Origin: a virus
Direction: 5' to 3' (one strand)
Length of the DNA: 64,000 bases
IMG/VR virus record: IMGVR_UViG_3300028030_000001
Coordinates: 1-64,000 of that record
Below the pieces are notes generated by a model that was not told the origin of the DNA, did not search any database, and worked only from the letters and a program-made list of their open reading frames with translations. Below are positions 1 to 64,000 of this stretch, piece after piece; positions within the stretch are counted from its first letter, which is position 1; each line of letters opens with the position of its first letter. The position numbers and the translations under genes were made by a program.

Positions 1-1
1 T

Positions 2-3000
2 ATACTTAGTCAACAACCAGAAAAAATACGTCAAGTTAGGGAGGAGTTAGCCAGACTAAATAAAACATACAATGTTTTAGATAGAGCTAAGAACAAATTT
101 GAGGCTCTTTTAGCGGCTAATAACAGGTATGGTAATGCAGCTAGGATTCTTTTAAATATAGTAGAGCAAGAGGGTAGAGGTGTAGATAATCTATTGTCTC
201 GCCTAAGTAGGTTAGATGTAGCATATAAAAAGGCTGCCGGTTCTATAGGTGTTATGCGTACTGCTGTTGATAGGCTTACACGCAGTTTTACTACATTAGC
301 CTCTTATTGGACAGCTTTCGCTGCTCTTAACGCTCTTACTAAGTCTTTTGGGTTTGCTAAACAGTCAGTCATAGAGTTTGACCAAGCATTAGCTGATTTA
401 CAGGCTATAACCAAGGCTACTGATTCAGAGACGGCTATGATGGGCGAAACTATCAAGGCTGTGGCTGAATCCACCAGGTTCACTACATCACAAGTTGCTG
501 AGGGTATGCGTATTCTTGGTCAGGCTGGTTTGTCCGCTTCGGAAGTTATACAAGTCATAGGGCCTGTAGCTGATTTGGCTACAGGTGCTTTGACATCTTT
601 ATCTACAGCAGCGGATTTAGTTACTACTACTTTACGAGTATTTAATGTAGAGGTAGGTAATTCTGAATCTATCGCTAACACATTTGCTAACGCAGTAAAT
701 GACTCAAAATTAACCATAGATAAGCTCAAAACTGCTCTTAACTATGTAGGTCCTGTTGCTGCTAGTGCTGGTGTTACATTTAAGGAATTGTCAGCTACTA
801 TGATGGTTTTGGCTGATTCTGGTATTCGTGCGAGTTCTATAGGTACAGGACTTAGACGTATGTTTGCCGAATTAGTAAGCCCATCAAAAAAATTTAAGCA
901 GGCTATAGACGATGCTGGACTTACTTTAGAAGATTTGTCCCTTAAATACAACAAGACGGAAGATGTTTTAGATAATTTGTCAATCGTACTTCAGAATACT
1001 GGAGTAGCTTTTGATGTTTTTGGTAAGCGTGGTGCTGCGGCTGTTCTAGCCCTTACTGAAAATACTGGTAAGTTTAAGGAGTTTGTGTCTGGTATAGGAA
1101 AAGCGTCTGCCGCAGCTAATATGGCTCAGACACAGATGGAAGGCTTATCTGCGTCTATAGAGCAACTTAAAGACAAATTATCAGTGTTAGCTGTAGATTT
1201 TAGCGAACGTAACGGTATTACTTATATTTTCAAAGGCTTATTAGAAGTAGTTAAAAAGCTGGCTGATACATTGATTTGGTTTGTTAATACTCCTTTAGGC
1301 AATTTAATAACGTCTTTTGCTACAGCAGTGGCTGCAGTTGTAGCTTTTAATGTTATCCTCAAAGTAGGTAAGGCATTAATTATTCAGTGGGCCGAATCTA
1401 TGGGGATAGCTACAGTAGCTTCTGAGGCATTTACTTTAAGTTTAGGTCCGGTTGGTTGGGCTATAGTAGCTGTTACTACTGTATTAGCTGGTTATGCTAT
1501 GTTTGCAAACAAAGCAGCTACCAGTACCAAGAACTTTAACGAAGAATTGTCGTCAGTAGATAGCATAGATAAGGCTATAAGTAGTTACAAGAAGTTAGAT
1601 AAAAGCCTTAATTCTGTCTATGATACAGCAAAAACACTTAAAAAATCTCTCTATGATGCGGCTAAGAATGGTCCAGAGGAGTTAGCTGAAAAAGCTACTA
1701 AGGCTGCTAATAGTATTGACGGACTTACTGGCGAATTATTAGACGGGGGCCGTGCTTTAGAGGAGTATCAAAGTAGTTTACGCAAATTTTCTGTAGATGC
1801 TTGGGCAAAAAAAGCAACTAAAGCTTTTGAAGAGCTTGATTCTTCCGCACGAGGCACTATGGATATATGGGATAGAGTGGGTTTAGCTATACAAGGTGGA
1901 ACTAAAAGTTTAGAGGAGTGGCGCTCATATATAGCTAATCTTGATCCTAATGATGTAGGCAAAGATACTATTAAAGAACTTACTGCTAAATTAGCAGAGG
2001 CTGAGAGTACAGTTAATGGTCTTATTAATAAATGGAGAGAGATGGGTATTCTTGATTTGTCTATGCCCGATAGCGCTCTTGTAGCGTTAGCAAATAAAGC
2101 TAACTTATCAGAAATATCCATAAAAAACCTTTTAATAAGATTTAATGAGCTTAAAGCTTCAGCTAGTAGTTCTGATATACTTACTAAATGGCAAAAAGAG
2201 TTTGAAGAAGGGAAAAGAACTTTATCATCTTTTATAGACGAATATGAGAGATTAGGAGGAACAGTTAAATCAGTAGAAGCTGATAATGTTCGTAGTTATG
2301 ATGAAGCTCGTAGAGCTTTAGTAAACCAAAAGAGAGCAGCAAAAGAGAGAGCGGAGTCTGAAATAAAAGCTGGAAGAGATGCAGCAGCAGCTTGGGCTGA
2401 TTACGCTAAAGAGGTAGTAAGATTACAAAACGAGGCTAGCAAGGTAATCCGTAAAGGTCAGGAAAACGAATTATTGTATCGTTTGAGACTGTTTAAGACT
2501 GAACAAGAAAATCATGCCAGAAAAGAACAGAATATAACAGCAAACTACAGAAGAGCTTCTGAAGAGAGAGCTATGCTTATAGCTAAAGAAGCCGACAGAA
2601 ATACTAAAGCATTACAAGAGATTTTTAATAAGCCTATAAATATGTCATCACAAATTAAGGCTTTTTCTGACTTAGCTGATAAGACTGAAAGTATTCAGCG
2701 TGATCTAGCTTTTAAGCTTGAAAATATTGAACGTACAAGGGCTGAACGTGTTTTTGATATAAACAAACGTTTGGGTGAGCGTTTAGCTGAAATAAGTAAA
2801 GAGGTATTAGACAGTAAAAGAAAATATTCAGCGGATATAATAGGTATAGAAGAGTCTATAGCTGATAGGATAAGAGCTATACAAGAAAGAAACGCTAGTG
2901 TATATGAAAAAGATGCGTTAGAGCGTGAGGCCGCAGAGCGAAAATACGCTAAAGCTATGAAGCTCATACAGGAAGCAGAAGCTTCAGGCGACAAAGAAAA

Positions 3001-4153
3001 GTTAGCTCGTGGTAAAGCTTTGATAGAGCAATATGCCACTATAGTTGAAAAATACAGAGATGAGCAGGAAGCTATAAACGAGCTTAAAAAAGCGGAAGTT
3101 CAGCTTAAAAAAGTTCGCAGAATAGAGTATCAGATGGAGAAACATGACATCTATCTGAAAAAACTTAAAACCGAAAAAACAGCGTTATACGATATAGATA
3201 AAGCTAATAATGATGCAGCCAGGTCATCTGAAAAAGCTGTGCATACAGCAGAAAAAGCTATAGATTCTGCTGTAGAATCTATAATAAGAGCCTATGAGCA
3301 AGCTAATAAATCTTGGAGTTTGAGACATCAGCAAGTTATAGACGATCTTTACGCAGAAGCTGAAGTTGCTAAAGAGACTATAGGTTCAATAGCTACAGAA
3401 TCAATGCCTGAAGTTGTTATTGAGTTTAAAGGCAGCGTTAATCCAGTAGGTCCGTTGCCTGATATGGTAAATTATATAAAAGACCTTATAAATACCATAT
3501 CTGATGATATTGCAGATGTTACTATTCATATAGTATTAGACGGTTATTCGTCTGTTATGTCATCTTTGTCTGATGTAAAATCAATGTTAGATAGTATAGT
3601 AGATAAAACTATAACTTTGTCAGTTAAAGTTTTGGGTGCTGAAAATGTAGTTAGGCTTATAGGCTTGTTAAGTCAGTTGAGAGACAGAACTATTAATGTA
3701 ACTACTGTGTATAGGACCATACATTTAAGAGAGGCTGGCGGCATAATACCAGATGTAGTTCAAGGATTTTCCACGGGTAATTTTGTTAAATTGCTTTCAC
3801 CGTATATAACTAAAGGTTCTGGGAATAAGGATGATGTACCAGCATTGTTAACTAAAGGTGAGTATGTTATAAATGCTGAAACAGTAAAGAAATTAGGTAA
3901 ATCCTTTTTCGATGCGCTTAACTTTGGCGTGGGGTTTAGTGATAAAATTGCTAATATGATACACAGTATTCCAAAATTTTCGTCAGGAGGATACACGGCA
4001 TCTAGTGTTTCTCCTGGTGTTGGTAATACTGATGTAATAGCTATAGAACTTACTACTTCTGAAGGAAAAGCTTCTGCACCGTTAATAACAACTAGAGACA
4101 CAGCCGAAGCACTTATTTATGAGCTAAAGAAAGCTAAGAGACTCAAAACATGA
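2..4153 (+). CDS. Phage tail tape measure protein (5' end outside window)
   Basis: Sets tail length and is threaded through the tail tube. The reading frame is open from base 2, so the true start lies left of the window; an internal TTG at 194 is not the start. The visible N-terminal part has the TP901-type core (FDQALADLQAITKAT, then a long Ala/Ser/Thr-rich helical stretch with TRFTTSQVAEGMRILGQAG). Two hydrophobic stretches follow near the middle (ITSFATAVAAVVAFNVIL and GWAIVAVTTVLAGYAMF), then hundreds of charged coiled-coil residues. The C-terminus has the usual tape measure ending, with DDVPALLTKGEYVINAE. Over 1,380 residues are visible, implying a long tail. It overlaps the next gene by 4 bases. 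Confidence 0.95.
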   Translation: MLSQQPEKIRQVREELARLNKTYNVLDRAKNKFEALLAANNRYGNAARILLNIVEQEGRGVDNLLSRLSRLDVAYKKAAGSIGVMRTAVDRLTRSFTTLASYWTAFAALNALTKSFGFAKQSVIEFDQALADLQAITKATDSETAMMGETIKAVAESTRFTTSQVAEGMRILGQAGLSASEVIQVIGPVADLATGALTSLSTAADLVTTTLRVFNVEVGNSESIANTFANAVNDSKLTIDKLKTALNYVGPVAASAGVTFKELSATMMVLADSGIRASSIGTGLRRMFAELVSPSKKFKQAIDDAGLTLEDLSLKYNKTEDVLDNLSIVLQNTGVAFDVFGKRGAAAVLALTENTGKFKEFVSGIGKASAAANMAQTQMEGLSASIEQLKDKLSVLAVDFSERNGITYIFKGLLEVVKKLADTLIWFVNTPLGNLITSFATAVAAVVAFNVILKVGKALIIQWAESMGIATVASEAFTLSLGPVGWAIVAVTTVLAGYAMFANKAATSTKNFNEELSSVDSIDKAISSYKKLDKSLNSVYDTAKTLKKSLYDAAKNGPEELAEKATKAANSIDGLTGELLDGGRALEEYQSSLRKFSVDAWAKKATKAFEELDSSARGTMDIWDRVGLAIQGGTKSLEEWRSYIANLDPNDVGKDTIKELTAKLAEAESTVNGLINKWREMGILDLSMPDSALVALANKANLSEISIKNLLIRFNELKASASSSDILTKWQKEFEEGKRTLSSFIDEYERLGGTVKSVEADNVRSYDEARRALVNQKRAAKERAESEIKAGRDAAAAWADYAKEVVRLQNEASKVIRKGQENELLYRLRLFKTEQENHARKEQNITANYRRASEERAMLIAKEADRNTKALQEIFNKPINMSSQIKAFSDLADKTESIQRDLAFKLENIERTRAERVFDINKRLGERLAEISKEVLDSKRKYSADIIGIEESIADRIRAIQERNASVYEKDALEREAAERKYAKAMKLIQEAEASGDKEKLARGKALIEQYATIVEKYRDEQEAINELKKAEVQLKKVRRIEYQMEKHDIYLKKLKTEKTALYDIDKANNDAARSSEKAVHTAEKAIDSAVESIIRAYEQANKSWSLRHQQVIDDLYAEAEVAKETIGSIATESMPEVVIEFKGSVNPVGPLPDMVNYIKDLINTISDDIADVTIHIVLDGYSSVMSSLSDVKSMLDSIVDKTITLSVKVLGAENVVRLIGLLSQLRDRTINVTTVYRTIHLREAGGIIPDVVQGFSTGNFVKLLSPYITKGSGNKDDVPALLTKGEYVINAETVKKLGKSFFDALNFGVGFSDKIANMIHSIPKFSSGGYTASSVSPGVGNTDVIAIELTTSEGKASAPLITTRDTAEALIYELKKAKRLKT

Positions 4154-4515
4154 CCTCTGTATTATTAAATGGCATAGTTTTAGACGGTATGGTGCTTGTT
4201 AATGAATTTAATGGTGATCAAGCGTCTGTATCTGTAAAAAGAACTATAAACGGTAAAACTGTGTTACATAATGCTGTGTCGTATGACACTAACAGAAAAT
4301 TAAGTCTGGTTTCTAATTATGATGGTAAGGATTTTGTTTGGTTTGATAGGTCTGTAGTTGATAATCTTGATTCTTTGGCTCGTAGTGCTTCTGTGGTGTC
4401 ATTGGTCTATAACGGGAGGAATTTTAATGTTATAGTTTTATCTGTTAAAGCTACTCCTTTAGTCGTAGGTTCAGATTTAAATTATTCTGTGTACATGGAG
4501 CTTAATACGTTGTGA
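4150..4515 (+). CDS. Small tail protein downstream of tape measure, function unknown
   Basis: 121 residues, ATG start overlapping the tape measure stop (ATGA), so probably translated by coupling. Mostly beta-strand prediction by eye, no catalytic motif, no membrane segment. Its position directly after the tape measure gene is where distal-tail or tail-tip proteins usually lie, but I do not recognise the family. Confidence 0.85.
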   Translation: MTSVLLNGIVLDGMVLVNEFNGDQASVSVKRTINGKTVLHNAVSYDTNRKLSLVSNYDGKDFVWFDRSVVDNLDSLARSASVVSLVYNGRNFNVIVLSVKATPLVVGSDLNYSVYMELNTL

Positions 4516-5048
4516 TCTCTACACCTATAAAAGACACTACTAAACTGCCTTTTGGTTCAGCCGAGTTAAGATTGGGAGACTCGGATACTTATATAAACCA
4601 TTATGATCCTGTGTTTACTGATGGTGACTATATAGGCGCTCATGTAGATACATCTTTTAGTTCACAGACTACAAAAAAGACCAGATATGATGTATCAAAT
4701 GATGTTATTGTACCTTCTGGTGTTGTCGTTACTTCTGTTGATTTAATTTGTTCAGTGTCTTTCATAGAGTGGTCTGAAGATGTTATGCTAGCATCTTCCG
4801 GAGGACAAAACACAGAATTTTTAAGGAATTTGTTTGCTAAGGATTACTTTAGACTAGAGCTACTGTATTATTACCCTAATAAAATAAACACTATAACAGT
4901 AGTATTACCAAGAGTTTATACTGATAGTGATATAGCTATGGTTTGGAGTTTTATAGATATAAAACCTCAAACTGTTAATTTTAAGTCTATAACACCTAAC
5001 ACGCCTGTATGGGCTAACGATCCTTTAGGCAGGATGTATATTTCATAA
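4512..5048 (+). CDS. Putative tail-tip protein, function unknown
   Basis: 178 residues. The GTG start overlaps the previous TGA (GTGA), the only start that fits the coupling. Beta-rich, with no Cys-rich or catalytic motif. Part of the tail-tip string after the tape measure gene; the exact role cannot be read from the sequence. Confidence 0.85.
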   Translation: MISTPIKDTTKLPFGSAELRLGDSDTYINHYDPVFTDGDYIGAHVDTSFSSQTTKKTRYDVSNDVIVPSGVVVTSVDLICSVSFIEWSEDVMLASSGGQNTEFLRNLFAKDYFRLELLYYYPNKINTITVVLPRVYTDSDIAMVWSFIDIKPQTVNFKSITPNTPVWANDPLGRMYIS

Positions 5049-5060
5049 GGAGTTGTATTT

Positions 5061-6287
5061 ATGCCTGTTACACAAGAAGACATAAAATTAGTCAAGAGTG
5101 AGGTTGTTTCTGATACTGATAACAATGGCGGCAGAATGGGCACAATTCTTGTCGTATCAGACGTTAAGAATAATGTGTGGCCTGACATATTTCAAGCTGA
5201 ACGCCTTAATGGTGTGGTTAAATACAGGAAATTGTTTGTACATAACAGAGCTACAGACGGTTCTGCTGTAGTAGCGCCTAAGATATGGCTTGATAATGTA
5301 ACACCCGCTGAGGGTTATGCATACATAGCGGCAGGAACACAGACAGATACACAAGCTGATTTTATTCTTAACCCTGTTAAGATATTCGGGTGCGGAACAC
5401 TTTCTACAGATGTAACTGTAGGTGGTACTGTTTTAGTTGTTGAGATAGAAGACGAGCAGTTGATGTCTGACTCTCTTAACAGTATCTTTCGTGTTGGAGA
5501 TACTATCAGAGTTACGGATAAAGAAGTGGTAGATGCTACTTCTGGTAATGAGGATTTGTTACCCGTAGCTCAAGTAGATTATTCGGGTTCAGGTACGTCT
5601 GTCACTATAAGGAGTAAACCCAGTAATTCCTGGCAGGCCAGCACATCTTATAGTGTTAACGATACTATAGTACCTGCCGGATCAGATAACGGTCATTGGT
5701 ATGTGTGTACTACAGAAGGTACTACAGACAGTTCAGAACCTACATGGCCTACTGACGGAACTTCGGTAAGTGACGGTACAGTGGTTTGGAAGGATATGGG
5801 TTTACATAGAGCACTTCTTAATGACTATTCCGCTACTGGCGGGGTTACTCGTGTCATGAGTTTGCTAGAACCTGCCGATATTGTAGCAACAGCGGACAAT
5901 TTTGTTGTAACTAGCTCTACAGGTACATACGATAGCGGCAATTATCCACCAGAGCTTAATAATCCTGGTTGTGTAGAACAAGTGTGGACTGTTACTATTA
6001 CTGATGGTTCAACCGGAGCTTTTGATGTTACAGGAGACACACTTGGTTCTGTGGGTTCAGGCAATATTTCTTCTGACTTTGAGCCAATAAATCCTGATTT
6101 TAGTACGGCTTATTTTAAGTTGTTGGCAGCAGGTTGGGGAGGTACTTGGAATACAGGTGATACATTAGTCTTTGAGACTCATCCTTCTGCTGCTCCTGTG
6201 TGGGAAGTCTATACAGTACCCGCTAATACTCCGTCACTTACAGGAGAATACATAGATTTGGCTGTTGGTGGAGAAAGTTCTTCATAA
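5061..6287 (+). CDS. Putative tail structural protein with carbohydrate-binding-like module
   Basis: 408 residues, preceded by AAGGAG. The N-terminus (TQEDIKLVKSEVVSDTDNNG, then VWPDIFQAERLNG) matches my memory of a phage structural protein family in which a DNP(D)I..E/LDR-type segment follows a glycine-rich GGRM turn. Around residues 192-249 there is a module of the W.....Y.VNDTIVP....GHWYVCTT..G....EP.WP type ending in GTVVWKDMG, a small carbohydrate-binding-like fold common in phage tail proteins. That suggests a surface-contacting tail or baseplate component. Family naming is inference. Confidence 0.8.
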   Translation: MPVTQEDIKLVKSEVVSDTDNNGGRMGTILVVSDVKNNVWPDIFQAERLNGVVKYRKLFVHNRATDGSAVVAPKIWLDNVTPAEGYAYIAAGTQTDTQADFILNPVKIFGCGTLSTDVTVGGTVLVVEIEDEQLMSDSLNSIFRVGDTIRVTDKEVVDATSGNEDLLPVAQVDYSGSGTSVTIRSKPSNSWQASTSYSVNDTIVPAGSDNGHWYVCTTEGTTDSSEPTWPTDGTSVSDGTVVWKDMGLHRALLNDYSATGGVTRVMSLLEPADIVATADNFVVTSSTGTYDSGNYPPELNNPGCVEQVWTVTITDGSTGAFDVTGDTLGSVGSGNISSDFEPINPDFSTAYFKLLAAGWGGTWNTGDTLVFETHPSAAPVWEVYTVPANTPSLTGEYIDLAVGGESSS

Positions 6288-7034
6288 ATGGCAAAAAAGA
6301 CAACACTTAAAATAACAATAAAATGCCCCGTAGCTCATAATGGCAGGATTATACCCGTATACCGTGATGATGTAGATGCTGGTGAAGGTGTACGGGTAGT
6401 TGACGTAAACAGTCATGACGATAATTTTACTGTAGCTGTATCTAACGGGGCTATTGTTAATTCCGTAAACTATAAACAAACAGTTACGGAAGAGTTGTTA
6501 TTTAGTGATGATTGGAAATCAAGTTTGTCTTATATACCTGAAGGTTCTAATATACAAGTTTCTTATGAATCAGATGGTTCTAATATGCCGTGGAAGGTAG
6601 AAAACAATGTTTTATACACTAACAGAGAATTTTTTGGTTTGGTTAGTGTTAAGTACACGGCGAGACTCACACAAATACAGTTAAAAGTTAACAACACATT
6701 TTCTATAAATTTTTTTAGCGACAATCTTTCTGTTAGACAGCCTACAAGTTACATTAACTTATTTTCTGACGAACCTGAAATAGACCGTAAAACATATACA
6801 GGCAAAGTAATTTTAGATGATATAGTAACGTCTAAACTTAGGTCGGATAAAGCTGTTTATGTGTACGACAATGCTGTTGGTAGACTCATAGAAGGTGCTA
6901 CTGTGTGGTACACATCTAACGAGTATTCAGATACCATACTATCTAAGACAACTAACGCTAATGGTAGAGTTATGCTTCCATCTTTAGCCAATATAGTAGG
7001 AATAACACACGACAATTATCAACCTAACATATGA
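6288..7034 (+). CDS. Putative tail protein with C-terminal Ig/carboxypeptidase-regulatory-like domain
   Basis: 248 residues; the ATG follows the previous TAA without a gap. The last 70 residues read VYVYDNAVGRLIEGATVWYT, then TTNANGRVMLP, the usual pattern of carboxypeptidase-regulatory-like or Ig-like beta sandwiches on phage tails and fibres. The first part is beta-rich and unrecognised. Overlaps the next gene by 4 bases. Confidence 0.8.
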   Translation: MAKKTTLKITIKCPVAHNGRIIPVYRDDVDAGEGVRVVDVNSHDDNFTVAVSNGAIVNSVNYKQTVTEELLFSDDWKSSLSYIPEGSNIQVSYESDGSNMPWKVENNVLYTNREFFGLVSVKYTARLTQIQLKVNNTFSINFFSDNLSVRQPTSYINLFSDEPEIDRKTYTGKVILDDIVTSKLRSDKAVYVYDNAVGRLIEGATVWYTSNEYSDTILSKTTNANGRVMLPSLANIVGITHDNYQPNI

Positions 7035-7603
7035 AAAAGACAGAATTACATACTGAGATAGGTAACAAAGACTACACTACTTTACAGGATTTTTTTGATG
7101 ATCTTACAGATTACATTGATGACAATGTGCCTGACTCTGAATGGATAGTTGATTTGGTTTATGATTTTGTTCGTGAAAACGGTTATGACCTAAATCAATA
7201 TTTTGAGATTTTAGATGTAGATAACAGTACACGTAATTGTGGTTGGTCGTTTGTTTTAGTTAATCAAACTGACCACTACTCTGAACTGCTTTTATTAGGG
7301 CCTTCAAAGGAATCAGATATAATATTAAGGTCAACTATAGGTGTACCTAATATTATAGGTACAGCTACTTACGAGTGTACACAAGAAGTTGAGGTAAGGG
7401 CAGGAACAGCTATTTTGCAGTATAATATTGCCAGACTTATAAGCGTGTCAGCTATAGGTACTGTGTTTGACTCACTAGGCAATAAGACATCGTTGCCTGC
7501 TTTTAGTGCAAACAATAACAGGTTAGTGTCTGATACAGCGTGTTTCGGTGTTATAAAGGTGGTATATGAGTTTGTAGGTTATATAGTGAGGGTTAATTAC
7601 TGA
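7031..7603 (+). CDS. Tail-region protein, function unknown
   Basis: 190 residues, ATG overlapping the previous stop (ATGA). Acidic N-terminal third (DDLTDYIDDNVPDSEW) and a beta-rich remainder. No recognised domain. Translationally coupled at both ends, so probably one assembly unit with its neighbours. Confidence 0.8.
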   Translation: MKKTELHTEIGNKDYTTLQDFFDDLTDYIDDNVPDSEWIVDLVYDFVRENGYDLNQYFEILDVDNSTRNCGWSFVLVNQTDHYSELLLLGPSKESDIILRSTIGVPNIIGTATYECTQEVEVRAGTAILQYNIARLISVSAIGTVFDSLGNKTSLPAFSANNNRLVSDTACFGVIKVVYEFVGYIVRVNY

Positions 7604-8001
7604 TGTTGTTTTGTTTATACGCACACAGTAAAGATATAAAGTATTGTTCTAATATTATGTTAGACACAAAAGTGAAAGGTGTAGCACACGATAAAATGTG
7701 TGGTAGTTATGAAGATGATTTAGATGATGCTGAAGATTCTGAATATTCGTTAGAAGGGGTTAGTTTGGTGGTAACGTCTATATCCAATCCATGCTCTAAC
7801 GAAAAGCTTGATAATGTTGACGGTCTTGAAAATGGTTTGGATTATGTTTTAAGAATAAACAGTGATAATGTTTCGATAGGTGAGTATGTTTTTTATCCGA
7901 TAGATAAGAAGAGAGTTTTAGATATATCTTATAGGGCTGTAGGGCTACCGATAGAGAATGTATCTATTGTTATAGATATGGGGGATATTCTTGATGTTTG
8001 A
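7603..8001 (+). CDS. Tail-region protein, function unknown
   Basis: 132 residues; TGATG junction with the previous gene. Strongly acidic around residues 35-50 (YEDDLDDAEDSEY). No catalytic motif and no membrane segment. Only its place in the tail operon suggests a virion role. Confidence 0.75.
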   Translation: MLFCLYAHSKDIKYCSNIMLDTKVKGVAHDKMCGSYEDDLDDAEDSEYSLEGVSLVVTSISNPCSNEKLDNVDGLENGLDYVLRINSDNVSIGEYVFYPIDKKRVLDISYRAVGLPIENVSIVIDMGDILDV

Positions 8002-8254
8002 CACAATCTTGCACATAAAAGCTACTTCTCTAACCAGTGATTGCTATGCTGAAAAAGATATAGACTTATCCAAAGAAAAAACCAATACATACAAATTTAG
8101 AGTGTTTGACGGTTTTTTCGGTCATAGAATACAGTCAGCCAGGATAAGGATAGGTGATAAATTAGTTCCTCAAGACAACTTGATAAGGCTGCGTGATGGC
8201 ACTGAATTTTTATTGAATGTGCCTGGGTATAAACGTTATATAGGTAGTGTGTAG
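7994..8254 (+). CDS. Small tail-region protein, function unknown
   Basis: 86 residues from the ATG at 7994; a TTG one codon earlier is possible but the ATG is more likely. Overlaps the previous gene by 8 bases and the next by 1. Beta-rich and basic toward the C-terminus; no family recognised. Confidence 0.75.
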   Translation: MFDTILHIKATSLTSDCYAEKDIDLSKEKTNTYKFRVFDGFFGHRIQSARIRIGDKLVPQDNLIRLRDGTEFLLNVPGYKRYIGSV

Positions 8255-9969
8255 TGGATATTGTTTTTAAAGGTTTAACACCTAAATACCCTGATAAGCA
8301 TTGTTTTAAGGACAAAGACTATAACAGTGTGCTTATCGAGTATAAGTCTGTTTCAGAGTGGCGGGCTGACAGCAGAGAAGGGCACAATATTAGCAAACGT
8401 GGCAATATAAATGTAGTAGATGTTTTTCTTATACCTTATGACTCCGTAGATGAAGTAAAGTTTATAAATGTAGAAGTAAGTTTAAGAAATAATGTAAACG
8501 CTTTTTTATTTTACGCTGATGAAAATACACCAAAAAGTTCAGGAAAAATCCATACATACTATGATCCAGAACCTACATTGACAGCAGAAGTGCCTAATAA
8601 CGATGACACAATTTCTCGTGAGCCTTATGACAAATATGTGGATTTGAATAAAAAAGCCTCTAATGAAGAGTCTGTAGCTTATAAAGAACCTTTTGAACCA
8701 CCTAAACGTGAAGTTGATGTATTAGTTGATACTGAAAATTACCCAGATAATACATTTGATATTCCTTTATATAACTATAAACTTGTAGTACCTGAGACTA
8801 TAGAAGGCACTACTGGATCAGTATTTGTATCAGATATAGATGACAGTTCATTTGTGTATTGTGATTTGTCCTATTATCCTGATTATAGTGTTGATTTAAA
8901 TTATGATTATAAAGACTTTATATCAGGAAAGAAATTTTCCTTAGACTATAATCCTGATGCTGGTTATGTGTCTGTACCTGATAATGCAAGTCAAAAATCT
9001 ATTAGCAGTATTCTTGTAAAAATGAGGTCTAACATTTCTGTGCATCCATGCCATAAATATGGTGCTACAAAGCATGAATGTAATGAAATATGTAAAAGCT
9101 GTTTCTATGTAATGTATGGCGGTTCGTGCAGTAGTTGGGCGTCTGATTCAAACGGGAACAAGGCAGAGTGCGCTGTAGTTAAATACGAAGGTATTTGTTT
9201 GTCTGATAAAACATCTGTGTGTCCTCCTGTGTTTGTCCAAGTCCCTTTGTCCACTGATAAGTGTACTCCAGAATTAAAAGCGTATATGGCTAGACAGGGA
9301 TTAACTAGCCCAACTGATTCTCAGTGTGCTAACTGGCAATATCAGTGGAACCGTCAGGCTGCCGTAAGAGAAGCCAGGTTGGGAGTAGCTCCAGGTTTAG
9401 GTACTGGTTTAAGGCACGAATGTTGGGATGTGTCTTGTTCTTGGAATGAGCCTTCTGTTGTATATTACCTACACAAATACATAAAAGTTCCTAATAGCGA
9501 CTACAATAGATTACACTTATTTGTGCTAGGTGATAATATAGATGATTTATCTATCAGAGGGTCTAATTTAAGTGTGTTTGATTACAGTATCATAGTTATT
9601 CCTTATAATTCTAATTATGATTTAGATAAAAAAGGTAAAGCTGTAGATACTATGTTACGAAGAGACTTGAATTATAGCTATGATAACAGCTACGATTTTG
9701 ATGAAATTAGGAGATTGAGTTTACAAGAATCCTATTTTTTCAGTTATCTTTACTGGAGTGATTATATGATAACTGAGGCTGTTAATAACGGTATGACAGT
9801 AGACTTAAATCCCCGTGGTGTAGCTCCTAACAATATTTATTATAGACCTACAATGTCTTTTGGTAAAAGTAACTATTTATTTGTATCTGTTGCTGTAAGT
9901 GTGAGTTCTGTTTTCAGTTTTGATGTTACTATACCTATACCTAAATTAGTCTTTATTGTGGAAAAATAA
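8254..9969 (+). CDS. Large tail-region protein with Cys-rich insert
   Basis: 571 residues, GTG start sharing its G with the previous TAG. Residues about 268-400 form a Cys-rich insert with about 14 cysteines, including CHKYGATKHECNEICKSCF and HECWDVSCSW. That is unusual for an intracellularly assembled virion protein and suggests metal binding or disulfides formed after release. The flanks are beta-rich and acidic. Function unknown; a tail-tip or adhesin role fits the position. Confidence 0.8.
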   Translation: MDIVFKGLTPKYPDKHCFKDKDYNSVLIEYKSVSEWRADSREGHNISKRGNINVVDVFLIPYDSVDEVKFINVEVSLRNNVNAFLFYADENTPKSSGKIHTYYDPEPTLTAEVPNNDDTISREPYDKYVDLNKKASNEESVAYKEPFEPPKREVDVLVDTENYPDNTFDIPLYNYKLVVPETIEGTTGSVFVSDIDDSSFVYCDLSYYPDYSVDLNYDYKDFISGKKFSLDYNPDAGYVSVPDNASQKSISSILVKMRSNISVHPCHKYGATKHECNEICKSCFYVMYGGSCSSWASDSNGNKAECAVVKYEGICLSDKTSVCPPVFVQVPLSTDKCTPELKAYMARQGLTSPTDSQCANWQYQWNRQAAVREARLGVAPGLGTGLRHECWDVSCSWNEPSVVYYLHKYIKVPNSDYNRLHLFVLGDNIDDLSIRGSNLSVFDYSIIVIPYNSNYDLDKKGKAVDTMLRRDLNYSYDNSYDFDEIRRLSLQESYFFSYLYWSDYMITEAVNNGMTVDLNPRGVAPNNIYYRPTMSFGKSNYLFVSVAVSVSSVFSFDVTIPIPKLVFIVEK

Positions 9970-12218
9970 TGGCGTATACCTTAGCTGATCTAACATTCGA
10001 TGTTTTTGGTAATTATTTTTATTATTACTGCAGACGTGTAGCTATAGGGCCAATACCATATAGTGCTAGCAGAGTAAGATTCAGAATGTTGTCAGAAGAT
10101 ATAGGGGACAACTCTAAAATATTGAGTGTTAGGTCTGTTTGTATAGGCATAGCTGACGATACAGCGTATTATCCAAATTTGTACGATTTGACAAAACCTA
10201 TTGTACAATGCACTTCAGGTGGTGAAGAATATTTTAATGTAAATGTAAGACCGTCTGGAACTGTAACTGATTGGGTTAATATCAATATTAGTGCGGGTGA
10301 CACTATACTAATTCAGTTTTACGAAGCGGCTAGTCTTAATGGAGGAGGTCAAGAAACTTATAGGCGATATTATTCTGGCGATAGTGTCCACGATGGCTTC
10401 AATAAGGTCGGTACTTGGTATTCTTACGGAACTTATGACCAGCTTTTAGGTGATAACAATAATTGGGGCAATAATCTTAATTGGTATCAACATGCCAGTT
10501 ATCCTTTTGTAGTTGATCTTATAGAAGGTATGAGAGGCCCTTTTAGCGTAGTTCAGCCTATATATACGGCTGATATACACGCTAAACAGGCAATTCATAC
10601 AGCAGACATACATTTTAATCAAAGCTTTGGTCCAGCTTATATATTCAGAAAGCACAGGGTAGAACCTTTTGGTTTGCTTATAGGCAAGCAATATAATGAG
10701 CCTTTCCAATATAACGGACTGTCATACCAAAATAAACAGTATTTTGGTATTTTATTAAGCAACTCTTTAGGTTATCAGTCATTACACAGCTTAGTAGAAA
10801 CAAGCACAAGACAGTCATTTCAATACCATAATCCGTTTAGTGTCAGACAAGCTATATCTGGAACCACTAGTATATCACCCAAGCGGTTTAGACAGATTTT
10901 TAGTATAAAAAACACCTACACTATACAGAATATAAATATTGGTCAGTTGTTTGGTATAGTACAAACAAGCTCTTTTTTACAAGATGTAGACGAAACTGAC
11001 ACATTATCACCAATAATGTTGCGTCAAAATATACGTGATTATGAAAGTAATTACATACATTTTAATCAGCCGTTTTCTATATACGAATCAATAGCCAATA
11101 AGCAGTATAGACAACTATTTAGTTTAGTAGACTACAATAAAGTAGCCTCACATTTTAATCAGGTTTTTGATCTGCGTGATAGCACAGAAATTGTAGACAA
11201 TAATACAGAAGTTCTACATAATGGTGTGGCAATAGATGTTTTTAGTTTTGACATAAGCATAAGTCAAGGCGATTTTTATTGGTCTTTTAATGCTACGTTG
11301 GACGATGTTGATGTCTATAACAATATAAATATAGGCGACTCAATATCAGTAGAGATCAATAATGGTGCTGTAACATTTAATTTTATAGTAGATGGTAAGA
11401 CAAAAACACAGTCAGTTTCTTCACTGAACTTAAATGTATCAGGGTTATCTAACAGTTCTTTGTTTGGCGGAGTATGGCATAAAAGCATAAACTACATAAA
11501 TAACACAGACACTACATTTCACACTGTAGCTATAGAATTGTTGGGTAACAGTAATATAGTATTTGATTTGGATGATTATTTCATAAAAGCTGGTACTTTG
11601 TCTGTAGAAGATAAAACACCCATACAAATAGTGTCTTTGTTAGCTGAGGTTCGTGGTGGTTTTTTACAATCTTTACCTGATGGAAGGGTTTTAGTAAGGC
11701 ATAAATATAGTGATACAGCTTTATTACACGAATATACGACTACTGATGATGTTTTTTCTTTAACAGAGAAACCAGTTCAAGCGGAAGGTTACAATAAAGT
11801 TACTATAATATCAGAATCTGGTGTGTCCAATTATTCCTGCATGTTAGTAGATAAACCAATAAGCAGCGTATTACATGAGATAGAGGTTTACGAAGAGCCT
11901 TTTAATAGTGTTCCGGCACTGAAATCTAACAATGTTCCAGGAAGTAGTCTGTGGTATAAAGATACCGTTACTGAGAAGGTTAGTGAGACGGTAACTATAA
12001 TTGATGGTTTGGGCAATATTTCATTTGCATCTTTTGGTGTTATAAATTATAGTTGGATTGGGGACAACTTAGGTAACATAACAGTTACTGGTACTGATGT
12101 TGTATCTTCAGTGGTAGGTAATTCGTTACTTAGTATAACTTACAACAAAAAATATCACAGATTTGTGGCCACAGGGGATTATAACACAAGTCTGTTAGTA
12201 TATAAGGAAGCAGATTAA
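9969..12218 (+). CDS. Large tail protein with internal Gln/Phe repeats
   Basis: 749 residues, ATG sharing a base with the previous TAA. The N-terminal ~180 residues are beta-rich. Residues about 190-410 hold a string of degenerate short repeats with a Q-x-F-x core (HFNQSFGPA, FNQPFSIYE, YRQLFSLVD, FNQVFDLRD). The C-terminal part (EDKTPIQIVSLLAEVRGG, then SLPDGRVLVRH) resembles the central baseplate or tail-tip proteins of siphoviruses in style. Likely a tail-tip hub or fibre-anchoring protein; this is inference from place and architecture. Confidence 0.8.
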   Translation: MAYTLADLTFDVFGNYFYYYCRRVAIGPIPYSASRVRFRMLSEDIGDNSKILSVRSVCIGIADDTAYYPNLYDLTKPIVQCTSGGEEYFNVNVRPSGTVTDWVNINISAGDTILIQFYEAASLNGGGQETYRRYYSGDSVHDGFNKVGTWYSYGTYDQLLGDNNNWGNNLNWYQHASYPFVVDLIEGMRGPFSVVQPIYTADIHAKQAIHTADIHFNQSFGPAYIFRKHRVEPFGLLIGKQYNEPFQYNGLSYQNKQYFGILLSNSLGYQSLHSLVETSTRQSFQYHNPFSVRQAISGTTSISPKRFRQIFSIKNTYTIQNINIGQLFGIVQTSSFLQDVDETDTLSPIMLRQNIRDYESNYIHFNQPFSIYESIANKQYRQLFSLVDYNKVASHFNQVFDLRDSTEIVDNNTEVLHNGVAIDVFSFDISISQGDFYWSFNATLDDVDVYNNINIGDSISVEINNGAVTFNFIVDGKTKTQSVSSLNLNVSGLSNSSLFGGVWHKSINYINNTDTTFHTVAIELLGNSNIVFDLDDYFIKAGTLSVEDKTPIQIVSLLAEVRGGFLQSLPDGRVLVRHKYSDTALLHEYTTTDDVFSLTEKPVQAEGYNKVTIISESGVSNYSCMLVDKPISSVLHEIEVYEEPFNSVPALKSNNVPGSSLWYKDTVTEKVSETVTIIDGLGNISFASFGVINYSWIGDNLGNITVTGTDVVSSVVGNSLLSITYNKKYHRFVATGDYNTSLLVYKEAD

Positions 12219-12718
12219 TGGCTGTAACTGCATCTTTAGTAGTTAAATTTGGATCAAATAACGAAGACGGATACTTATTAGCGGAACTCGATGAGGAAAG
12301 AAATAACGGTAGTTCTGGTCCGTTTTATTTCGGTACATCTTTCTTTTTTAGGGTTTGGAGCAATGTACCTTACACTATATCTACTACTTCTGGTATTGTC
12401 AGAGCAGAAGGTCTGTATATAACGAGCAAGGACTTGAAAGAAGAACTCATTTTTGTTGAGTCAGTAGAGGCTTCTGTTCGTTATCCTATATACAGACTGA
12501 AAGAATCAAAGTGGTTTGGTGGTTACGGTAGTTTGAACTATACTGGTCAGAAAGTTTTTGTAGACAAGGACTCTGGATTCTTAGGTGTTTGTCATATTAC
12601 TTATACTACTAAATACGATTTATGGCGATTTACGTCTGACGCCACACTAACAGGAGAAAATTATTCGGCAGTCATTTTGATTAAACAAACTGAAAATATG
12701 GTTTCTGCTGTAGCCTAG
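12218..12718 (+). CDS. Tail-region protein, function unknown
   Basis: 166 residues, coupled to the previous gene by a TAATG junction. Beta-rich and Tyr/Phe-rich, without a recognisable domain. The 29-base gap that follows carries an AAAAGG ribosome site for the next gene. Confidence 0.8.
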   Translation: MAVTASLVVKFGSNNEDGYLLAELDEERNNGSSGPFYFGTSFFFRVWSNVPYTISTTSGIVRAEGLYITSKDLKEELIFVESVEASVRYPIYRLKESKWFGGYGSLNYTGQKVFVDKDSGFLGVCHITYTTKYDLWRFTSDATLTGENYSAVILIKQTENMVSAVA

Positions 12719-12747
12719 TGTGTTAAAAGGTAATTTAAATATAATTC

Positions 12748-13047
12748 ATGGCTGTTTATGAAATAAAAAGAGGTAAGGGAGATAAACCTGCACCAGACAT
12801 TTTCGATACTCTAGTTAGTAGTGCTGATGTAGCTCGTGATAGGGGTTTGTCTGTTATAGAAGACTCTAAAATAGGCAGAATTAATGTCGTATATTCCTTG
12901 CTTTTGAGAGACGATATTCCTTTGTTATGCGATAAAATCAGTGTTAGTGAAAGTAAACTAAAACGCAGAGTAGGCAGGATTAAAACAATAAAGATAACTT
13001 TTTCTGACGATGACATTAGCTATATGGTAGGGGCTGAAGTTGAATAG
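12748..13047 (+). CDS. Small tail-region protein, function unknown
   Basis: 99 residues, with AAAAGGTAA upstream of the ATG. Basic N-terminus and mixed alpha/beta pattern; no motif recognised. Overlaps the next gene by 8 bases. Confidence 0.75.
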   Translation: MAVYEIKRGKGDKPAPDIFDTLVSSADVARDRGLSVIEDSKIGRINVVYSLLLRDDIPLLCDKISVSESKLKRRVGRIKTIKITFSDDDISYMVGAEVE

Positions 13048-13282
13048 TTTTGATGGCATAACAGCGTTATTAAACGATAACGCTAAAATAACTGTTATAG
13101 GTACAGTAATATCTGTGGTAAATGGTATAGCTGAAGTTAAGACTTTGTGGAACAAAGTAGTTAGAGCACGTATAGCCGTAACTGATGTTATTCGTGTAGG
13201 TGATAGTGTTTTGGTGTCAGATAATTCTGTTATAGGTAAAGCTGTTATACCTAAAACATCTGTTATGACTTATGAGGTGTAG
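13040..13282 (+). CDS. Small beta-rich tail-region protein
   Basis: 80 residues from a TTG start; no in-frame ATG lies near the junction, and the 8-base overlap supports coupling. The sequence alternates strands and turns (VISVVNGIAEVKTLWN, VGDSVLVSD), like a small OB- or SH3-like barrel. Function unknown. Confidence 0.7.
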   Translation: MNSFDGITALLNDNAKITVIGTVISVVNGIAEVKTLWNKVVRARIAVTDVIRVGDSVLVSDNSVIGKAVIPKTSVMTYEV

Positions 13283-13288
13283 GTTGCT

Positions 13289-14875
13289 ATGGTGTATGCG
13301 TATATAGACACATCAGCTACATATAACGGTGACGGTACTGTTCCAGATCAGGCTACCAGTGATGGAGGTGTCGGAGCTTACAACAATATCCAGACTTTTT
13401 TAAATGATGTTAATGTCAATGACAAAACAACAGGAATTTTACGCAGATTAAATCTTGGAAGTGTAATATTTATTACTTCGGCTTTTAGCTGTTCTAATGA
13501 CGGAACTGCTGAACAATCGTTATCACTAATTGGCTATCCTTTCAGTAAATCTGTAGATAACATACCTATAAACGATATAAACACATTGTCCAGACCTTAT
13601 GGTGATAAATTTTTATTCAGAACTACAGATGATAGGGTAGGGGATAGTGGTTATTATGACCATTTTTGGGAAGGTGCTTATATAACTATACACCAAGCTG
13701 GAACGAGTAATGATGGACTTGTTCGTAAATGTATTTGGTCAGAGTTCGATGGTACAGGCATGGTTATAGGATTGTTCCCTAATTTGCCGGAACCTTTAAC
13801 CACTGAGGCTACCTTTGATATAACACTTACAACATCTGAGTATGGCAATATAACTGTGCCCGCTTGGGATAACGATACTAATAGCAGACCTATTATAGAT
13901 TCAGGCAATAATAATATAAATGTATTTGGTTTTAGTGGTAGAGATTACTGGAAAGCTAAGAACTTGTGTGTAATAGGTTCTAGTAGTTACACCAATATGA
14001 CTACATTTTATGGTATACCTAGTCTCGAATCTGTAGTGGTAGATAGAGTAGGCGGCACAGGTCTCAGGCCGTTTTCTGGGTATGGAGAGAGATTGCTAAA
14101 AGATGTGTATATTAGTGTGGGTTATTGGGGAATAGTGTTTGATGCGTTAGCTGGGGCATCTAATATAGTCATGGATCATGTCCACATTAATAGAGGTAAT
14201 CCAGGACTTTTACACCCTACTGTAGCTAAAGCAACTAACATATCTATATCAAAAGTAAAAGACTGTAATCTTGACATAAATCACAAACTTTCATCAGGCT
14301 TTTTTTCTATAGATTGTATAGAGTCTATAGGAAGTAATTTTAGTTACATAAATAGAAGTGCAGGACACTACCAACACAGCACCTTTACTAGGTTACTCAC
14401 ACGAGATGCATATTATGATAAGTATGACATAACATCTACACATTTCTGTTATACTATAAAGTCAGATTCGTCTTTATGGTCTACCCCTCCTTCTGGTGTT
14501 GATACTGTGATGGTTATAGAACCAATATCTTTATGTAGTCCTGATTATAACACGCCTTTTTACATACATCCTGTGTATGTAACTGCTAATGTAACTAAGA
14601 CTGTAACTATATATTTTAGACCAGTAAACTGGTCTGAAAATGTTACAAATAAAGACATATGGTTTGAATTAAGGTATTTTAATGAACCAAACAGCATTAA
14701 TAGCATAACAATATCTACTAAAGGAGATGGCAGCACAACATATGCTAACGATACTTGGAACAGTATATCAGTGTCTTTTGTGCCCAAACAAACAGGTTTA
14801 GCTTATGTGGATTGTTTTTTTAGCTGTTACGAGGACAGTGCATATATGCTTATAGATTTAGGTAGTGGTATGTAA
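13289..14875 (+). CDS. Putative beta-helix tail fibre or spike protein
   Basis: 528 residues. After an N-terminal segment typical of phage fibre proteins (YIDTSATYNGDGT, a short dehydratase-like opening often preceding beta-helices), the middle shows repeated short strands and Asn/Gly turns (NICVIG-like rungs, NIVMDHVHINRG, NISISKVKDCN), consistent with a right-handed parallel beta-helix. The last 130 residues look like a beta-sandwich carbohydrate-binding module. Likely receptor-binding fibre or tailspike. No catalytic residues could be assigned. Confidence 0.75.
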   Translation: MVYAYIDTSATYNGDGTVPDQATSDGGVGAYNNIQTFLNDVNVNDKTTGILRRLNLGSVIFITSAFSCSNDGTAEQSLSLIGYPFSKSVDNIPINDINTLSRPYGDKFLFRTTDDRVGDSGYYDHFWEGAYITIHQAGTSNDGLVRKCIWSEFDGTGMVIGLFPNLPEPLTTEATFDITLTTSEYGNITVPAWDNDTNSRPIIDSGNNNINVFGFSGRDYWKAKNLCVIGSSSYTNMTTFYGIPSLESVVVDRVGGTGLRPFSGYGERLLKDVYISVGYWGIVFDALAGASNIVMDHVHINRGNPGLLHPTVAKATNISISKVKDCNLDINHKLSSGFFSIDCIESIGSNFSYINRSAGHYQHSTFTRLLTRDAYYDKYDITSTHFCYTIKSDSSLWSTPPSGVDTVMVIEPISLCSPDYNTPFYIHPVYVTANVTKTVTIYFRPVNWSENVTNKDIWFELRYFNEPNSINSITISTKGDGSTTYANDTWNSISVSFVPKQTGLAYVDCFFSCYEDSAYMLIDLGSGM

Positions 14876-14876
14876 A

Positions 14877-15929
14877 ATGCTTACCTATAACGGCCACATA
14901 TTTCCGGGATTAGCTTCTGACTCGTATGTATTCTTTGAAGGGGAAGTGTGGCCTGGTATTAATAGTTTGGGACGCCACGAAGTTGGTATGTTGGAAGTAG
15001 TATCTTTAGTAGATACGCATAGGACTTTAGGAACATTTCATGTTAACATAACAGAAAATACTAATGTTAGCACAGATGACGAGTCTTTAGCCGGAAGACT
15101 TAACGAAGTTATTCACGGTTTTGAAGTGAATGACATTAATAGTGCTGTTCCTGAGTATTTAAGGTGGGTTAATGATTATCTATCGGCTATAAGCCAAGAA
15201 CTTAGTCACAAAGTTTTTTATGGCAATGCTTATGATTTGTTAGATTTGAAAAGTGATATTTTGTGTAGTGTATCATATATAGCAGAAAATGGTGAATTTG
15301 TAGACATTACTGATGATTTTATAGTTATAAAATCAGCATTTTCTATTGTATATGATACAGTACACGCTATTGATTCTTTATATAGGTATGCTAAATTTAG
15401 TGGCTATGTGTATGACTCTTCAGTCCTAAGTGATACATACTCTGTATTATCAGATTTTTTTCTTAAACTTAGTGATGCTGTAGGTGTTGAATCAGATATT
15501 GTTGCCATAACTCACGCTATATCTAGTATAGCCTCAGAAATAGGTATAGACAATCACATATTTTCTTCTGTGTCATCTGTATTTATTGATAACTTATCTG
15601 CAGTTGATAATATACGAACATTAGCCCAGTTTATAAGTAAAGTTTTTGATTATATACCTATTAATACAAATCAAAGTGTGTTTAGACTCAGTTTAATGTC
15701 TAATGACGTTATAGGTATTAAGTCAACAATATACGCTAACGCTAATTTTGTTTCTTGGCTATTGGATGGGTTGTCTGTTAATTCTTATATAGATACAATA
15801 GAAATATCTATTAAGGGTACTATAACTGTTAAGTTTAGTGGTAATATGCCTAATATTGTATTTGATGGTACAACACCAGAAATAATGTTTAAAGGTAAAA
15901 TACCAACTATAATTTTTAAAGGAGAATAG
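14877..15929 (+). CDS. Tail-region protein with C-terminal short repeats
   Basis: 350 residues from the ATG at 14877 (a GTG at 14865 is in frame but lies inside the previous gene). The middle is Ser/Asp/Ile/Val-rich with regular aliphatic spacing. The last ~35 residues contain three copies of an I-x-F-x-G-x-x-P-x-type beta repeat (VKFSGNMPN, VFDGTTPE, MFKGKIPT). The ending resembles a self-associating or fibre-anchoring tag. No family recognised. Confidence 0.75.
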   Translation: MLTYNGHIFPGLASDSYVFFEGEVWPGINSLGRHEVGMLEVVSLVDTHRTLGTFHVNITENTNVSTDDESLAGRLNEVIHGFEVNDINSAVPEYLRWVNDYLSAISQELSHKVFYGNAYDLLDLKSDILCSVSYIAENGEFVDITDDFIVIKSAFSIVYDTVHAIDSLYRYAKFSGYVYDSSVLSDTYSVLSDFFLKLSDAVGVESDIVAITHAISSIASEIGIDNHIFSSVSSVFIDNLSAVDNIRTLAQFISKVFDYIPINTNQSVFRLSLMSNDVIGIKSTIYANANFVSWLLDGLSVNSYIDTIEISIKGTITVKFSGNMPNIVFDGTTPEIMFKGKIPTIIFKGE

Positions 15930-15930
15930 T

Positions 15931-16473
15931 ATGAATTTATTTCTTGTTGGTTTATCAAAAAAAGTCAAGAACTGTTTGGGTCTGTCTGGTATATGGTCTG
16001 CTGTTCACCGTGATGTTAACGGTAATATAGTAGACGAGGTTGTGTGGCATAACTTGGTAACTGATGAAGGGTATAATCACATACTTGGTGTGGTCTGTCA
16101 TAATTCTGGACAGATACACCCTTGGTACATAGAACCGTTTATTGATGATTATACACCTGCGGAGACCAACACATACAATTCACCTGGATATACGCCAGCC
16201 ACAGACACACATTATACAGAGACAGGTAGACAAGAGTGGCCTGAAGATGCTCCGTCTGGAACTTCTATAAGCAACTCGTCTGCCGTAGTCATAACAGCGG
16301 CTACTACTGTTACATTTTATGGTATGGGACTTGTAGGCGGCGGCACAAGTATAACAACTAAAGGTGACATTTCTGGTGGTGGTGTATTGTTGTCGTCCGG
16401 TAGATTCAGCACAGCTAAGACACTTGATGCTGGTGAAACTCTGGGAATAACTTATACATTGCAAAAGGCTTAA
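15931..16473 (+). CDS. Putative phage tail structural protein
   Basis: 180 residues, preceded by AAAGGAG. The pattern WSAVHRDVNGNIV..VVWHNLVTDEGYNHIL, then W......GTSISNSSA, and a final LLSSGRF....LDAGETLGITYTL matches a small virion-protein family common in podo- and siphoviruses. It is thought to be a tail or fibre-associated structural protein. Role inferred from the family pattern and position. Confidence 0.75.
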   Translation: MNLFLVGLSKKVKNCLGLSGIWSAVHRDVNGNIVDEVVWHNLVTDEGYNHILGVVCHNSGQIHPWYIEPFIDDYTPAETNTYNSPGYTPATDTHYTETGRQEWPEDAPSGTSISNSSAVVITAATTVTFYGMGLVGGGTSITTKGDISGGGVLLSSGRFSTAKTLDAGETLGITYTLQKA

Positions 16474-16475
16474 TT

Positions 16476-16826
16476 ATGGTTGTTAAGACCACAAATTTGA
16501 GTGTAATGCCTAAAGAGCAAGGTACTATTGTTATTAATTGTACTTTGTTAGACGAACAAAATAACGAAGTTGTGCCTTATGAGTTGTCTTATATACTGTC
16601 TGATAAGTCAGACAGAGTAATAAAAGAGGACACTATTACTCCTGACAGTAATATAACTATTGTATTTACTGGAGATGACTTGGCTTTAACAGAGGAAGAA
16701 CAAGTTGCTGGATCAGGAGTTAGGTACTTAACTTTGAAAGGCAGATATAACAGTAGTGTTGGCGGAGGTCTACATTTAGTAGATTCTTGTAAATTTGATG
16801 TTCTTAACACTTCAGGTATACAATAA
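16476..16826 (+). CDS. Small Ig-like tail-region protein
   Basis: 116 residues. Short beta-sandwich pattern (NEVVPYELSYILSD, YLTLKGRYNS). Resembles the small phage proteins that sit beside fibre genes, but no family can be named. Immediately downstream of the previous structural gene. Confidence 0.75.
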   Translation: MVVKTTNLSVMPKEQGTIVINCTLLDEQNNEVVPYELSYILSDKSDRVIKEDTITPDSNITIVFTGDDLALTEEEQVAGSGVRYLTLKGRYNSSVGGGLHLVDSCKFDVLNTSGIQ

Positions 16827-16845
16827 ATGATTGTGAGGTAATAAA

Positions 16846-18516
16846 ATGGCTATTGCTGATGACATTAGTGTAAGTTCAAATGGTGATTTGAGGTATGTAG
16901 GTGCTGCTCATGGTCAGCCAGGTGCAGGATATTACACGGTTATAGAACTGCACAGATTTCTACAAGATTTGGCAGATAACTTGAGTTCTTCAGGAGACGA
17001 TATTCTTGATATAACTCATGATACACCGTCAGACAGATCAACAGACAATATTATTACATTGTTAGGCAACACTAATATTGACGATACTTTGGCGGAACAT
17101 TTGTATGACGGGTCTATAATTCAAAAAGATGGAGACGAAATTTATGATGGTATAGTTAATTTCGGTGTTGAAGGAATTCACATTGAAATTATGCAGAACG
17201 GCTCTCTTATTTCAAACGATTTTTGGAATACTATACCAGATGGTGAAACGACTAAGGGGCTTAATCGTGACACTAATGCGGGTATTTCCCACAGATTTCT
17301 TATCAAAGTTCGTACAGGTGGTCAAGATATAGACGGTAGACGTTTGCTTGGCATGGCTAGGGAATTTGGAAATACTTATAGCGAATTTCCTATTAACGGT
17401 AGTCAGCGAGGTAACAATGTTTTAGCTCTAACACAGTCTGATGATCTTAACAACAACACTGACGAGTCCGTAGTAGCTACCTGGACAACTATAACAAATG
17501 TAGAAGGCTACAACGGTATTGATGTTACTGGTGACGGAACAAACGAGTATTACTACTCTAAATGGGATAAAGATACTTATACCATTAATCAGTTCTATGA
17601 GCGTATGAAGTGGTTGACTCGAAGAGGTTCTACTTCAACTTTGTACGGGCTATCTGGTGAAATATTCAGGGGCATTACGCACGAGATAAATGTTGATAAT
17701 CCGTCTGGCACTTTCAATGATGTAGAGCCTGTAAGTTGGCCTACTGGTACGGGCCAGATGTTGGCGATAAATTCAACTACAGCACCCACAAAAATGTGGA
17801 TACAGCTTCTTACAGGTGTACCTCCCACAGACGGCCAGACTATTACAGGAGGAACTTCTTCAGCTACCTGTGACGTAGACACTACAGTTATCGAAAGGCC
17901 AGTATCTAAACCGTTTGTGGGAGCATCTACAGGTTCAGCTATTATTGGTGGTTATGGTCTTGGTATAGAAGCTTCAGACCTGACAGCTTCTGATAAGTTG
18001 TTTGATCTTACGAATACTCCAAGAGTTCCACCTAATAACGTTACTTTTACTGTTTATGGGCTGGTGTCCGGCGAAGACACTGTATTGGTAAGTTCTGAGA
18101 GTAACGGAGGTATAGACACAACACAATTTACTGTTAATGGTGCTCATACTGCAGGCTCGTCAACTCTTACAGTTAATGAGACTATACCTGTTGATACACC
18201 GTCTGCTGGTACTATAAGATGTTGGAACGGCACTTCATTTGTGCGTGTGACTTACACAAGCTGGTCAGGTTCAGTATTTTCCGGTTGTACTGGAGTTCCT
18301 GATATGAATGACGGGGATAATGCTTGGTTATCTTATATTGATGCTGTAGCTACTGGCACTTCTATGTCGTTTACTGGAGTGTACAGTGGATCAGACAGGT
18401 CACTGTTTATTCGTGTACGTGATGGTGGTGTATCCCCTATAAAGCCTTTTGAAACTACAGGTACATTAGGTAGTTCTGGTGGATCGGCTACAGCTATAAG
18501 AACATCTGACGAGTAG
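16846..18516 (+). CDS. Large phage structural protein, probably tail or fibre
   Basis: 556 residues with GAGG upstream of the ATG. The N-terminus (NGDLRYVGAAHGQPGAGYYTV, LHRFLQDLADN, DTPSDRSTDNII) matches a virion-protein type I associate with marine and environmental tailed phages. The C-terminal third is Ser/Thr/Gly-rich beta sequence. Function beyond virion structure is unknown. Confidence 0.8.
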   Translation: MAIADDISVSSNGDLRYVGAAHGQPGAGYYTVIELHRFLQDLADNLSSSGDDILDITHDTPSDRSTDNIITLLGNTNIDDTLAEHLYDGSIIQKDGDEIYDGIVNFGVEGIHIEIMQNGSLISNDFWNTIPDGETTKGLNRDTNAGISHRFLIKVRTGGQDIDGRRLLGMAREFGNTYSEFPINGSQRGNNVLALTQSDDLNNNTDESVVATWTTITNVEGYNGIDVTGDGTNEYYYSKWDKDTYTINQFYERMKWLTRRGSTSTLYGLSGEIFRGITHEINVDNPSGTFNDVEPVSWPTGTGQMLAINSTTAPTKMWIQLLTGVPPTDGQTITGGTSSATCDVDTTVIERPVSKPFVGASTGSAIIGGYGLGIEASDLTASDKLFDLTNTPRVPPNNVTFTVYGLVSGEDTVLVSSESNGGIDTTQFTVNGAHTAGSSTLTVNETIPVDTPSAGTIRCWNGTSFVRVTYTSWSGSVFSGCTGVPDMNDGDNAWLSYIDAVATGTSMSFTGVYSGSDRSLFIRVRDGGVSPIKPFETTGTLGSSGGSATAIRTSDE

Positions 18517-18522
18517 ATTTCT

Positions 18523-19857
18523 GTGTCTATTGCGCTTGATTATATAACTATTAATGATTGTGAAGATTCAGGGTCTTGGTCCACTGTTGGTAATGCTAGT
18601 GGACTTGCCGATTCTGATTATCCATCTAAGCAGGGCAGTCAGTGTGTGGAATTTGACTGCTCTGCTACATCTACACCTTCAGGCATAGTTTGTGATAGTT
18701 ACTCTAGCAATATAGACATAGAAGTCTATGAGATAGGCGTTTGGTTTCTTAATCCAGTTGTTAACGAGAACGGTGATAGGCTGTTGCAAACAGGTGATGA
18801 TGCGCTCAGGTTGCGTCTATACGCCTCAAGCGGTAATTATGCAGATTTTTACCAACAACAGCATAAAAATTCTAGGGGAGAATATAACGGTGGGTGGCTT
18901 TATTTAAGAGCCTCTGGTTGTGTAGGATCAGAAGATGCTAATAGTGGAACATGGACTGCTACAGATGTGGCTTCTGTAAGACGTGTAGCTGTTCTTATCA
19001 AAACTTCTAATGATAACACAAACAAAAATGCTGCTGAATATGGTGTAGATTGGGTTAAGGCTTACAGTAAGATAACTGTAACAGGCTACAAAACAGGTAC
19101 TACACCATACAGTTTGCAAGATATATATGACGAAGACATAGATAAAGATTCTGGTGGGGGTGTGTGGGGTGTAGTTAACAAGTCTGATACTTATTACTCT
19201 TTTTATTCCGGCCTTGAATTTGGTGATGGTACGAATGCCGGAGCGTTCTCGACTTCAAATGAGTTTATATACTTAGACCAGTCATCTGATACACAGAATT
19301 ATGACATAAAGATAAAAAACAATTTTACTGTTACTCTGGGTATGAAAGTTACAGGGTCAGACGCAACTTACGCAAAAGATGGTACGCCTGTAACCGTGAA
19401 CACAAGCCCACGGTATCAATCTTCAGACTCAAGCAAAGTAGGTCCTCCGTCATTTATTGTTGAATCAGGAGGTGTATTCAAATGTTATGCGTCTTATATC
19501 TCTGACTTTAATATTGTCAATCTTGGGTCGGGAGGATCGTCTGTACTTGATATAGTTCGGTGTGATTTCTACAATAATAAAGCTGTTTATCTGAATTCGT
19601 CTAACCTTGATTTTATTCAGACTAAGTTACATTTTCCTGGCACTAACAAATCTAATATAGGCATAATTTACAGCATTAAATCATTTGAAGATATAACTGT
19701 GTTCCAGGCTACGGAATCGTTTACTGTAAGAACGAACATGACCATGAACAGGTATACAGCGTCTGATACAACTAATGACTTGGTAATACTTGACGGTGTT
19801 ACTGTTAATGTTATTGATTCGGATATTGACACAAGCAGTTTGAAACGTATTACATAA
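18523..19857 (+). CDS. Putative tail fibre protein, first of a tandem paralogous pair
   Basis: 444 residues, GTG start six bases after the previous stop. The N-terminal ~185 residues look like a jelly-roll carbohydrate-binding domain (NDCEDSGSWSTVGNASGL). The C-terminal ~250 residues form short beta rungs. It shares pattern and order with the next gene: SGLEFGDGTNAGAF, FIYLDQ and FIVESGGVFKCYAS here match SGLDIGNG, FFLLNQ and FVVQNGGTCKLYAT there. Probably a receptor-binding or fibre protein. Confidence 0.8.
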   Translation: MSIALDYITINDCEDSGSWSTVGNASGLADSDYPSKQGSQCVEFDCSATSTPSGIVCDSYSSNIDIEVYEIGVWFLNPVVNENGDRLLQTGDDALRLRLYASSGNYADFYQQQHKNSRGEYNGGWLYLRASGCVGSEDANSGTWTATDVASVRRVAVLIKTSNDNTNKNAAEYGVDWVKAYSKITVTGYKTGTTPYSLQDIYDEDIDKDSGGGVWGVVNKSDTYYSFYSGLEFGDGTNAGAFSTSNEFIYLDQSSDTQNYDIKIKNNFTVTLGMKVTGSDATYAKDGTPVTVNTSPRYQSSDSSKVGPPSFIVESGGVFKCYASYISDFNIVNLGSGGSSVLDIVRCDFYNNKAVYLNSSNLDFIQTKLHFPGTNKSNIGIIYSIKSFEDITVFQATESFTVRTNMTMNRYTASDTTNDLVILDGVTVNVIDSDIDTSSLKRIT

Positions 19858-21182
19858 TGGCTGATTTTAGTGATGATTATAGTATAGTAGGAGCTTCGTC
19901 TGATAACTTCAACTGTGACAGTACAGGTGGTTGGGGTACTGGCGGTAATGCTACATCTCTTGCTACGAACTCGGACAGGGTTGAAGGGTCTTATTCGCTG
20001 GAATTGACAGCCTCTAATTCAGGGGATTCCTACTGGTATCATGATATATCGTCAGGATATAGGTTTAAAATAACGGAAAAAGATTTACACTTTTGGTTTA
20101 AATACGTTAAAGGTAAAGGGGCTAATTTTCTTGTCCAAAACAGCACAGCGGTTGTAGTTAGATTGTATTTTGGCGGTACTACTAAATACGCTGATTATAG
20201 ATGTACTTCTGAAGGAGATATAGAGCTTAAATTTGGTTGGCAGCTTTTGTCTTGTTCAGGTACTAATCTACGTGGAGGTTCTGTAGGTGGAGGGCATAAC
20301 GGCGGTTCAGACTACGATTTAGACATATATCGTATAGAACTACATTTGAATTTTGCAAACAAAAACGACACGCCTCTTGCTATGGATTGCTGGTTTGTAG
20401 GAACCAAAATTGTAGTAACTAACGGAACAACATCTTCACCTTGTACGCCTGAAGATATTGTTTCGTATTCTGACACAGATAGATCAGCTTTTCCTTTAGG
20501 GCTTGCTAAACTTAACGGCAAACTTTTCGATCTTAAATCAGGTCTTGATATAGGCAACGGTTCTGACGGGGCAGGAAATGAGGGAGTGTTCAAGATTACG
20601 TCAAGTTTCTTTCTTCTTAACCAGTTAAGTGAAGAGGTAAAGCACCATATAACGGTTAAAAATTATAGCCAGTTTCAGAGTGGTGAGATTGAAACTGGAT
20701 CAGACGATAGTTATTACGTGCGAGGGTGTAAGATTGTTTTACCGGCTTCAAGATACTCGGATTTTGTTGTCCAGAACGGTGGAACTTGTAAACTGTACGC
20801 TACCAAACTTTACAGATTCAGAAATATTTATTTAGGTGCTTTATCTGATACAGGTTCTACGTGTGAAATACATTCAGTAGATTTTGATTCAAATGAATGT
20901 GTGTATTTTAGGGCTAACACACTTAATATGTCTGATGTACATATTCACGACAATCCTGCCAATATCGTAAATAATGCCTGTACATTTTCAGTGACTCCTG
21001 ACAGCGTATCTACTGTAAAAATTTACAGGTGTCCGCACGGAGCATATTTTGATGCTAATGTGTCTGTATCAGACTTAACTATAACCGACACTACTAATTA
21101 TGATATAGGTATAAAAGATACATATACTGTACACATATTGAATAGTGTTTTCAATGCTAATAAACTTTTGAGGTTTACCTAA
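19857..21182 (+). CDS. Putative tail fibre protein, second of the tandem pair
   Basis: 441 residues, TAATG junction with its paralogue upstream. Same two-part layout: an N-terminal jelly-roll-like domain (DNFNCDSTGGWGTGGNATSL) and a C-terminal beta-rung domain. Similarity to the upstream protein is clear in the C-terminal domain but sequence identity by eye is low, so the duplication is old. Likely fibre component. Confidence 0.8.
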   Translation: MADFSDDYSIVGASSDNFNCDSTGGWGTGGNATSLATNSDRVEGSYSLELTASNSGDSYWYHDISSGYRFKITEKDLHFWFKYVKGKGANFLVQNSTAVVVRLYFGGTTKYADYRCTSEGDIELKFGWQLLSCSGTNLRGGSVGGGHNGGSDYDLDIYRIELHLNFANKNDTPLAMDCWFVGTKIVVTNGTTSSPCTPEDIVSYSDTDRSAFPLGLAKLNGKLFDLKSGLDIGNGSDGAGNEGVFKITSSFFLLNQLSEEVKHHITVKNYSQFQSGEIETGSDDSYYVRGCKIVLPASRYSDFVVQNGGTCKLYATKLYRFRNIYLGALSDTGSTCEIHSVDFDSNECVYFRANTLNMSDVHIHDNPANIVNNACTFSVTPDSVSTVKIYRCPHGAYFDANVSVSDLTITDTTNYDIGIKDTYTVHILNSVFNANKLLRFT

Positions 21183-22018
21183 TGAATATAAAAGATGTTA
21201 CTTATGTAGGCTACAAGTCTATGGCTATATTGTGGGGTATCAGCAGTAATTACTGGGATATAGTTAAGGTATTCCGCAAACAAGCTGAGAGTAAACAGTC
21301 TGAATATGCTCCTGGGTCTACCGAAAATGTGCGGTGGGAAAAGATAAAAGATAGGTGGAATGATTTAGCTGTTCGTATTTCGTGGGAAATGAAATACTTA
21401 AACGGAAGTTATGGCGGTTACGGTCTTGGTGTGGAAAAGATGCTTTCACAACTATGGTCATATTTAGGCTATGACCACAAAGACTTACCAGCGTTTAGTT
21501 CATACAAACATTTGCCATTGTTGTTGCCTACAACTTTTAAAGTTGAGCCTCCCAATAATATAAGTAGTATAGAGCAACAACCTATTAGCAAAGAAGATAC
21601 TGAGTTAAGATCGCCAATACGCAACGAAAAAGAGTTTCAAGATCGGTATATCACACTGTTTAATGGTACAGTGTTTCGTATTTATACTAGTATTGGTCTT
21701 GGTATGTGGCTTAATAGTGTACTTGATAGAGACTCAGCAGATGACTATGCGTTAGATTTGTGGGACATAGTATTAGAAGGTTCCAGAAATTTTATGTATT
21801 ATAGTAGGTCTTGTTTGTCAGAATCGGAAGCTAGTAATGTACAGTATTTTGACGGTAAACAAACAGATACGCAAGAAAAAATGAGAATAAGAGCTAAATA
21901 CATAAGAAAACACGAAAATACTTTAACTGTCAATGGTGGAGTATACGCAATCAATAAAAGCAATATACCTGAACAATACATAAACAGTGTAAATACTTTA
22001 GACGATTTAAATGATTAA
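21182..22018 (+). CDS. Protein of unknown function coupled to the ligase-like gene
   Basis: 278 residues, TAATG junction upstream and 8-base overlap downstream. Largely helical with many Trp and Tyr (SSNYWDIVKVF, GMWLNSVLDRD), unlike the beta-rich fibre neighbours. No signal peptide or membrane segment. Its tight coupling to the lipoate-ligase-like gene makes it a candidate partner or substrate, but nothing in the sequence proves this. Confidence 0.75.
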   Translation: MNIKDVTYVGYKSMAILWGISSNYWDIVKVFRKQAESKQSEYAPGSTENVRWEKIKDRWNDLAVRISWEMKYLNGSYGGYGLGVEKMLSQLWSYLGYDHKDLPAFSSYKHLPLLLPTTFKVEPPNNISSIEQQPISKEDTELRSPIRNEKEFQDRYITLFNGTVFRIYTSIGLGMWLNSVLDRDSADDYALDLWDIVLEGSRNFMYYSRSCLSESEASNVQYFDGKQTDTQEKMRIRAKYIRKHENTLTVNGGVYAINKSNIPEQYINSVNTLDDLND

Positions 22019-22784
22019 AGGAAGACCTGTTTTATACACATACTATGAGCCATACATTGCTCCTGAATTTGCTTTAAGCTACATAGATGTTCTTACAGAT
22101 ATTGTGGTGTCAAGTAAGGAGCAGTGTTTTTTGAAGTTTGATACTTTAGCACCTGCTGGCATAATGCTAGGTAAAGGTCAATCAATAAAGTGTCTAAACA
22201 CTGAAAAAATAAGAGAAGATAAAATAAGAGTAACAAGAAGGCAAACTGGAGGTACTGCTATATGGGCTAATCCGTTTGATATAAGTTATACTATATGTGT
22301 GCCTCAGAAATATATAGACACGAAAGACAGAAAACAAAGCGATATTTTTTTGTATTTTACTAGCATATTCGGTAAGGCCATAAACAGGTTAGGCATAAAA
22401 GCTAATCAATCGAATTGGTCAACACACAGTGAACGTAAGTGTCAATTTTGTTTTTGCAGTTTAGATAAAGGGGAATTAACTGTAAACGGTAAAAAGTTAT
22501 GTGGAGGAGCGTTTAAAGCCAACTCTCGTATATATATGCAACAAGGCTATACGCTTATTAACACTAATCAGGCTGATTTGATGAAATATTTTAACTACAC
22601 AGGTAAAGATATTGCTTGCGAAAACCTCAATAATTTACTAAAACAGTCTGTAAAAATAAAAATGTTTGTTGACTGTGTTATAGAAGAGTTCAGCAAGATT
22701 TTTGATGTAACAATTAAACACAGAACAACAGAAGAAACACACTTATCTATGCTTAATATAGATAGGTTCATTGTTCAGGTATAA
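22011..22784 (+). CDS. Lipoate-protein ligase A/octanoyltransferase-like protein
   Basis: 257 residues of the BPL/LplA/LipB catalytic fold. These enzymes join lipoate, octanoate or biotin to a protein lysine. Seen here: VTRRQTGGTAIW at residues 74-85, corresponding to the RRxxGGGxV ligand-loop motif; NPFDISYTICV just after it, as in LplA/LipM; CFCS at 147-150 where LipM-type enzymes carry Cys; and NGKKLCGGAFKAN at 159-171, with K162 at the place of the LplA adenylate-binding lysine (GRKVSGSA). QQGYTLIN corresponds to HGT/SLL. The central HD and GSA residues differ from classical enzymes, so substrate and activity are open. It lies within a fibre gene block, overlapping the preceding gene. Confidence 0.8.
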   Translation: MIKGRPVLYTYYEPYIAPEFALSYIDVLTDIVVSSKEQCFLKFDTLAPAGIMLGKGQSIKCLNTEKIREDKIRVTRRQTGGTAIWANPFDISYTICVPQKYIDTKDRKQSDIFLYFTSIFGKAINRLGIKANQSNWSTHSERKCQFCFCSLDKGELTVNGKKLCGGAFKANSRIYMQQGYTLINTNQADLMKYFNYTGKDIACENLNNLLKQSVKIKMFVDCVIEEFSKIFDVTIKHRTTEETHLSMLNIDRFIVQV

Positions 22785-22786
22785 CG

Positions 22787-23917
22787 ATGTCGAGCATACT
22801 TAACAGACGATGGACATGGAAGGTTAACGTACAGAGTGGCGGTAGTGGTGTAAGTAGTGCCAAGGTTGCTCTGTGGGATGCTGACTCGTCATTTTCCTCA
22901 AGCCTTACAAATTCTTCTGGCGATATAGCTGACCAATCCATTTACGAAGCTATATACACAATAACAGATACAAGCACTATAGCTGAGACACTAAAGACTC
23001 CACATACTGTAGCCTGCCTTAAATACGGCCTGTCACCTGTTACGCTCTCAATCAATTTTATAGCCGCAAGAAAAGACACATTCTATATGTCTACAGATTC
23101 GTTTATAACACAAACGGATCAGACCACGGTTGATGCCTATACCGGAATCAGTATAAGTCACAGCAACAAGACCATAACGTTATCAGAATCACATACGATT
23201 GAGGAACTTTACGATTACTGTCAGAGCGAAGCATACAATAATCCACAGAAAGATTATCCTGACAGCATATTTAAAACAGTTGACGGTATAACATACCAGT
23301 CCTATTACACTATAATACTAACTTCTGGCACATTTAATTGTAGCAATAAAACAATAAACTTTGTTTCTGGTGAAAAGTTAAAATGTCAAGGGGGTATACC
23401 AGATAACATAAGTATAGTAGGCGATGTTGAGTGGGGTACATCTACATCACTAAGTAATTTCACTTTAGACGGAATATTGCAGTTTAATGATCCTGTTACA
23501 TTAGATTTATACAACAGCAGCGTAGACACAGTAACAACTGAATCAGGAGAAACAGTTATTATAAATCTAAGCAAATCAACCATAAACACTAATAACGATC
23601 CTACTAATATAACTATAAACAATTTTGTTGCTTTGGTGTTCAAAGTCACAGATATGGACGGAAATAATGTGCCAAATGCGGCTGTGTATTTGAAAGCCGA
23701 TTCAGGAGGTGCTTTAGCACCTGGCACTCAAATAGTAAAAACAACTACAGACAGTAACGGGGAGCTTACTGTTAACTTTAACTACACATCTGACCAGCCA
23801 GTGATAGGCCACATAAGAAAAGCAACATCAAATCCGTATTACAAAACTTATACATTATCAGGCACAATAACCAGCAGTGGTTACAATGTTTCTGCTAAAA
23901 TGGTAAAGGACGAATAA
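22787..23917 (+). CDS. Putative tail fibre protein with carboxypeptidase-regulatory-like domains
   Basis: 376 residues. The N-terminal ~95 residues (SGVSSAKVALWDADSSF, TNSSGDIADQ) and residues about 280-376 (VFKVTDMDGNNVPNAAVYLK, TTTDSNGELTVNF) are two carboxypeptidase-regulatory-like beta sandwiches. Between them is a short beta-helix-like part. Typical of a surface-exposed fibre or decoration protein. Confidence 0.75.
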   Translation: MSSILNRRWTWKVNVQSGGSGVSSAKVALWDADSSFSSSLTNSSGDIADQSIYEAIYTITDTSTIAETLKTPHTVACLKYGLSPVTLSINFIAARKDTFYMSTDSFITQTDQTTVDAYTGISISHSNKTITLSESHTIEELYDYCQSEAYNNPQKDYPDSIFKTVDGITYQSYYTIILTSGTFNCSNKTINFVSGEKLKCQGGIPDNISIVGDVEWGTSTSLSNFTLDGILQFNDPVTLDLYNSSVDTVTTESGETVIINLSKSTINTNNDPTNITINNFVALVFKVTDMDGNNVPNAAVYLKADSGGALAPGTQIVKTTTDSNGELTVNFNYTSDQPVIGHIRKATSNPYYKTYTLSGTITSSGYNVSAKMVKDE

Positions 23918-24114
23918 TGGACGATATTTCTAAGAAGAATTTTGTTACTATAGATGCTTGGCTCAAAAGAAACAACACCAGTATAAGCGAAGTATTAAGT
24001 AGATTAACAAAACTAGAAATTAAAGTGGCAGAACTTGAAACCGCTAATGCACAGTACAGAGAGCAAATAGCTATACTTAACGGGAGACTGTTTGGTGGAG
24101 GCCCTACAACATAA
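23917..24114 (+). CDS. Small coiled-coil protein
   Basis: 65 residues, ATG sharing a base with the previous TAA. Residues about 20-55 form a clear heptad coil (LSRLTKLEIKVAELETANAQ). The C-terminus ends GGGP. Small coils at this place often trimerise fibres or act as fibre chaperones; this is inference. Confidence 0.7.
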   Translation: MDDISKKNFVTIDAWLKRNNTSISEVLSRLTKLEIKVAELETANAQYREQIAILNGRLFGGGPTT

Positions 24115-25256
24115 TGGCTATAACAGTAGAACCTGGCACATATATAATTCATGTACCTAAAGATGATCTTACCTTGGTTCAATCTGATCCTACAGAAATA
24201 CGTGAGATGGACCTTAACTGGTTCAGAATGCAGTTGCGTGATTGGGAAGATAGTGAGGCAGGTATAGTTGAACCTGTTACGCATAATCACAATACTGAAG
24301 TTGTGTTAGGTGGTATAACCTATGCTAGAGTTATCGAAATATTGCCTCCGTACACTATAACATTCGAAGACGGCCAATATGCGGTTAATCTGGTAGGGGC
24401 AAATAGCAATGTCGGAGACAGAGTAAATGTTAATCAAGTTTCAATTCGTTCCAGTAATTCGGCAGGGCTGATTTTTAGTGATCTGTTAGAGTACGCTTCC
24501 TTTAATGGTTATGTAACTTACGATGAAGTTAATGGTGTTTCTGGTACTTTGATGCCTACAGGTACAGAAAAACAACCTGTAAATAATATGAGAGATGCCA
24601 AACTAATAGCAGAATATAGGGGTTTGTTTAAAGGCTATATAAAAGGTGGTGGGATTACACTTGACGGTACAGAAGATGTAGCATCATTTGAATTTATTGG
24701 TGAAGGCGGAGACAGGACAATAATTACTGTGCTACCAGAAGCTAACGTATCTAATTGTGTGTTTAGAAAAGCTTTCGTTACAGGTACTTTGGATGGAAAA
24801 TCAAAGCTTGTTCAGTGTGCAATAGGCGATCTTTCTTATATTAACGGATATGTGTACGAGTGTTTCTTGGTAGGAGGCACTATTTCGTTAGGTGGTAATA
24901 GGGCTGCGGCGTTTCTTAACTGTTGGTCTGATAACTCTATGCCGGGAACACCTGTTATAGACTTAGGCGGGTCTGGACAGCCTTTGTCTATGCAAAATTT
25001 TGTAGGGGAAATAACTCTTACTAACAAAACAGGCCCCGATTATGTCATGATAACATTAAGTGAAGGTTGTGTGTACGTTGATACAGCTACAATGACTAAT
25101 GGTACGCTTGTTGTGGCCGGTACAGGTCGTGTTATAGACATAGTAACAGGCAAAGATTTAGTTTCTGGTATGTATGGTAATATGGAAGTACAGAATCACG
25201 TAATATCCCTATCAAATATAGCTGGTAGGGTGTGGTCACAAAACGAGGCCCCGTAA
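24114..25256 (+). CDS. Conserved phage tail or fibre structural protein
   Basis: 380 residues. The opening (ITVEPGTYIIHVPKDDLTLV, EIREMDLNWFRMQLRDWEDS, THNHNTEVVLGGITYAR, YTITFEDGQYAVNLVGANSN) matches a widespread phage structural family in which the N-terminus is a virion-attachment part. Beta-rungs and Gly-rich turns follow from about residue 160. Likely a baseplate-attached fibre component. Confidence 0.8.
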   Translation: MAITVEPGTYIIHVPKDDLTLVQSDPTEIREMDLNWFRMQLRDWEDSEAGIVEPVTHNHNTEVVLGGITYARVIEILPPYTITFEDGQYAVNLVGANSNVGDRVNVNQVSIRSSNSAGLIFSDLLEYASFNGYVTYDEVNGVSGTLMPTGTEKQPVNNMRDAKLIAEYRGLFKGYIKGGGITLDGTEDVASFEFIGEGGDRTIITVLPEANVSNCVFRKAFVTGTLDGKSKLVQCAIGDLSYINGYVYECFLVGGTISLGGNRAAAFLNCWSDNSMPGTPVIDLGGSGQPLSMQNFVGEITLTNKTGPDYVMITLSEGCVYVDTATMTNGTLVVAGTGRVIDIVTGKDLVSGMYGNMEVQNHVISLSNIAGRVWSQNEAP

Positions 25257-25528
25257 TGGCTACAGCTTGGGAAATATTAACGTCCAAATCTTCGGCTCCT
25301 TCTGGGAGCACAGCTTGGGAACATCTCAACAGTATAACAGGTTCTGGGGGAGTTTTTATTTTGGCTGACGGTATTGATTTGCTACTAAATAACGATGTTT
25401 CAGTAGTGGATGTGTCTAATGAAGAAAAGTTGTCTGTTATACTGTCAGATAGCGATATTACAGTAACTGAAGATAACAGCAGAATAAGCATTAACAAAGA
25501 CTATGTTGTTGATATTGTTAAGGGGTAA
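25256..25528 (+). CDS. Small tail-region protein, function unknown
   Basis: 90 residues starting at the ATG that shares a base with the previous TAA; a longer reading from 25232 would run into the upstream gene. Opening MATAWEILTSKSSAPSGSTA is typical of small phage tail proteins. No motif assigned. Confidence 0.7.
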   Translation: MATAWEILTSKSSAPSGSTAWEHLNSITGSGGVFILADGIDLLLNNDVSVVDVSNEEKLSVILSDSDITVTEDNSRISINKDYVVDIVKG

Positions 25529-25531
25529 TTT

Positions 25532-25888
25532 ATGGCAGCAGCAGCTTCTTTAACTATAGAATACATGCGTGGGGATAGTTACCCCAAATATTTCACAGTT
25601 ATAGACACTGACACTAAAGAGCCTGTTCCTTTAGATGGATATACTGTGGTTATGACTGTTGACGAAAATCCTGAACCTAAAGACTCGTCTAGTATGGTTT
25701 TTCAGATTGATGGCGTTGTTGTTCCTGACGAAGTTGGTAAATTCTATATACACCCTACAGAAAGCAACAACAATATAGCACCAAACACTTACTATTTCGA
25801 TTTTCAAATAATAAATAGTTCTTTAGGTATAAAAAGGACTATAGCTAAAGGTAAGTACAAAATTTATCAGGACATAAATAAGACTTAA
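25532..25888 (+). CDS. BppU-N-like small structural protein
   Basis: 118 residues. Pattern RGDSYPKYFTVID, VPLDGYTVVMTVDENPEP, GKFYIHPTE, PNTYYFDFQI, RTIAKGKYKIYQD matches the short beta-sandwich family related to the baseplate upper protein N-terminal domain found in many phages. Probable structural role in the tail or baseplate. Confidence 0.75.
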   Translation: MAAAASLTIEYMRGDSYPKYFTVIDTDTKEPVPLDGYTVVMTVDENPEPKDSSSMVFQIDGVVVPDEVGKFYIHPTESNNNIAPNTYYFDFQIINSSLGIKRTIAKGKYKIYQDINKT

Positions 25889-25892
25889 TGGT

Positions 25893-26222
25893 GTGGATAT
25901 ATTATTTGACAATAGTTTGTGGGTTTCTATGATTGAACCTGTTACTATTTGCTCTGCTCTGTCCATAGTAGCTAGTTTAGGCGATAGAAAAGGTTTAAAG
26001 AATAATATGGTGTGGTTTCTTCTATCAAACACCGTTTCCAGTGTTTGTATGGGTGTTTCTATACATATTATTGCGTATAGGTTTGATACTACACTATTTA
26101 ATGAGTATGAGTACGTTATGCTGATTGTGGCTGGTTTAGGCGGCGAACCGTTGCTTAGAAATATACAGAGTTTTCTTAGAAATATTAATGTTGTTGATTT
26201 ATTGAGGTGGTTACGGAAATGA
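25893..26222 (+). CDS. Small membrane protein, holin candidate
   Basis: 109 residues from a GTG at 25893; an in-frame ATG at 25929 is an alternative. Two or three hydrophobic segments (EPVTICSALSIVASLG, VWFLLSNTVSSVCMGVSIHIIAY, YVMLIVAGLGG) and a charged tail ending RWLRK. Size, topology and place between fibre and lysis-like genes fit a holin. No family motif seen, so this is inference. Confidence 0.65.
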   Translation: MDILFDNSLWVSMIEPVTICSALSIVASLGDRKGLKNNMVWFLLSNTVSSVCMGVSIHIIAYRFDTTLFNEYEYVMLIVAGLGGEPLLRNIQSFLRNINVVDLLRWLRK

Positions 26223-26722
26223 GTAATTGCAGCTATCCTTGGCAGATTTCCGCTGTAGCTATGTTTATGATGTTGTTAACAGGTGTTATAGTGGTTTATG
26301 CCCCTGTATGGTTATACTGTGTGTTCATGATGTATATAGGGGCTGAGTATATGACATTGGCTGGAGGGTATCTGTTTTGGCTTAACAGACGTAAAGAGGA
26401 TTATTACGAAGAGACCAGTGTTCTGTATAGTATTGTTATAACTGATACACGTCTTATTCTGATGTGTTCGGTTATAGATATGTACAATTTGCTTGTTATA
26501 CAGCCTGAATTGTGTGTAAATTTTTCTAATTCTGTATTCATTTCCGTACTTATAGATAGACTGTTGTTGAGTGCCTTGGTTATACACGCTATACACGCTA
26601 TTCTTATGTATGAGCGTTTGTCCGGTGTAGAGTTCGGTCTGTACATGCCTTTGTGTAAGGCTATAAAGAAAATAATGACTCGTATAAGAGGTATTAAATA
26701 TGAAGATTGCCATACTGGATGA
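26219..26722 (+). CDS. Multi-pass membrane protein, function unknown
   Basis: 167 residues from the ATG at 26219 (ATGA overlap). Four hydrophobic segments, including VAMFMMLLTGVIVVYAPVWL and LLLSALVIHAIHAIL, with a basic C-terminus. Follows a smaller membrane protein and overlaps the receiver-domain gene by 23 bases. Could work in lysis or superinfection control; no direct evidence. Confidence 0.7.
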   Translation: MSNCSYPWQISAVAMFMMLLTGVIVVYAPVWLYCVFMMYIGAEYMTLAGGYLFWLNRRKEDYYEETSVLYSIVITDTRLILMCSVIDMYNLLVIQPELCVNFSNSVFISVLIDRLLLSALVIHAIHAILMYERLSGVEFGLYMPLCKAIKKIMTRIRGIKYEDCHTG

Positions 26723-27224
26723 TGTTAAAGGTGTAAGAGATAGTATAAAAACTTATTTATTGCATCATACATTCAAAAAGAGTGAGGATATAAGAGTAGA
26801 TACTATATGTAGCTATTTCGATATAGAATCAAGTCAGCTTCTTGACTACGATCTTTTGATTATTGATGAAGCTATGGAAAAGGTGAATGGGAGCGAAATA
26901 GTGTCTCATTTATGGCACATGGTAGATAGAGACTATGACAAACTTCCGTGTATTGTATTTGTTACAGGTTTCTATAGAGGTGTGCTTGATGAAAGACTGC
27001 GTAAAACAGGTTTTGACAGAAATAAATTGAGGTATGATGTGCTTCAAAAACCGTTTAAGTTTATTGATCTTAAAAAGGTCATATATGAAATATGTCCTGA
27101 ATATGTGGCTTTTTATGCGGATGACGAACCTCTTACAGTTAAAGAGTGTGTCAAGAGCTTTATAGAAAACGTACTATTCGGGATATTGCCAATACCTACC
27201 AATTTAGGAGGAGTAGCACCATGA
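26700..27224 (+). CDS. Stand-alone CheY-like receiver domain protein
   Basis: 174 residues. Receiver domains accept a phosphoryl group on an aspartate from a histidine kinase. All key positions are visible: the acidic pocket D7-D8 (IAILDD), the phosphoacceptor D56 (DLLIIDEAM), T89 (IVFVTGF) and K117 (LQKPF). The length of the first ~130 residues fits one complete domain. The final ~45 residues are not an obvious DNA-binding output domain. The gene overlaps its membrane-protein neighbour upstream and the secreted-protein gene downstream. Probably competes with or rewires host phosphorelay signalling; the function is inferred. Confidence 0.85.
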   Translation: MKIAILDDVKGVRDSIKTYLLHHTFKKSEDIRVDTICSYFDIESSQLLDYDLLIIDEAMEKVNGSEIVSHLWHMVDRDYDKLPCIVFVTGFYRGVLDERLRKTGFDRNKLRYDVLQKPFKFIDLKKVIYEICPEYVAFYADDEPLTVKECVKSFIENVLFGILPIPTNLGGVAP

Positions 27225-27634
27225 GAAAGTTTATGTTCTTTATTCTGTTTATGTTCCTTGCAATACCTTGTTTCGGTGAACTGCTCACTGATTGTCCCGT
27301 AGACGGTAAGAGTCTTACTATCATTTATGACGGTGACTCTTACGAATCAGACGTAATAGACTGCTCTGAATCTTTTTATGGTCCAGGTTCGTGTAATATC
27401 GAATTAAGGTGGTGGAGGCATATCACAGGCAACACATACGAGATTGTCTACACGTCTTTTTACTGTAGTGAATCAAAAATAGCTATAGATTCGCTCGGAT
27501 GCTTTTATTCTGACGGTACGGTGATATGCCCTCTTACACGATCATCTGATATGATGACGTTTACGGTTGATGGTGTGGTTTATAAATATTCAAAAGATAT
27601 TCCTATGCTTCCTGTCACTGTAAGTAATCCATGA
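27221..27634 (+). CDS. Secreted Cys-containing protein with signal peptide
   Basis: 137 residues from the ATG at 27221, with AGGAGGAG upstream; a longer in-frame reading starting at 27146 lies inside the previous gene. Residues 1-20 form a signal peptide (MRKFMFFILFMFLAIPCFG, cleavage near G/E). The mature part holds several cysteines (TDCPVDG, VIDCSES, GSCNIEL, FYCSES, LGCF, VICPL), suggesting periplasmic disulfides. Function unknown. Confidence 0.75.
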   Translation: MRKFMFFILFMFLAIPCFGELLTDCPVDGKSLTIIYDGDSYESDVIDCSESFYGPGSCNIELRWWRHITGNTYEIVYTSFYCSESKIAIDSLGCFYSDGTVICPLTRSSDMMTFTVDGVVYKYSKDIPMLPVTVSNP

Positions 27635-27819
27635 ATCACACTGTACCCGAAAAACAGTTAGCATACGCTATACCTATCCATTACTTTCCTGTCACTGTAA
27701 CAAAAACACGAGTTAAGTTACGTTGCCCCTACTGTGATGAGATAATGACTGTTGATGTACCTGATAAGTACCCGTCACCGTTCAAGTGCAGTAATTGTAA
27801 CAAGGATTTGGTTTTATGA
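27631..27819 (+). CDS. Small zinc-ribbon protein
   Basis: 62 residues, ATGA overlap. CPYC at residues 32-35 and CSNC at 53-56 form a four-Cys zinc ribbon. No other domain. Function unknown. Confidence 0.75.
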   Translation: MNHTVPEKQLAYAIPIHYFPVTVTKTRVKLRCPYCDEIMTVDVPDKYPSPFKCSNCNKDLVL

Positions 27820-28025
27820 ACGATTTGGTTAGAGATTTAGTGTATAATTCTCCGTGCTATCAAGTACATCACAATATGTTGAACTGTGCCCAGATACTTG
27901 GATTTTTATGTGACAGGATAGAGTCAGGCAAATTTGCGTGTGACGGTAAAGACAAAAATATGTTAATTCGTTGTAAAGATTTACTTGAACAAGCAGTAAA
28001 TAGTTGTCCGGAGGTTTGTAAATGA
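27816..28025 (+). CDS. Small Cys-containing protein, function unknown
   Basis: 69 residues, ATGA overlap with the previous gene. Helical, with cysteines near C14, C24, C32 and a C-terminal C..C pair (SCPEVCK). No recognised fold. Confidence 0.7.
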   Translation: MNDLVRDLVYNSPCYQVHHNMLNCAQILGFLCDRIESGKFACDGKDKNMLIRCKDLLEQAVNSCPEVCK

Positions 28026-28150
28026 AACGTAAAGTAGAAGTACGAGGCCAGAAACACTACAGAACTTCTATAGGTAATTCTTCTCACTCACGTCCGCTCA
28101 ACAAACATAAGCGGCGTATGTTCAAGAAATATAAAGGCCAAGGAAGATGA
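28022..28150 (+). CDS. Very small basic protein (42 residues)
   Basis: ATG overlaps the previous TGA and its own TGA overlaps the next ATG, so it fills an otherwise empty gap in a strictly coupled operon. GGAGG lies 6 bases upstream. The product is highly basic (MKRKVEVRGQKHYRT, HKRRMFKKYKGQGR), suggesting nucleic-acid or membrane binding. Confidence 0.65.
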   Translation: MKRKVEVRGQKHYRTSIGNSSHSRPLNKHKRRMFKKYKGQGR

Positions 28151-28656
28151 GTTCATTCACTCGCCCACTCAAAACCGAAGTCTTATCTAAATCGAGACGG
28201 ATTTTACAACCGTTCCGATTCTGGTTAGGTAGAAAATACTGTACACCTTATGTTACAGTTCCGTATGGACTTGTGTTTGATGGGGCGTCTATACCTAAGT
28301 TTTTGTGGCCTGTAGTCGGTCATCCTTACGATTCTGATTTTGTTCAGGCAGCGGCAGTACATGACTACCTGTATCAGAACCTGGGTCGGGTTACGATTCC
28401 TATAGGGTTCTGTGACTATACGCCTACTATACTTTATGTAGGCATGTTCAAGACTAAGAAGCTGGTAGCTAACTGGCATATATCAGGATCGAAGCTTGTC
28501 ATACAGTACACTCGAAAAGGTTGCGATATGATTCTTTACCTTGGGTGTAAAGTGCTTCCATGCAGTAACTGGAAAGCTAATATAATATACGAGGGTGTCA
28601 GGTTAGGTGGCTGGCACGCTTGGAATAAATACAAAAGGAAGGTAAAAAATGACTAA
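28147..28656 (+). CDS. DUF1353 family protein
   Basis: 169 residues. The segment YVTVPYGLVFDGASIPKFLWPVVG, then AAAVHDYLYQN, is the signature of DUF1353 (residues about 38-80), a phage family often located near lysis genes. The C-terminal Trp/Tyr-rich part is less typical. Biochemical role of the family is not established. Overlaps both neighbours by 4-8 bases. Confidence 0.8.
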   Translation: MSSFTRPLKTEVLSKSRRILQPFRFWLGRKYCTPYVTVPYGLVFDGASIPKFLWPVVGHPYDSDFVQAAAVHDYLYQNLGRVTIPIGFCDYTPTILYVGMFKTKKLVANWHISGSKLVIQYTRKGCDMILYLGCKVLPCSNWKANIIYEGVRLGGWHAWNKYKRKVKND

Positions 28657-29194
28657 ATCAATCCTTACTGTACTTGCTGCAATTTTTCTCTTTGTGTGTC
28701 TTTTTGCTTGTGCCCAGCTTCAGACTGTAAGTAAACCTGCGTACAATCTTGGGGCTATTTCAGCCTATACTTATGGTTTGTCTGAGAAGATAAAACTGGT
28801 TAAGGCTACTGTTGATGCACATCCTTACAGATTTACAAAAGACGAACTTAAAACACTTCATCAGGCATTTGAGTCTTGGGACTATATAGCGAAACGGCTC
28901 GAAGCATCTACAGCTACAGGTATAACTGCCGAAGAGTTACAGGCACTGTACCAGGTTGGTAAAGAGACATATATTAACTGTCGAAACATTGTAAAACCCA
29001 AGCTGGACGAAATGCCGATAGAGGACCAGATGACGTTTATAAGTCTTGATATGTATGCAAAGAGACTGGACCAGGCCGTTACCGAATTCAAATCTGATCC
29101 AAACTCAGACACAGCCATGAAAGTAGGTAAGTTTCTTCTTGAACTTGCGAACATTGCTCTTATTATTGCTCCGAAAGTGGCTGCTGTAATCTGA
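28649..29194 (+). CDS. Phage lipoprotein, possible outer spanin or exclusion protein
   Basis: 181 residues. Hydrophobic signal MTKSILTVLAAIFLFVCLFA followed by C21 in a lipobox-like LFAC. The mature part is largely helical. Lipid-anchored proteins of phage late operons include outer spanins and superinfection-exclusion proteins. The neighbouring 55-residue membrane protein could be a partner. Function is inference. Confidence 0.7.
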   Translation: MTKSILTVLAAIFLFVCLFACAQLQTVSKPAYNLGAISAYTYGLSEKIKLVKATVDAHPYRFTKDELKTLHQAFESWDYIAKRLEASTATGITAEELQALYQVGKETYINCRNIVKPKLDEMPIEDQMTFISLDMYAKRLDQAVTEFKSDPNSDTAMKVGKFLLELANIALIIAPKVAAVI

Positions 29195-29361
29195 TGCGTG
29201 ATACAATAATCTTTGTACTATGTTGTACTGTTATTGGCCTTGTTATTGTTTTGAACAGTACAATAAAAAACCCCGATAATATACTGAGTATGCTTATCGG
29301 GGCTATGGCAGGCAGTGTGTCAGGCTACAGGCTTGGCAAATCTAAGGCCGAAAAGTCTTAA
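29194..29361 (+). CDS. Very small two-segment membrane protein (55 residues)
   Basis: ATG shares its A with the preceding TGA. Sequence opens with a hydrophobic helix (TIIFVLCCTVIGLVIVL), a short loop (NSTIKNPDN) and a second helix (ILSMLIGAMAGSVSGY), then a basic tail. Last gene of the rightward operon. Its final 20 bases overlap the convergent M15 gene, and a hairpin acting on the other strand lies within it. Holin-like size and topology. Confidence 0.6.
   Translation: MRDTIIFVLCCTVIGLVIVLNSTIKNPDNILSMLIGAMAGSVSGYRLGKSKAEKS
29265..29302 (-). terminator. Rho-independent terminator for the leftward operon
   Basis: Perfect 9-base stem CCCCGATAA (29271-29279) with TTATCGGGG (29294-29302), 14-base loop. 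On the - strand the stem is followed by TTTTTTATT. It lies 40 bases past the stop of the M15 gene, inside the + strand 55-residue gene. Confidence 0.8.
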
Positions 29362-29749
29362 CTGGTTCAACATTCCGGCAGTCGATATGAAGCCAACTCG
29401 TACCTAGTTCTACTGCCGTTATATGTATGCGTGCGGGAATTGTTTTTGATATGATATGTTTCCGCACAAGTTCTACATCAGTGTCTCGAAATAAGCAGTC
29501 TGCCGCTCTTCCGAAGCTGTGTTGTGAAGTAGGTGAATAGTAAGGGCTGTTAGGTGTTCTGAGTCCTGACCATTCACGCTCCCCACCATGCATATAATTG
29601 TTGATTATAATAGGCCCATACAAATCTCTGAGTATATCCAGAGACTTGAGAAGTCTGTCATCCATGAATTGCCATGCCTGTGCCCTAAATTGTGCGTAAA
29701 TGTGTGGCGGAACAAGCTCATAAATTCTGAAATGATTGCATTTGTACAT
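29342..29749 (-). CDS. M15-family peptidase, putative endolysin
   Basis: 135 residues from the ATG at 29749 (a GTG at 29758 is also possible). These zinc D,D- or L,D-carboxypeptidase-like enzymes cut peptidoglycan cross-bridge peptides. The zinc signature is present: SQHSFGRAADCLF gives H77 and D84, and SWLHIDCRN gives H121 and D123. Length matches the compact Peptidase_M15_3 type. No signal peptide, so release would need a holin. Oddly, it is the last gene of the early-strand operon, not in the late operon with the membrane proteins. Confidence 0.85.
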   Translation of the reverse strand: MYKCNHFRIYELVPPHIYAQFRAQAWQFMDDRLLKSLDILRDLYGPIIINNYMHGGEREWSGLRTPNSPYYSPTSQHSFGRAADCLFRDTDVELVRKHIISKTIPARIHITAVELGTSWLHIDCRNVEPVKTFRP

Positions 29750-29751
29750 TT

Positions 29752-30216
29752 TTACCACCCAAGATATTCCACAGTATCTATAACTGCTTGAGTAAGCTGA
29801 GGTTCAAATAACATATTTCTGCAGTATTCTTTTGTAGCCTCCATAACTTTGTCTGGATTTTTAGCTTTTATTTCTGCTAAATCTTTTAGTATGCCTATAA
29901 CACCTCTATAGTTAGTAGTTTTAGGCACAGGCATCAACCCTTTCTGTGCTTTTTCTTGTATATTGTGTATTACAGAGGTATCTGACGCTGAAGTAGCACA
30001 TTTTTTGGTAGTAACAGGTTTATTGTCGGACTGTTTGTTATTCGGTGTGTTGATTGTTACAGGTATCTGTCTATTACTGATTTTACTTTGTGCCACTATG
30101 CTAATCATGGCTTGTTCTATCATGCTGTATTTGTAGTGTGTACTTACAGTAGATATAGCCATTATTAGTTCAGTAATAGCAGATTCAAAATTACGAATAT
30201 GAGTCAAGTGTCTCAT
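29752..30216 (-). CDS. Protein of unknown function
   Basis: 154 residues, ATG overlapping the stop of the upstream gene by 4 bases. Helical ends joined by a Ser/Asn/Gln-rich linker (residues about 50-85). No recognised motif. Confidence 0.75.
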   Translation of the reverse strand: MRHLTHIRNFESAITELIMAISTVSTHYKYSMIEQAMISIVAQSKISNRQIPVTINTPNNKQSDNKPVTTKKCATSASDTSVIHNIQEKAQKGLMPVPKTTNYRGVIGILKDLAEIKAKNPDKVMEATKEYCRNMLFEPQLTQAVIDTVEYLGW

Positions 30217-31067
30217 CCAAAGATTCTCCTTTCCAGGTCTGAAGGAGCGGGTATTTTATCCAGCATCTCTTGTTCCAAATCCTTTGTATCCGTCCTGGTA
30301 GCCCTGTTCGGTCTTTTCTGTTTATAGTTCAAAGCACGAACGGGTACAGGTTTCTTATCTGATACAGGTTTGGTTATTTCTTTGCCTACTTTAAGACCAG
30401 GCTTAAATAAGTCTTTCCATGAGATCATATCTTGTTGCCACGCCCATAATGCACGAGCAAGCTTAGTTCTGGCATAACCTGTAACAAGCCTTAATTCGTA
30501 ACTGGTTATGGCTTTACCTCTGTGCCGTAAAACCTCATAAGTCGCATCTGTTATGTTTCTGTCCAAGTGATATAACCTGTTTCGGATATTGTCGTGTAGT
30601 TGCCTAAAATCCTGTTTTTGGGAGCACACACTGAACAGTTTAGTAATTGTGTTAGTATCACGTTTAAGCCGCTTGGCTACGTCAGATAAACTGTACTCCT
30701 TACCGTTTATTACTACTCTCCTGGAACTGTTGTCTGGTCCGTCAATAAACTCTATCTTGTACTGTTTCTCTTTGCCCTCCATGATAACTTTCTTTCGTTC
30801 CTCAGTTATACCTGTGTCTGGCAAAGAAAATGGGTTGGTAGGGCTTGATTTTTTTGTTTCCGATTTGTGCTTGGTTTTGGTAGACTCGAATTCACCTACT
30901 GCCTCAGAGACTTTTTCTCCTATAACCTTGATTACATGCTCTGCACGGTCTTTGGGCACAGGTACTTCAAGTGCAGCTATTTCTTTTGTTTCAAGGTTTT
31001 CCCATGTCAATACAAGCACACTTAGTGTCTCGTGATACGTTGCGGATATTCTGTGTGTAGGTTTCAT
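30213..31067 (-). CDS. Putative DNA-binding protein of unknown function
   Basis: 284 residues. A charged, low-complexity region (SEAVGEFESTKTKHKSETKK) separates an N-terminal domain from a middle helical region. The segment YSLSDVAKRLKRDTNTITKLF near residues 124-144 resembles a helix-turn-helix, and a second helical segment (SYELRLVTGYARTKLARAL) follows. Basic C-terminus. Likely a DNA-associated protein; family unknown. Confidence 0.75.
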   Translation of the reverse strand: MKPTHRISATYHETLSVLVLTWENLETKEIAALEVPVPKDRAEHVIKVIGEKVSEAVGEFESTKTKHKSETKKSSPTNPFSLPDTGITEERKKVIMEGKEKQYKIEFIDGPDNSSRRVVINGKEYSLSDVAKRLKRDTNTITKLFSVCSQKQDFRQLHDNIRNRLYHLDRNITDATYEVLRHRGKAITSYELRLVTGYARTKLARALWAWQQDMISWKDLFKPGLKVGKEITKPVSDKKPVPVRALNYKQKRPNRATRTDTKDLEQEMLDKIPAPSDLERRIFG

Positions 31068-31068
31068 A

Positions 31069-31545
31069 TCAATTCACCATAATCATTGCCATATTAAAAT
31101 CGCTTACTGTATAGGCAGAACTAACGAGAAATTCTCTCAACTCTTCACCGCTCTGGTCAAGTTCATAATATTTCCCGTAATAAACTGCCCGGATACCTGC
31201 TTGTATTATAGCCTTCAAACATTCGTTACAAGGCATGATAGATACTACCATTATCGCTGATTCACAAGCGGTTCCATATTTGGCACACTGCAATAAAGCA
31301 TTCTTTTCCGCATGTTCACACGGTAAGTCTTGTAATACTGTGCCGCTCTTTCTATCAGGCTTCCAACAAGTTTCATTACAGTTAGGGAACCCTGACGGAA
31401 GTCCGTTATAACCTGTAGCGATGATACGCTTGTCTCTTACTATTACACAACCTACCTTACGCCTTACACAATGGGATTTCTCCGCTACTGTGTCCGCTAC
31501 TCTCAGAAAATGTGTAAGCCAATCATGTCTTATGATACCACTCAT
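31069..31545 (-). CDS. Deoxycytidylate (dCMP) deaminase
   Basis: 158 residues; converts dCMP to dUMP, the substrate of thymidylate synthase. Zinc motifs present: C-x-H-A-E as PCEHAEKNAL (H78, E80) and MPCNECLKAI (C106, C109). Length and order match ComEB/dCMP deaminase type proteins. Supplies the ThyX encoded about 3.5 kb upstream on the same strand. Good GGAGAGG site before the ATG. Confidence 0.95.
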   Translation of the reverse strand: MSGIIRHDWLTHFLRVADTVAEKSHCVRRKVGCVIVRDKRIIATGYNGLPSGFPNCNETCWKPDRKSGTVLQDLPCEHAEKNALLQCAKYGTACESAIMVVSIMPCNECLKAIIQAGIRAVYYGKYYELDQSGEELREFLVSSAYTVSDFNMAMIMVN

Positions 31546-31560
31546 AACCTCTCCTGTTTT

Positions 31561-31585
31561 GTGCTCCGCTCAAAGAACGGAGCAC
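31561..31585 (-). other. Hairpin in the leader of the dCMP deaminase gene
   Basis: GTGCTCCG (31561-31568) pairs with CGGAGCAC (31578-31585), 9-base loop, in the 47-base gap between the HU-like gene and the deaminase. No U-run follows on either strand, so this looks like mRNA structure next to the ribosome site and not a terminator. Confidence 0.5.
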
Positions 31586-31592
31586 AGCTTAT

Positions 31593-31871
31593 CTACTTGT
31601 TAAGTTCTTCTTTCAACATTTTCGAACATTTGAAGGTAAGCACCTTTTTGTTTGGGTAACTGATATGTCCCCTGTTTGATTTGATTGTGCCTCCCTTACG
31701 TTCTTTAATCAGAAACCGACCAAACCCACGAATGGTGATACCGTCCTCTGCTTCTTGGGCTATGTAATCCACAAAAGCATCAAGTGTTTTGCTTATGTGA
31801 TGTTTGGAAATATGCATATCAAATATTTCCTCAACTCTTTCCTGTACTCCGTCTACTATCTTTCTGTGCAT
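31593..31871 (-). CDS. HU/IHF-like DNA-binding protein
   Basis: 92 residues. Pattern ITIRGFGRFLIKERKGG, then YPNKKVLTFKCSKMLKEEL follows the HU fold: strand, GFGxF turn, DNA-binding arm and final helix. The arm is short compared with bacterial HU. Probably bends or packs DNA during replication. AAGGAG site before the ATG. Confidence 0.85.
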   Translation of the reverse strand: MHRKIVDGVQERVEEIFDMHISKHHISKTLDAFVDYIAQEAEDGITIRGFGRFLIKERKGGTIKSNRGHISYPNKKVLTFKCSKMLKEELNK

Positions 31872-31875
31872 GATG

Positions 31876-32409
31876 CTACTCCTTAAAGTATTCCAGTGCT
31901 ACGTCAGTAGCTACTATTTCAGCCATTATGAGGCTGTCACTTAGATGTATTTCTGTAAAATCCTTTATGTCGATTCGCTCCGAAGAGTGATCTGATTCCG
32001 GTTCAATCCCATCCCTAACCAGTTTCAGTACCACACCACCAAAAGTTTCTGTTATCAATCTGGCTTCATTTTCCCTCCTTACATCATCAATTATTACGTG
32101 TTTGTGTGGGCATTTCCGTATAGCTCGTTCCATGTTGATTACCCATAAATCCTCATGAATCAAGTCTCTGACACACTCCGTTCCGAATATCTGCATGATC
32201 TGTCTTGGAGTCTTGCCGTATTCAGGCAATATTTGAGACTTGAGTTCCCGACTCATGAAGTATTCTATCGGATACCCGGTAAAGACAGAGCAAGCTTTTT
32301 TGAGCGGATAGGCAAACGAATATACCACACAGTCAGTTGTATTCTTACGCATGAAATTGGCGAAAGTTGTCTTACCTGTGCCTGCGTAACCGGCCAAACC
32401 TATGATCAT
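31876..32409 (-). CDS. Deoxynucleoside monophosphate kinase
   Basis: 177 residues. Walker A loop GYAGTGKT at residues 7-14, then a pattern typical of phage dNMP kinases (YGKTPRQIMQIFGTECVRD, LWVINMERAI, VIIDDVRRENEA). Phosphorylates dNMPs to dNDPs for DNA synthesis. Coupled to the DNA ligase gene by a 4-base overlap and followed by the HU-like gene. Confidence 0.9.
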   Translation of the reverse strand: MIIGLAGYAGTGKTTFANFMRKNTTDCVVYSFAYPLKKACSVFTGYPIEYFMSRELKSQILPEYGKTPRQIMQIFGTECVRDLIHEDLWVINMERAIRKCPHKHVIIDDVRRENEARLITETFGGVVLKLVRDGIEPESDHSSERIDIKDFTEIHLSDSLIMAEIVATDVALEYFKE

Positions 32410-33752
32410 AAACAGTTCTCCTTTATGTATTCCAATGTATCTGTTTCTCCGTCTTTATCGAATCTGATTTCAACCAGTCTAGGAAGAAATAGCGAGTACA
32501 CGCCGTCTCGTGAGTCTGAATCAATAACGGATTCGTACCGAACCGTGGCAAGTTTCCCGATACAATCAGAATCAATACTTTCTCTGTCTCTGTCCGTAAG
32601 CCCTGAACTTACCTGTACCTTAACCTTACCATCATCCGATTCGAGTATAAGACTGCCTACACAATGTTCGTACTTAGTGCCCTGTTTCCCTGGCAGAATC
32701 TGTTTTATTCTGAGTTCACAATCGGATTCGTTTTTGATTTTGATCTGGTCTTTTGACGTGCCATCTTTCCAGATTCCGTACTTGTTCTTTACTACACAAC
32801 CTTCCTCACCAGATAATCTCATAGCCCTATAATGGTGAGCTATATCTTCATTAGACCTTACAATGTGTGTTATTATAGCCTCGAACACATCTACCCGTCT
32901 GTGTGTTTCAGCTATTTCACGGCATTTTTCGTACCTGTCCATGTACGGGGTAGTGCTCATACCTCTAACAAATACCTCGTATGTAACACAGTCCCATATA
33001 CTGTAACATACACTATTAAGTTCTTCTTTAGTGGCCGTGTCTTTAATACATTTGTTGATTATGCCGTTACCTTTCTTACGAGGTAGGACAAATCCGTTTT
33101 CGTCTCTTACAAGAAGCTCCCCCATAAGTACATATCGTGTATTGTACAAGCCAAGAGCTTTAGCTTGTATCATCATGGTATCATACAAAAGTACACCAGG
33201 CTCAGACAACGCTACAATATCTGATCCGTTTCTGGTCATGAAACCTACATCTTTTGCGTTAAAGTAAGCGTAAGCGAATACGCCATCAGCCTTTGGCTGT
33301 AACATGGCCGGGAACGTAATATTGCCTATTTTGGCTTGGGAAGAACAGCGCATATAAGGAATAATCGTAATAAGGCCAGGCTCGACTTTATTCACGGTCT
33401 TGGCCGCAATTCCGCTTCCTAACCGTTTCGTTACTATCCGGCGCACAACTTCCCATGTTTCCTTGTCAGGAATCATTGAAAACAGTTCATCCTTTTCTTC
33501 TTTCTTGATTCCTCTTTGTATCGACAACTCAATAAGTTTGTTTAGAATGTCATTACCTGGTGTCTGTACACCCGTATTTTTGAACTTGGGTAGTTTGTTG
33601 ATATGGAAAGTGTATCCTGGGTCAAGCGACAGCATAGCAGTTGTCCTGAACAGTGGATCAGTCAGGAAATCTTTAAGAAGCTGTTTTTTGGTTTGTGCTG
33701 AATTTGCTTCAGACAAGAGTTGAAGCTTGTCATAAACTGGTTTCAGGCTCAT
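32406..33752 (-). CDS. ATP-dependent DNA ligase
   Basis: 448 residues; seals nicks using ATP. Nucleotidyltransferase motifs in order: motif I LQPKADG with nucleophile K154, motif III-like YVLMGELLV (about 207-215), motif IV EEGCVVK (about 316-322) and motif V DQIKIKN (about 335-341), followed by an OB-fold-like C-terminus. Comparable to T4/T7-type phage ligases. GGAG before the ATG; directly preceded by a small basic gene with no gap. Confidence 0.93.
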   Translation of the reverse strand: MSLKPVYDKLQLLSEANSAQTKKQLLKDFLTDPLFRTTAMLSLDPGYTFHINKLPKFKNTGVQTPGNDILNKLIELSIQRGIKKEEKDELFSMIPDKETWEVVRRIVTKRLGSGIAAKTVNKVEPGLITIIPYMRCSSQAKIGNITFPAMLQPKADGVFAYAYFNAKDVGFMTRNGSDIVALSEPGVLLYDTMMIQAKALGLYNTRYVLMGELLVRDENGFVLPRKKGNGIINKCIKDTATKEELNSVCYSIWDCVTYEVFVRGMSTTPYMDRYEKCREIAETHRRVDVFEAIITHIVRSNEDIAHHYRAMRLSGEEGCVVKNKYGIWKDGTSKDQIKIKNESDCELRIKQILPGKQGTKYEHCVGSLILESDDGKVKVQVSSGLTDRDRESIDSDCIGKLATVRYESVIDSDSRDGVYSLFLPRLVEIRFDKDGETDTLEYIKENCL

Positions 33753-33917
33753 TTACATTCTCCTACCTTTGAGTTTCTGGTATTCGTTGCGTTTATCGTC
33801 AGCTACAATACACACCCTAGCACCTTTATCGAGTTTCCACACATAGCTCCTATGTCTTGGAGAATACTCTGTGCCATACACTGTCTTACGAATCTTTTTT
33901 GCTTTCTTGTTTCTCAT
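33753..33917 (-). CDS. Very small basic protein (54 residues)
   Basis: Fills the gap between the ligase gene and the Rad50-like gene exactly: ATG overlaps the upstream TGA and its TAA abuts the ligase ATG. Sequence begins MRNKKAKKIRKTVYGTEYSP and ends KLKGRRM; strongly basic, with one hydrophobic strand (RVCIVADD). Function unknown; possibly nucleic-acid binding. Confidence 0.65.
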   Translation of the reverse strand: MRNKKAKKIRKTVYGTEYSPRHRSYVWKLDKGARVCIVADDKRNEYQKLKGRRM

Positions 33918-34534
33918 TTAACACCTCTTAACCTGTATTTTTCTATCTTATCACACACCAAAAATTCTTTACTATGTGTAGACAGAATCAGTTGTAACCC
34001 CAATTCAGAACATAACCTGCTCAGAACTTTAGCAGCTAATGCCTGATTATCCTCACTCAAATGTTTTAATGGTTCATCAGCTATAATTACCGGAGCGGAT
34101 TCTGTCAGGACTACATAAGCCATTCTGAGTACGGTCGAGGCTATATCAGCGTAACCGAACCCACAAGACCTCAATGGGTCGTATTGATTACCGTCCCGCT
34201 CATAGGCAAATTCGCATTTAAGCTTACTCCGGTAAAAACTGAAAACGGATTTGAAAGCATAAACATTGTCTGATTCAGAACTGAACACGGCTTTGAACGC
34301 TTCAGTTACTACATCATCGAAATAACTGGAAGCTGTAGATTGTACGATATAAAGAGCGTCATACAAGACCTCAAGTGCTTGTTTATTGGTTTGTAGCTTG
34401 TTCTGTAACTGCTCTGAGTTGTGTTCAAGCTCTGATTTTAAAGTAGTCAGGTACTCAAACCTTTTAGTGGCCTTGTCTAGTCTATTCTTCAGTTTCGAGT
34501 TCAAGGAAGTCTCCGTACTCTGATATAAACTCAT
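33914..34534 (-). CDS. Rad50/SbcC-like ATPase, C-terminal half
   Basis: 206 residues. Begins with a short coil, then an ABC-type C-terminal lobe: signature-like SCGFGYADIASTVLRM (about 123-138), Walker B VIIADEPLKHLSEDN (about 149-163) and the H-loop ILSTHS (183-188). There is no Walker A here. It is found 2 kb away in the N-terminal-half gene 36381-37739. A TTG at 34504 behind GGAG is an alternative start, as the ATG at 34534 overlaps the upstream gene by 53 bases. Confidence 0.85.
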   Translation of the reverse strand: MSLYQSTETSLNSKLKNRLDKATKRFEYLTTLKSELEHNSEQLQNKLQTNKQALEVLYDALYIVQSTASSYFDDVVTEAFKAVFSSESDNVYAFKSVFSFYRSKLKCEFAYERDGNQYDPLRSCGFGYADIASTVLRMAYVVLTESAPVIIADEPLKHLSEDNQALAAKVLSRLCSELGLQLILSTHSKEFLVCDKIEKYRLRGVK

Positions 34535-34736
34535 CCCATAACTGATTAGCCTTCTCTATAGCTTCATTCACTTCTTTCTTTTGTTTTTCCAGGTAAGCTT
34601 CGGCTTCCTCTATAGTATCGAAACCTAACCTGTCCATGAGTGCTTCATATTTTCCTTCGAGCTTGTCTCGTTCTTTTTTCTTGGCCTCTATCTGTTCCTC
34701 AATGATTTTCAGATCATCTTCTGTAAATTTAAGCAT
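34482..34736 (-). CDS. Short coiled-coil protein next to the SbcC C-terminal half
   Basis: 84 residues from the ATG at 34736, overlapping the thyX stop by 8 bases. Two coil segments (DLKIIEEQIEAKKKERDKLE, YLEKQKKEVNEAIEKANQL) separated by a glycine. Lying just before the SbcC C-terminal half, it could supply missing coil length to the split ATPase, or be an independent helper. That link is inference. Confidence 0.75.
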   Translation of the reverse strand: MLKFTEDDLKIIEEQIEAKKKERDKLEGKYEALMDRLGFDTIEEAEAYLEKQKKEVNEAIEKANQLWDEFISEYGDFLELETEE

Positions 34737-35493
34737 CAGAAAACCTCTCCAACAACTCATCACGTAACGGTTTTATAAGTGCCTGCATTTGTGGGTCAGC
34801 AGCAGAAGAACAACGCAATTCAAATATTGTTTTCCATTGAGACAGTCTTGTAGTCATAACAATGACTGTAGATAATGCTTGTGGAAGTATGTTTCTGGCC
34901 TGTTGTGCAGGCAAACCACGATTGAGCATTTTCAGATATGTAAGCTCAATATTGTGCAGTTCCATAGTAAACTCGTCTTGGATACTGTGATGCCATTCCT
35001 CAAACTTGACAGGCTTTATGAAAACAAGTCCTTCACTTTCACGGCAATACCTGGTAGATTTTATAGAAAACCCGCAGAACAATCTGTGTCTTGTAAGTTC
35101 CGCCATCATTGCTCTGTTCGTAAAGAACTCTACCGTAATCATAGGATTACTTATATTCTGCTTGTTTCCGTCAAAGAAAGGCTCAAGATCGTCCACAGAT
35201 TCGATTCCATACCGCTCTATGAATACTCTGAGATTGTTTGCGTACCGACCATCACCTGCATAAGCTTCCCATCGAGAATTAATTGCGTTATCTGTTATCA
35301 CATCAACATGCTCAAATACAGACAAATGACCTCTTCTCAAGAGGTGGTTAAGCATCGGTTTCCACGAATCTTCCGTTATCTTGTCTCTTGAATCGTAACA
35401 AGTCCTGCCTGCTTTTTCTATCCACTTCATAGCAGGCACGAATTCTGTAGGTGGCACACCCCAAATGCTATGATATTGTTCTTTGATTTGCAT
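34729..35493 (-). CDS. thyX: Flavin-dependent thymidylate synthase ThyX
   Basis: 254 residues; methylates dUMP to dTMP using methylenetetrahydrofolate and FAD. The signature region reads RHRLFCGFSIKSTRYCRES. The usual ThyX motif has RHR, seven residues and Ser. Here eight residues stand between RHR and the Ser of STRY, a one-residue difference. Other family parts are present (PQALSTVIVMTTRLSQWK toward the C-terminus). Strong GAGGAG ribosome site; overlaps the SbcD-like gene. Inserted between the two halves of SbcC. Confidence 0.9.
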   Translation of the reverse strand: MQIKEQYHSIWGVPPTEFVPAMKWIEKAGRTCYDSRDKITEDSWKPMLNHLLRRGHLSVFEHVDVITDNAINSRWEAYAGDGRYANNLRVFIERYGIESVDDLEPFFDGNKQNISNPMITVEFFTNRAMMAELTRHRLFCGFSIKSTRYCRESEGLVFIKPVKFEEWHHSIQDEFTMELHNIELTYLKMLNRGLPAQQARNILPQALSTVIVMTTRLSQWKTIFELRCSSAADPQMQALIKPLRDELLERFSDA

Positions 35494-36436
35494 TGATCCA
35501 CTCCTCTATTTTGTTTCGTACTGCATCTGCTACTTTACGGTCGTTTAACAGGTGCTTGATTACTTCTATTGGGTCAGGTGTTACCTCTTTGTTGCCAAAT
35601 GCCTGCAACAGTTTCTGTACATCAACAGATACTGTTTTCTTTTCTTTTTTCTCTACTTCATCAGGTGTTACTTTGTAGTATTGTTCGGCAGGTAACAAGG
35701 ACTGAAGCACAATACGCCTCCATTCAAGCGTTTCGCTGTTGATAAGCCATACACAAGGTTCATGGTCATACTGGTTTATTGCAGACCTTGCGATAGAACC
35801 GCAGTTGATCAAAAGTTGATCATTTGTCTGAGTAACGAAAGATTGATGATTGTCTCCGCACAAGAACAGTTTTATATGTGGATTAGTCTGCATCAAATCT
35901 TCAGACAGGAGGTATTTTGATTCGTCTATGGGTAAGGTTGTGTTCGATACAAGAGCGTGAACGAGAGCTTTATTTTTGTGTGTACTTATTATGTCAGACT
36001 CTGTATCGAGTTTGATAACGTAAGAAGAATCAATGGCTAACTTGACAACACCAGCAGCTATAAGCGTACCAAATTGGCTGTCTTTCACGCCTTCCATTGT
36101 GTAGTTGTAATTCTTTACGTCATGATTGCCCGGTATAGCTTTTATTGGTACGCTCCAATGCCTGAGTTCTGTGATAAGGTCGAACATCTGAGATTCTGTT
36201 ATGTTTCCTGTAGGTGCATCAAACCAGTCACCTACAAACACAACCTCTCTTACTTTATGATACTTTGCTATACCTCGTATTTCTTCAAGTGACAGCATTG
36301 ACTGTTCAAACATACTGACCTCGTTCCTGACATACTTAGGAACTCGATTAGTCATATGTAAGTCAGCAAATGCCAGTATATCAAACTCTCCAGTGGATTC
36401 TGTAGGCTCCACACTTGGGGCAGGTTTCAAGACCAC
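35468..36436 (-). CDS. SbcD/Mre11-like nuclease
   Basis: 322 residues. Metallophosphoesterase motifs in order: DLH (25-27), FVGDWFD (67-73), IPGNHDVKN (101-109), a later VHALVSN, and CGDNHQSF. These bind two metals in Mre11/SbcD, which trims DNA ends with Rad50/SbcC. GTG start behind AAAGGAG, lying within the last 56 bases of the SbcC N-terminal-half gene. The C-terminal ~70 residues form a capping or partner-binding part. Confidence 0.9.
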   Translation of the reverse strand: MVLKPAPSVEPTESTGEFDILAFADLHMTNRVPKYVRNEVSMFEQSMLSLEEIRGIAKYHKVREVVFVGDWFDAPTGNITESQMFDLITELRHWSVPIKAIPGNHDVKNYNYTMEGVKDSQFGTLIAAGVVKLAIDSSYVIKLDTESDIISTHKNKALVHALVSNTTLPIDESKYLLSEDLMQTNPHIKLFLCGDNHQSFVTQTNDQLLINCGSIARSAINQYDHEPCVWLINSETLEWRRIVLQSLLPAEQYYKVTPDEVEKKEKKTVSVDVQKLLQAFGNKEVTPDPIEVIKHLLNDRKVADAVRNKIEEWINANQRTIS

Positions 36437-37739
36437 TCTCTATCTCCTTTCTTTTCCGTTCCAGTTCATGAATGGAGTCTGAAACTGATTGAATTTCTGA
36501 CTCACTCTGTAACAGTTTCCTGATATTGTTCGTGAGTTCTTCTATTGTTCCACGTGAAACATAAACTGATTTTGTCAGTGTGCTTAACCTGTCTATGTTT
36601 GTAACACATTGGTTAAGTTGCTCAAACTGTCGTAACTTCCTGTGATAAAGTTTGGTATCTTCTGCTCTGTTTATTATTTCTGTTATATTACTGATTACAG
36701 CTATACGGCCTTTAAGCTCTCCAAGTGTGTTAAACGATTGAGCTAACGCACTGTCCATAGAATCTAGCACTGTACCGATACGATCCAGAGACTTGAGCAT
36801 TGACACAAGTGTATCATATTTTGAAACTTTGTCAACAACTTTTCTAAGTTCTTGAGGTGTTTCAGACGCTAACAAACTTTCAGGCAGGTCTGTTTCAAGT
36901 CTGTTTCTTGTGTGTTTTGCTTCTTGTACACCATATTCAGTTTCGTTTATCTCTCTGGCAAGTTTAGCCGATGCTACAAGAGCTTTTTTGAGCTTTTCTA
37001 TGTTTATACTCGAAACAGTAGCCAGTCTGTGTGCATTGTCTCGTAATGTCCTGGCGTCTGTTATGCTTGACTGTAATTGTTCCGCTCTGTCTTTCTTACT
37101 CTCATACTCCTTAACCATCTCTTCCCAGGTACGATACATATTGTTGGCCGGTTCAACCCAAGAAAGTGATTTAAGTTCTTTACTACGTTTAGACAGATTT
37201 TTGTCTGTTATTTTTGACTCTTGTTCTATAGCTTTGGTTTCTTTCTCTGCCAGTTCCAGTAGCTCTACCAATTCAGAAAAGTCAAACACATCATTTAACT
37301 TTTCCATTAGTTCAGAAGGCTTGTCATCAAGCATAAAGAACTGGTCTTTTTGTATCTTGATGTTCAGGTCAGTAATATCAAGCAGAGCCTTAACAGCTTC
37401 AGGTACTTTGCCGATACCTACTGCCTTGAGTATTTGTGGTTCGTATTTGTCTTTAGTTATCCTGTACTCATTTAACCTGTTCTTCTGCCATATTCTGTGT
37501 ATCCTGCTCCCATCACCAAGCTCTACAATAACTTCCATAACATCTTTAGGATGTTTGTTGTTTATAAGCTTTGCAGGTGTGCCTACGTTTCTAAGACACC
37601 ACAATAAAGCTCGTATGATACTTGACTTACCTACGTCTGATGGGCCTTGCAAAACAGTAAGTACACTATTGAAATCTATAATAAGACGTTCATGTTTTTC
37701 AAAATTTTTGAGCGTGAGTTTTTTAATGACCAGTTTCAT
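36381..37739 (-). CDS. Rad50/SbcC-like ATPase, N-terminal half ending at the zinc hook
   Basis: 452 residues. Walker A QGPSDVGKSS (31-40) in an ABC-ATPase N-terminal lobe, followed by a long coiled coil and a single CPKCG hook (440-444) only eight residues before the stop. A normal SbcC continues past the hook with the returning coil and the C-terminal lobe; here that part is a separate gene (33914-34534). The last bases carry the ribosome site and start of the SbcD gene, so the ending is not a random nonsense change. Confidence 0.9.
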   Translation of the reverse strand: MKLVIKKLTLKNFEKHERLIIDFNSVLTVLQGPSDVGKSSIIRALLWCLRNVGTPAKLINNKHPKDVMEVIVELGDGSRIHRIWQKNRLNEYRITKDKYEPQILKAVGIGKVPEAVKALLDITDLNIKIQKDQFFMLDDKPSELMEKLNDVFDFSELVELLELAEKETKAIEQESKITDKNLSKRSKELKSLSWVEPANNMYRTWEEMVKEYESKKDRAEQLQSSITDARTLRDNAHRLATVSSINIEKLKKALVASAKLAREINETEYGVQEAKHTRNRLETDLPESLLASETPQELRKVVDKVSKYDTLVSMLKSLDRIGTVLDSMDSALAQSFNTLGELKGRIAVISNITEIINRAEDTKLYHRKLRQFEQLNQCVTNIDRLSTLTKSVYVSRGTIEELTNNIRKLLQSESEIQSVSDSIHELERKRKEIESGLETCPKCGAYRIHWRV

Positions 37740-37747
37740 ACTAACAC

Positions 37748-38017
37748 CTATAGTTTGTGTGGGTTTAGATATTCAAGTAGCTTGTTAAAATCTTTGTCTC
37801 TATCAGTGTGTTTGTAGTACCTCCAACATATGTCAGTACCTATAAACCTTATGCACGGATAAGGTTTAGTAGTGTCTACAGGACAGTTACCGCCTTTAAC
37901 ATAATCAATATCTTTAGAAATGCCTTGGCACATAATTATATTAACAGGTATGTTTTCACGGGGTAATTTGTCGTGTACTATCTCAGACACAGAACTCAAC
38001 ACAAACAAGTGTTTCAT
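37748..38017 (-). CDS. Small protein of unknown function
   Basis: 89 residues, good ribosome site (AGGTTGGG) and 4-base overlap with the upstream gene. Mixed alpha/beta with Cys at about 44, 54 and 64 (GGNCPVD, PYPCIRF, DICWRY). No family recognised. Confidence 0.75.
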   Translation of the reverse strand: MKHLFVLSSVSEIVHDKLPRENIPVNIIMCQGISKDIDYVKGGNCPVDTTKPYPCIRFIGTDICWRYYKHTDRDKDFNKLLEYLNPHKL

Positions 38018-38346
38018 AGTCCCAACCTTTCACGTATCATCCGTTTCATAATGTCTTTACCGTCAATATAGCTTTTTTCGCTTACAGTATCTGCGTCCCA
38101 GGCAACACCGCAAATAATAGCATCTTTAGGTATATTGTGCTCAACACAAAACTCACGTAACGTCTTGGCAAGTTCTATCGCATTAGTAAAAACATCTTCA
38201 GATAAACCTAACGGTTGTTCTGATGTTATATACCTTACTGGTTCGTTTACAGGAAAATCGTCTGTTTCGCTGAAACTGTCACGTAACTCTCGCATAATTC
38301 GTTCGTTTTCTTTATTTATCTCTCTCATTTTAGCGTCATGATCCAT
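38014..38346 (-). CDS. Small protein of unknown function
   Basis: 110 residues with GGAGAT before the ATG. Charged helical N-terminus, then a mixed alpha/beta part (PKDAIICGVAWDADTVSEKS). Coupled to its neighbours by short overlaps. Unrecognised. Confidence 0.75.
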   Translation of the reverse strand: MDHDAKMREINKENERIMRELRDSFSETDDFPVNEPVRYITSEQPLGLSEDVFTNAIELAKTLREFCVEHNIPKDAIICGVAWDADTVSEKSYIDGKDIMKRMIRERLGL

Positions 38347-38791
38347 GATTGATTATCTCCTTTTCAAATAATTCTTCCAAGCTCATATAGCTTGGAGCCT
38401 CTTTCAACACATACGAAGCCGATTTTGACTCAAACTGCTCCTGAATCAGATTAAAAGAAATAAATCGCCATAACATAGTAGTTGTATGAAACACGATTGT
38501 TACCGGAATCACACCAGCCATACTGTACCGAAGCATCTTGGGAAACTGTGTAAGTCTCTTTTTAGGTAAACGAAAGTCGTGTTTAACTTCCTTGACTTCT
38601 ATTATGTATGACCTTCCGGCATACCACATGAAAAAGTCCCCTGGCTGTTTCCGTATCCTGCCACGGCACTGTCTCGCATCAGGACAGCGATAGAATACAA
38701 ATTGTTTGTCGTTTAGAAGTTGTTCAAATAACTTCTTTGCGTTTGTTTCTGATTTCTTGCCTTTGTTGGCATAAGGATTAGAGTTGTTCAT
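38336..38791 (-). CDS. RecU/PD-(D/E)XK-type nuclease, putative Holliday junction resolvase
   Basis: 151 residues. The catalytic core reads PGDFFMW (D52) and IIEVKEV (E65-K67), the PD-(D/E)XK arrangement, with an upstream Glu at KSETN. Then FRLPKKRLTQF and AGVIPVTIVFHT match the RecU-type order. Probably resolves branched DNA or trims recombination intermediates. It lies directly downstream of the DNA polymerase gene, overlapping it. Confidence 0.75.
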   Translation of the reverse strand: MNNSNPYANKGKKSETNAKKLFEQLLNDKQFVFYRCPDARQCRGRIRKQPGDFFMWYAGRSYIIEVKEVKHDFRLPKKRLTQFPKMLRYSMAGVIPVTIVFHTTTMLWRFISFNLIQEQFESKSASYVLKEAPSYMSLEELFEKEIINHGS

Positions 38792-41700
38792 TTACCCACT
38801 CCTCAACAGCTTCCCATTCAATTTCGGTCAAGTTACAGTAATCAAACCCGACAGCGCACGATGCCTCAAACGGAACGATAGAGGACGAGTCAGGATAAGG
38901 TGCATTCATAATATCTCTTACCTTACCAGCTACCTCTACCAAATCATCAAGCATTACAGACATAACCACTTCATCATGTACAGGGAAGTATATCTGCATG
39001 TCATAATACAGAGCTACTTCAAAAAATATCCTGCCCAAAGCACGTTTCGTCATTTCTGCCGCTGAACCTTGAATAATAAAGTTTGTGCCTGATCTGATAG
39101 CGTGACCGGGATCGGAACTGTGCAGAGCCTTGGCAAGATGCCGTCTTGCTCCCAACATAGTAAGACTATACTTGTTCTCCCGTATAAAATCTTCCATATC
39201 TTCCGACCACTCAACAAGTCCAGGAAACGCATCAGCACGTGCGTTCAAAAACAGTTGAGCTTCTTCTACATCAACGACCAACTTACGGGACAGTGTACCT
39301 GCCTGTCCACCATACTGAGCAAGAAAGTTTGTAGATTTTCCTTTGGCACGAAATTCTTTCGATTCTTTTATTTCTTGGGCTACCGCTTCAGCGAACTCTT
39401 CGTAAGTAGAGTACGGCCCGCCAAGCATCGTGTTAATACTGAAACCTGTAAGTGAATGCAGGTCTTTCTTCTCTTCGCCTATGTAGCAAGCCAGGAAGTT
39501 TTTGTCACCGGAAGCAAGTGCCGCAAGCCTCAATTCCTGACCACTAAAGTCAGGAGCAAATATCACAGCCCCTTCCTTATGCGGTTTGACACATGACCTG
39601 ATTTGTTTACCTTCCGGTGTCCGTTTACTCAACTGATTCACATTAGGTTTCGCAGGCGCAAACCGTCTTGAAGATGTACCACACTGTCTCAATCCTGGAT
39701 GTATCTTACCTGTTTCCCAGTGAACAAATTTCGGGTACGCATCGTAATAGTAACCTTTACGGGTACGATACATTCTACAATTCTGAATAGCTTTAAGTAT
39801 TTCTTTGTGTTCTTCTGTTTGAGCATCCCGTTTCAATGCCCATTCGATTGCGGTATCGTCAGAGGACGGGTTGCCTTCAAGCATACCTTTTTCTTTCTGT
39901 TTCTCAGTCAAATCGTTTCTGAACCTGACAGGAAGCCCCATGAAATCATACATCAGTTTAACTACCTGATTAGGAGACTTCACGTTAAAGTCTATGTTCG
40001 GAACAAAACACTCCTCAAGATATTGGTTCACTTCAGTAAAATCTTTTGATTCGAGTGAATCCATAAGAAGATTTTTGAGGTGTTCATCTTCTACAAGCGC
40101 AATTACTTTCTCAAGCTTTCTGAAATTAGTCTTTAGTTCGTTCCCTGTAGCAATCAGGTTTGCTCTCTTAATCTCTTTCGGAGTCAGTTTGGTTATGGGT
40201 TGGTACTGCGCTCCAGGCCAATACTCGACCACAGTTATATCGTTACCATCTTCATCAAAATCCTCGTATTCGTATGTAAGATGCTTCAGATGCTCTATCA
40301 GTTTTGCGTAATTTTCGTTATAGACCTCTCTATCTTTCTGTTCAAGCTCTGCAAGCCTGTCTGTGTCGAAGTTGATTCCTCCAAAGAACGCATGAGCGGT
40401 TGCGTACTGAGACTTCAAATCAACTTTGCAAAACGCAGTTATAGTTTGCTCAACTTCCATGATAAAAGAGAACAGATTAAACAAAGCAGATGACATAATA
40501 GTATCATCACATCCGTAACCAAGGACTTCTTCACCAGTTACCTCAGACATACCTCTGCCCTGAGTAACTTCCTCATAAGTAGTCTGATGATATTTGAACC
40601 ATCTGTAAGATAGTTTCTTGAGACTTTTTGAATTGTTCTCGTCCACGTAAGATGCCATGAATTGTGTGTCTACAGCATTAGGCAGGAACCCGCCGTACCT
40701 GTTATCTTTCCAGAAATCGCCAAATGCTCTGTATAATACCGGAAGCTCAAACCCTGACGCATTATGAATCATAACAGGCATATCTTCAGGTATCATTTCA
40801 AGTATCTGCCTGAAGTCATCCAGTGATACGTTATCTGTATCAGCATGATTTACGCTGAAATAGCAGGTATATTGTTGATTTGAACCGAAAGTGATACTGC
40901 CTCCGGATATGTGGCTTGACCTAACATCTACGTCTATATCAGATACTTCAGACCACTTTCTTGACTCTTCCGGTACATCTGTTTCGAGATCAAGCGCAAC
41001 CCACTTAGATTCATTCATGAACTCAGGCAGTTCCTGTTTCAGTTCATCTATCGTTTCAGCCGTGATTAAGTGCTGTGTAGCGGACAGTTCTTCAAACACA
41101 TGCTCATCAATCTTTGTCGGGAAACCGGCCTCCCACTTGAGCTTGTGATCCTCTATGTACACAGGTTGAGCTAACGCCCAAGTTATGTAGACATCTTCCT
41201 GAGAATCAATCAGTTTCTGTAGCTCTTTCATTTCAGCTACATCTTCCTGAAGCGCATCGAGTTCCTGACGTTCTATGAGGTCAATCAAGACCTGTATTCC
41301 TTCATCACCAAAGGTCTGAAGCAGTTTAACAAACGCTTTCGGACCGAAACCTTTTGCTTTCAGTTTCCCGAAATCGCCAGGATCGCCTACCAGTGCCCGC
41401 CACAAAGGGATATACTTTCTTGGTATGAACTCGGTACGCTTGTTAGATAATGGCTCGCTCTTCGGATACAGTGTTCTATCAAGCAGGACAGTACAATCAT
41501 ACGCAAGCATATCAGAGTCACGAGTCCACACAATATGGTCTGTCTCAGTCTGTTTTACAAAATGAGCAATAACATCATCAGCTTCTACATAATCGTAACT
41601 GACACAGATTCCACCACCTGACTTGATAAGATTCTTGACCTGTTTAATGAGTTTGTTGAACTCTTTGTAAAACTCTTTCGGCCTTTCCTCTCTATGCGCT

Positions 41701-41966
41701 TTGTATTCGTCCCATATTCTGCGCCTTGAAGCTCTTGAGTCTTTGCCGTCAAACACGGCCACTATATCAATCAGGGTCTTGTTTGTTTTTTGGAGCGCAG
41801 TCAATAACTGAGCAATAAAGTTACCGTAACCGTAATTGGCCGTGTTTACGAAAAATCCGTCTATATCTCTACCTTTCGGGTCTTTCTTGTTGAGCAGAGC
41901 GGAAGCAATAATTGAATTTGCGTCAATTATGAGTCGGGGTCGGAGCAGGTCTTGTTTTGTGATCAT
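38778..41966 (-). CDS. polA: DNA polymerase I with 5'-nuclease, 3'-5' exonuclease and polymerase domains
   Basis: 1,062 residues from the ATG at 41966 (an upstream TTG is possible). Residues about 10-280 are a FEN-like 5' nuclease (LIIDANSI, VFDGKDS, VEADDVIAHF, WTRDSDML). About 320-500 is the proofreading exonuclease (VALDLETD, MIHNASGFE, GYGCDD). The rest is family A polymerase: motif A APDFSGQELR, O-helix RAKGKSTNFLAQYG with Phe at the dNTP-selecting position, and motif C FPVHDEV. A fused 5' nuclease is typical of bacterial Pol I; most phage family A polymerases lack it. Preceded by a terminator-like hairpin. Confidence 0.95.
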   Translation of the reverse strand: MITKQDLLRPRLIIDANSIIASALLNKKDPKGRDIDGFFVNTANYGYGNFIAQLLTALQKTNKTLIDIVAVFDGKDSRASRRRIWDEYKAHREERPKEFYKEFNKLIKQVKNLIKSGGGICVSYDYVEADDVIAHFVKQTETDHIVWTRDSDMLAYDCTVLLDRTLYPKSEPLSNKRTEFIPRKYIPLWRALVGDPGDFGKLKAKGFGPKAFVKLLQTFGDEGIQVLIDLIERQELDALQEDVAEMKELQKLIDSQEDVYITWALAQPVYIEDHKLKWEAGFPTKIDEHVFEELSATQHLITAETIDELKQELPEFMNESKWVALDLETDVPEESRKWSEVSDIDVDVRSSHISGGSITFGSNQQYTCYFSVNHADTDNVSLDDFRQILEMIPEDMPVMIHNASGFELPVLYRAFGDFWKDNRYGGFLPNAVDTQFMASYVDENNSKSLKKLSYRWFKYHQTTYEEVTQGRGMSEVTGEEVLGYGCDDTIMSSALFNLFSFIMEVEQTITAFCKVDLKSQYATAHAFFGGINFDTDRLAELEQKDREVYNENYAKLIEHLKHLTYEYEDFDEDGNDITVVEYWPGAQYQPITKLTPKEIKRANLIATGNELKTNFRKLEKVIALVEDEHLKNLLMDSLESKDFTEVNQYLEECFVPNIDFNVKSPNQVVKLMYDFMGLPVRFRNDLTEKQKEKGMLEGNPSSDDTAIEWALKRDAQTEEHKEILKAIQNCRMYRTRKGYYYDAYPKFVHWETGKIHPGLRQCGTSSRRFAPAKPNVNQLSKRTPEGKQIRSCVKPHKEGAVIFAPDFSGQELRLAALASGDKNFLACYIGEEKKDLHSLTGFSINTMLGGPYSTYEEFAEAVAQEIKESKEFRAKGKSTNFLAQYGGQAGTLSRKLVVDVEEAQLFLNARADAFPGLVEWSEDMEDFIRENKYSLTMLGARRHLAKALHSSDPGHAIRSGTNFIIQGSAAEMTKRALGRIFFEVALYYDMQIYFPVHDEVVMSVMLDDLVEVAGKVRDIMNAPYPDSSSIVPFEASCAVGFDYCNLTEIEWEAVEEWVNEQL

Positions 41967-42013
41967 GACTATTTCTCTCACGTTCTTGTTTACCAAACGT
42001 AAACTAATCAGAC

Positions 42014-42049
42014 TTAAAAGTGGCCGTTACCTGTAAAGGTAACGGCCAC
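42014..42049 (-). terminator. Rho-independent terminator or attenuator between the 260-residue protein gene and polA
   Basis: Perfect 12-base stem GTGGCCGTTACC (42020-42031) with GGTAACGGCCAC (42038-42049), 6-base loop. On the - strand it is followed by TTTTAAG. No strong promoter is seen between it and polA. Confidence 0.75.
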
Positions 42050-42101
42050 AACACGGAAGGAGGTATGAGGAGAACAATGGATGCAAAACCATCCGCTGCC
42101 T

Positions 42102-42884
42102 TTATTGATCAGCCACCGAAAAGTTAAAGATTGAGAACTCGTTTGAATTAAAGCTCTCTATACTTACCGTGGCCTTGATTGCGAGATAATCTTCAGGCTT
42201 GTTCATGCCCATACCGATTCGCATAGGGGCTTGAAGCCTGAGAGCGTCCCATTTCAGGACTGACTGTGGGCTTAGGTTGAACTGTACCAGGTTTCCGATT
42301 TCCGGGTAGTCATCTTCTGAATCAGTCAGGAGGCCGATAAGGTCAACGTATGTTTTGACACATGCTTTCGGGAAGCCTTTGTCCTGAAGTTCGTTGATAT
42401 ACTCAGACACGAGTATACCAGAACCATCATTCAGGTACTCACCATCTTCAGATACCTTGAAGTATTTCTTACCTTTCGGTGTGTTGTCCCCGGTCGTGAT
42501 ACAATACTTGAAGTTGTACGAAACTGGACGGAAAGTACACCAGTTCCCAACCACACGCTTTGAATTGTCCACGATACGGCCATTGGAAGCCTTCAGAATA
42601 GGGAAAGTACCGAACTTGACCTTGCCCATAGCCTCGAACAGATTATCGAGTGGGCTTTCTATGGTCTTGCCTCCGAAAGTAAGCTGGGTTGGCGGGGCAT
42701 TGGATTTGACTTCGGCAGGCGGTTCGGCCTTGGGTTCAGCCTTGGTTTCTGTATGTTCAGACTTGACTTCGGCCTGTGTTTCAGCAGGTTTGGCCTTGGC
42801 CTGTTCATCTGTCTCGAACGGAACGTCATTCTGCTCGATTACGGTTTCGGTTTCGATTGAAGATTTTTTGGAACGTAATACCAT
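42102..42884 (-). CDS. Abundant DNA-replication-associated protein, possibly ssDNA-binding
   Basis: 260 residues. Residues about 12-70 are an Ala/Glu/Lys/Pro-rich disordered tail (KAKPAETQAEVKSEHTETKA). The rest is a compact beta-rich domain (FGTFPILKASNGRIVDNSK, NWCTFRPVSYNFKY, LVQFNLSPQS, FSIFNFSV). It has its own promoter (42924-42952) and a terminator just after the gene, so it is probably made in excess over the polymerase downstream. That is what one expects of a phage ssDNA-binding protein, but no family motif supports the name. Confidence 0.7.
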   Translation of the reverse strand: MVLRSKKSSIETETVIEQNDVPFETDEQAKAKPAETQAEVKSEHTETKAEPKAEPPAEVKSNAPPTQLTFGGKTIESPLDNLFEAMGKVKFGTFPILKASNGRIVDNSKRVVGNWCTFRPVSYNFKYCITTGDNTPKGKKYFKVSEDGEYLNDGSGILVSEYINELQDKGFPKACVKTYVDLIGLLTDSEDDYPEIGNLVQFNLSPQSVLKWDALRLQAPMRIGMGMNKPEDYLAIKATVSIESFNSNEFSIFNFSVADQ

Positions 42885-42923
42885 GATAAATACTCCTTAG
42901 ATTGAGGTTAGCGATTTAGTGTA

Positions 42924-42952
42924 AGACTACACTATGCCGTGTTATTTGTCAA
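42924..42952 (-). promoter_or_regulatory. Leftward early promoter for the 260-residue protein gene
   Basis: Minus strand TTGACA (42952-42947), 17-base spacer, TAGTCT (42929-42924). Confidence 0.65.
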
Positions 42953-42959
42953 ACACTTT

Positions 42960-43163
42960 TCAACTTATTTCGAACATTTTTTCGATAGCAGATACCAGAC
43001 TGTACGCAACTTCACCATTCCTGCCCAAGTACCTGCAACGCCTCTGTAGCCACATGAAACAAAGTGAATCCATACACGCTTCATCAGGACAGTCTTTTGC
43101 ACTATCAATAAACTCATCCATGATTGCGTCTATTTCGTCATTCAAAATTCTTCCGTTTGGCAT
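42960..43163 (-). CDS. Small helical protein, function unknown
   Basis: 67 residues, AAAGGAG before the ATG. Acidic helical N-terminus (DEIDAIMDEFIDSAKD) and four Cys (DCPDEACMDSLC, RRCRYLG). No family recognised. Confidence 0.75.
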   Translation of the reverse strand: MPNGRILNDEIDAIMDEFIDSAKDCPDEACMDSLCFMWLQRRCRYLGRNGEVAYSLVSAIEKMFEIS

Positions 43164-43178
43164 TATTTATCTCCTTTC

Positions 43179-44609
43179 TTACTTTATTCTGAAAATTTCT
43201 CCAAGCTGGTTAGCTTGAAGAACCACTTGAGAATTAACAGCATCTTTCTGAACACAGTTGCCGTATATCCGGTCCTGAATCGTATTGAGTGCCATACAGT
43301 TCCAGACATTAACGTGCTTCTTCTGTCCGTCCCTGTACACTCGTGCTTCAGCCTGGCGATACCTTCCAGGCACGACCGGAAACTCGGCAAAGATTATATT
43401 ACTGCACACGCCCTGAAGATTGAGTCCTACACCACCAGATACCGGATTGGCTACAAGACACTTTACACTTGGCTCATTAAGGAACGCAGACAAGTTTTTA
43501 TCTTGTTCAGATGCGTTCATATCACCCCATAGACCAACGGCCTCGTAGCCAATTTTGTTCAGGTAGTCGAGTATCTTACGATTCACTCTCCTGTAATTGG
43601 CATAAATAATGGTCTTGTCAGAGCTTTGTTCAACCAGGGTCTTGATAAGCTCAAGTCCGGCTATCTTTTTTATGTTCTGGCCAAATTCTTCAGGACACCA
43701 TATTATCCGTTGCGCTATGTTGTAAAACCGTGCCTCGTCAGTCGCATCAATGACTGCATCTTCGCCATGCTCATCAATATATTCAAGTATCTGGTACTGC
43801 ATGAGCTTCTTATAAACTCTTTCATGTTTTAAACTCAATTCATAGTGCTGAATGATACGTGATATTGGAGGCAACGAATCAAGCACATCCTCTGCAAGCA
43901 CTGACACAGCCCGTCTGTACAACCGTTCATGCAACAAGTCCAAGTCACGATATGTTATTGGCTTACCGTAAAAGTCAAAGTCTTCTACATGAGTAAGCTC
44001 GAACAGTTCATAAGATTTGTACAGGTCAGGGCTATGTAACGATATATAGCTGTATGCGTCCAGAGGTTTACTTATAGGCGTTCCTGTAAGCATCTGAAGG
44101 GTGTTACCGTATGTGTGATTGTAAGCCCAAAATACGGCGTTGTAGTTAGCTGTTTCAGGGTTCTTTATACAATGTGCTTCATCGAGTATGACAGAAGTTG
44201 AGACACCTGCAAACACTTCGTTGAACCTGTCATTATCTCTTTTGTAAATATCTGTGGAAACTATAACTACATCGGGTGTTTCCAAGTCCATCTTTTCTCT
44301 CTGCTTCTTCGTGCCTTTGTACGCAAGCACATTCAGTGGTTTACCGTCTATAGTACGAATATTGGACATCCAGTAATACCACTGTGTAATCAATATAGGC
44401 GGGACAATAATCAGTATCCGCTCTGTTCCATATACTTCTGTCTCATAGAGTGCTTTATAGGTTGAGGTTAAGGTCTTGCCTGTGCCTGGGGCCATAAAGC
44501 AACCATAGCACGGCCACGATTCAGATTTTTCGAGTACCTCTGCCTGGTACTTGTACGGAGACAGAGGTACATGGAAGTTTTTGTTTACGGTTTCGATTAT
44601 TTTGTTCAT
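43179..44609 (-). CDS. SNF2-like superfamily 2 helicase
   Basis: 476 residues. Motif I APGTGKTLT (40-48), motif Ia-like ILIIVPPILITQW, motif II ILDEAHCIKN (141-150), motif III MLTGTPISKP, and motif VI RQAEARVYRDGQ (about 405-416). This is the SNF2 order, compact as in phages. Uses ATP to translocate on duplex DNA, probably in replication or recombination. Confidence 0.9.
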   Translation of the reverse strand: MNKIIETVNKNFHVPLSPYKYQAEVLEKSESWPCYGCFMAPGTGKTLTSTYKALYETEVYGTERILIIVPPILITQWYYWMSNIRTIDGKPLNVLAYKGTKKQREKMDLETPDVVIVSTDIYKRDNDRFNEVFAGVSTSVILDEAHCIKNPETANYNAVFWAYNHTYGNTLQMLTGTPISKPLDAYSYISLHSPDLYKSYELFELTHVEDFDFYGKPITYRDLDLLHERLYRRAVSVLAEDVLDSLPPISRIIQHYELSLKHERVYKKLMQYQILEYIDEHGEDAVIDATDEARFYNIAQRIIWCPEEFGQNIKKIAGLELIKTLVEQSSDKTIIYANYRRVNRKILDYLNKIGYEAVGLWGDMNASEQDKNLSAFLNEPSVKCLVANPVSGGVGLNLQGVCSNIIFAEFPVVPGRYRQAEARVYRDGQKKHVNVWNCMALNTIQDRIYGNCVQKDAVNSQVVLQANQLGEIFRIK

Positions 44610-44611
44610 AA

Positions 44612-44827
44612 TTATTCTATAAATACGCTATCTAAAAGCCCACACTTAACTAACAACAAAAATTCACCATCACTAAAATTCCACATTATTTCTGTGTTAT
44701 TATAGGTAACATTAACTTCATTTTCGCCTCCTTCTGCTGCATTCAAAGCAGCACGTAAAGCGTCAATTAACTTTTTTCTGCTGTTACCTGTCTTGTTAAA
44801 AGCCTGCTCTACAATCAAAGTGTTCAT
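44612..44827 (-). CDS. Small protein of unknown function
   Basis: 71 residues, AAGGTAG site before the ATG, ending just before the helicase gene. Helix-rich with an Ala-rich segment (ALRAALNAAEGG). Unrecognised. Confidence 0.7.
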   Translation of the reverse strand: MNTLIVEQAFNKTGNSRKKLIDALRAALNAAEGGENEVNVTYNNTEIMWNFSDGEFLLLVKCGLLDSVFIE

Positions 44828-44868
44828 TGATAGCTACCTTATTGTTTAATCGTTAAACTTTGACATAA

Positions 44869-45459
44869 TTATTCACCGAATTTTACTTCTATCAGATTAC
44901 CGTCACGATCCTTCACACCTTTCGATTCACGCCACAATTTCAACGACCTTTCAGCCGCAAGTAAAGTAGTCTTGTAATCGAATCCGACCAGACCTTTCTT
45001 CCGTTTCTTCAACCATTCAACAAATTCTACAGGTGTTTCTTTGGACACAATTCTCTGTAACTCAGGATCATCATGTACAGCCTGTTCAATATCTGTTATC
45101 ACCGAGATTGTCACGCACTTGTTATCCTTCTTACCCATCTCAAGTGCCTCGTCAGCAACCGATCCGAACAACATAAAACACAGATTCCAACCGCAATCCG
45201 ACCAACTCTGTATTCCGTATCCGGCCTTTGACTCAACCTTGACCAGCTTCTTAGCCGGACCTTTCGGGTTCGGGTTACCGTTCACTATCCGTTCATCCAT
45301 ATAATCGACGATAGTGTATGTGTAGTGTTTGCGGGAACGGGGCCACCAACTGAACTTGACCTTGATAGGGTTCGGTTTGGCAGTGTTGATGCCGAGGGCA
45401 CGGGTAATGGCATCGAGGCTTGACGTGTCAACATCCTTGGCTGTTTTCATTTTTGACAT
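44869..45459 (-). CDS. Protein of unknown function in the replication operon
   Basis: 196 residues with its own promoter (45511-45539) and AAAAGGAGAC leader. Contains a Trp-rich segment (VKFSWWPRSRKHYTY, IQSWSDCGWNL) and a charged helical C-terminus. Similar in style to the 260-residue protein (mixed beta core, promoter-proximal), but no homologous motif. Function unknown. Confidence 0.75.
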   Translation of the reverse strand: MSKMKTAKDVDTSSLDAITRALGINTAKPNPIKVKFSWWPRSRKHYTYTIVDYMDERIVNGNPNPKGPAKKLVKVESKAGYGIQSWSDCGWNLCFMLFGSVADEALEMGKKDNKCVTISVITDIEQAVHDDPELQRIVSKETPVEFVEWLKKRKKGLVGFDYKTTLLAAERSLKLWRESKGVKDRDGNLIEVKFGE

Positions 45460-45510
45460 GATTCTGTCTCCTTTTGTGATTGAGATTAAAGATTAAGATT
45501 TACAGGTGCT

Positions 45511-45539
45511 ACAATAACATACGTTTTACAGTATGTCAA
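45511..45539 (-). promoter_or_regulatory. Leftward early promoter with palindromic spacer
   Basis: Minus strand TTGACA (45539-45534), 17-base spacer, TATTGT (45516-45511). Nearly identical over 30 bases to the promoter at 51066-51094. The spacer region carries the inverted repeat ACATAC-N8-GTATGT. Confidence 0.8.
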
Positions 45540-46342
45540 CTGTTTATTCTCTCATGAGCTAAGTCAACATATTCTTGCATAATATCTATACCGACAAATT
45601 TCCTGTTTAACTTTCTACAAACAACGCCTGTTGTCCCACTGCCCATAAAAGGATCAAGGACTGTATCATTCTCATCCGTAAAACTTTTTATAAAAAACTC
45701 CACTAATTTTCCAGGGAAGGTAGCGGGATGTTTAGCTTTAAGAGTGAACTGGTTGCTTACATTGTTAGCGTGTATCACGTTTGATGGTCTTGTTATCTTT
45801 ATTTTTCTCAGATTTGTTTGTTCAAGCCCTGCCATGCCACTACCATTAACAGGCTTACCACACTGTTTCCTATAAGCACGAGCTACGCTTTCAGGTTTTA
45901 TAGGTGTACCGCAAGCTGTAGGATTAAATTTTATGTTTGTAGGTGTGTCTTTTGTAAAATGGTAAACAGGCTCAAAAGCGTTTTTGAATCTACCTTTGAG
46001 CGCACCAGGAAACGGGTTCTTAATCCAACAAAGCTCATCCACAAACATAAAACCTATTTCACGTTTAAGAGAAATAATCAAATCAAAGACATACAAACTA
46101 CGTTCACCTTTATTCGTGTGAGGTTTTATGTTCAAGAAAAAGCTGCCTGTAGGCTTAAGTACACGCTTTAACTCTGCAGCAATAGGCTTAAACCAATCTA
46201 CATATTGTGATTCAGGTATTCCTCCGTACACGTTCTTTCGCCTGTCAGCGTAAGGAGGAGAAGTAAAGACCATATCTATAGAGTTATCAAAGATATTTTT
46301 TAGTAATTCTCTGCAATCGCCTTGTATCAATGTAATATCCAT
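45536..46342 (-). CDS. DNA methyltransferase, TSPPY type
   Basis: 268 residues from the ATG at 46342 (TTG at 46351 also possible). Catalytic motif TSPPY at residues 27-31 near the N-terminus and AdoMet-binding DPFMGSGTT near residues 230-238, the beta-class order (catalytic motif first). TSPPY is typical of N4-cytosine enzymes, though beta-class N6-adenine enzymes also exist. Probably protects phage DNA from restriction. Its stop overlaps a promoter -35. Confidence 0.9.
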   Translation of the reverse strand: MDITLIQGDCRELLKNIFDNSIDMVFTSPPYADRRKNVYGGIPESQYVDWFKPIAAELKRVLKPTGSFFLNIKPHTNKGERSLYVFDLIISLKREIGFMFVDELCWIKNPFPGALKGRFKNAFEPVYHFTKDTPTNIKFNPTACGTPIKPESVARAYRKQCGKPVNGSGMAGLEQTNLRKIKITRPSNVIHANNVSNQFTLKAKHPATFPGKLVEFFIKSFTDENDTVLDPFMGSGTTGVVCRKLNRKFVGIDIMQEYVDLAHERINS

Positions 46343-46347
46343 AAGTC

Positions 46348-46530
46348 TCAATACACAAGTGATTCGTTCAAGTCCAATACACGCAACAAATTGTCTATCT
46401 GCTCTACGTCAGGCATGTTTTCATCACCGAAAAGTTCTTCATACCGTTCCTGAAGATTAGCGCATGTAACAGGCGAAAAAAACCAGCCTGCGCCACGTTC
46501 TATGTCGTCAGCTAAATTTATTTCGATCAT
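46348..46530 (-). CDS. Small acidic protein, function unknown
   Basis: 60 residues, GAGGAGAC site before the ATG. Acidic and helical (DENMPDVEQIDNLLRVLD). Between the two methyltransferase genes; no motif. Confidence 0.7.
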   Translation of the reverse strand: MIEINLADDIERGAGWFFSPVTCANLQERYEELFGDENMPDVEQIDNLLRVLDLNESLVY

Positions 46531-46542
46531 GGTTCTGTCTCC

Positions 46543-47130
46543 TCAATTAAACCACCTTATCACAGGTTCACCTTTGAATCCTTTTACCCAAACGAACCAG
46601 GCATAAGCCACAGCACGACTCACATTTTTGGTAAATTCACCATTCTTTGCACAAACCAGTCTTGAAGCAGAAACATAAACTACTTTTGGAGGATATTTCT
46701 GAAACATCTTTTTACGTTTCTTACCTTCAAGAAACTGAAGTTTAAGAAACATTGCTACTTTTCTACCTTCGGGTATTATCTCAAGTGCATGTTCCACAAA
46801 CTGTTGTGCAAGTTTGTATGGAGGGTTCGTGATTATGTCGCCGTACCATCGTGTAATACCAAAGAAATCTTGAATTTGCCCATATCCGTATGAATATTTA
46901 TCATAACTTGTTACAGGTATCTTATGTTGTTCAAGTACCTTTGATATATGACCTTCACCGCAAGCGGGTTCAAGCACGTTATTAAACTGTTCAAGTTCTA
47001 ACAGAAGTTCAACAGCTTTCGGTTCAGTAGCATAGTAATCATGTTTCTGTCTATCATCCTCTGTATGAGAAGATGCACCAAGTGTTACATAGATACTCTT
47101 TTTGTTTCCTGTCCAGTCTTTATTACTCAT
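46543..47130 (-). CDS. DNA adenine methyltransferase-like protein, NPPY type
   Basis: 195 residues from the ATG at 47130. AdoMet motif LEPACGEGHI (53-62) comes before the catalytic TNPPY (101-105), the gamma/class I order for N6-adenine methylation. YVSASRLVCAKNG follows as in small phage methyltransferases. Different in order and motif from the neighbouring TSPPY enzyme, so two target sequences are likely. Confidence 0.85.
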   Translation of the reverse strand: MSNKDWTGNKKSIYVTLGASSHTEDDRQKHDYYATEPKAVELLLELEQFNNVLEPACGEGHISKVLEQHKIPVTSYDKYSYGYGQIQDFFGITRWYGDIITNPPYKLAQQFVEHALEIIPEGRKVAMFLKLQFLEGKKRKKMFQKYPPKVVYVSASRLVCAKNGEFTKNVSRAVAYAWFVWVKGFKGEPVIRWFN

Positions 47131-47140
47131 CACCTACCTC

Positions 47141-47168
47141 AAACCAAAACGGGCACGTTACGTGCCCG
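47141..47168 (-). terminator. Rho-independent terminator before the methyltransferase genes
   Basis: CGGGCACG (47150-47157) pairs with CGTGCCCG (47161-47168), 3-base loop. On the - strand it is followed by TTTTGGTTT. It lies just after the 230-residue protein gene. Confidence 0.75.
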
Positions 47169-47193
47169 CTTACCTGTCCGTTTACCTATCCGG

Positions 47194-47886
47194 TTACACC
47201 ACCACTATACACTCAGTATTGTCCTGAATAAATGTTTGTACTTCTGCCGCAACCTGGGCAAGCTCAATCTCACCATAGGCCAGAGACAGTGATACTTTAC
47301 CGTTCCTGTCCATACGCACAAAATAGGGCAGTGTTGTATCGACTTCAGCAAACATACATTTTGGCTTCAGTTCTACCGAATCACCGATGCTCTTGTGCGC
47401 CAGACTTGTGATTCCGTTCTTCACCACTACCTGCTGAGACACACCGTTATCACGAAGTTCTGTCAAATGCTCCTGACTGATGTTGGACATGAACTCAAGC
47501 AAGGACGGGGCACTGGCTTCTTCAAAGTAAAAATTCCGCTTGAACGCTTTGAAAAAATCTGACAGTTCGTAACTGTTTCTGAGCATAGTATCAACACTTT
47601 CCGTGTCTGTCTTTGCAATGCACAGTTGTGGCCGCTTTTTCGTTGTCGTATCCGGTTTACCAAGACATATCACCTTGAATGCTCCTGCTATGACAATATC
47701 TACAGCATCCCTGAACAACGTATTTACGCAGTCACAGAAACCCGCCAGAGTTTTTGTATAGATCGGTTTCGGTTCATACGGTTCGATGTACGACCAGTCA
47801 CCAAAACCGATTTCCCGGCCGTTTTCAGCCTTGTGTATGCCTGTGGCAGTCATTTCCTGAATCTTCTCTATTCCGTCTCGTGTCAT
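47194..47886 (-). CDS. Conserved phage protein of unknown function
   Basis: 230 residues, GAGG site before the ATG. Mixed alpha/beta; contains YTKTLAGFCDCVNTLF and LELKPK-type strands. It is paired with the 105-residue gene upstream in a layout I associate with phage replication modules. No catalytic motif found. Confidence 0.75.
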   Translation of the reverse strand: MTRDGIEKIQEMTATGIHKAENGREIGFGDWSYIEPYEPKPIYTKTLAGFCDCVNTLFRDAVDIVIAGAFKVICLGKPDTTTKKRPQLCIAKTDTESVDTMLRNSYELSDFFKAFKRNFYFEEASAPSLLEFMSNISQEHLTELRDNGVSQQVVVKNGITSLAHKSIGDSVELKPKCMFAEVDTTLPYFVRMDRNGKVSLSLAYGEIELAQVAAEVQTFIQDNTECIVVV

Positions 47887-48204
47887 TTACTTAACCTCCT
47901 GTAGTTGTGATACTGACGTATCTTTCAGAGACAGATCAGCTTCGCTGATGTCCACACCTGAGCCTGTTACACCGGACAGAACCTGGGTTGTGTGCGGAAC
48001 TGGAGCGAGTTTGGAGTTGACGATGGTTTCAAGCTGTGCCAGGCCACGATTGTTCTTGTCAGGTTTCAGCTTCAGCTTGATGTTGATTTCTCGCACCGCA
48101 TCAGGCTTTGTCCTGAGATCGTGAATGTTTTGAACCACTTTGGCTAGCTCTTCTTCGAAAAGCTCTGCCAATGCACCCATACCAATGTCTTCGAGTTTAA
48201 GCAT
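47887..48204 (-). CDS. Conserved small phage protein
   Basis: 105 residues, AGGAG before the ATG. The pattern ELFEEELAKVVQNIHDLRT, REINIKLKLKPD and NSKLAPVP matches a small phage family sometimes labelled replication-terminator-like; that label is not well supported. Followed immediately by the 230-residue gene. Confidence 0.75.
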   Translation of the reverse strand: MLKLEDIGMGALAELFEEELAKVVQNIHDLRTKPDAVREINIKLKLKPDKNNRGLAQLETIVNSKLAPVPHTTQVLSGVTGSGVDISEADLSLKDTSVSQLQEVK

Positions 48205-48301
48205 AATTCTACTCCTTTCTTGTTAAGGTTTACTCATTCTCTACACATATAGATTACACAAAGAATCATATGCGCTCCGTAGCGGCTGGTGATCTTTTGT
48301 G

Positions 48302-48799
48302 TTAGCACTTAACCTGCGCCTTATTGAAACGCTCCCAACATTCGAGCTTATTTTTCTGGTTCCGGCATCTTGAAAGAAGCGACCCCAGCAACGAACCGCC
48401 GTGGAGTCTTTCACAGTCATCAACGAAACCGGGAATCCCATGACAAGCTGCCTGGTCTGCAAGCATCGGGCAAGCAAGCTGTTTGACGTGTTCCGGCATT
48501 TCTCCGCGCAGAAAGTCATCATAACTAACCCCTTTTGCCGCCATATCCACAGTTCCAATGCCTGCAAATTTTGTCTTTTTTGGGGCGATTATAAACCCGT
48601 ATGATTGTTTATACACACGAGTAACACCATCTCTTATTTTTCTTCCGGTAAATTCTTCATACTCGAAGACGTAATGTTGTCTCCCGGTTCCGTTGCAAGT
48701 ATGACAGATAACTGCCGCCCCGTTTCTTTCCGACATACCGACATAAACTCCAGTCCCGTTACAAGACTTACACTCAATATCTTTTTCAATCCGCTTCAT
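48302..48799 (-). CDS. DnaJ-type zinc-finger protein
   Basis: 165 residues from the ATG at 48799, which has GGGAGGAG upstream (a longer reading to 48832 lacks one). Two CxxCxGxG motifs, CKSCNGTG (10-17) and CHTCNGTG (32-39), form one zinc centre like half of the DnaJ zinc domain. Further Cys lie at the C-terminus (LACPML, SRCRNQ, LECWE). No J-domain. Function unknown. Confidence 0.8.
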   Translation of the reverse strand: MKRIEKDIECKSCNGTGVYVGMSERNGAAVICHTCNGTGRQHYVFEYEEFTGRKIRDGVTRVYKQSYGFIIAPKKTKFAGIGTVDMAAKGVSYDDFLRGEMPEHVKQLACPMLADQAACHGIPGFVDDCERLHGGSLLGSLLSRCRNQKNKLECWERFNKAQVKC

Positions 48800-48850
48800 T
48801 GTTCTCCTCCCGGTTATAGAATGTGTTAACAATGCGCTGAGCCAGACCGC

Positions 48851-48991
48851 CTACCCGCTGGCGGTTGTGCGTGCGTCTTGCTGGTGTTGTTCTGGTTGTT
48901 CATCATCTACCTCCATACCTGCAATCCGGCGGCTGGCAGCCCTTGACGTTAGGTGTCGATTAAAATATTCTTCAGCAATATCGTTTGACAT
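48851..48991 (-). CDS. Possible small protein (46 residues)
   Basis: ATG at 48991, stop TAG at 48851. The product starts MSNDIAEEYFNRHLTSRAAS and is polar with a Gln/Asp-rich end. The ribosome site is weak. An overlapping 26-codon frame at 48826-48906 has GGAGG close to its double ATG and is an alternative. The region is also more GC-rich than its surroundings, and a + strand terminator-like hairpin covers the start codon. Confidence 0.4.
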   Translation of the reverse strand: MSNDIAEEYFNRHLTSRAASRRIAGMEVDDEQPEQHQQDARTTASG

Positions 48992-49009
48992 ATTGCTTTT
49001 AATTTTTTA
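48974..49009 (+). terminator. Terminator-like hairpin on the + strand within the leftward module
   Basis: AGCAATAT (48974-48981) pairs with ATATTGCT (48990-48997), followed by TTTAATTTTTT on the + strand. A + strand promoter-like TTGACG (48943-48948), 17 bases, TATTCT (48966-48971) lies just upstream. No + strand gene is evident. Confidence 0.5.
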
Positions 49010-49054
49010 ATGAGTAACAGCTTTCATATGTAGTGTTTTAATAATTTTCCTCAA

Positions 49055-49489
49055 TTACGCTCTCTCTATCACTTCAAAAAACTTGTCAGCCATTACAGAA
49101 CCTTCCTCAATATACTCATCTTTATCCAGTTTCAGGTGTTCAGTGTATTCTCGAAGCAAGTCTTGTAAATCATCAATAATCACACTACGTTTCCGGCTCG
49201 TTTCGCCATGCAATGTCTCAAGAATTGCAAGCCAGAAATTGATAACACCTGCCATAGTTGCGCCCTTGAACACGTTTTCAGCATCAAACGCATCAAGTTT
49301 ACGTTCAACTGTTTTGATATACTTGACAGCTTTCTTACCTCTCAAAACACTTACAGGCCACTTTGATAACGCATCCGTAGCTGCTTTATGAACTTCTTCA
49401 AGAGCAAGTTCTGGAAAGTGTGGGGCAAGCGTCTCGGCCATGCCAGCGATTGAGGCCAGGATTATGTCTGTTTTCATTCGGGCAGTCAT
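49055..49489 (-). CDS. Helical protein of unknown function
   Basis: 144 residues from the ATG at 49489; a GTG at 49504 is possible. Almost all helical (ELALEEVHKAATDALSKW, DLQDLLREYTEHLKLDKDE). No motif recognised. Confidence 0.7.
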   Translation of the reverse strand: MTARMKTDIILASIAGMAETLAPHFPELALEEVHKAATDALSKWPVSVLRGKKAVKYIKTVERKLDAFDAENVFKGATMAGVINFWLAILETLHGETSRKRSVIIDDLQDLLREYTEHLKLDKDEYIEEGSVMADKFFEVIERA

Positions 49490-49518
49490 GGTTATTACTT
49501 TCACTTGTTAAGCAACTG

Positions 49519-49746
49519 TTATAAATTGTTTCTAAAACAGTGCAAACCCTTAATAACTTGGTGTGTTGTTAAACCAGCCTTACACAATGTTTTACTGGCA
49601 AACAGCACACGCTCCTTCAAATTGTCATCAGTTAAGTGAGATGTATCAAACCCGAAAAACGTTAAATGTTCACGTATTCTTTGTATGCAAGTTTTTTGTT
49701 GATATACTTTGAACCATGTAACTATATTGAAATTAGTTATTATCAT
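49519..49746 (-). CDS. Small protein of unknown function
   Basis: 75 residues. Helical and basic with several Cys (KTCIQRI, LCKAGL, LHCFRN). Weak ribosome site. Unrecognised. Confidence 0.6.
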   Translation of the reverse strand: MIITNFNIVTWFKVYQQKTCIQRIREHLTFFGFDTSHLTDDNLKERVLFASKTLCKAGLTTHQVIKGLHCFRNNL

Positions 49747-49805
49747 TTTTAGTGCTCGTCGTTTTGGGATAAAACCAATACAGAAGTAAAAATATAGTTT
49801 ATCTA

Positions 49806-50078
49806 CTATTCAGTCCAACACTCTTCACTTCTGTTTATAAGTCCGTCACGTTGTTCAGTATATTTATCTAACTTTCGTTGCAACTGTTCGATTTTACCGT
49901 TCAACAACGACACAACAAACTCATACGCTTCACAGTATGTATCAAATATACGACTATATTCCGTATGTTTTAACTCTCTGTTACCTCTAATCCATATAGA
50001 TTTTTCTGTTTCACGCTCAACTTCTATTTCATGTATGATTCCGTCAGGCCAACGTGTTTTAACTCTGTACTTTTTCAT
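49806..50078 (-). CDS. Small charged protein of unknown function
   Basis: 90 residues from the ATG at 50078, which is better spaced from GAGAGGGG than the ATG at 50084. Beta-rich first half and a short coil (LLNGKIEQLQRKLDKYTEQR). Unrecognised. Confidence 0.7.
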   Translation of the reverse strand: MKKYRVKTRWPDGIIHEIEVERETEKSIWIRGNRELKHTEYSRIFDTYCEAYEFVVSLLNGKIEQLQRKLDKYTEQRDGLINRSEECWTE

Positions 50079-50080
50079 AT

Positions 50081-50248
50081 TCATCCCCTCTCAGTGTACT
50101 CACATATAGCTTCTTCGCCACAATGTTCACAAATCACGTAATCTTCGTCTGCTGGGTCTTCACAATCATTTTCACACAATTCACCACAGTAAGGACAAGT
50201 CCATACATACCTTTCTTCTGTGTAAGCTACAAATTTTTTAATTTCCAT
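50081..50248 (-). CDS. Small zinc-ribbon protein
   Basis: 55 residues from the ATG at 50248 behind GGGAGG. CPYC and CEHC pairs (residues about 18-21 and 40-43) form a zinc ribbon, with an acidic spacer holding two more Cys (GELCENDCEDP). Confidence 0.7.
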   Translation of the reverse strand: MEIKKFVAYTEERYVWTCPYCGELCENDCEDPADEDYVICEHCGEEAICEYTERG

Positions 50249-50483
50249 TTTTAACCTCCCAATCTTCACACTCAATCACACTCCGACTCTGTTTCGGACA
50301 TACGCCCTTATGACGGCAATTCAAGCATATGTTATATGCCTTCACTTCGTCTTTATATCCGCAATGCGGACAGAACATAATATTGTCAGTGTCGATTACA
50401 TAATCTCCTATTGTCCAATGACCGTGACATACCCCGCAACGGAAGTGATACAGAGTCTCTTTTGTGTAGGATAATTTACTCAT
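50238..50483 (-). CDS. Small protein with two zinc-ribbon-like CxxC pairs
   Basis: 81 residues from the ATG at 50483 behind GAGGAA. CGVC and CPHC, then CLNC..GVCPK, give at least six paired cysteines. Next to a second zinc-ribbon gene. Function unknown. Confidence 0.7.
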   Translation of the reverse strand: MSKLSYTKETLYHFRCGVCHGHWTIGDYVIDTDNIMFCPHCGYKDEVKAYNICLNCRHKGVCPKQSRSVIECEDWEVKNGN

Positions 50484-50695
50484 TTTTGATTCCTCAAATA
50501 TTCTCGATACGGTAACAGACACTCTTTGAACAAAACCACTGTTCCGTCATCAAGTCTGCACTTATACTTACCATCTTCAAAACCTGTGAATACAGCAGGT
50601 TGTAATGACTCATCAGACTTATTCCTGACAAGCACATTACAACCTGCTGTCATATACACACCAGTTCCAGAACTAATCAGCAATTCCAACTCCAC
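50480..50695 (-). CDS. Small SH3-like protein, start uncertain
   Basis: 71 residues from a GTG at 50695; an ATG at 50653 would give 57. The C-terminal part reads LQPAVFTGFEDGKYKCRLDDGTVVLF, a small beta-barrel pattern. Overlaps the upstream gene by 19 bases if the GTG is used. Confidence 0.6.
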   Translation of the reverse strand: MELELLISSGTGVYMTAGCNVLVRNKSDESLQPAVFTGFEDGKYKCRLDDGTVVLFKECLLPYREYLRNQK

Positions 50696-51018
50696 TTCAA
50701 AGTCTCACCGATTACTTCCTGGAGACTGCTTATGTCCATGATTTTCTTTGTGGCAGTAACCTGAACCTTGATACACTCAAAGAAATGATTTATACGACCT
50801 TCTGCTTTGAGCCTGTTGTAAAATGTCTCAGGATCAATAGGGGCATACTTCTTGGCAGACTTCACAACCAAGACGCCTTCATCAGCCATATATGTCCCAG
50901 GCTTGTCTATATCCAATTCCTTCTTTATGGCCTTCAACTGAGCCTCAAGCTCCTTGATCTGATTATTAATCCTGCAAGCCTTGTTGATAAGTGATGCTTT
51001 CCTTCCGGTAACTTTCAT
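50677..51018 (-). CDS. Gam-like or coiled-coil protein of unknown function
   Basis: 113 residues with a full CACGAAAGGAGACA leader and its own promoter. The N-terminal coil (NKACRINNQIKELEAQLKAIKKEL) followed by a beta part (GTYMADEGVLVVKSAKKYAPIDPETF) resembles small phage proteins that package a short domain after a coil. No firm family. Confidence 0.75.
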   Translation of the reverse strand: MKVTGRKASLINKACRINNQIKELEAQLKAIKKELDIDKPGTYMADEGVLVVKSAKKYAPIDPETFYNRLKAEGRINHFFECIKVQVTATKKIMDISSLQEVIGETLKWSWNC

Positions 51019-51065
51019 GATTTGTCTCCTTTCGTGATTAAGATTAACGATTAACGATTAAGACT

Positions 51066-51094
51066 ACAATAACATACGTTTTACAGTATGTCAA
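51066..51094 (-). promoter_or_regulatory. Leftward early promoter with palindromic spacer
   Basis: Minus strand TTGACA (51094-51089), 17-base spacer, TATTGT (51071-51066). Same 30 bases as the promoter at 45511-45539. Just downstream, at 51034-51062, lie short GATTAA/GATTAAC tandem repeats. Confidence 0.8.
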
Positions 51095-51157
51095 CAACTT
51101 TTTATTCGTTCATACTAATTTTCACACCTTGCTTTTTATTAAAATCGTTAAAACTCA

Positions 51158-52690
51158 TTACAGAGTTTTAACAAAATTTGTTGAAAAAGAAATAGGTGAT
51201 ACAAACTCTTCCAACAAACTTTTTAACTTGTACCGATTCAACTTCTTCGGTACAAGTCTTCCAAACGCATCAGCATTATGCAACTTGGACTTCAGAACAT
51301 CTGAAGTCAATCTGTTACATAAATTCATTGATGCATTATGGTCTGCATTATCTTCATATCCACATTGAACACATTTGAAATCTTTTTGTGTCAAGCGATT
51401 CTTTCTGTCTATAAATCCACAATCAGAACATTGTTGAGACGAATATGAAGCATGAGTTACATGAACTCTGATTCCTAACTTTTCTCCAATTCTTACAAGA
51501 GCATTCTTAACACTACTTAAATGAAGAAGTTTAGAAAGTCTAATCCATTTGATTCCAAACTCTTCACAAAAACCGAATTTATCTTTGAGTAACAAATCTT
51601 CAACGACTAAATCTGTTACTCCTTTATTGCTTAATGTTCTTAGAATATTGGAGCAAAGATAATCAAAATAACCTTTCAATCTCCTATGGATTTTCTTCAG
51701 TTTCTTTAATTGTCCAGAGTCAAGATTTTGATAACCAATCTCATCAAACTGTTTCAAAAGTTCAATCTGTTTCTTGATAAAATTTCTATCAAAGTCAAAT
51801 TCAGTTCCATCTGAACACACAGCAAAATTATGTTTCAGATTTACATCCAGACCAACAGCTCTGTAACACTCTGAAACGAAATCTGGGTCATCAGCATTGC
51901 AGGTTGTAACTACATGTACTTTACTTTTGTTCTCTCTTCTAAAAATGAGAAACTCTTTTGCAATCAATTTATCTGGGGTATGATAATCAAAATTAGTCTG
52001 TAACGGCAGATAAATCCCGCCATAACCTTTCTTAAGTTTCAGATAAAGCCACCAATTATAAAGGCTATTTGTTTCATCTTGTACTATTTGAGCATAATTT
52101 TTAGATGCTTTCAAAACTGCTTCATTCTTGTACTCAATCTTTCTAACATTAGATATTGCTCTTTGACGAATTTGTTGAGAAATCTTAACAATTCTATCGA
52201 AATATGGTTTTGACTCGTAATAATTAAGTGCTTCCTGGAACCAATCATTTTTGGCAGATTCAAATTGTTCTGGATTTAAGTAAACCAAAAATTTGATAAA
52301 TTTGCTTAAATTAGTTGGCTTTTTTATTAACTTAAAATTTTTTACGTCTCCAACCTTATGTTTCTTGGTTTTTCTTTTGTAACGAGAAACTTTAATGTCT
52401 TTCTGTATCTTTAGATTTACTTTCTTTAATTGAGCTTTAACACTGTTCTCATACAATCTAACTTGAAACTGATATTCTTTCTGAATATTACAAGCTGGGA
52501 CTATATCAGAAGTAAACTGAGCATATTGTTGGAGTAGAACTTTCTTGTTCGTTATAAGACAAACAAGATTATCAAAGATATAATCATTGATTTTGTCTCG
52601 TAACCAAGTCAATTCATTAAAAACCAAATCAAGAACATCATTCTTGCTTTGATTCTGTCTGTATGCTGTATATCTTTGTGATTTAATCAT
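51158..52690 (-). CDS. tnpB: TnpB-type RNA-guided nuclease homologue (IS200/IS605 family, no TnpA)
   Basis: 510 residues, ATG 31 bases after the upstream gene's stop. RuvC catalytic residues look intact: D282 in AVGLDVNLKHNFAV, E364 in DLVVEDLLL, D450 in DNADHNASMNL. The zinc finger is complete (CSDCG at 421 and CVQCG at 440). The length is above the usual ~400 of transposon TnpB. The gene is more AT-rich than its neighbours. No tnpA is near. In this family the guide RNA usually overlaps the gene's 3' end, which would be about 51020-51300 on the - strand. Confidence 0.9.
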   Translation of the reverse strand: MIKSQRYTAYRQNQSKNDVLDLVFNELTWLRDKINDYIFDNLVCLITNKKVLLQQYAQFTSDIVPACNIQKEYQFQVRLYENSVKAQLKKVNLKIQKDIKVSRYKRKTKKHKVGDVKNFKLIKKPTNLSKFIKFLVYLNPEQFESAKNDWFQEALNYYESKPYFDRIVKISQQIRQRAISNVRKIEYKNEAVLKASKNYAQIVQDETNSLYNWWLYLKLKKGYGGIYLPLQTNFDYHTPDKLIAKEFLIFRRENKSKVHVVTTCNADDPDFVSECYRAVGLDVNLKHNFAVCSDGTEFDFDRNFIKKQIELLKQFDEIGYQNLDSGQLKKLKKIHRRLKGYFDYLCSNILRTLSNKGVTDLVVEDLLLKDKFGFCEEFGIKWIRLSKLLHLSSVKNALVRIGEKLGIRVHVTHASYSSQQCSDCGFIDRKNRLTQKDFKCVQCGYEDNADHNASMNLCNRLTSDVLKSKLHNADAFGRLVPKKLNRYKLKSLLEEFVSPISFSTNFVKTL

Positions 52691-52721
52691 TTTTATTAAA
52701 GATTAAAATGGTTTTTATCCT

Positions 52722-55430
52722 CTATATTATTTTCATCAACATATTTATGAAACTGTCCTTATTCCGTTTCTTGGCTACCCTGAAACCGAGCCGTTTCATC
52801 TCATCAATAAATTTATGTCTTGGCATGGGTCTCTTATCCATACTGCCAGCAGTCTCTCTATAAGCCTTATAAACCTCTTTTACACCTACTGCCGGAGGTT
52901 TTGTTTCAGGCGGTTTTACCTTGCTGATACTGTATGTAGCCAGGAACGCTTCGAGTACATCTTCTGATATTTTCCACTCATTCATCAACTTATGGTGTGA
53001 TTTGGTGAGTGTAAAGTTGTTTTGGGCAAGCAACCTTTCAAGACCTTCACATGCCCAGCCAAGAATCTGAGGCATTTCGTGTAGCAGTTTGGTTGCCAGT
53101 CTCACATCTTTATCTCTTTCTTTGATAACTTGAGCAAACTCAAACATTAACCAACGCCTTAACATACCATGTGACATATCAGACGTTTTTATAAGGTGGT
53201 TTGAACTGAATACCTGAGCCGCATCGCATACGAAACTGTACGGGTGTCCGTACTTTCTTCGGGCAGAAATCAGGACATTATCGACTACAGCTTTGAAGTT
53301 GTCAGAGGACAGTACCTGGGTTTGAGGTAGCTCGGAAACTACATTGAGCAATTTGTCAGTAAGTTCAGCCCGCATACATGGATCAGTAAAATCATAAGGA
53401 CTGACTGATACAACCAATTCATCAGGAAGTAATGACCTTAACACATTCATAACGACTGATTTTCCGTTAGAACCAATCCCATAGAAAAGCACAGCCTTAT
53501 GAAATTTGTTAAGCATACCGAATATTACGGCTCCAAACACTTCCTGAAGTACAAGAATCTGGTCAGGATCACGTAAAAATGCCCAACGTAAGAATCTGAG
53601 CCATTTTTCAGGCATATTTTTCCTGTCAACTTCCGTTTTCAGTTTGTATCTTGTTTTTAATTCAGGACTCGGTGCAGTTTCTGTAACCTTCCCATCTTCT
53701 ATTATGTACACCCTGTTTTCCGGTGTAACAAATGAGACAGGAGCATTAACAAAGAACTGCTCATCTTCTTTCATTTCGTAGATATGTCTTGCGATAGAAA
53801 TATAATCACCCCTCTTTTTGCATACGTTGTAGGTATCACCAAAGAATCCAGCTATCTCTACAGATATTGTACTGATAGGTACAGGAACCCATCTTGCCTT
53901 TCCGTCATATCTGTAAATCATATCATAACAACCAACTAATTCATGCGGTTGTGTTGACAAATACGCCATAGCAATTCCGTGGTGTGAATTTTCAACTTCA
54001 AGATCATCATCTAATTCTACACCTTCTACAGAAGTTTCTTCAGACTTTTCGTAGCTTTTAACCTCTTTATCCAGTACAGGTTTCCTTACGCCTACCGTCT
54101 TTGCAACTTTGGATAGATACTGCTCATACCTGATTGCATCAGCTTTTTTAAGTAAGCTGAGGCGAGCCAATCCGGTGTCTAACACTTCATCAGATGATGT
54201 ATTTTTTAACCACTCATCGAGTGTTTCTGACGGCTCTATACAAGTATAAACACGGCCTCCGTGAGCGAACGAATTTATGATTATCTCGTAATCGCTCTTA
54301 TAAAATATCTTGGCCTTGCTCTTGCCATAATCAGGTTCGATAGGGTCACGAATCACCATATCTTCATATTTTTCTCTGTTCGTGAACAAATCTGCAACCT
54401 TTATAGGCTCGTTGTCGTTTGTATAGATAATATCGTCCGGCAACAGAACGCCGGACAACCGACTCGTCACAGTTCTGGTAGGGTGCTTTACATCTCCATG
54501 TTTCTTTAATTGCTCTGTCTGTTGTTTCACATACTCTTCCCTGATTTCCTTAGCTTGATTGACATATTTGTTTTTCTCAAGTTTAATCAAACCCTGGACA
54601 GCTTGTGTATGGGCAGGACTGATAGGCTCGGTTTTGTTCGTGTCCAGTGCAATACCTGGATAGAATTTTGACTCAACAGGTATCTGACACACAGGATCAG
54701 TACATCCTGCACGTGCCGCAAAATCAAGGCGTTCAGGAGAGAACACAGCCGTATCAAACAGAACACGAGGCAACAATGTTCCAGCTTTTGATATAAGAAA
54801 CCAGCCAAGACCTTCAAACCAGCATATATTGGTCAGAATCTGTACCAGTTCCTTAATCTTGGTAAAGTCCGAAACAGGAACATACACTCTCTGTCCTGTA
54901 ACGCCTTGAACAAGCTCTTTATTATTGCCTTGTTTCAGATAGATACAAGACGAAGCAGATGGACGCCATAACATAGCCGCATCACGCAACAACCAGTGCA
55001 GGTTTTTAAGCCGTTTAACAAGCTGATTACCTATAAACGGTGTTGTGTCAGGAGGCGGGTCATAATCAAAATACATAATCCCGCCTTCATCCGGCCACAC
55101 TATGTCATCGAGTGTTCTTGTTATAGCGTTCTTGTACCGTTCAGGCTCGTCCTCTTTGAGTTGCCTGCTGACAATCTCATACTTGGTACGTCTGTCTGAA
55201 CCTGTTACATAGATTTTGGGAACACCTGCAACAATAGCCTGATTTGTCTTGAGGTTATTCAGAAACTCGTCAAGTTTTTCAAAGTTTATTTTAACAACCT
55301 CAAGTACACCCTCTACCAAGTAACACTCACTTGCATCTTTTACGAGCGCACCTGATTCATCCTGATATATGCGTTTGGTCAACAAGCCGTCCTGTTTCGT
55401 TATTACACTAAACGTAACTGGAATCGGCAT
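52722..55430 (-). CDS. D5-like primase-helicase
   Basis: 902 residues. C-terminal SF3/D5-type helicase with Walker A FYGIGSNGKSVV (649-660), later VSELP and QVFSSNHL as in phage/poxvirus D5-like proteins. The N-terminal half has IMYFDYDPPP near residue 120 and a Ser/Cys-containing RPSASSCIYLK near 156-166, consistent with an archaeo-eukaryotic primase (AEP)-type domain. Makes primers and unwinds the template. Strong GAGG site; follows the Cro-like gene with no gap. Confidence 0.88.
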   Translation of the reverse strand: MPIPVTFSVITKQDGLLTKRIYQDESGALVKDASECYLVEGVLEVVKINFEKLDEFLNNLKTNQAIVAGVPKIYVTGSDRRTKYEIVSRQLKEDEPERYKNAITRTLDDIVWPDEGGIMYFDYDPPPDTTPFIGNQLVKRLKNLHWLLRDAAMLWRPSASSCIYLKQGNNKELVQGVTGQRVYVPVSDFTKIKELVQILTNICWFEGLGWFLISKAGTLLPRVLFDTAVFSPERLDFAARAGCTDPVCQIPVESKFYPGIALDTNKTEPISPAHTQAVQGLIKLEKNKYVNQAKEIREEYVKQQTEQLKKHGDVKHPTRTVTSRLSGVLLPDDIIYTNDNEPIKVADLFTNREKYEDMVIRDPIEPDYGKSKAKIFYKSDYEIIINSFAHGGRVYTCIEPSETLDEWLKNTSSDEVLDTGLARLSLLKKADAIRYEQYLSKVAKTVGVRKPVLDKEVKSYEKSEETSVEGVELDDDLEVENSHHGIAMAYLSTQPHELVGCYDMIYRYDGKARWVPVPISTISVEIAGFFGDTYNVCKKRGDYISIARHIYEMKEDEQFFVNAPVSFVTPENRVYIIEDGKVTETAPSPELKTRYKLKTEVDRKNMPEKWLRFLRWAFLRDPDQILVLQEVFGAVIFGMLNKFHKAVLFYGIGSNGKSVVMNVLRSLLPDELVVSVSPYDFTDPCMRAELTDKLLNVVSELPQTQVLSSDNFKAVVDNVLISARRKYGHPYSFVCDAAQVFSSNHLIKTSDMSHGMLRRWLMFEFAQVIKERDKDVRLATKLLHEMPQILGWACEGLERLLAQNNFTLTKSHHKLMNEWKISEDVLEAFLATYSISKVKPPETKPPAVGVKEVYKAYRETAGSMDKRPMPRHKFIDEMKRLGFRVAKKRNKDSFINMLMKII

Positions 55431-55433
55431 TTG

Positions 55434-55628
55434 TTACCTCTCTGTCATATACAGGTCTTCAAGCGTCACTTCTCCGTCTGTAGCTATTACTATGTTTTGG
55501 GCCATACTTGGCCTCGGAGTCCTCTTACCTTGCACCCACAAGGTAATTGCAGACACAGAACAACCTACAATATCTGCAAATTCCTCATAGGTCATGTCAT
55601 ATCTTTTGATGTATTGTTCAATGGTCAT
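55434..55628 (-). CDS. Cro/C1-type helix-turn-helix repressor
   Basis: 64 residues from the ATG at 55628. Pattern MTYEEFADIVGCSVSAITLWVQGKRTPRPSMA is a canonical lambda-repressor-like HTH (residues about 10-42). Too small for a CI-type protease, so Cro-like. Candidate for binding the palindromes or promoter-spacer repeats in this arm; that assignment is inference. Confidence 0.85.
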   Translation of the reverse strand: MTIEQYIKRYDMTYEEFADIVGCSVSAITLWVQGKRTPRPSMAQNIVIATDGEVTLEDLYMTER

Positions 55629-55630
55629 AG

Positions 55631-55843
55631 TTATACGCCTTTTTTCTCGTAATGCATACACCAAGCACGTTTTTTAGTTGCGAAAGTGTGTCTGGTACAT
55701 CTTTTGTTAATCTCTTTTTTATAATATTTGCGCGGACCTGCAGGTATAATTTCTGAGCTATACCACCTACAGTTAGCGCACATAGGGCCTTCGGTAGTCC
55801 AACCAATTTCCTTTTTAATGTCTGCTACTGTTGTTCGTGCCAT
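55631..55843 (-). CDS. Small Cys-rich basic protein
   Basis: 70 residues from the ATG at 55843 behind AGAGGAA. CANCRW, RCTRHT and WCMH provide four Cys/His that could bind zinc. Basic overall. Function unknown. Confidence 0.7.
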   Translation of the reverse strand: MARTTVADIKKEIGWTTEGPMCANCRWYSSEIIPAGPRKYYKKEINKRCTRHTFATKKRAWCMHYEKKGV

Positions 55844-55853
55844 ATTATTCCTC

Positions 55854-56165
55854 TTAGTTGATGGATTGATTTGACGGTGTGGAACTGGAAGGTTTGATGA
55901 TGTTTGAGCCGAACCGCTGTTCATACGTGTTATAGACCTGTTCAACAATCGAATCGGTTACAGATATGACGTGAGCTTTTTCAATCTCGATTGTGATGTC
56001 ATTTGAAATCGGATTCGGTTCGGCTCCGAACATGAACGGCATGAAAAGGATGGACTGTTGTTGTGGCACGAGTACCATAGGATTTGTTACTTTGTACTTG
56101 TGGCTCGTTTCCTGTTTGATTTTTGCGATTACTGTCTCGCCTGAGACAAGTTTGAAAAGATGCAT
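55854..56165 (-). CDS. Sm-like (LSm-fold) phage protein
   Basis: 103 residues, AGGAGG five bases before the ATG. The opening MHLFKLVSGETVIAKIKQET, then YKVTNPMVLVP and a later KAHVISVTDSI follow the Sm1/Sm2 strand order found in small phage Hfq/LSm-like proteins. Possible RNA-binding ring protein; family match by pattern only. Confidence 0.65.
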   Translation of the reverse strand: MHLFKLVSGETVIAKIKQETSHKYKVTNPMVLVPQQQSILFMPFMFGAEPNPISNDITIEIEKAHVISVTDSIVEQVYNTYEQRFGSNIIKPSSSTPSNQSIN

Positions 56166-56203
56166 ATTTTCCTCCTAGATTAAAAGTGAAAGTGGATTTT
56201 GTC

Positions 56204-56232
56204 AGGTTAGCACAATATTTACGGTATGTCAA
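56204..56232 (-). promoter_or_regulatory. Leftward early promoter for the Sm-like gene
   Basis: Minus strand TTGACA (56232-56227), 17-base spacer with CCGTAAA, weak -10 TAACCT (56209-56204). Confidence 0.55.
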
Positions 56233-56273
56233 CAGACTATTTTCTGAACGTCATTGATACTGTCAGGAATTTT

Positions 56274-56459
56274 TCATGGCATATACTCCTTGTACTCTTC
56301 ATAAAACACTGTAGGAATACAATCTGTATCTATTTCGCCTGTTATATTGTCAGCACAACAAGCCGGGCAATACCCTGAAATAAATTCACTGTCCTTGGCC
56401 GTATACCCACACCATTCGCATCTGTGACAAAACGGCTTTAACTCTTTCTGATCTTTCAT
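56274..56459 (-). CDS. Small zinc-ribbon protein
   Basis: 61 residues, GGAGG before the ATG. CHRCEWCG and CPACCADN give three CxxC-type pairs. Acidic C-terminus. Function unknown. Confidence 0.7.
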   Translation of the reverse strand: MKDQKELKPFCHRCEWCGYTAKDSEFISGYCPACCADNITGEIDTDCIPTVFYEEYKEYMP

Positions 56460-56731
56460 GATTCAGCCTCCGCAAAGTTCCACTTCCTGAGCAAAGTTAT
56501 ATAGACTTCATATCCGTCCCTGTCATGAGCCTTAATCAAGCCCTGTTCAGCATTGATTACCTCAGCGTTCTCAAGTGCTTCATGATCAAAAGTTATTTCG
56601 TAATAATAACCTTCAGGCGCACTATGAGAGAACACAAACAAGCTCTTATCATTGATCGAATACAAGTCATAACATCTGTTATTTATCATAAACCCGTCAG
56701 CCTTATAGATGGTCTCAAGTATATTTTTCAT
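56456..56731 (-). CDS. Small protein of unknown function
   Basis: 91 residues with the full ACGAAAGGAGAC leader. Beta-rich (YDLYSINDKSLFVFSH, YYYEITFDHEALENAEV). No domain recognised. Confidence 0.7.
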   Translation of the reverse strand: MKNILETIYKADGFMINNRCYDLYSINDKSLFVFSHSAPEGYYYEITFDHEALENAEVINAEQGLIKAHDRDGYEVYITLLRKWNFAEAES

Positions 56732-56785
56732 AATTCGTCTCCTTTCGTGTATCGTATATATTATTCTGTGAACTACAAAATGTGT

Positions 56786-56807
56786 TGTGTCTCATCCATG
56801 AGACACA
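56786..56807 (-). promoter_or_regulatory. Operator-like inverted repeat
   Basis: TGTGTCTCAT (56786-56795), 2-base spacer, ATGAGACACA (56798-56807). Shares GTGTC/GACAC half-sites with the four-copy palindrome family. In the gap between two small early genes. Confidence 0.5.
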
Positions 56808-56812
56808 TCAGG

Positions 56813-57094
56813 TTAATAAACATCAGTTTCGCCAAGGTTCGCAATCAACTGTTCTTTTACTTCATCTTCAAATTCAGCCCAATTATCAGGCTCATACTCT
56901 CTGCCATCCTCATCGTACACATGATAAATCCTGACATCAGTTATCTCAGGAACGATGGCATATTTTGGAGTAAGAGCGAACGGGTTTCGTGTATATTGCG
57001 GAACCTCTTTGATGTTTAGGTCATATTCACCTATGACCAGTAGTGTTTTGTTGACATAATCAAAGTCAAAATCAAAATCGTGTGTCTGTTTCAT
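56813..57094 (-). CDS. Small acidic protein of unknown function
   Basis: 93 residues from the ATG at 57094 behind GAGGAG. Acidic, mixed alpha/beta (VYDEDGREYEPDNWAEFEDE). Unrecognised. Confidence 0.7.
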   Translation of the reverse strand: MKQTHDFDFDFDYVNKTLLVIGEYDLNIKEVPQYTRNPFALTPKYAIVPEITDVRIYHVYDEDGREYEPDNWAEFEDEVKEQLIANLGETDVY

Positions 57095-57098
57095 ATTG

Positions 57099-57374
57099 CT
57101 ACTCCTCAAGAAACGCTTTCATATCATCAATGGTAACAATGACTGTACGAGTTGTGTCAGGAACTCTTACAGTCATTTTACCTTTATTCTTGCCTCGTTT
57201 AGCCTTCCTGAATTCAGCACCTTTAACAACCATCTCTTTGCATTTTGACGGGTCTTTATCTCCTACCCAGCCTGCATAATACAGTCGGAAATTTTCAGAA
57301 ACATTACCAAGTTTCTTGTAAGCGGCTTTGCCATAAGCTGTATCTCCAAGCAAATCTATAATCATATCATGCAT
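57099..57374 (-). CDS. Small basic protein of unknown function
   Basis: 91 residues with AAGGAGAC before the ATG. Basic core (FRKAKRGKNKGKMTVRVPD) and an acidic end. Unrecognised. Confidence 0.7.
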   Translation of the reverse strand: MHDMIIDLLGDTAYGKAAYKKLGNVSENFRLYYAGWVGDKDPSKCKEMVVKGAEFRKAKRGKNKGKMTVRVPDTTRTVIVTIDDMKAFLEE

Positions 57375-58077
57375 AATCTTGTCTCCTTTGTCTCCTTTTG
57401 AATCTGTAACCTGCTTCGTTCAACGCCTGAGCCAGAATCTTGTCTGGTACAGGACTATGGCCGGGATGCATCGTAGGCAAAATCGACTCAATATCCGCTG
57501 AGAAGTGTGGCCAGAATGGGAGCATCGTCATATTGTGTTCAGTAATCTCAGGTGTTGTATCAGCATAAGTAGGTATCGTTTTATACGCCACATCATACCT
57601 GAACACCATAGATTGAGCGGTCATCAGTACAACATCATATGCAGACATAGCTGACACCAAATACTTTTTGAACTGTTCTGCATGTTCTGACATATACAGA
57701 ATCCTGAATATATCCATATGTCGTTCCTCGTATGTGTACTCGTTAGTGATAGGAAACCTTCTTATAGTCTGTTGATACACAGAATGGTTGAAATGACAAT
57801 CGCCGTGTTGTTTAGACCACGGACAATCCATACACTCACTTTCTACAAACTCGATACAGTACGGACACAGATCAGAATCATCTGCGGCATTAGCGAATGC
57901 CCAGGACAGAATGTTGAACGTTAACTGGACAAGTACATTAGGCCGTTCGTGTGTGTAGCTGATTACTTCTGGATCGTTGTAGTACCTGGCCTGCCGTGGA
58001 GCATATTCAGAAATAGCTTCCGCTTTGAAGTCCATAAACTTCTTTGCTATCTCTTTGTACAGTTCGATATTTTTCAT
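57367..58077 (-). CDS. Cys-motif paralogue family protein, member A
   Basis: 236 residues. Residues 71-94 carry the family motif: CPYC (71-74), C82-x2-C85, then W-S-K-Q-H-G-D-C94. Two other genes here (61452-62183 and 62348-62719) share it with the same order. Helical on both sides; basic end (RFKRRQRRQDY). Probably a zinc-binding protein; function unknown. Leader variant CTAAAGGAGAC. Confidence 0.75.
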   Translation of the reverse strand: MKNIELYKEIAKKFMDFKAEAISEYAPRQARYYNDPEVISYTHERPNVLVQLTFNILSWAFANAADDSDLCPYCIEFVESECMDCPWSKQHGDCHFNHSVYQQTIRRFPITNEYTYEERHMDIFRILYMSEHAEQFKKYLVSAMSAYDVVLMTAQSMVFRYDVAYKTIPTYADTTPEITEHNMTMLPFWPHFSADIESILPTMHPGHSPVPDKILAQALNEAGYRFKRRQRRQDYA

Positions 58078-58100
58078 GTTTCGTCTCCTTTAGTGTGTGT

Positions 58101-58129
58101 AGCAGGTGTCACAATTTGTGACACCTGCT
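58101..58129 (-). promoter_or_regulatory. Long palindromic operator or RNA hairpin
   Basis: Perfect palindrome with 14-base arms around one T. The inner 19 bases (58106-58124) are GTGTCACAA-T-TTGTGACAC, the motif that recurs at 61420, 62769 and 63583. Upstream of a ribosome site; no U-run follows. Confidence 0.65.
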
Positions 58130-58139
58130 GTAGCTCAAC

Positions 58140-58421
58140 TTATGATTCAGTAATGTAATCCAGTTTCAGAGTCCATCCACGAGGCGTGTGAAGCCACGTT
58201 ACATCCAGAGCCGTGTTAGGCCGCATTGTAGGAACGAACAGTATTGCGTCAGGTCTTTCGAGCCTTGGAATAATGGACATAATATGGCCGTCAATATAGA
58301 CTCGGATTTGTGATGGACTTGTTCTGAGTATATGTGATTCGTTGTCAGAACATGGCTCGATGTCTGACAGTTTCACAGCCTCACTGGTTACGACAATACA
58401 ATCGTTTTTTGATACTTTCAT
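58140..58421 (-). CDS. Small protein of unknown function
   Basis: 93 residues with the full ACGAAAGGAGAC leader and a promoter candidate at 58442-58470. Beta-rich (SQIRVYIDGHIMSIIPRLE). Unrecognised. Confidence 0.7.
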   Translation of the reverse strand: MKVSKNDCIVVTSEAVKLSDIEPCSDNESHILRTSPSQIRVYIDGHIMSIIPRLERPDAILFVPTMRPNTALDVTWLHTPRGWTLKLDYITES

Positions 58422-58441
58422 GGTTTGTCTCCTTTCGTGTT

Positions 58442-58470
58442 AAGATAGTATAGTGTTTACGTTATGCCAC
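58442..58470 (-). promoter_or_regulatory. Leftward early promoter candidate
   Basis: Minus strand degenerate -35 GTGGCA (58470-58465), the conserved ACGTAAAC block, TATCTT at -10 (58447-58442). Confidence 0.45.
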
Positions 58471-58483
58471 CGGCATAATTTAT

Positions 58484-59143
58484 TTATTCTGGTAAATGAA
58501 GCGGCCCTATAGCGAACCTGATTTCAGGGTTGAGATAGGTGTGGTTCAGAGAGTTGACTGAGCCGTAAATCAGTCCGTCCCTGATTTGTGTCAGTTCCAT
58601 ATTCGGGGTTTCATATGTTTTTGTTACTTTCACGGCCATTTTTGTAATCGTGTTCAGATAATCAGGATTAACCTGAATCGGTACGGAATCCTTGTCTGAT
58701 TCATCATACGTTTTGAAAACGTACTTGTAATCAGGCAATGTCCTGTAGTGTGTTTTTGATTTGAAAGTCGATATATTTATGTCCTTGTCAATAGACGTAA
58801 CCGAAACTGAATCGTTAGTGTTAACGGAAACGAGCAGGGTTTTGACAATAGGCAAAAGAGCTTTCTGGTACGAGCCTGAAGCTTTTATGGCATTAGCCAG
58901 GATTTTGGCCGGGATCGGGATCGGAGTCTCTGGTGGATCGGTATGCTTTATATCAGGTTCAGGAAATTCCTGAAGCATATCCTGACACTCGTGGATGTTT
59001 GCGAACGCCATAAAATTTCCGTGCGGGATTGCGATTAAGTGGTGAGTTTCAGAATCGTAATAAAGGAATTTGAACTCCGATTCCTTGTGGTTTGCGATTA
59101 TAGTCAGAGCTTCGGCTGTCTGTGTTGGGATGATGAACTGCAT
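58484..59143 (-). CDS. Protein of unknown function, faint sliding-clamp resemblance
   Basis: 219 residues with promoter at 59177-59205 and the full leader. Beta-rich with RTLPDYKYVFKTYDES (compare the PDYxxV segment of DnaN) and NPDYLNTITKMAVKV. It is much shorter than a DnaN clamp (~370), so any link is speculative. Function unknown. Confidence 0.7.
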   Translation of the reverse strand: MQFIIPTQTAEALTIIANHKESEFKFLYYDSETHHLIAIPHGNFMAFANIHECQDMLQEFPEPDIKHTDPPETPIPIPAKILANAIKASGSYQKALLPIVKTLLVSVNTNDSVSVTSIDKDINISTFKSKTHYRTLPDYKYVFKTYDESDKDSVPIQVNPDYLNTITKMAVKVTKTYETPNMELTQIRDGLIYGSVNSLNHTYLNPEIRFAIGPLHLPE

Positions 59144-59176
59144 AGTATTGTCTCCTTTCGTGATATGTTGTGTGTT

Positions 59177-59205
59177 AGTATAGTATATTGTTTACGTTCT
59201 GTCAA
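59177..59205 (-). promoter_or_regulatory. Leftward early promoter
   Basis: Minus strand TTGACA (59205-59200), GAACGTAAAC block, 17-base spacer, TATACT (59182-59177). The best member of the family. Confidence 0.85.
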
Positions 59206-59399
59206 CAAACATTTTCAAGTTTTGTTTCTACTTCATAAACTTCGCCATAATAAGTCTCAATTTCTTCTTCTATCAAGTCATCGAGCTTACTATGTGCCTC
59301 ATCCGAATCTGAAGCGGTGACTGTGAATGTTTCCTGTGTGAAGTTGAACGGATCATCTTCATCATGATAGAACCTGACTATGAACTGAAATTCGTGCAT
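59202..59399 (-). CDS. Small acidic protein of unknown function
   Basis: 65 residues from the ATG at 59399 behind AAGGAGG. Acidic (DDLIEEEIETYYGEVYEVE). Unrecognised. Confidence 0.7.
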   Translation of the reverse strand: MHEFQFIVRFYHDEDDPFNFTQETFTVTASDSDEAHSKLDDLIEEEIETYYGEVYEVETKLENVC

Positions 59400-59416
59400 G
59401 ATTTTGCCTCCTTGTG

Positions 59417-59728
59417 TTATGTTTTTATCTCTCTTATGAGTTGTTTCACTTTCTGGTACGAACCTGGTTCGTACCACCAATCCTCCCCTGTAAGGTTGTT
59501 AGATATAGCCTGTAACACGAACTCTTTTGCATTGTTAAGCAACTGGAAATAAGCCACCTGTTTCCCGTTGTGCAGGCAAGTTACATAGTATGTATGACCT
59601 GCCTCATGTATTCCGTAATCCATGTATGTCAGGCCATCTACAATTATGTGCCTGCCGTAATTCATGTGAATCTTGAAATTTTCTTGCTTAAAAGGTTCGT
59701 CTGGTATAGTATCATGTAGAATAGACAT
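59417..59728 (-). CDS. WWxxP-motif paralogue, member 1
   Basis: 103 residues from the ATG at 59728 with AGGAGGT upstream. C-terminal NLTGEDWWYEPGSYQKVKQLI matches YNGRNWWDSPEKYEVKQIV in the gene at 60132-60473, as does the helix before it. Function unknown. Confidence 0.7.
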   Translation of the reverse strand: MSILHDTIPDEPFKQENFKIHMNYGRHIIVDGLTYMDYGIHEAGHTYYVTCLHNGKQVAYFQLLNNAKEFVLQAISNNLTGEDWWYEPGSYQKVKQLIREIKT

Positions 59729-59759
59729 AATTTTACCTCCTGTAATATATGGTGTTGGT

Positions 59760-60032
59760 ATGGACGAAAACAAACCTGATTTTATTAGATATATTTCCTG
59801 GATTGCTCCGTTACTTGTCACAACAGTAATCGTCATCTACAATCTTATGTATGCAGTCAAAGCTGTATCAAAAATCGAGGTTCGACTTGAACAGCAGTTA
59901 GAGCGCATAAGAAGTGTAGAGCAGGAGCAACGGGACGCTGAAAAGCGTAATCATGTACATTACACAGAACTCAAGATAAAACTTGAGCATGTCGGGAACT
60001 TGTGCTGTTCTGAAATAGATTCGAACAAGTAG
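59760..60032 (+). CDS. Membrane-anchored coiled-coil protein on the + strand
   Basis: 90 residues from the ATG at 59760. One membrane helix (ISWIAPLLVTTVIVIYNLMY) followed by a long coil (VSKIEVRLEQQLERIRSVEQ) and a charged end. It is the only plausible + strand gene in the whole right arm, divergent from its 59417-59728 neighbour. Its ribosome site is weak. Resembles small hemolysin/XhlA-like or spanin-like membrane proteins in layout only. Confidence 0.55.
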   Translation: MDENKPDFIRYISWIAPLLVTTVIVIYNLMYAVKAVSKIEVRLEQQLERIRSVEQEQRDAEKRNHVHYTELKIKLEHVGNLCCSEIDSNK

Positions 60033-60061
60033 TTGACATATTCTGTGCCTTGTTGTATTGT
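60033..60061 (+). promoter_or_regulatory. Rightward promoter after the + strand gene
   Basis: TTGACA (60033-60038), exact 17-base spacer, TATTGT (60056-60061). Starts directly after the stop of the + strand gene and would transcribe 60068 onward. Confidence 0.65.
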
Positions 60062-60067
60062 AGTTGT

Positions 60068-60152
60068 GTGTTTACGTCTCCTTTCGTTCACGCATACGAT
60101 CCTCCTCCGTATGTGGGCCGGTAATGCAATGTTACCGGCCAAATTTGTTTTG
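60068..60152 (+). ncRNA. Candidate small RNA with anti-Shine-Dalgarno segments
   Basis: Bounded by the promoter at 60033-60061 and the terminator at 60116-60152. It contains GTCTCCTTTCGT (60076-60087), complementary to the ACGAAAGGAGAC leader shared by several early genes. It also contains a hairpin (60091-60098 with 60108-60115) whose loop is ATCCTCCTC. No convincing reading frame. Existence of the transcript is inferred. Confidence 0.45.
60116..60152 (+). terminator. Hairpin terminator of the candidate small RNA
   Basis: GGCCGGTAA (60116-60124) pairs with TTACCGGCC (60132-60140), 7-base loop, followed by AAATTTGTTTTG on the + strand. On the - strand no T-run follows, and the stop codon of the gene at 60132 lies in the stem. 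Confidence 0.6.
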
Positions 60153-60473
60153 TAGAAAATCATTAACAATCTGTTTCACTTCATATTTTTCCGGTGAATC
60201 CCACCAGTTCCTTCCATTGTAACCTTTACTGATCAGAATCGAGACCAGTTTCCGAGCTTTGTTAAAAGTGGACAGTCTCACGACCAAGCTTCCTGTATCA
60301 AGCAAGATTACGTTCCAGGGATGTTTAGTGTCATGATCTGCTTTGTATATTCCGTAACAACCGTAAACGTAACCGGAAACTTTTGTAGAATATTGTTTTG
60401 TGTTGCTAATGTGTGTCACACAGAAAGTTTCTTTTTTCTTCTTTTTACCATAATTTACATTCTTTATTGTCAC
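60132..60473 (-). CDS. WWxxP-motif paralogue, member 2
   Basis: 113 residues from a GTG at 60473 behind GGAGG; a longer reading to 60524 overlaps the upstream gene and lacks a site. C-terminal YNGRNWWDSPEKYEVKQIV resembles the 59417-59728 protein. Basic N-terminus (YGKKKKKETF). Function unknown. Confidence 0.7.
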   Translation of the reverse strand: MTIKNVNYGKKKKKETFCVTHISNTKQYSTKVSGYVYGCYGIYKADHDTKHPWNVILLDTGSLVVRLSTFNKARKLVSILISKGYNGRNWWDSPEKYEVKQIVNDFLQNKFGR

Positions 60474-60675
60474 GTTTGAACCTCCAAGTACCTGATTTAT
60501 CTTTATAAGTGTACAGTGTTCCATGATACTTCATTCGTTCCTTTATATAGTTATAGTCGATTGGTTTGTATGGTTTTACTGGATAATCAGGAACGATAGC
60601 GTATGCGAACCAGAACAGCATTAAAACGTAAAACAGAAATATAGAAGCGATTACTATATTTTTTATGTGTTGCAT
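60445..60675 (-). CDS. Small membrane protein
   Basis: 76 residues. N-terminal membrane helix (IVIASIFLFYVLMLFWFAYA), then a basic soluble tail with many Tyr/Lys. GAGGG site. Overlaps the next gene by 29 bases. Function unknown. Confidence 0.7.
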   Translation of the reverse strand: MQHIKNIVIASIFLFYVLMLFWFAYAIVPDYPVKPYKPIDYNYIKERMKYHGTLYTYKDKSGTWRFKRDNKECKLW

Positions 60676-60678
60676 GAT

Positions 60679-61122
60679 TTACCCTCTCACGAAAAAGTTT
60701 GAGTAATATTCCTGTAACCCTCTATAGTTTCCTTGCTTGTACATCTTGTATGCATTTATCGGTTTCGTTACTGGTGCAGATACTCTTTTGTAACCTGCTT
60801 TAGTAACTGTTTCGTATATGTACTTGAACAAGTTTACGTTAAACTTCTTTTCTGTGTATTCTTCTTTTTCTTCTTCAGTTAGTGGTTCATCTTCTTGCCA
60901 GATAACGAATACGTTATCTTGATGTGGACTTGGTTGTGAGTGTGACGTGAAGTGGCACTGTTTCGGTATGGATTGTAAGTGTTTGTGAAGTTCGTGCGGG
61001 TTTATGTCAGTTACGTCTAACGACTTAGTAACTGATTTAGTCTTTGGCATGTTTCGGTTTATTTTGTTAATCAGCTTGTTAGCGGCATAGATTATGTAAT
61101 CTGCATGTACCTGGTCACTCAT
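60679..61122 (-). CDS. Protein of unknown function
   Basis: 147 residues with GAGGAG before the ATG. Charged helical parts and a central acidic stretch (DEPLTEEEKEEYTEKK). Unrecognised. Confidence 0.7.
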   Translation of the reverse strand: MSDQVHADYIIYAANKLINKINRNMPKTKSVTKSLDVTDINPHELHKHLQSIPKQCHFTSHSQPSPHQDNVFVIWQEDEPLTEEEKEEYTEKKFNVNLFKYIYETVTKAGYKRVSAPVTKPINAYKMYKQGNYRGLQEYYSNFFVRG

Positions 61123-61313
61123 GATTTAAGCTCCTCATACGTTTTGTCTATAAGTTCTATAGCTTTTTCCAGATTTGTGAAATCTTCATCATTAGGAACG
61201 CACTTCGTTCCGTCTGAAGCTCTACAGGCAAGAATCTGTTCCATAGCCTCTTTAGTAATCTGCAACGTATGAAACAGTAGAGCGTATGGAGTGTTTGATG
61301 TGTTGTTCTGCAT
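61119..61313 (-). CDS. Small helical protein of unknown function
   Basis: 64 residues with AAAGGAG before the ATG and a hairpin in the leader. Mostly helical. Unrecognised. Confidence 0.7.
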   Translation of the reverse strand: MQNNTSNTPYALLFHTLQITKEAMEQILACRASDGTKCVPNDEDFTNLEKAIELIDKTYEELKS

Positions 61314-61336
61314 ATTTTTACTCCTTTCATAAAGTG

Positions 61337-61374
61337 GGGCAGGAACGGTTATGTATGTTGGTTTGTTCCTGCCC
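61337..61374 (-). other. Hairpin in the leader of a small early gene
   Basis: GGGCAGGAAC (61337-61346) pairs with GTTCCTGCCC (61365-61374), 18-base loop, a few bases ahead of the ribosome site at 61313. Weak T-content after it, so structure or weak terminator. Confidence 0.5.
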
Positions 61375-61419
61375 TACCACACACAGGAGACACTTATAAT
61401 GTTTTGTATGTTGTGTCAG

Positions 61420-61438
61420 GTGTCACAATTTATGACAC
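61420..61438 (-). promoter_or_regulatory. Operator palindrome copy
   Basis: GTGTCACAA-T-TTATGACAC, one mismatch from the perfect copy. On the - strand it is followed directly by CTGACA and, 15 bases on, TATAAG, a promoter-like pair. Confidence 0.6.
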
Positions 61439-61451
61439 TGTTTGATATGTT

Positions 61452-62183
61452 TCAGGCAGGAACGATTACATAACCTGCCTTCCTGAACGCATTAACCATC
61501 ATTTTTTCAGGATTATCAGTAAAAAACGTACTATGCTCATGCATAGGCAAATACTTTGTCATGTCATAAAGTTGTTCAGCTACCGCTTCAGATTCTGTCA
61601 GAATATCTCCATAAATCGGAATCGTTTCAAGGTCTGCTTCAGTAACAGACCTTTCTTCTGATACGAACTTTGACACGACCATCCACGCATCCGAATCACA
61701 GCATGTTTCCGATTCTGTAAGCACTTCCGCTACATATTCCTGAATATTTATGCTTTTTAATGTGAGATATGCTGTTATATCCTGTGTTACCGCTTGTACG
61801 AACGGAGTAGCTTCTCTCAGAAATTCTGATAGGTTCAAATAATGTTCAGCTACCGGACTTGTAGATATTATATCGTGATATATAGAAGTTATCTCACTGC
61901 ACGGGCCATATTTTCTGCCCCAGGCACAGTTATTGAGGCAATCATGATATGATGGTACTTCCACACAGAACGGGCATATATCAGAATCGTAATTGTATAT
62001 CGGGTCTGTTATGTAACAGAGTATGTTTTTGATAAAGATCGGAAGTGAATCGGGTTCGGATTCGATGTGTTGTTGGACGATAGTTGAGTAGAAGTGTTTT
62101 CCTATTTTGTTGTCGATATACTTCTGGATATGTTTCGATTTCTGTTTCATGAATATAGTAGCGACTGCTTTATGTGTTTGCAT
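61452..62183 (-). CDS. Cys-motif paralogue family protein, member B
   Basis: 243 residues. Motif CPFC (70-73), C82-x3-C86, A-W-G-R-K-Y-G-P-C95 matches members A and C with one extra residue between the middle Cys. Long helical C-terminal part rich in Glu and Thr. Zinc binding likely; function unknown. Confidence 0.75.
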   Translation of the reverse strand: MQTHKAVATIFMKQKSKHIQKYIDNKIGKHFYSTIVQQHIESEPDSLPIFIKNILCYITDPIYNYDSDICPFCVEVPSYHDCLNNCAWGRKYGPCSEITSIYHDIISTSPVAEHYLNLSEFLREATPFVQAVTQDITAYLTLKSINIQEYVAEVLTESETCCDSDAWMVVSKFVSEERSVTEADLETIPIYGDILTESEAVAEQLYDMTKYLPMHEHSTFFTDNPEKMMVNAFRKAGYVIVPA

Positions 62184-62187
62184 AGTT

Positions 62188-62364
62188 CTATAGTCTCCCT
62201 ATGTAATTGTTTGATTCGTCTCTGATTTCGATTACGAACTGGTTAGTATCTGTTTCAGTTACGGTATATGACCAGTTGTTGTCCTCTGACTGGATTTGTT
62301 GTTTAACTTGTTCGGCTTGTTCGTATGTAGGGAAGTATGTTGTATAATCAGGTATTAATGGCAT
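62188..62364 (-). CDS. Small protein (58 residues) of unknown function
   Basis: Starts inside the end of member C (17-base overlap) and ends 5 bases before member B. AGAGGA lies upstream of the ATG. Product begins MPLIPDYTTYFPTYEQAEQV and ends RDESNNYIGRL. Fits the coupled gene order, so probably real. Confidence 0.65.
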   Translation of the reverse strand: MPLIPDYTTYFPTYEQAEQVKQQIQSEDNNWSYTVTETDTNQFVIEIRDESNNYIGRL

Positions 62365-62719
62365 AGTCTGTGTCCTCTACATGGTCTTCAAGATAATCAG
62401 TTATCGAATCGTAAGCGTAATCTTCTTTGAGTCTGTCCTTTACTCTTTGGTATAACGAATTCTCAATCAGACAGTAACCAAACTCTTTACCAAATTCGCA
62501 TTTATGGCAATGAAAGGCGTCTGTTACATACTTTATACAGAATGGACATATTGTAGTGTCATACTGTTCTGCCAGGTTTCTAGTATTGTTTACAAGTTTT
62601 TCGGCTATATCAGGGTTTTGTTGTAGAAATGTTATAGTTATGTCTGAGGCAAAGGCAGGTTCATCGAGCATAGACGCTTTCCATTTCATAAACTGGATTG
62701 CTTGTGTTGTGGTGTACAT
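62348..62719 (-). CDS. Cys-motif paralogue family protein, member C
   Basis: 123 residues, the shortest member. CPFC (58-61), C71-x2-C74, E-F-G-K-E-F-G-Y-C83 as in A and B. Its N-terminal helix precedes the motif as in the others, and the long C-terminal part is missing. Leader CAGAAGGAGAC. Confidence 0.75.
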   Translation of the reverse strand: MYTTTQAIQFMKWKASMLDEPAFASDITITFLQQNPDIAEKLVNNTRNLAEQYDTTICPFCIKYVTDAFHCHKCEFGKEFGYCLIENSLYQRVKDRLKEDYAYDSITDYLEDHVEDTDYAINT

Positions 62720-62768
62720 AATCTGTCTCCTTCTGTGTGTTGTGTGGTGTGTGTGTTGTGTGTGTTAT

Positions 62769-62787
62769 ATGTCATAATTTGTGACAC
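62769..62787 (-). promoter_or_regulatory. Operator palindrome copy next to a -10-like element
   Basis: ATGTCATAA-T-TTGTGACAC, two mismatches from the perfect copy. On the - strand TATAAC follows at once, so a protein here would cover a promoter. Confidence 0.55.
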
Positions 62788-62824
62788 TTGGTGTGTGTTG
62801 TGTTGTGTTTGTGTGTTATACGCC

Positions 62825-62908
62825 CCAGATTCGCTCAGAATCGTTTTATGTGACTGATGTATAGTCTGGCATGTTTCTGGAGCGTGCGTTGATTCTGAGC
62901 GAATCTGG
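62825..62908. repeat. Perfect 18-base inverted repeat in a 200-base gap
   Basis: CCAGATTCGCTCAGAATC (62825-62842) and its exact reverse complement (62891-62908), 48 bases apart, just after the gene at 62921. No T-run on either side. The surrounding gap 62720-62920 otherwise holds GT/CA-rich simple sequence and one operator copy. Confidence 0.8.
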
Positions 62909-62920
62909 AGCGGATCGGGG

Positions 62921-63517
62921 TTAATATGTGTACTTGTCCTGAAGCTCGGCTACAAAGGATTCACACTCTTCATCGAGCTTGTCTGTGTCGGCGTCTGGAC
63001 ACTTTTCATCCAGTTCGTCAAGGAAATCTTTGACAAGTTCTCGTATGTTCTCAATGTGTTCCTCTACAATATCTCTTGCCTCATGCTCTATGTAGAGAGC
63101 AATGGCTGTCATGCCGTTGTTTTCCCTGGGATTGTCACCGATTCCGGCGTTTTCATAGGCTTGTTCAAGTTCGCAGGAATGAAGATACCATGTATCTTCT
63201 ATCTCTTTTGTGTAGATGGGTGTGTTCGAAGCGGCATAAGATATGATTGTGTCGAATATATCTTCCGGTATGCCTTCTTCCTGCGCTAATTCGTCAAGTT
63301 CGTCATAAGTGTCTGGCATGTTCGTGAGAAAATCATCGACCACTTCCTCTGCCGTGTCCTTTACTCGTTGGTTGAGTGTATCCTGTATTTCTACGAGTTG
63401 GATATTTTCTGGCCTGGTTTCTCGATTGATTTCGTGGAAAGTGTTTCGTTGCTCGGGTGTAAGGCTGTTTATGAGGTAATCATAGGCTTTGTAGGTGATG
63501 TTTGCATAGTGTTCCAT
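62921..63517 (-). CDS. Acidic helical phage protein
   Basis: 198 residues with promoter at 63554-63582. Strongly acidic (AEEVVDDFLTNMPDTYDELDELAQ, DELDEKCPDADTDKLDEE). YLHSCELEQAYENAGIG, then MTAIALYIEHEA, resembles an uncharacterised phage family. DNA-mimic or anti-restriction roles are typical of such early acidic proteins, but this is speculation. Confidence 0.75.
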   Translation of the reverse strand: MEHYANITYKAYDYLINSLTPEQRNTFHEINRETRPENIQLVEIQDTLNQRVKDTAEEVVDDFLTNMPDTYDELDELAQEEGIPEDIFDTIISYAASNTPIYTKEIEDTWYLHSCELEQAYENAGIGDNPRENNGMTAIALYIEHEARDIVEEHIENIRELVKDFLDELDEKCPDADTDKLDEECESFVAELQDKYTY

Positions 63518-63553
63518 AGTTTTTGTCTCCTTTCTTGTTGTGTGTTGCGTGTT

Positions 63554-63582
63554 AACATAGTTTGTTGTTTACGTTCTGTCAA
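63554..63582 (-). promoter_or_regulatory. Leftward early promoter abutting an operator
   Basis: Minus strand TTGACA (63582-63577), GAACGTAAAC block, 17-base spacer, TATGTT (63559-63554). The operator palindrome at 63583-63601 touches the -35. Confidence 0.8.
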
Positions 63583-63601
63583 GTGTCACAATTTGTGACA
63601 C
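63583..63601 (-). promoter_or_regulatory. Operator palindrome, perfect copy
   Basis: GTGTCACAA-T-TTGTGACAC (63583-63601), directly upstream of a TTGACA and directly after the stop of the 63602-63880 gene. Confidence 0.7.
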
Positions 63602-63880
63602 TCAGTGAATTGTGCTGATGGCTATTAGTGGTTCCCTGGTTGACCTGTCCTGAATCTCGATCACGTAACCTTCCATATAGTTGAAGTCTTTTTCGATTCG
63701 GATTTTTCCTTTCGAATGTTCTGAAAGGATTCCAAGTTCACGGAGTGTTTTTGCTATCTTTTGAGAAGATATATCAGGGTCAAAGTGTGTTAGCTCTGCT
63801 ATTGGAAAATAATTGTTCCAATACCATGAATTGTCTGAATCTCTCCATGCATCTATTGACAGAATCTTAGGTTTTTTCAT
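63602..63880 (-). CDS. Small protein of unknown function, winged-helix-like
   Basis: 92 residues with GGAGAAAAAAC before the ATG. The middle (ISSQKIAKTLRELGILSEHSKGKIR) has a helix-turn-helix followed by a beta wing style, suggesting DNA binding; no family assigned. Confidence 0.65.
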   Translation of the reverse strand: MKKPKILSIDAWRDSDNSWYWNNYFPIAELTHFDPDISSQKIAKTLRELGILSEHSKGKIRIEKDFNYMEGYVIEIQDRSTREPLIAISTIH

Positions 63881-63970
63881 AGTTTTTTCTCCTTTTATTT
63901 CAGGTAGTTATAAAGTTTTGGTAATATGACGGAAATAATTTGCGTTTTTAGAAATTTTTGTATGAATCTC

Positions 63971-63989
63971 CGTTAGTTATAAACTAACG
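63971..63989. other. Short inverted repeat near the window end
   Basis: CGTTAGTT (63971-63978), 3-base centre, AACTAACG (63982-63989). Could be an operator or the loop of a hairpin in the upstream leader; the remaining 110 bases after 63880 show no gene. Confidence 0.5.
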
Positions 63990-64000
63990 TATAAGAATGA

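Follow-up and report, generated by a model that had tools for sequence, protein, structure and literature searches.

A LipM-like acyltransferase gene in a late, appendage-like gene block of a tailed phage

The phage record and its late gene block

The window, as we call the whole stretch of DNA analysed here, is 64,000 nt long and belongs to an 83.4-kb virus record in IMG/VR. The record is a genuine tailed phage, with putative head genes lying outside the window (Table 1) and genes for DNA polymerase, primase, DNA ligase and exonuclease also present. The C-terminus of the tape-measure protein and the ORFs at 9969-12718 resemble distal tail genes of vB_VhaS-a and LV6, two siphophages of Vibrio, and this points to a probable siphovirus. 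Host contamination of the record was considered and rejected, since the gene described below lies between phage modules (tape measure, polymerase, primase, terminase and others) and matches the structural arm in codon usage. Third-position GC is mostly 0.24-0.33 in positions 1-30000 compared to 0.35-0.53 in 30000-64000, which suggests that the structural and replication arms differ in history or selection. Genes on the minus strand encode a DNA adenine methyltransferase-like protein (45536-46351; PRK11524, E 3.3e-28; CcrM, E 7.9e-26 in three stretches), a cysteine-rich dCMP/cytidine deaminase (31069-31545; PF00383, E 3.8e-24) and an SNF2/DEAD-type helicase (43179-44609; PF00176, E 3.3e-22). 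A perfect inverted repeat of about 18 nt (CCAGATTCGCTCAGAATC; 62825-62842 and 62891-62908, with a 48-nt gap) accounts for five overlapping 14-nt matches, compared to 0-3 matches in all per shuffled window.

The gene of interest is an intact ORF with an ATG start that encodes 257 amino acids. The block that contains it is encoded on one strand and is flanked by the distal tail genes on one side and lysis-like genes on the other. An earlier annotation made from the sequence alone (the first-pass annotation) had described it as a lipoate-ligase-like gene overlapping its neighbours in a tail-fibre cluster. The overlap is confirmed: the ATG falls in the last codons of the upstream 278-aa ORF, with which the gene shares 8 bp (ATGATTAA), and 3 bp separate its end from the start of the next ORF. 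The 278-aa protein has no Pfam match, no PHROG match and no homologue, and its single-sequence AlphaFold2 (AF2) model was too poor to use. Further upstream, the two tandem paralogues belong to no known family and are probably virion appendage proteins. Neighbours in the block are beta-rich and have weak beta-helix, Ig-like and pectate-lyase-like matches in Pfam; those to PF02369 (E 2.1e-5) and PF20585 (E 0.003), in the genes downstream, are both under the curated cut-off. The cluster is therefore best described as a late block of appendage-like genes, no member of which is confidently annotated as a fibre. Its fibre identity would follow from its position after the tape-measure and distal tail genes, from the paralogues and from the weak matches. 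Two other plus-strand genes were recognised nearby: 26700-27224, which adjoins genes for small membrane proteins in the late/lysis-like region, encodes a response-regulator receiver-like protein (PF00072, E 7.7e-5, under the curated cut-off), and 28147-28656 encodes a DUF1353 protein (PF07087, E 2.9e-12).

The codon usage of the acyltransferase gene (z 2.07) equals that of its neighbours (1.15, 1.8, -0.49 and 2.15), and the gene is thus probably a long-term resident of the phage genome. Codon usage gives no support to a recent transfer from a host; the GC content of the gene is low (0.328 compared to a mean of 0.391). Three further features were considered and set aside. A 14-nt inverted repeat flanking the gene (21964-21977 and 22770-22783) was not taken to be meaningful, with about 0.75 such repeats per shuffled window, promoter-like sites that might mark an internal promoter are no commoner than in shuffles, and a role in a defence system has no PADLOC match.

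Table 1. Positions of genes and active-site features in the phage record
Feature	Position	Strand	Basis or remarks
Tape-measure protein gene, in tail module upstream of acyltransferase gene	194..4153	+	PHROG tape measure, E 2.2e-63
Two tandem paralogues, virion-appendage-like (444 and 441 aa)	18523..21182	+	26% identity over full length, E 2e-26
Orphan 278-aa gene, 8-bp overlap with acyltransferase gene	21182..22018	+	Candidate partner or substrate; AF2 pLDDT 40.5
LipM-like acyltransferase gene	22011..22784	+	257 aa; PF21948, AF2, Foldseek, LipM clade
RRQTGG loop, residues 76-81 (substrate/phosphate-binding loop of the family)	22236..22253	+	Sequence, alignment; motif definition PMC3904984
Ala86 codon	22266..22268	+	Alignment; His in 23/23 LipM and 16/17 LplA rows
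Cys147 codon	22449..22451	+	Alignment; Cys in 23/23 LipM and 0/17 LplA rows
GKKLCGGA motif, residues 160-167, with conserved Lys162 and Gly165	22488..22511	+	Alignment; motif definition PMC3904984
Gln178 codon	22542..22544	+	Alignment; His in 40/40 LipM and LplA rows
Downstream appendage-like genes: 376 aa (Ig-like stretch), 65 aa, 380 aa (pectate-lyase-like)	22787..25256	+	
Putative portal gene	69282-70955, outside window		Translation read by eye
Putative terminase gene	71035-72906, outside window		Translation read by eye; two viral-contig homologues
Putative S49-type protease gene	73342-74730, outside window		Translation read by eye
Putative major capsid gene	75448-76677, outside window		Translation read by eye

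Fold and family of the 257-aa protein

The 257-aa protein has the lipoyl ligase A/B superfamily fold, as the first-pass annotation had read from its motifs. Matches to PF21948 (LplA-B_cat, the lipoyl ligase A/B catalytic domain; E 1.9e-21, residues 18-227) and PF03099 (BPL_LplA_LipB; E 1.6e-6) are both above the curated Pfam cut-offs. The AlphaFold2 model has a mean pLDDT of 77 and a pTM of 0.81; its input was an alignment of 21 sequences composed of family members, and the model is therefore not fully independent of the sequence assignment. When this model was compared with solved structures in the PDB by Foldseek, T. acidophilum LplA was the best match (E 1.4e-17, TM 0.75 on the query), with further matches to E. 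coli LplA, other ligases, LipB (E 5e-11) and biotin ligases (about 1e-7); the best LplA structures were 2c8m and 1x2g. The score against TIGR00545 (51.7 bits) falls far short of the equivalog cut-off of 280. A PHROG scan gave no significant family for the protein or for E. coli LplA and LipB used as queries, which indicates that this library holds no recognisable phage family for the protein.

To place the protein within the superfamily, cellular relatives were gathered from genome contigs and 838 genomes (four phyla). By sequence comparison, the nearest of these are LipM-type octanoyltransferases rather than ATP-dependent LplA ligases. The top relative is a LipM-type 254-aa ORF from a Bacteroidota group (E 3.3e-18), followed by ORFs from the FCPU426 group (3.3e-16 and 4.0e-14) and a Spirochaetota group (2.5e-15). 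The closest relatives are LipM-length ORFs with the cysteine and the GKK motif, and many of the nearest adjoin gcvPB and lipA in glycine-cleavage/lipoyl-synthase operons. In the best tree the phage protein falls within the LipM clade (SH-aLRT 95), and its terminal branch is 2.55 long where the median is 0.51. A grouping with LplA (p 0.258) or with LipL (p 0.228) was not rejected by the AU test. Because of the long branch and these AU results, we give the motif evidence more weight than the tree. Considered together, the sequence, motifs and best tree point to the cysteine-dependent, ATP-independent LipM group over the lipoate ligases. The lipoate-ligase-like label thus holds for family and fold, but the cysteine, its spacing and the best tree make LipM octanoyltransferases the nearest members.

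Kept and replaced residues of the active site

We aligned the protein with 23 LipM and 17 LplA rows and also compared two LipL rows. The RRxTGG loop and the NGKKLCGGAF lysine region with its following LIN strand, both noted in the first-pass annotation, were found as R76-R77, T79 and G80-G81 and as G160-K161-K162, G165 and A167, then LIN. Cys147 has the LipM spacing (C+13 is G160 and C+15 is K162), with two LipM rows carrying a one-residue insertion between the cysteine and GKK positions. Cysteine content is high, at 3.5%, and includes C144-x2-C147-x-C149 and C164. The position aligned with C147 is presumably that of the catalytic cysteine of B. subtilis LipM, reportedly described by Christensen and Cronan.

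The pocket is partly conserved: C147, K162 and RRQTGG are kept, and two histidines are replaced by A86 and Q178. Neither the LipM-specific cysteine nor the missing histidines had been noted in the first-pass annotation. The alignment indicates that the substrate pocket has clearly been remodelled at these near-invariant positions, and activity may have been altered or lost as a result. Both histidines are also absent from the LipL-type rows, so their loss is not proof of a dead enzyme, and activity in this family probably does not require them.

LplA motifs have been defined as RRXTGGG..HD and G(R/K)K(I/L/V)SGX(A/G)Q (PMC3904984). For the first, the phage protein has RRQTGGTAIWAN, without the third glycine and HD; for the second, GKKLCGGAF keeps the core lysine and glycine and lacks the serine and glutamine. 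It is similar to LplA of E. coli and T. acidophilum in fold and in the RRxTGG/GKK motifs, but has no C-terminal domain, has a cysteine absent from LplA, and is missing the GRND as well as the HD motif residues of LplA. LipM and LipB are single-domain proteins like the phage protein (PMC6067878). With LipM of the B. subtilis type (octanoyl-ACP:GcvH) it shares single-domain length, RRxTGG, the position and spacing of the cysteine, GKK and its place in the best tree; however, identity is about 25-30%, the phage branch is long, and LipM genes are found in gcv/lipA operons whereas the phage gene is in a tail-appendage operon. As the cysteine is at the LipM position with GKK after it, and the pocket histidines of LipM (the H of the loop motif and that of QHG) are replaced, we file the protein as LipM-like rather than as LipM. 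The LipL amidotransferases belong to the cysteine-dependent group and have residues other than histidine at both positions, but the two LipL rows read xRNSGG in place of RRxTGG and lack the CF dipeptide, and LipL is not nearest to the phage protein by score or best tree.

Searches for an acceptor, a donor and viral relatives

A search of the phage record detected no lipoyl/biotinyl domain, GcvH or acyl carrier protein (ACP). The ligase C-terminal domain PF10437, which accompanies LplA either fused to it or as a separate LplB/LplA-C protein, was also absent from the record. A regular-expression search of the phage for lipoyl-type acceptor motifs gave nothing convincing. Any acyl donor would therefore come from the host, and the acceptor would be a host protein or else a phage protein in which no lipoyl domain can be recognised.

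Scans of viral contigs, with queries drawn from the acyltransferase or its motif, the ORF upstream of it, the terminase or a tail gene, returned no acyltransferase relative. This absence is weak evidence, since the scans were driven by short peptide patterns and several of these were badly placed. There was no plasmid match, and PF21948 was absent from vB_VhaS-a and LV6, which are distant phages with similar tail genes. Matches to acyltransferase, LipM and LplA queries in phage collections are unannotated or bacterial-looking records, including 2-kb to 209-kb wastewater 'phage' assembly clones and Salmonella contigs, and were treated as contamination with the bacterial enzyme and not as relatives. 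Many 'phage' records of the public collection (OR84xxxx/OR85xxxx, MT83xxxx and PQ520395) contain LipM, LplA or LipL genes of bacterial type and resemble host contamination. Foldseek against BFVD matched the fold to a 'Lipoate-protein ligase A' of Siphoviridae ctVCm11 (E 7e-8), an uncharacterised protein of ctg6c78 (E 3e-11) and a lipoate-protein ligase of Bodo saltans virus (E 2e-14), which have the LplA-type fold in common with the phage protein at 12-15% identity. BFVD entries A0A8S5QKT7 and A0A8S5URE8 are the same-fold proteins of ctVCm11 and ctg6c78, both metagenomic siphophages. The LplA-type fold is thus not unprecedented in phages. Our search of the literature on lipoate ligases and lipoylation in phages, and on lipoate genes as auxiliary metabolic genes, returned nothing relevant, and we know of no functional study of a phage protein with a lipoate-ligase fold.

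Possible roles of the acyltransferase

We tentatively favor, with a little less than even confidence, the interpretation that the gene encodes a diverged and repurposed cysteine acyltransferase of the LipM group that acts late in infection and whose acceptor is a phage late protein, either an appendage or the product of the overlapping orphan gene. In the proposed mechanism, Cys147 would be loaded with a medium-chain acyl group, which is octanoyl for the cellular enzymes, by host ACP or a similar thioester, with the phosphopantetheine/phosphate part held by the RRQTGG loop and Lys162, and a lysine of the acceptor protein would then attack the thioester to form acyl-lysine. Acyl-transfer chemistry by a Cys/Lys dyad has been published for LipB (PMC9307952). 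A late phage protein would be the most likely acceptor because of the late appendage block, the orphan-gene overlap and the far divergence from cellular LipM; the LipM cysteine with its spacing and the neighbour-like codon usage are also consistent with this role. The 278-aa protein is a candidate partner or substrate. In sulfur oxidisers, the dedicated single-domain ligase sLpl serves a private acceptor, LbpA, outside classical metabolism (PMC6067878). This system shows by analogy that a single-domain member of the family can be dedicated to one acceptor, although sLpl is a ligase encoded with its lipoate-binding protein (PMC6067878), and none such was found in the phage record. A86 and Q178, the branch length, the AU results and the lack of a lipoyl-type domain and of a viral relative in our searches argue against this interpretation. 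A narrower version, in which a LipM octanoyltransferase has been turned to fatty-acylate a lysine of the phage's own tail appendage or of the 278-aa protein, is fairly unlikely in our estimation.

Alternatively, this could be an auxiliary metabolic gene whose product adds octanoyl or lipoyl groups to GcvH or to E2 lipoyl domains of the host. Glycine cleavage or 2-oxoacid dehydrogenases would then stay active late in infection, and the position of the gene among appendage genes would be incidental. The LipM affinity of the protein, the gcvPB and lipA neighbours of its cellular relatives and the retention of Cys147 and Lys162 are all compatible with such a role. Because the phage itself encodes no lipoyl domain, the simplest known acceptor would be one from the host. 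We nevertheless consider this role somewhat unlikely, given that two histidines kept by every LipM relative are gone from the pocket, that the gene is located in a late appendage block, and that the phage record yielded no gene for a lipoyl domain, H-protein, ACP or ligase C-terminal domain. The same substitutions, together with the very long branch, could instead reflect a catalytically dead or binding-only derivative, in which the tail-appendage operon reuses the fold as part of the virion, to help assembly or to bind a ligand. Non-enzymatic reuse of this kind would account for the location, but the retention of C147, K162, RR76-77, T79, GG80-81, G165 and A167 at about 25% overall identity is unexpected for an inactive site, and we regard this outcome as improbable. 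An ATP-dependent single-domain lipoate ligase or a LipL-type amidotransferase, in place of an ACP-dependent octanoyltransferase, would agree with the AU tests, with the existence of single-domain ligases in sulfur oxidisers (PMC6067878) and, for LipL, with a cysteine and the absence of both histidines. The best tree and motif spacing favor LipM, however, and the phage has no C-terminal ligase domain and carries a cysteine found in none of the LplA rows, making this assignment very improbable.

If the predicted acyltransferase is active on a virion protein, phage tails would carry a post-translational modification of a new kind, in which an enzyme of the lipoate family attaches a lipid-like group covalently to the virion. 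If it acts instead on host GcvH or E2 domains, protein lipoylation would join the processes under phage control. In addition, its catalytic pair, set in a remodelled pocket, could be a useful natural variant for understanding donor and acceptor specificity in the LipM group.
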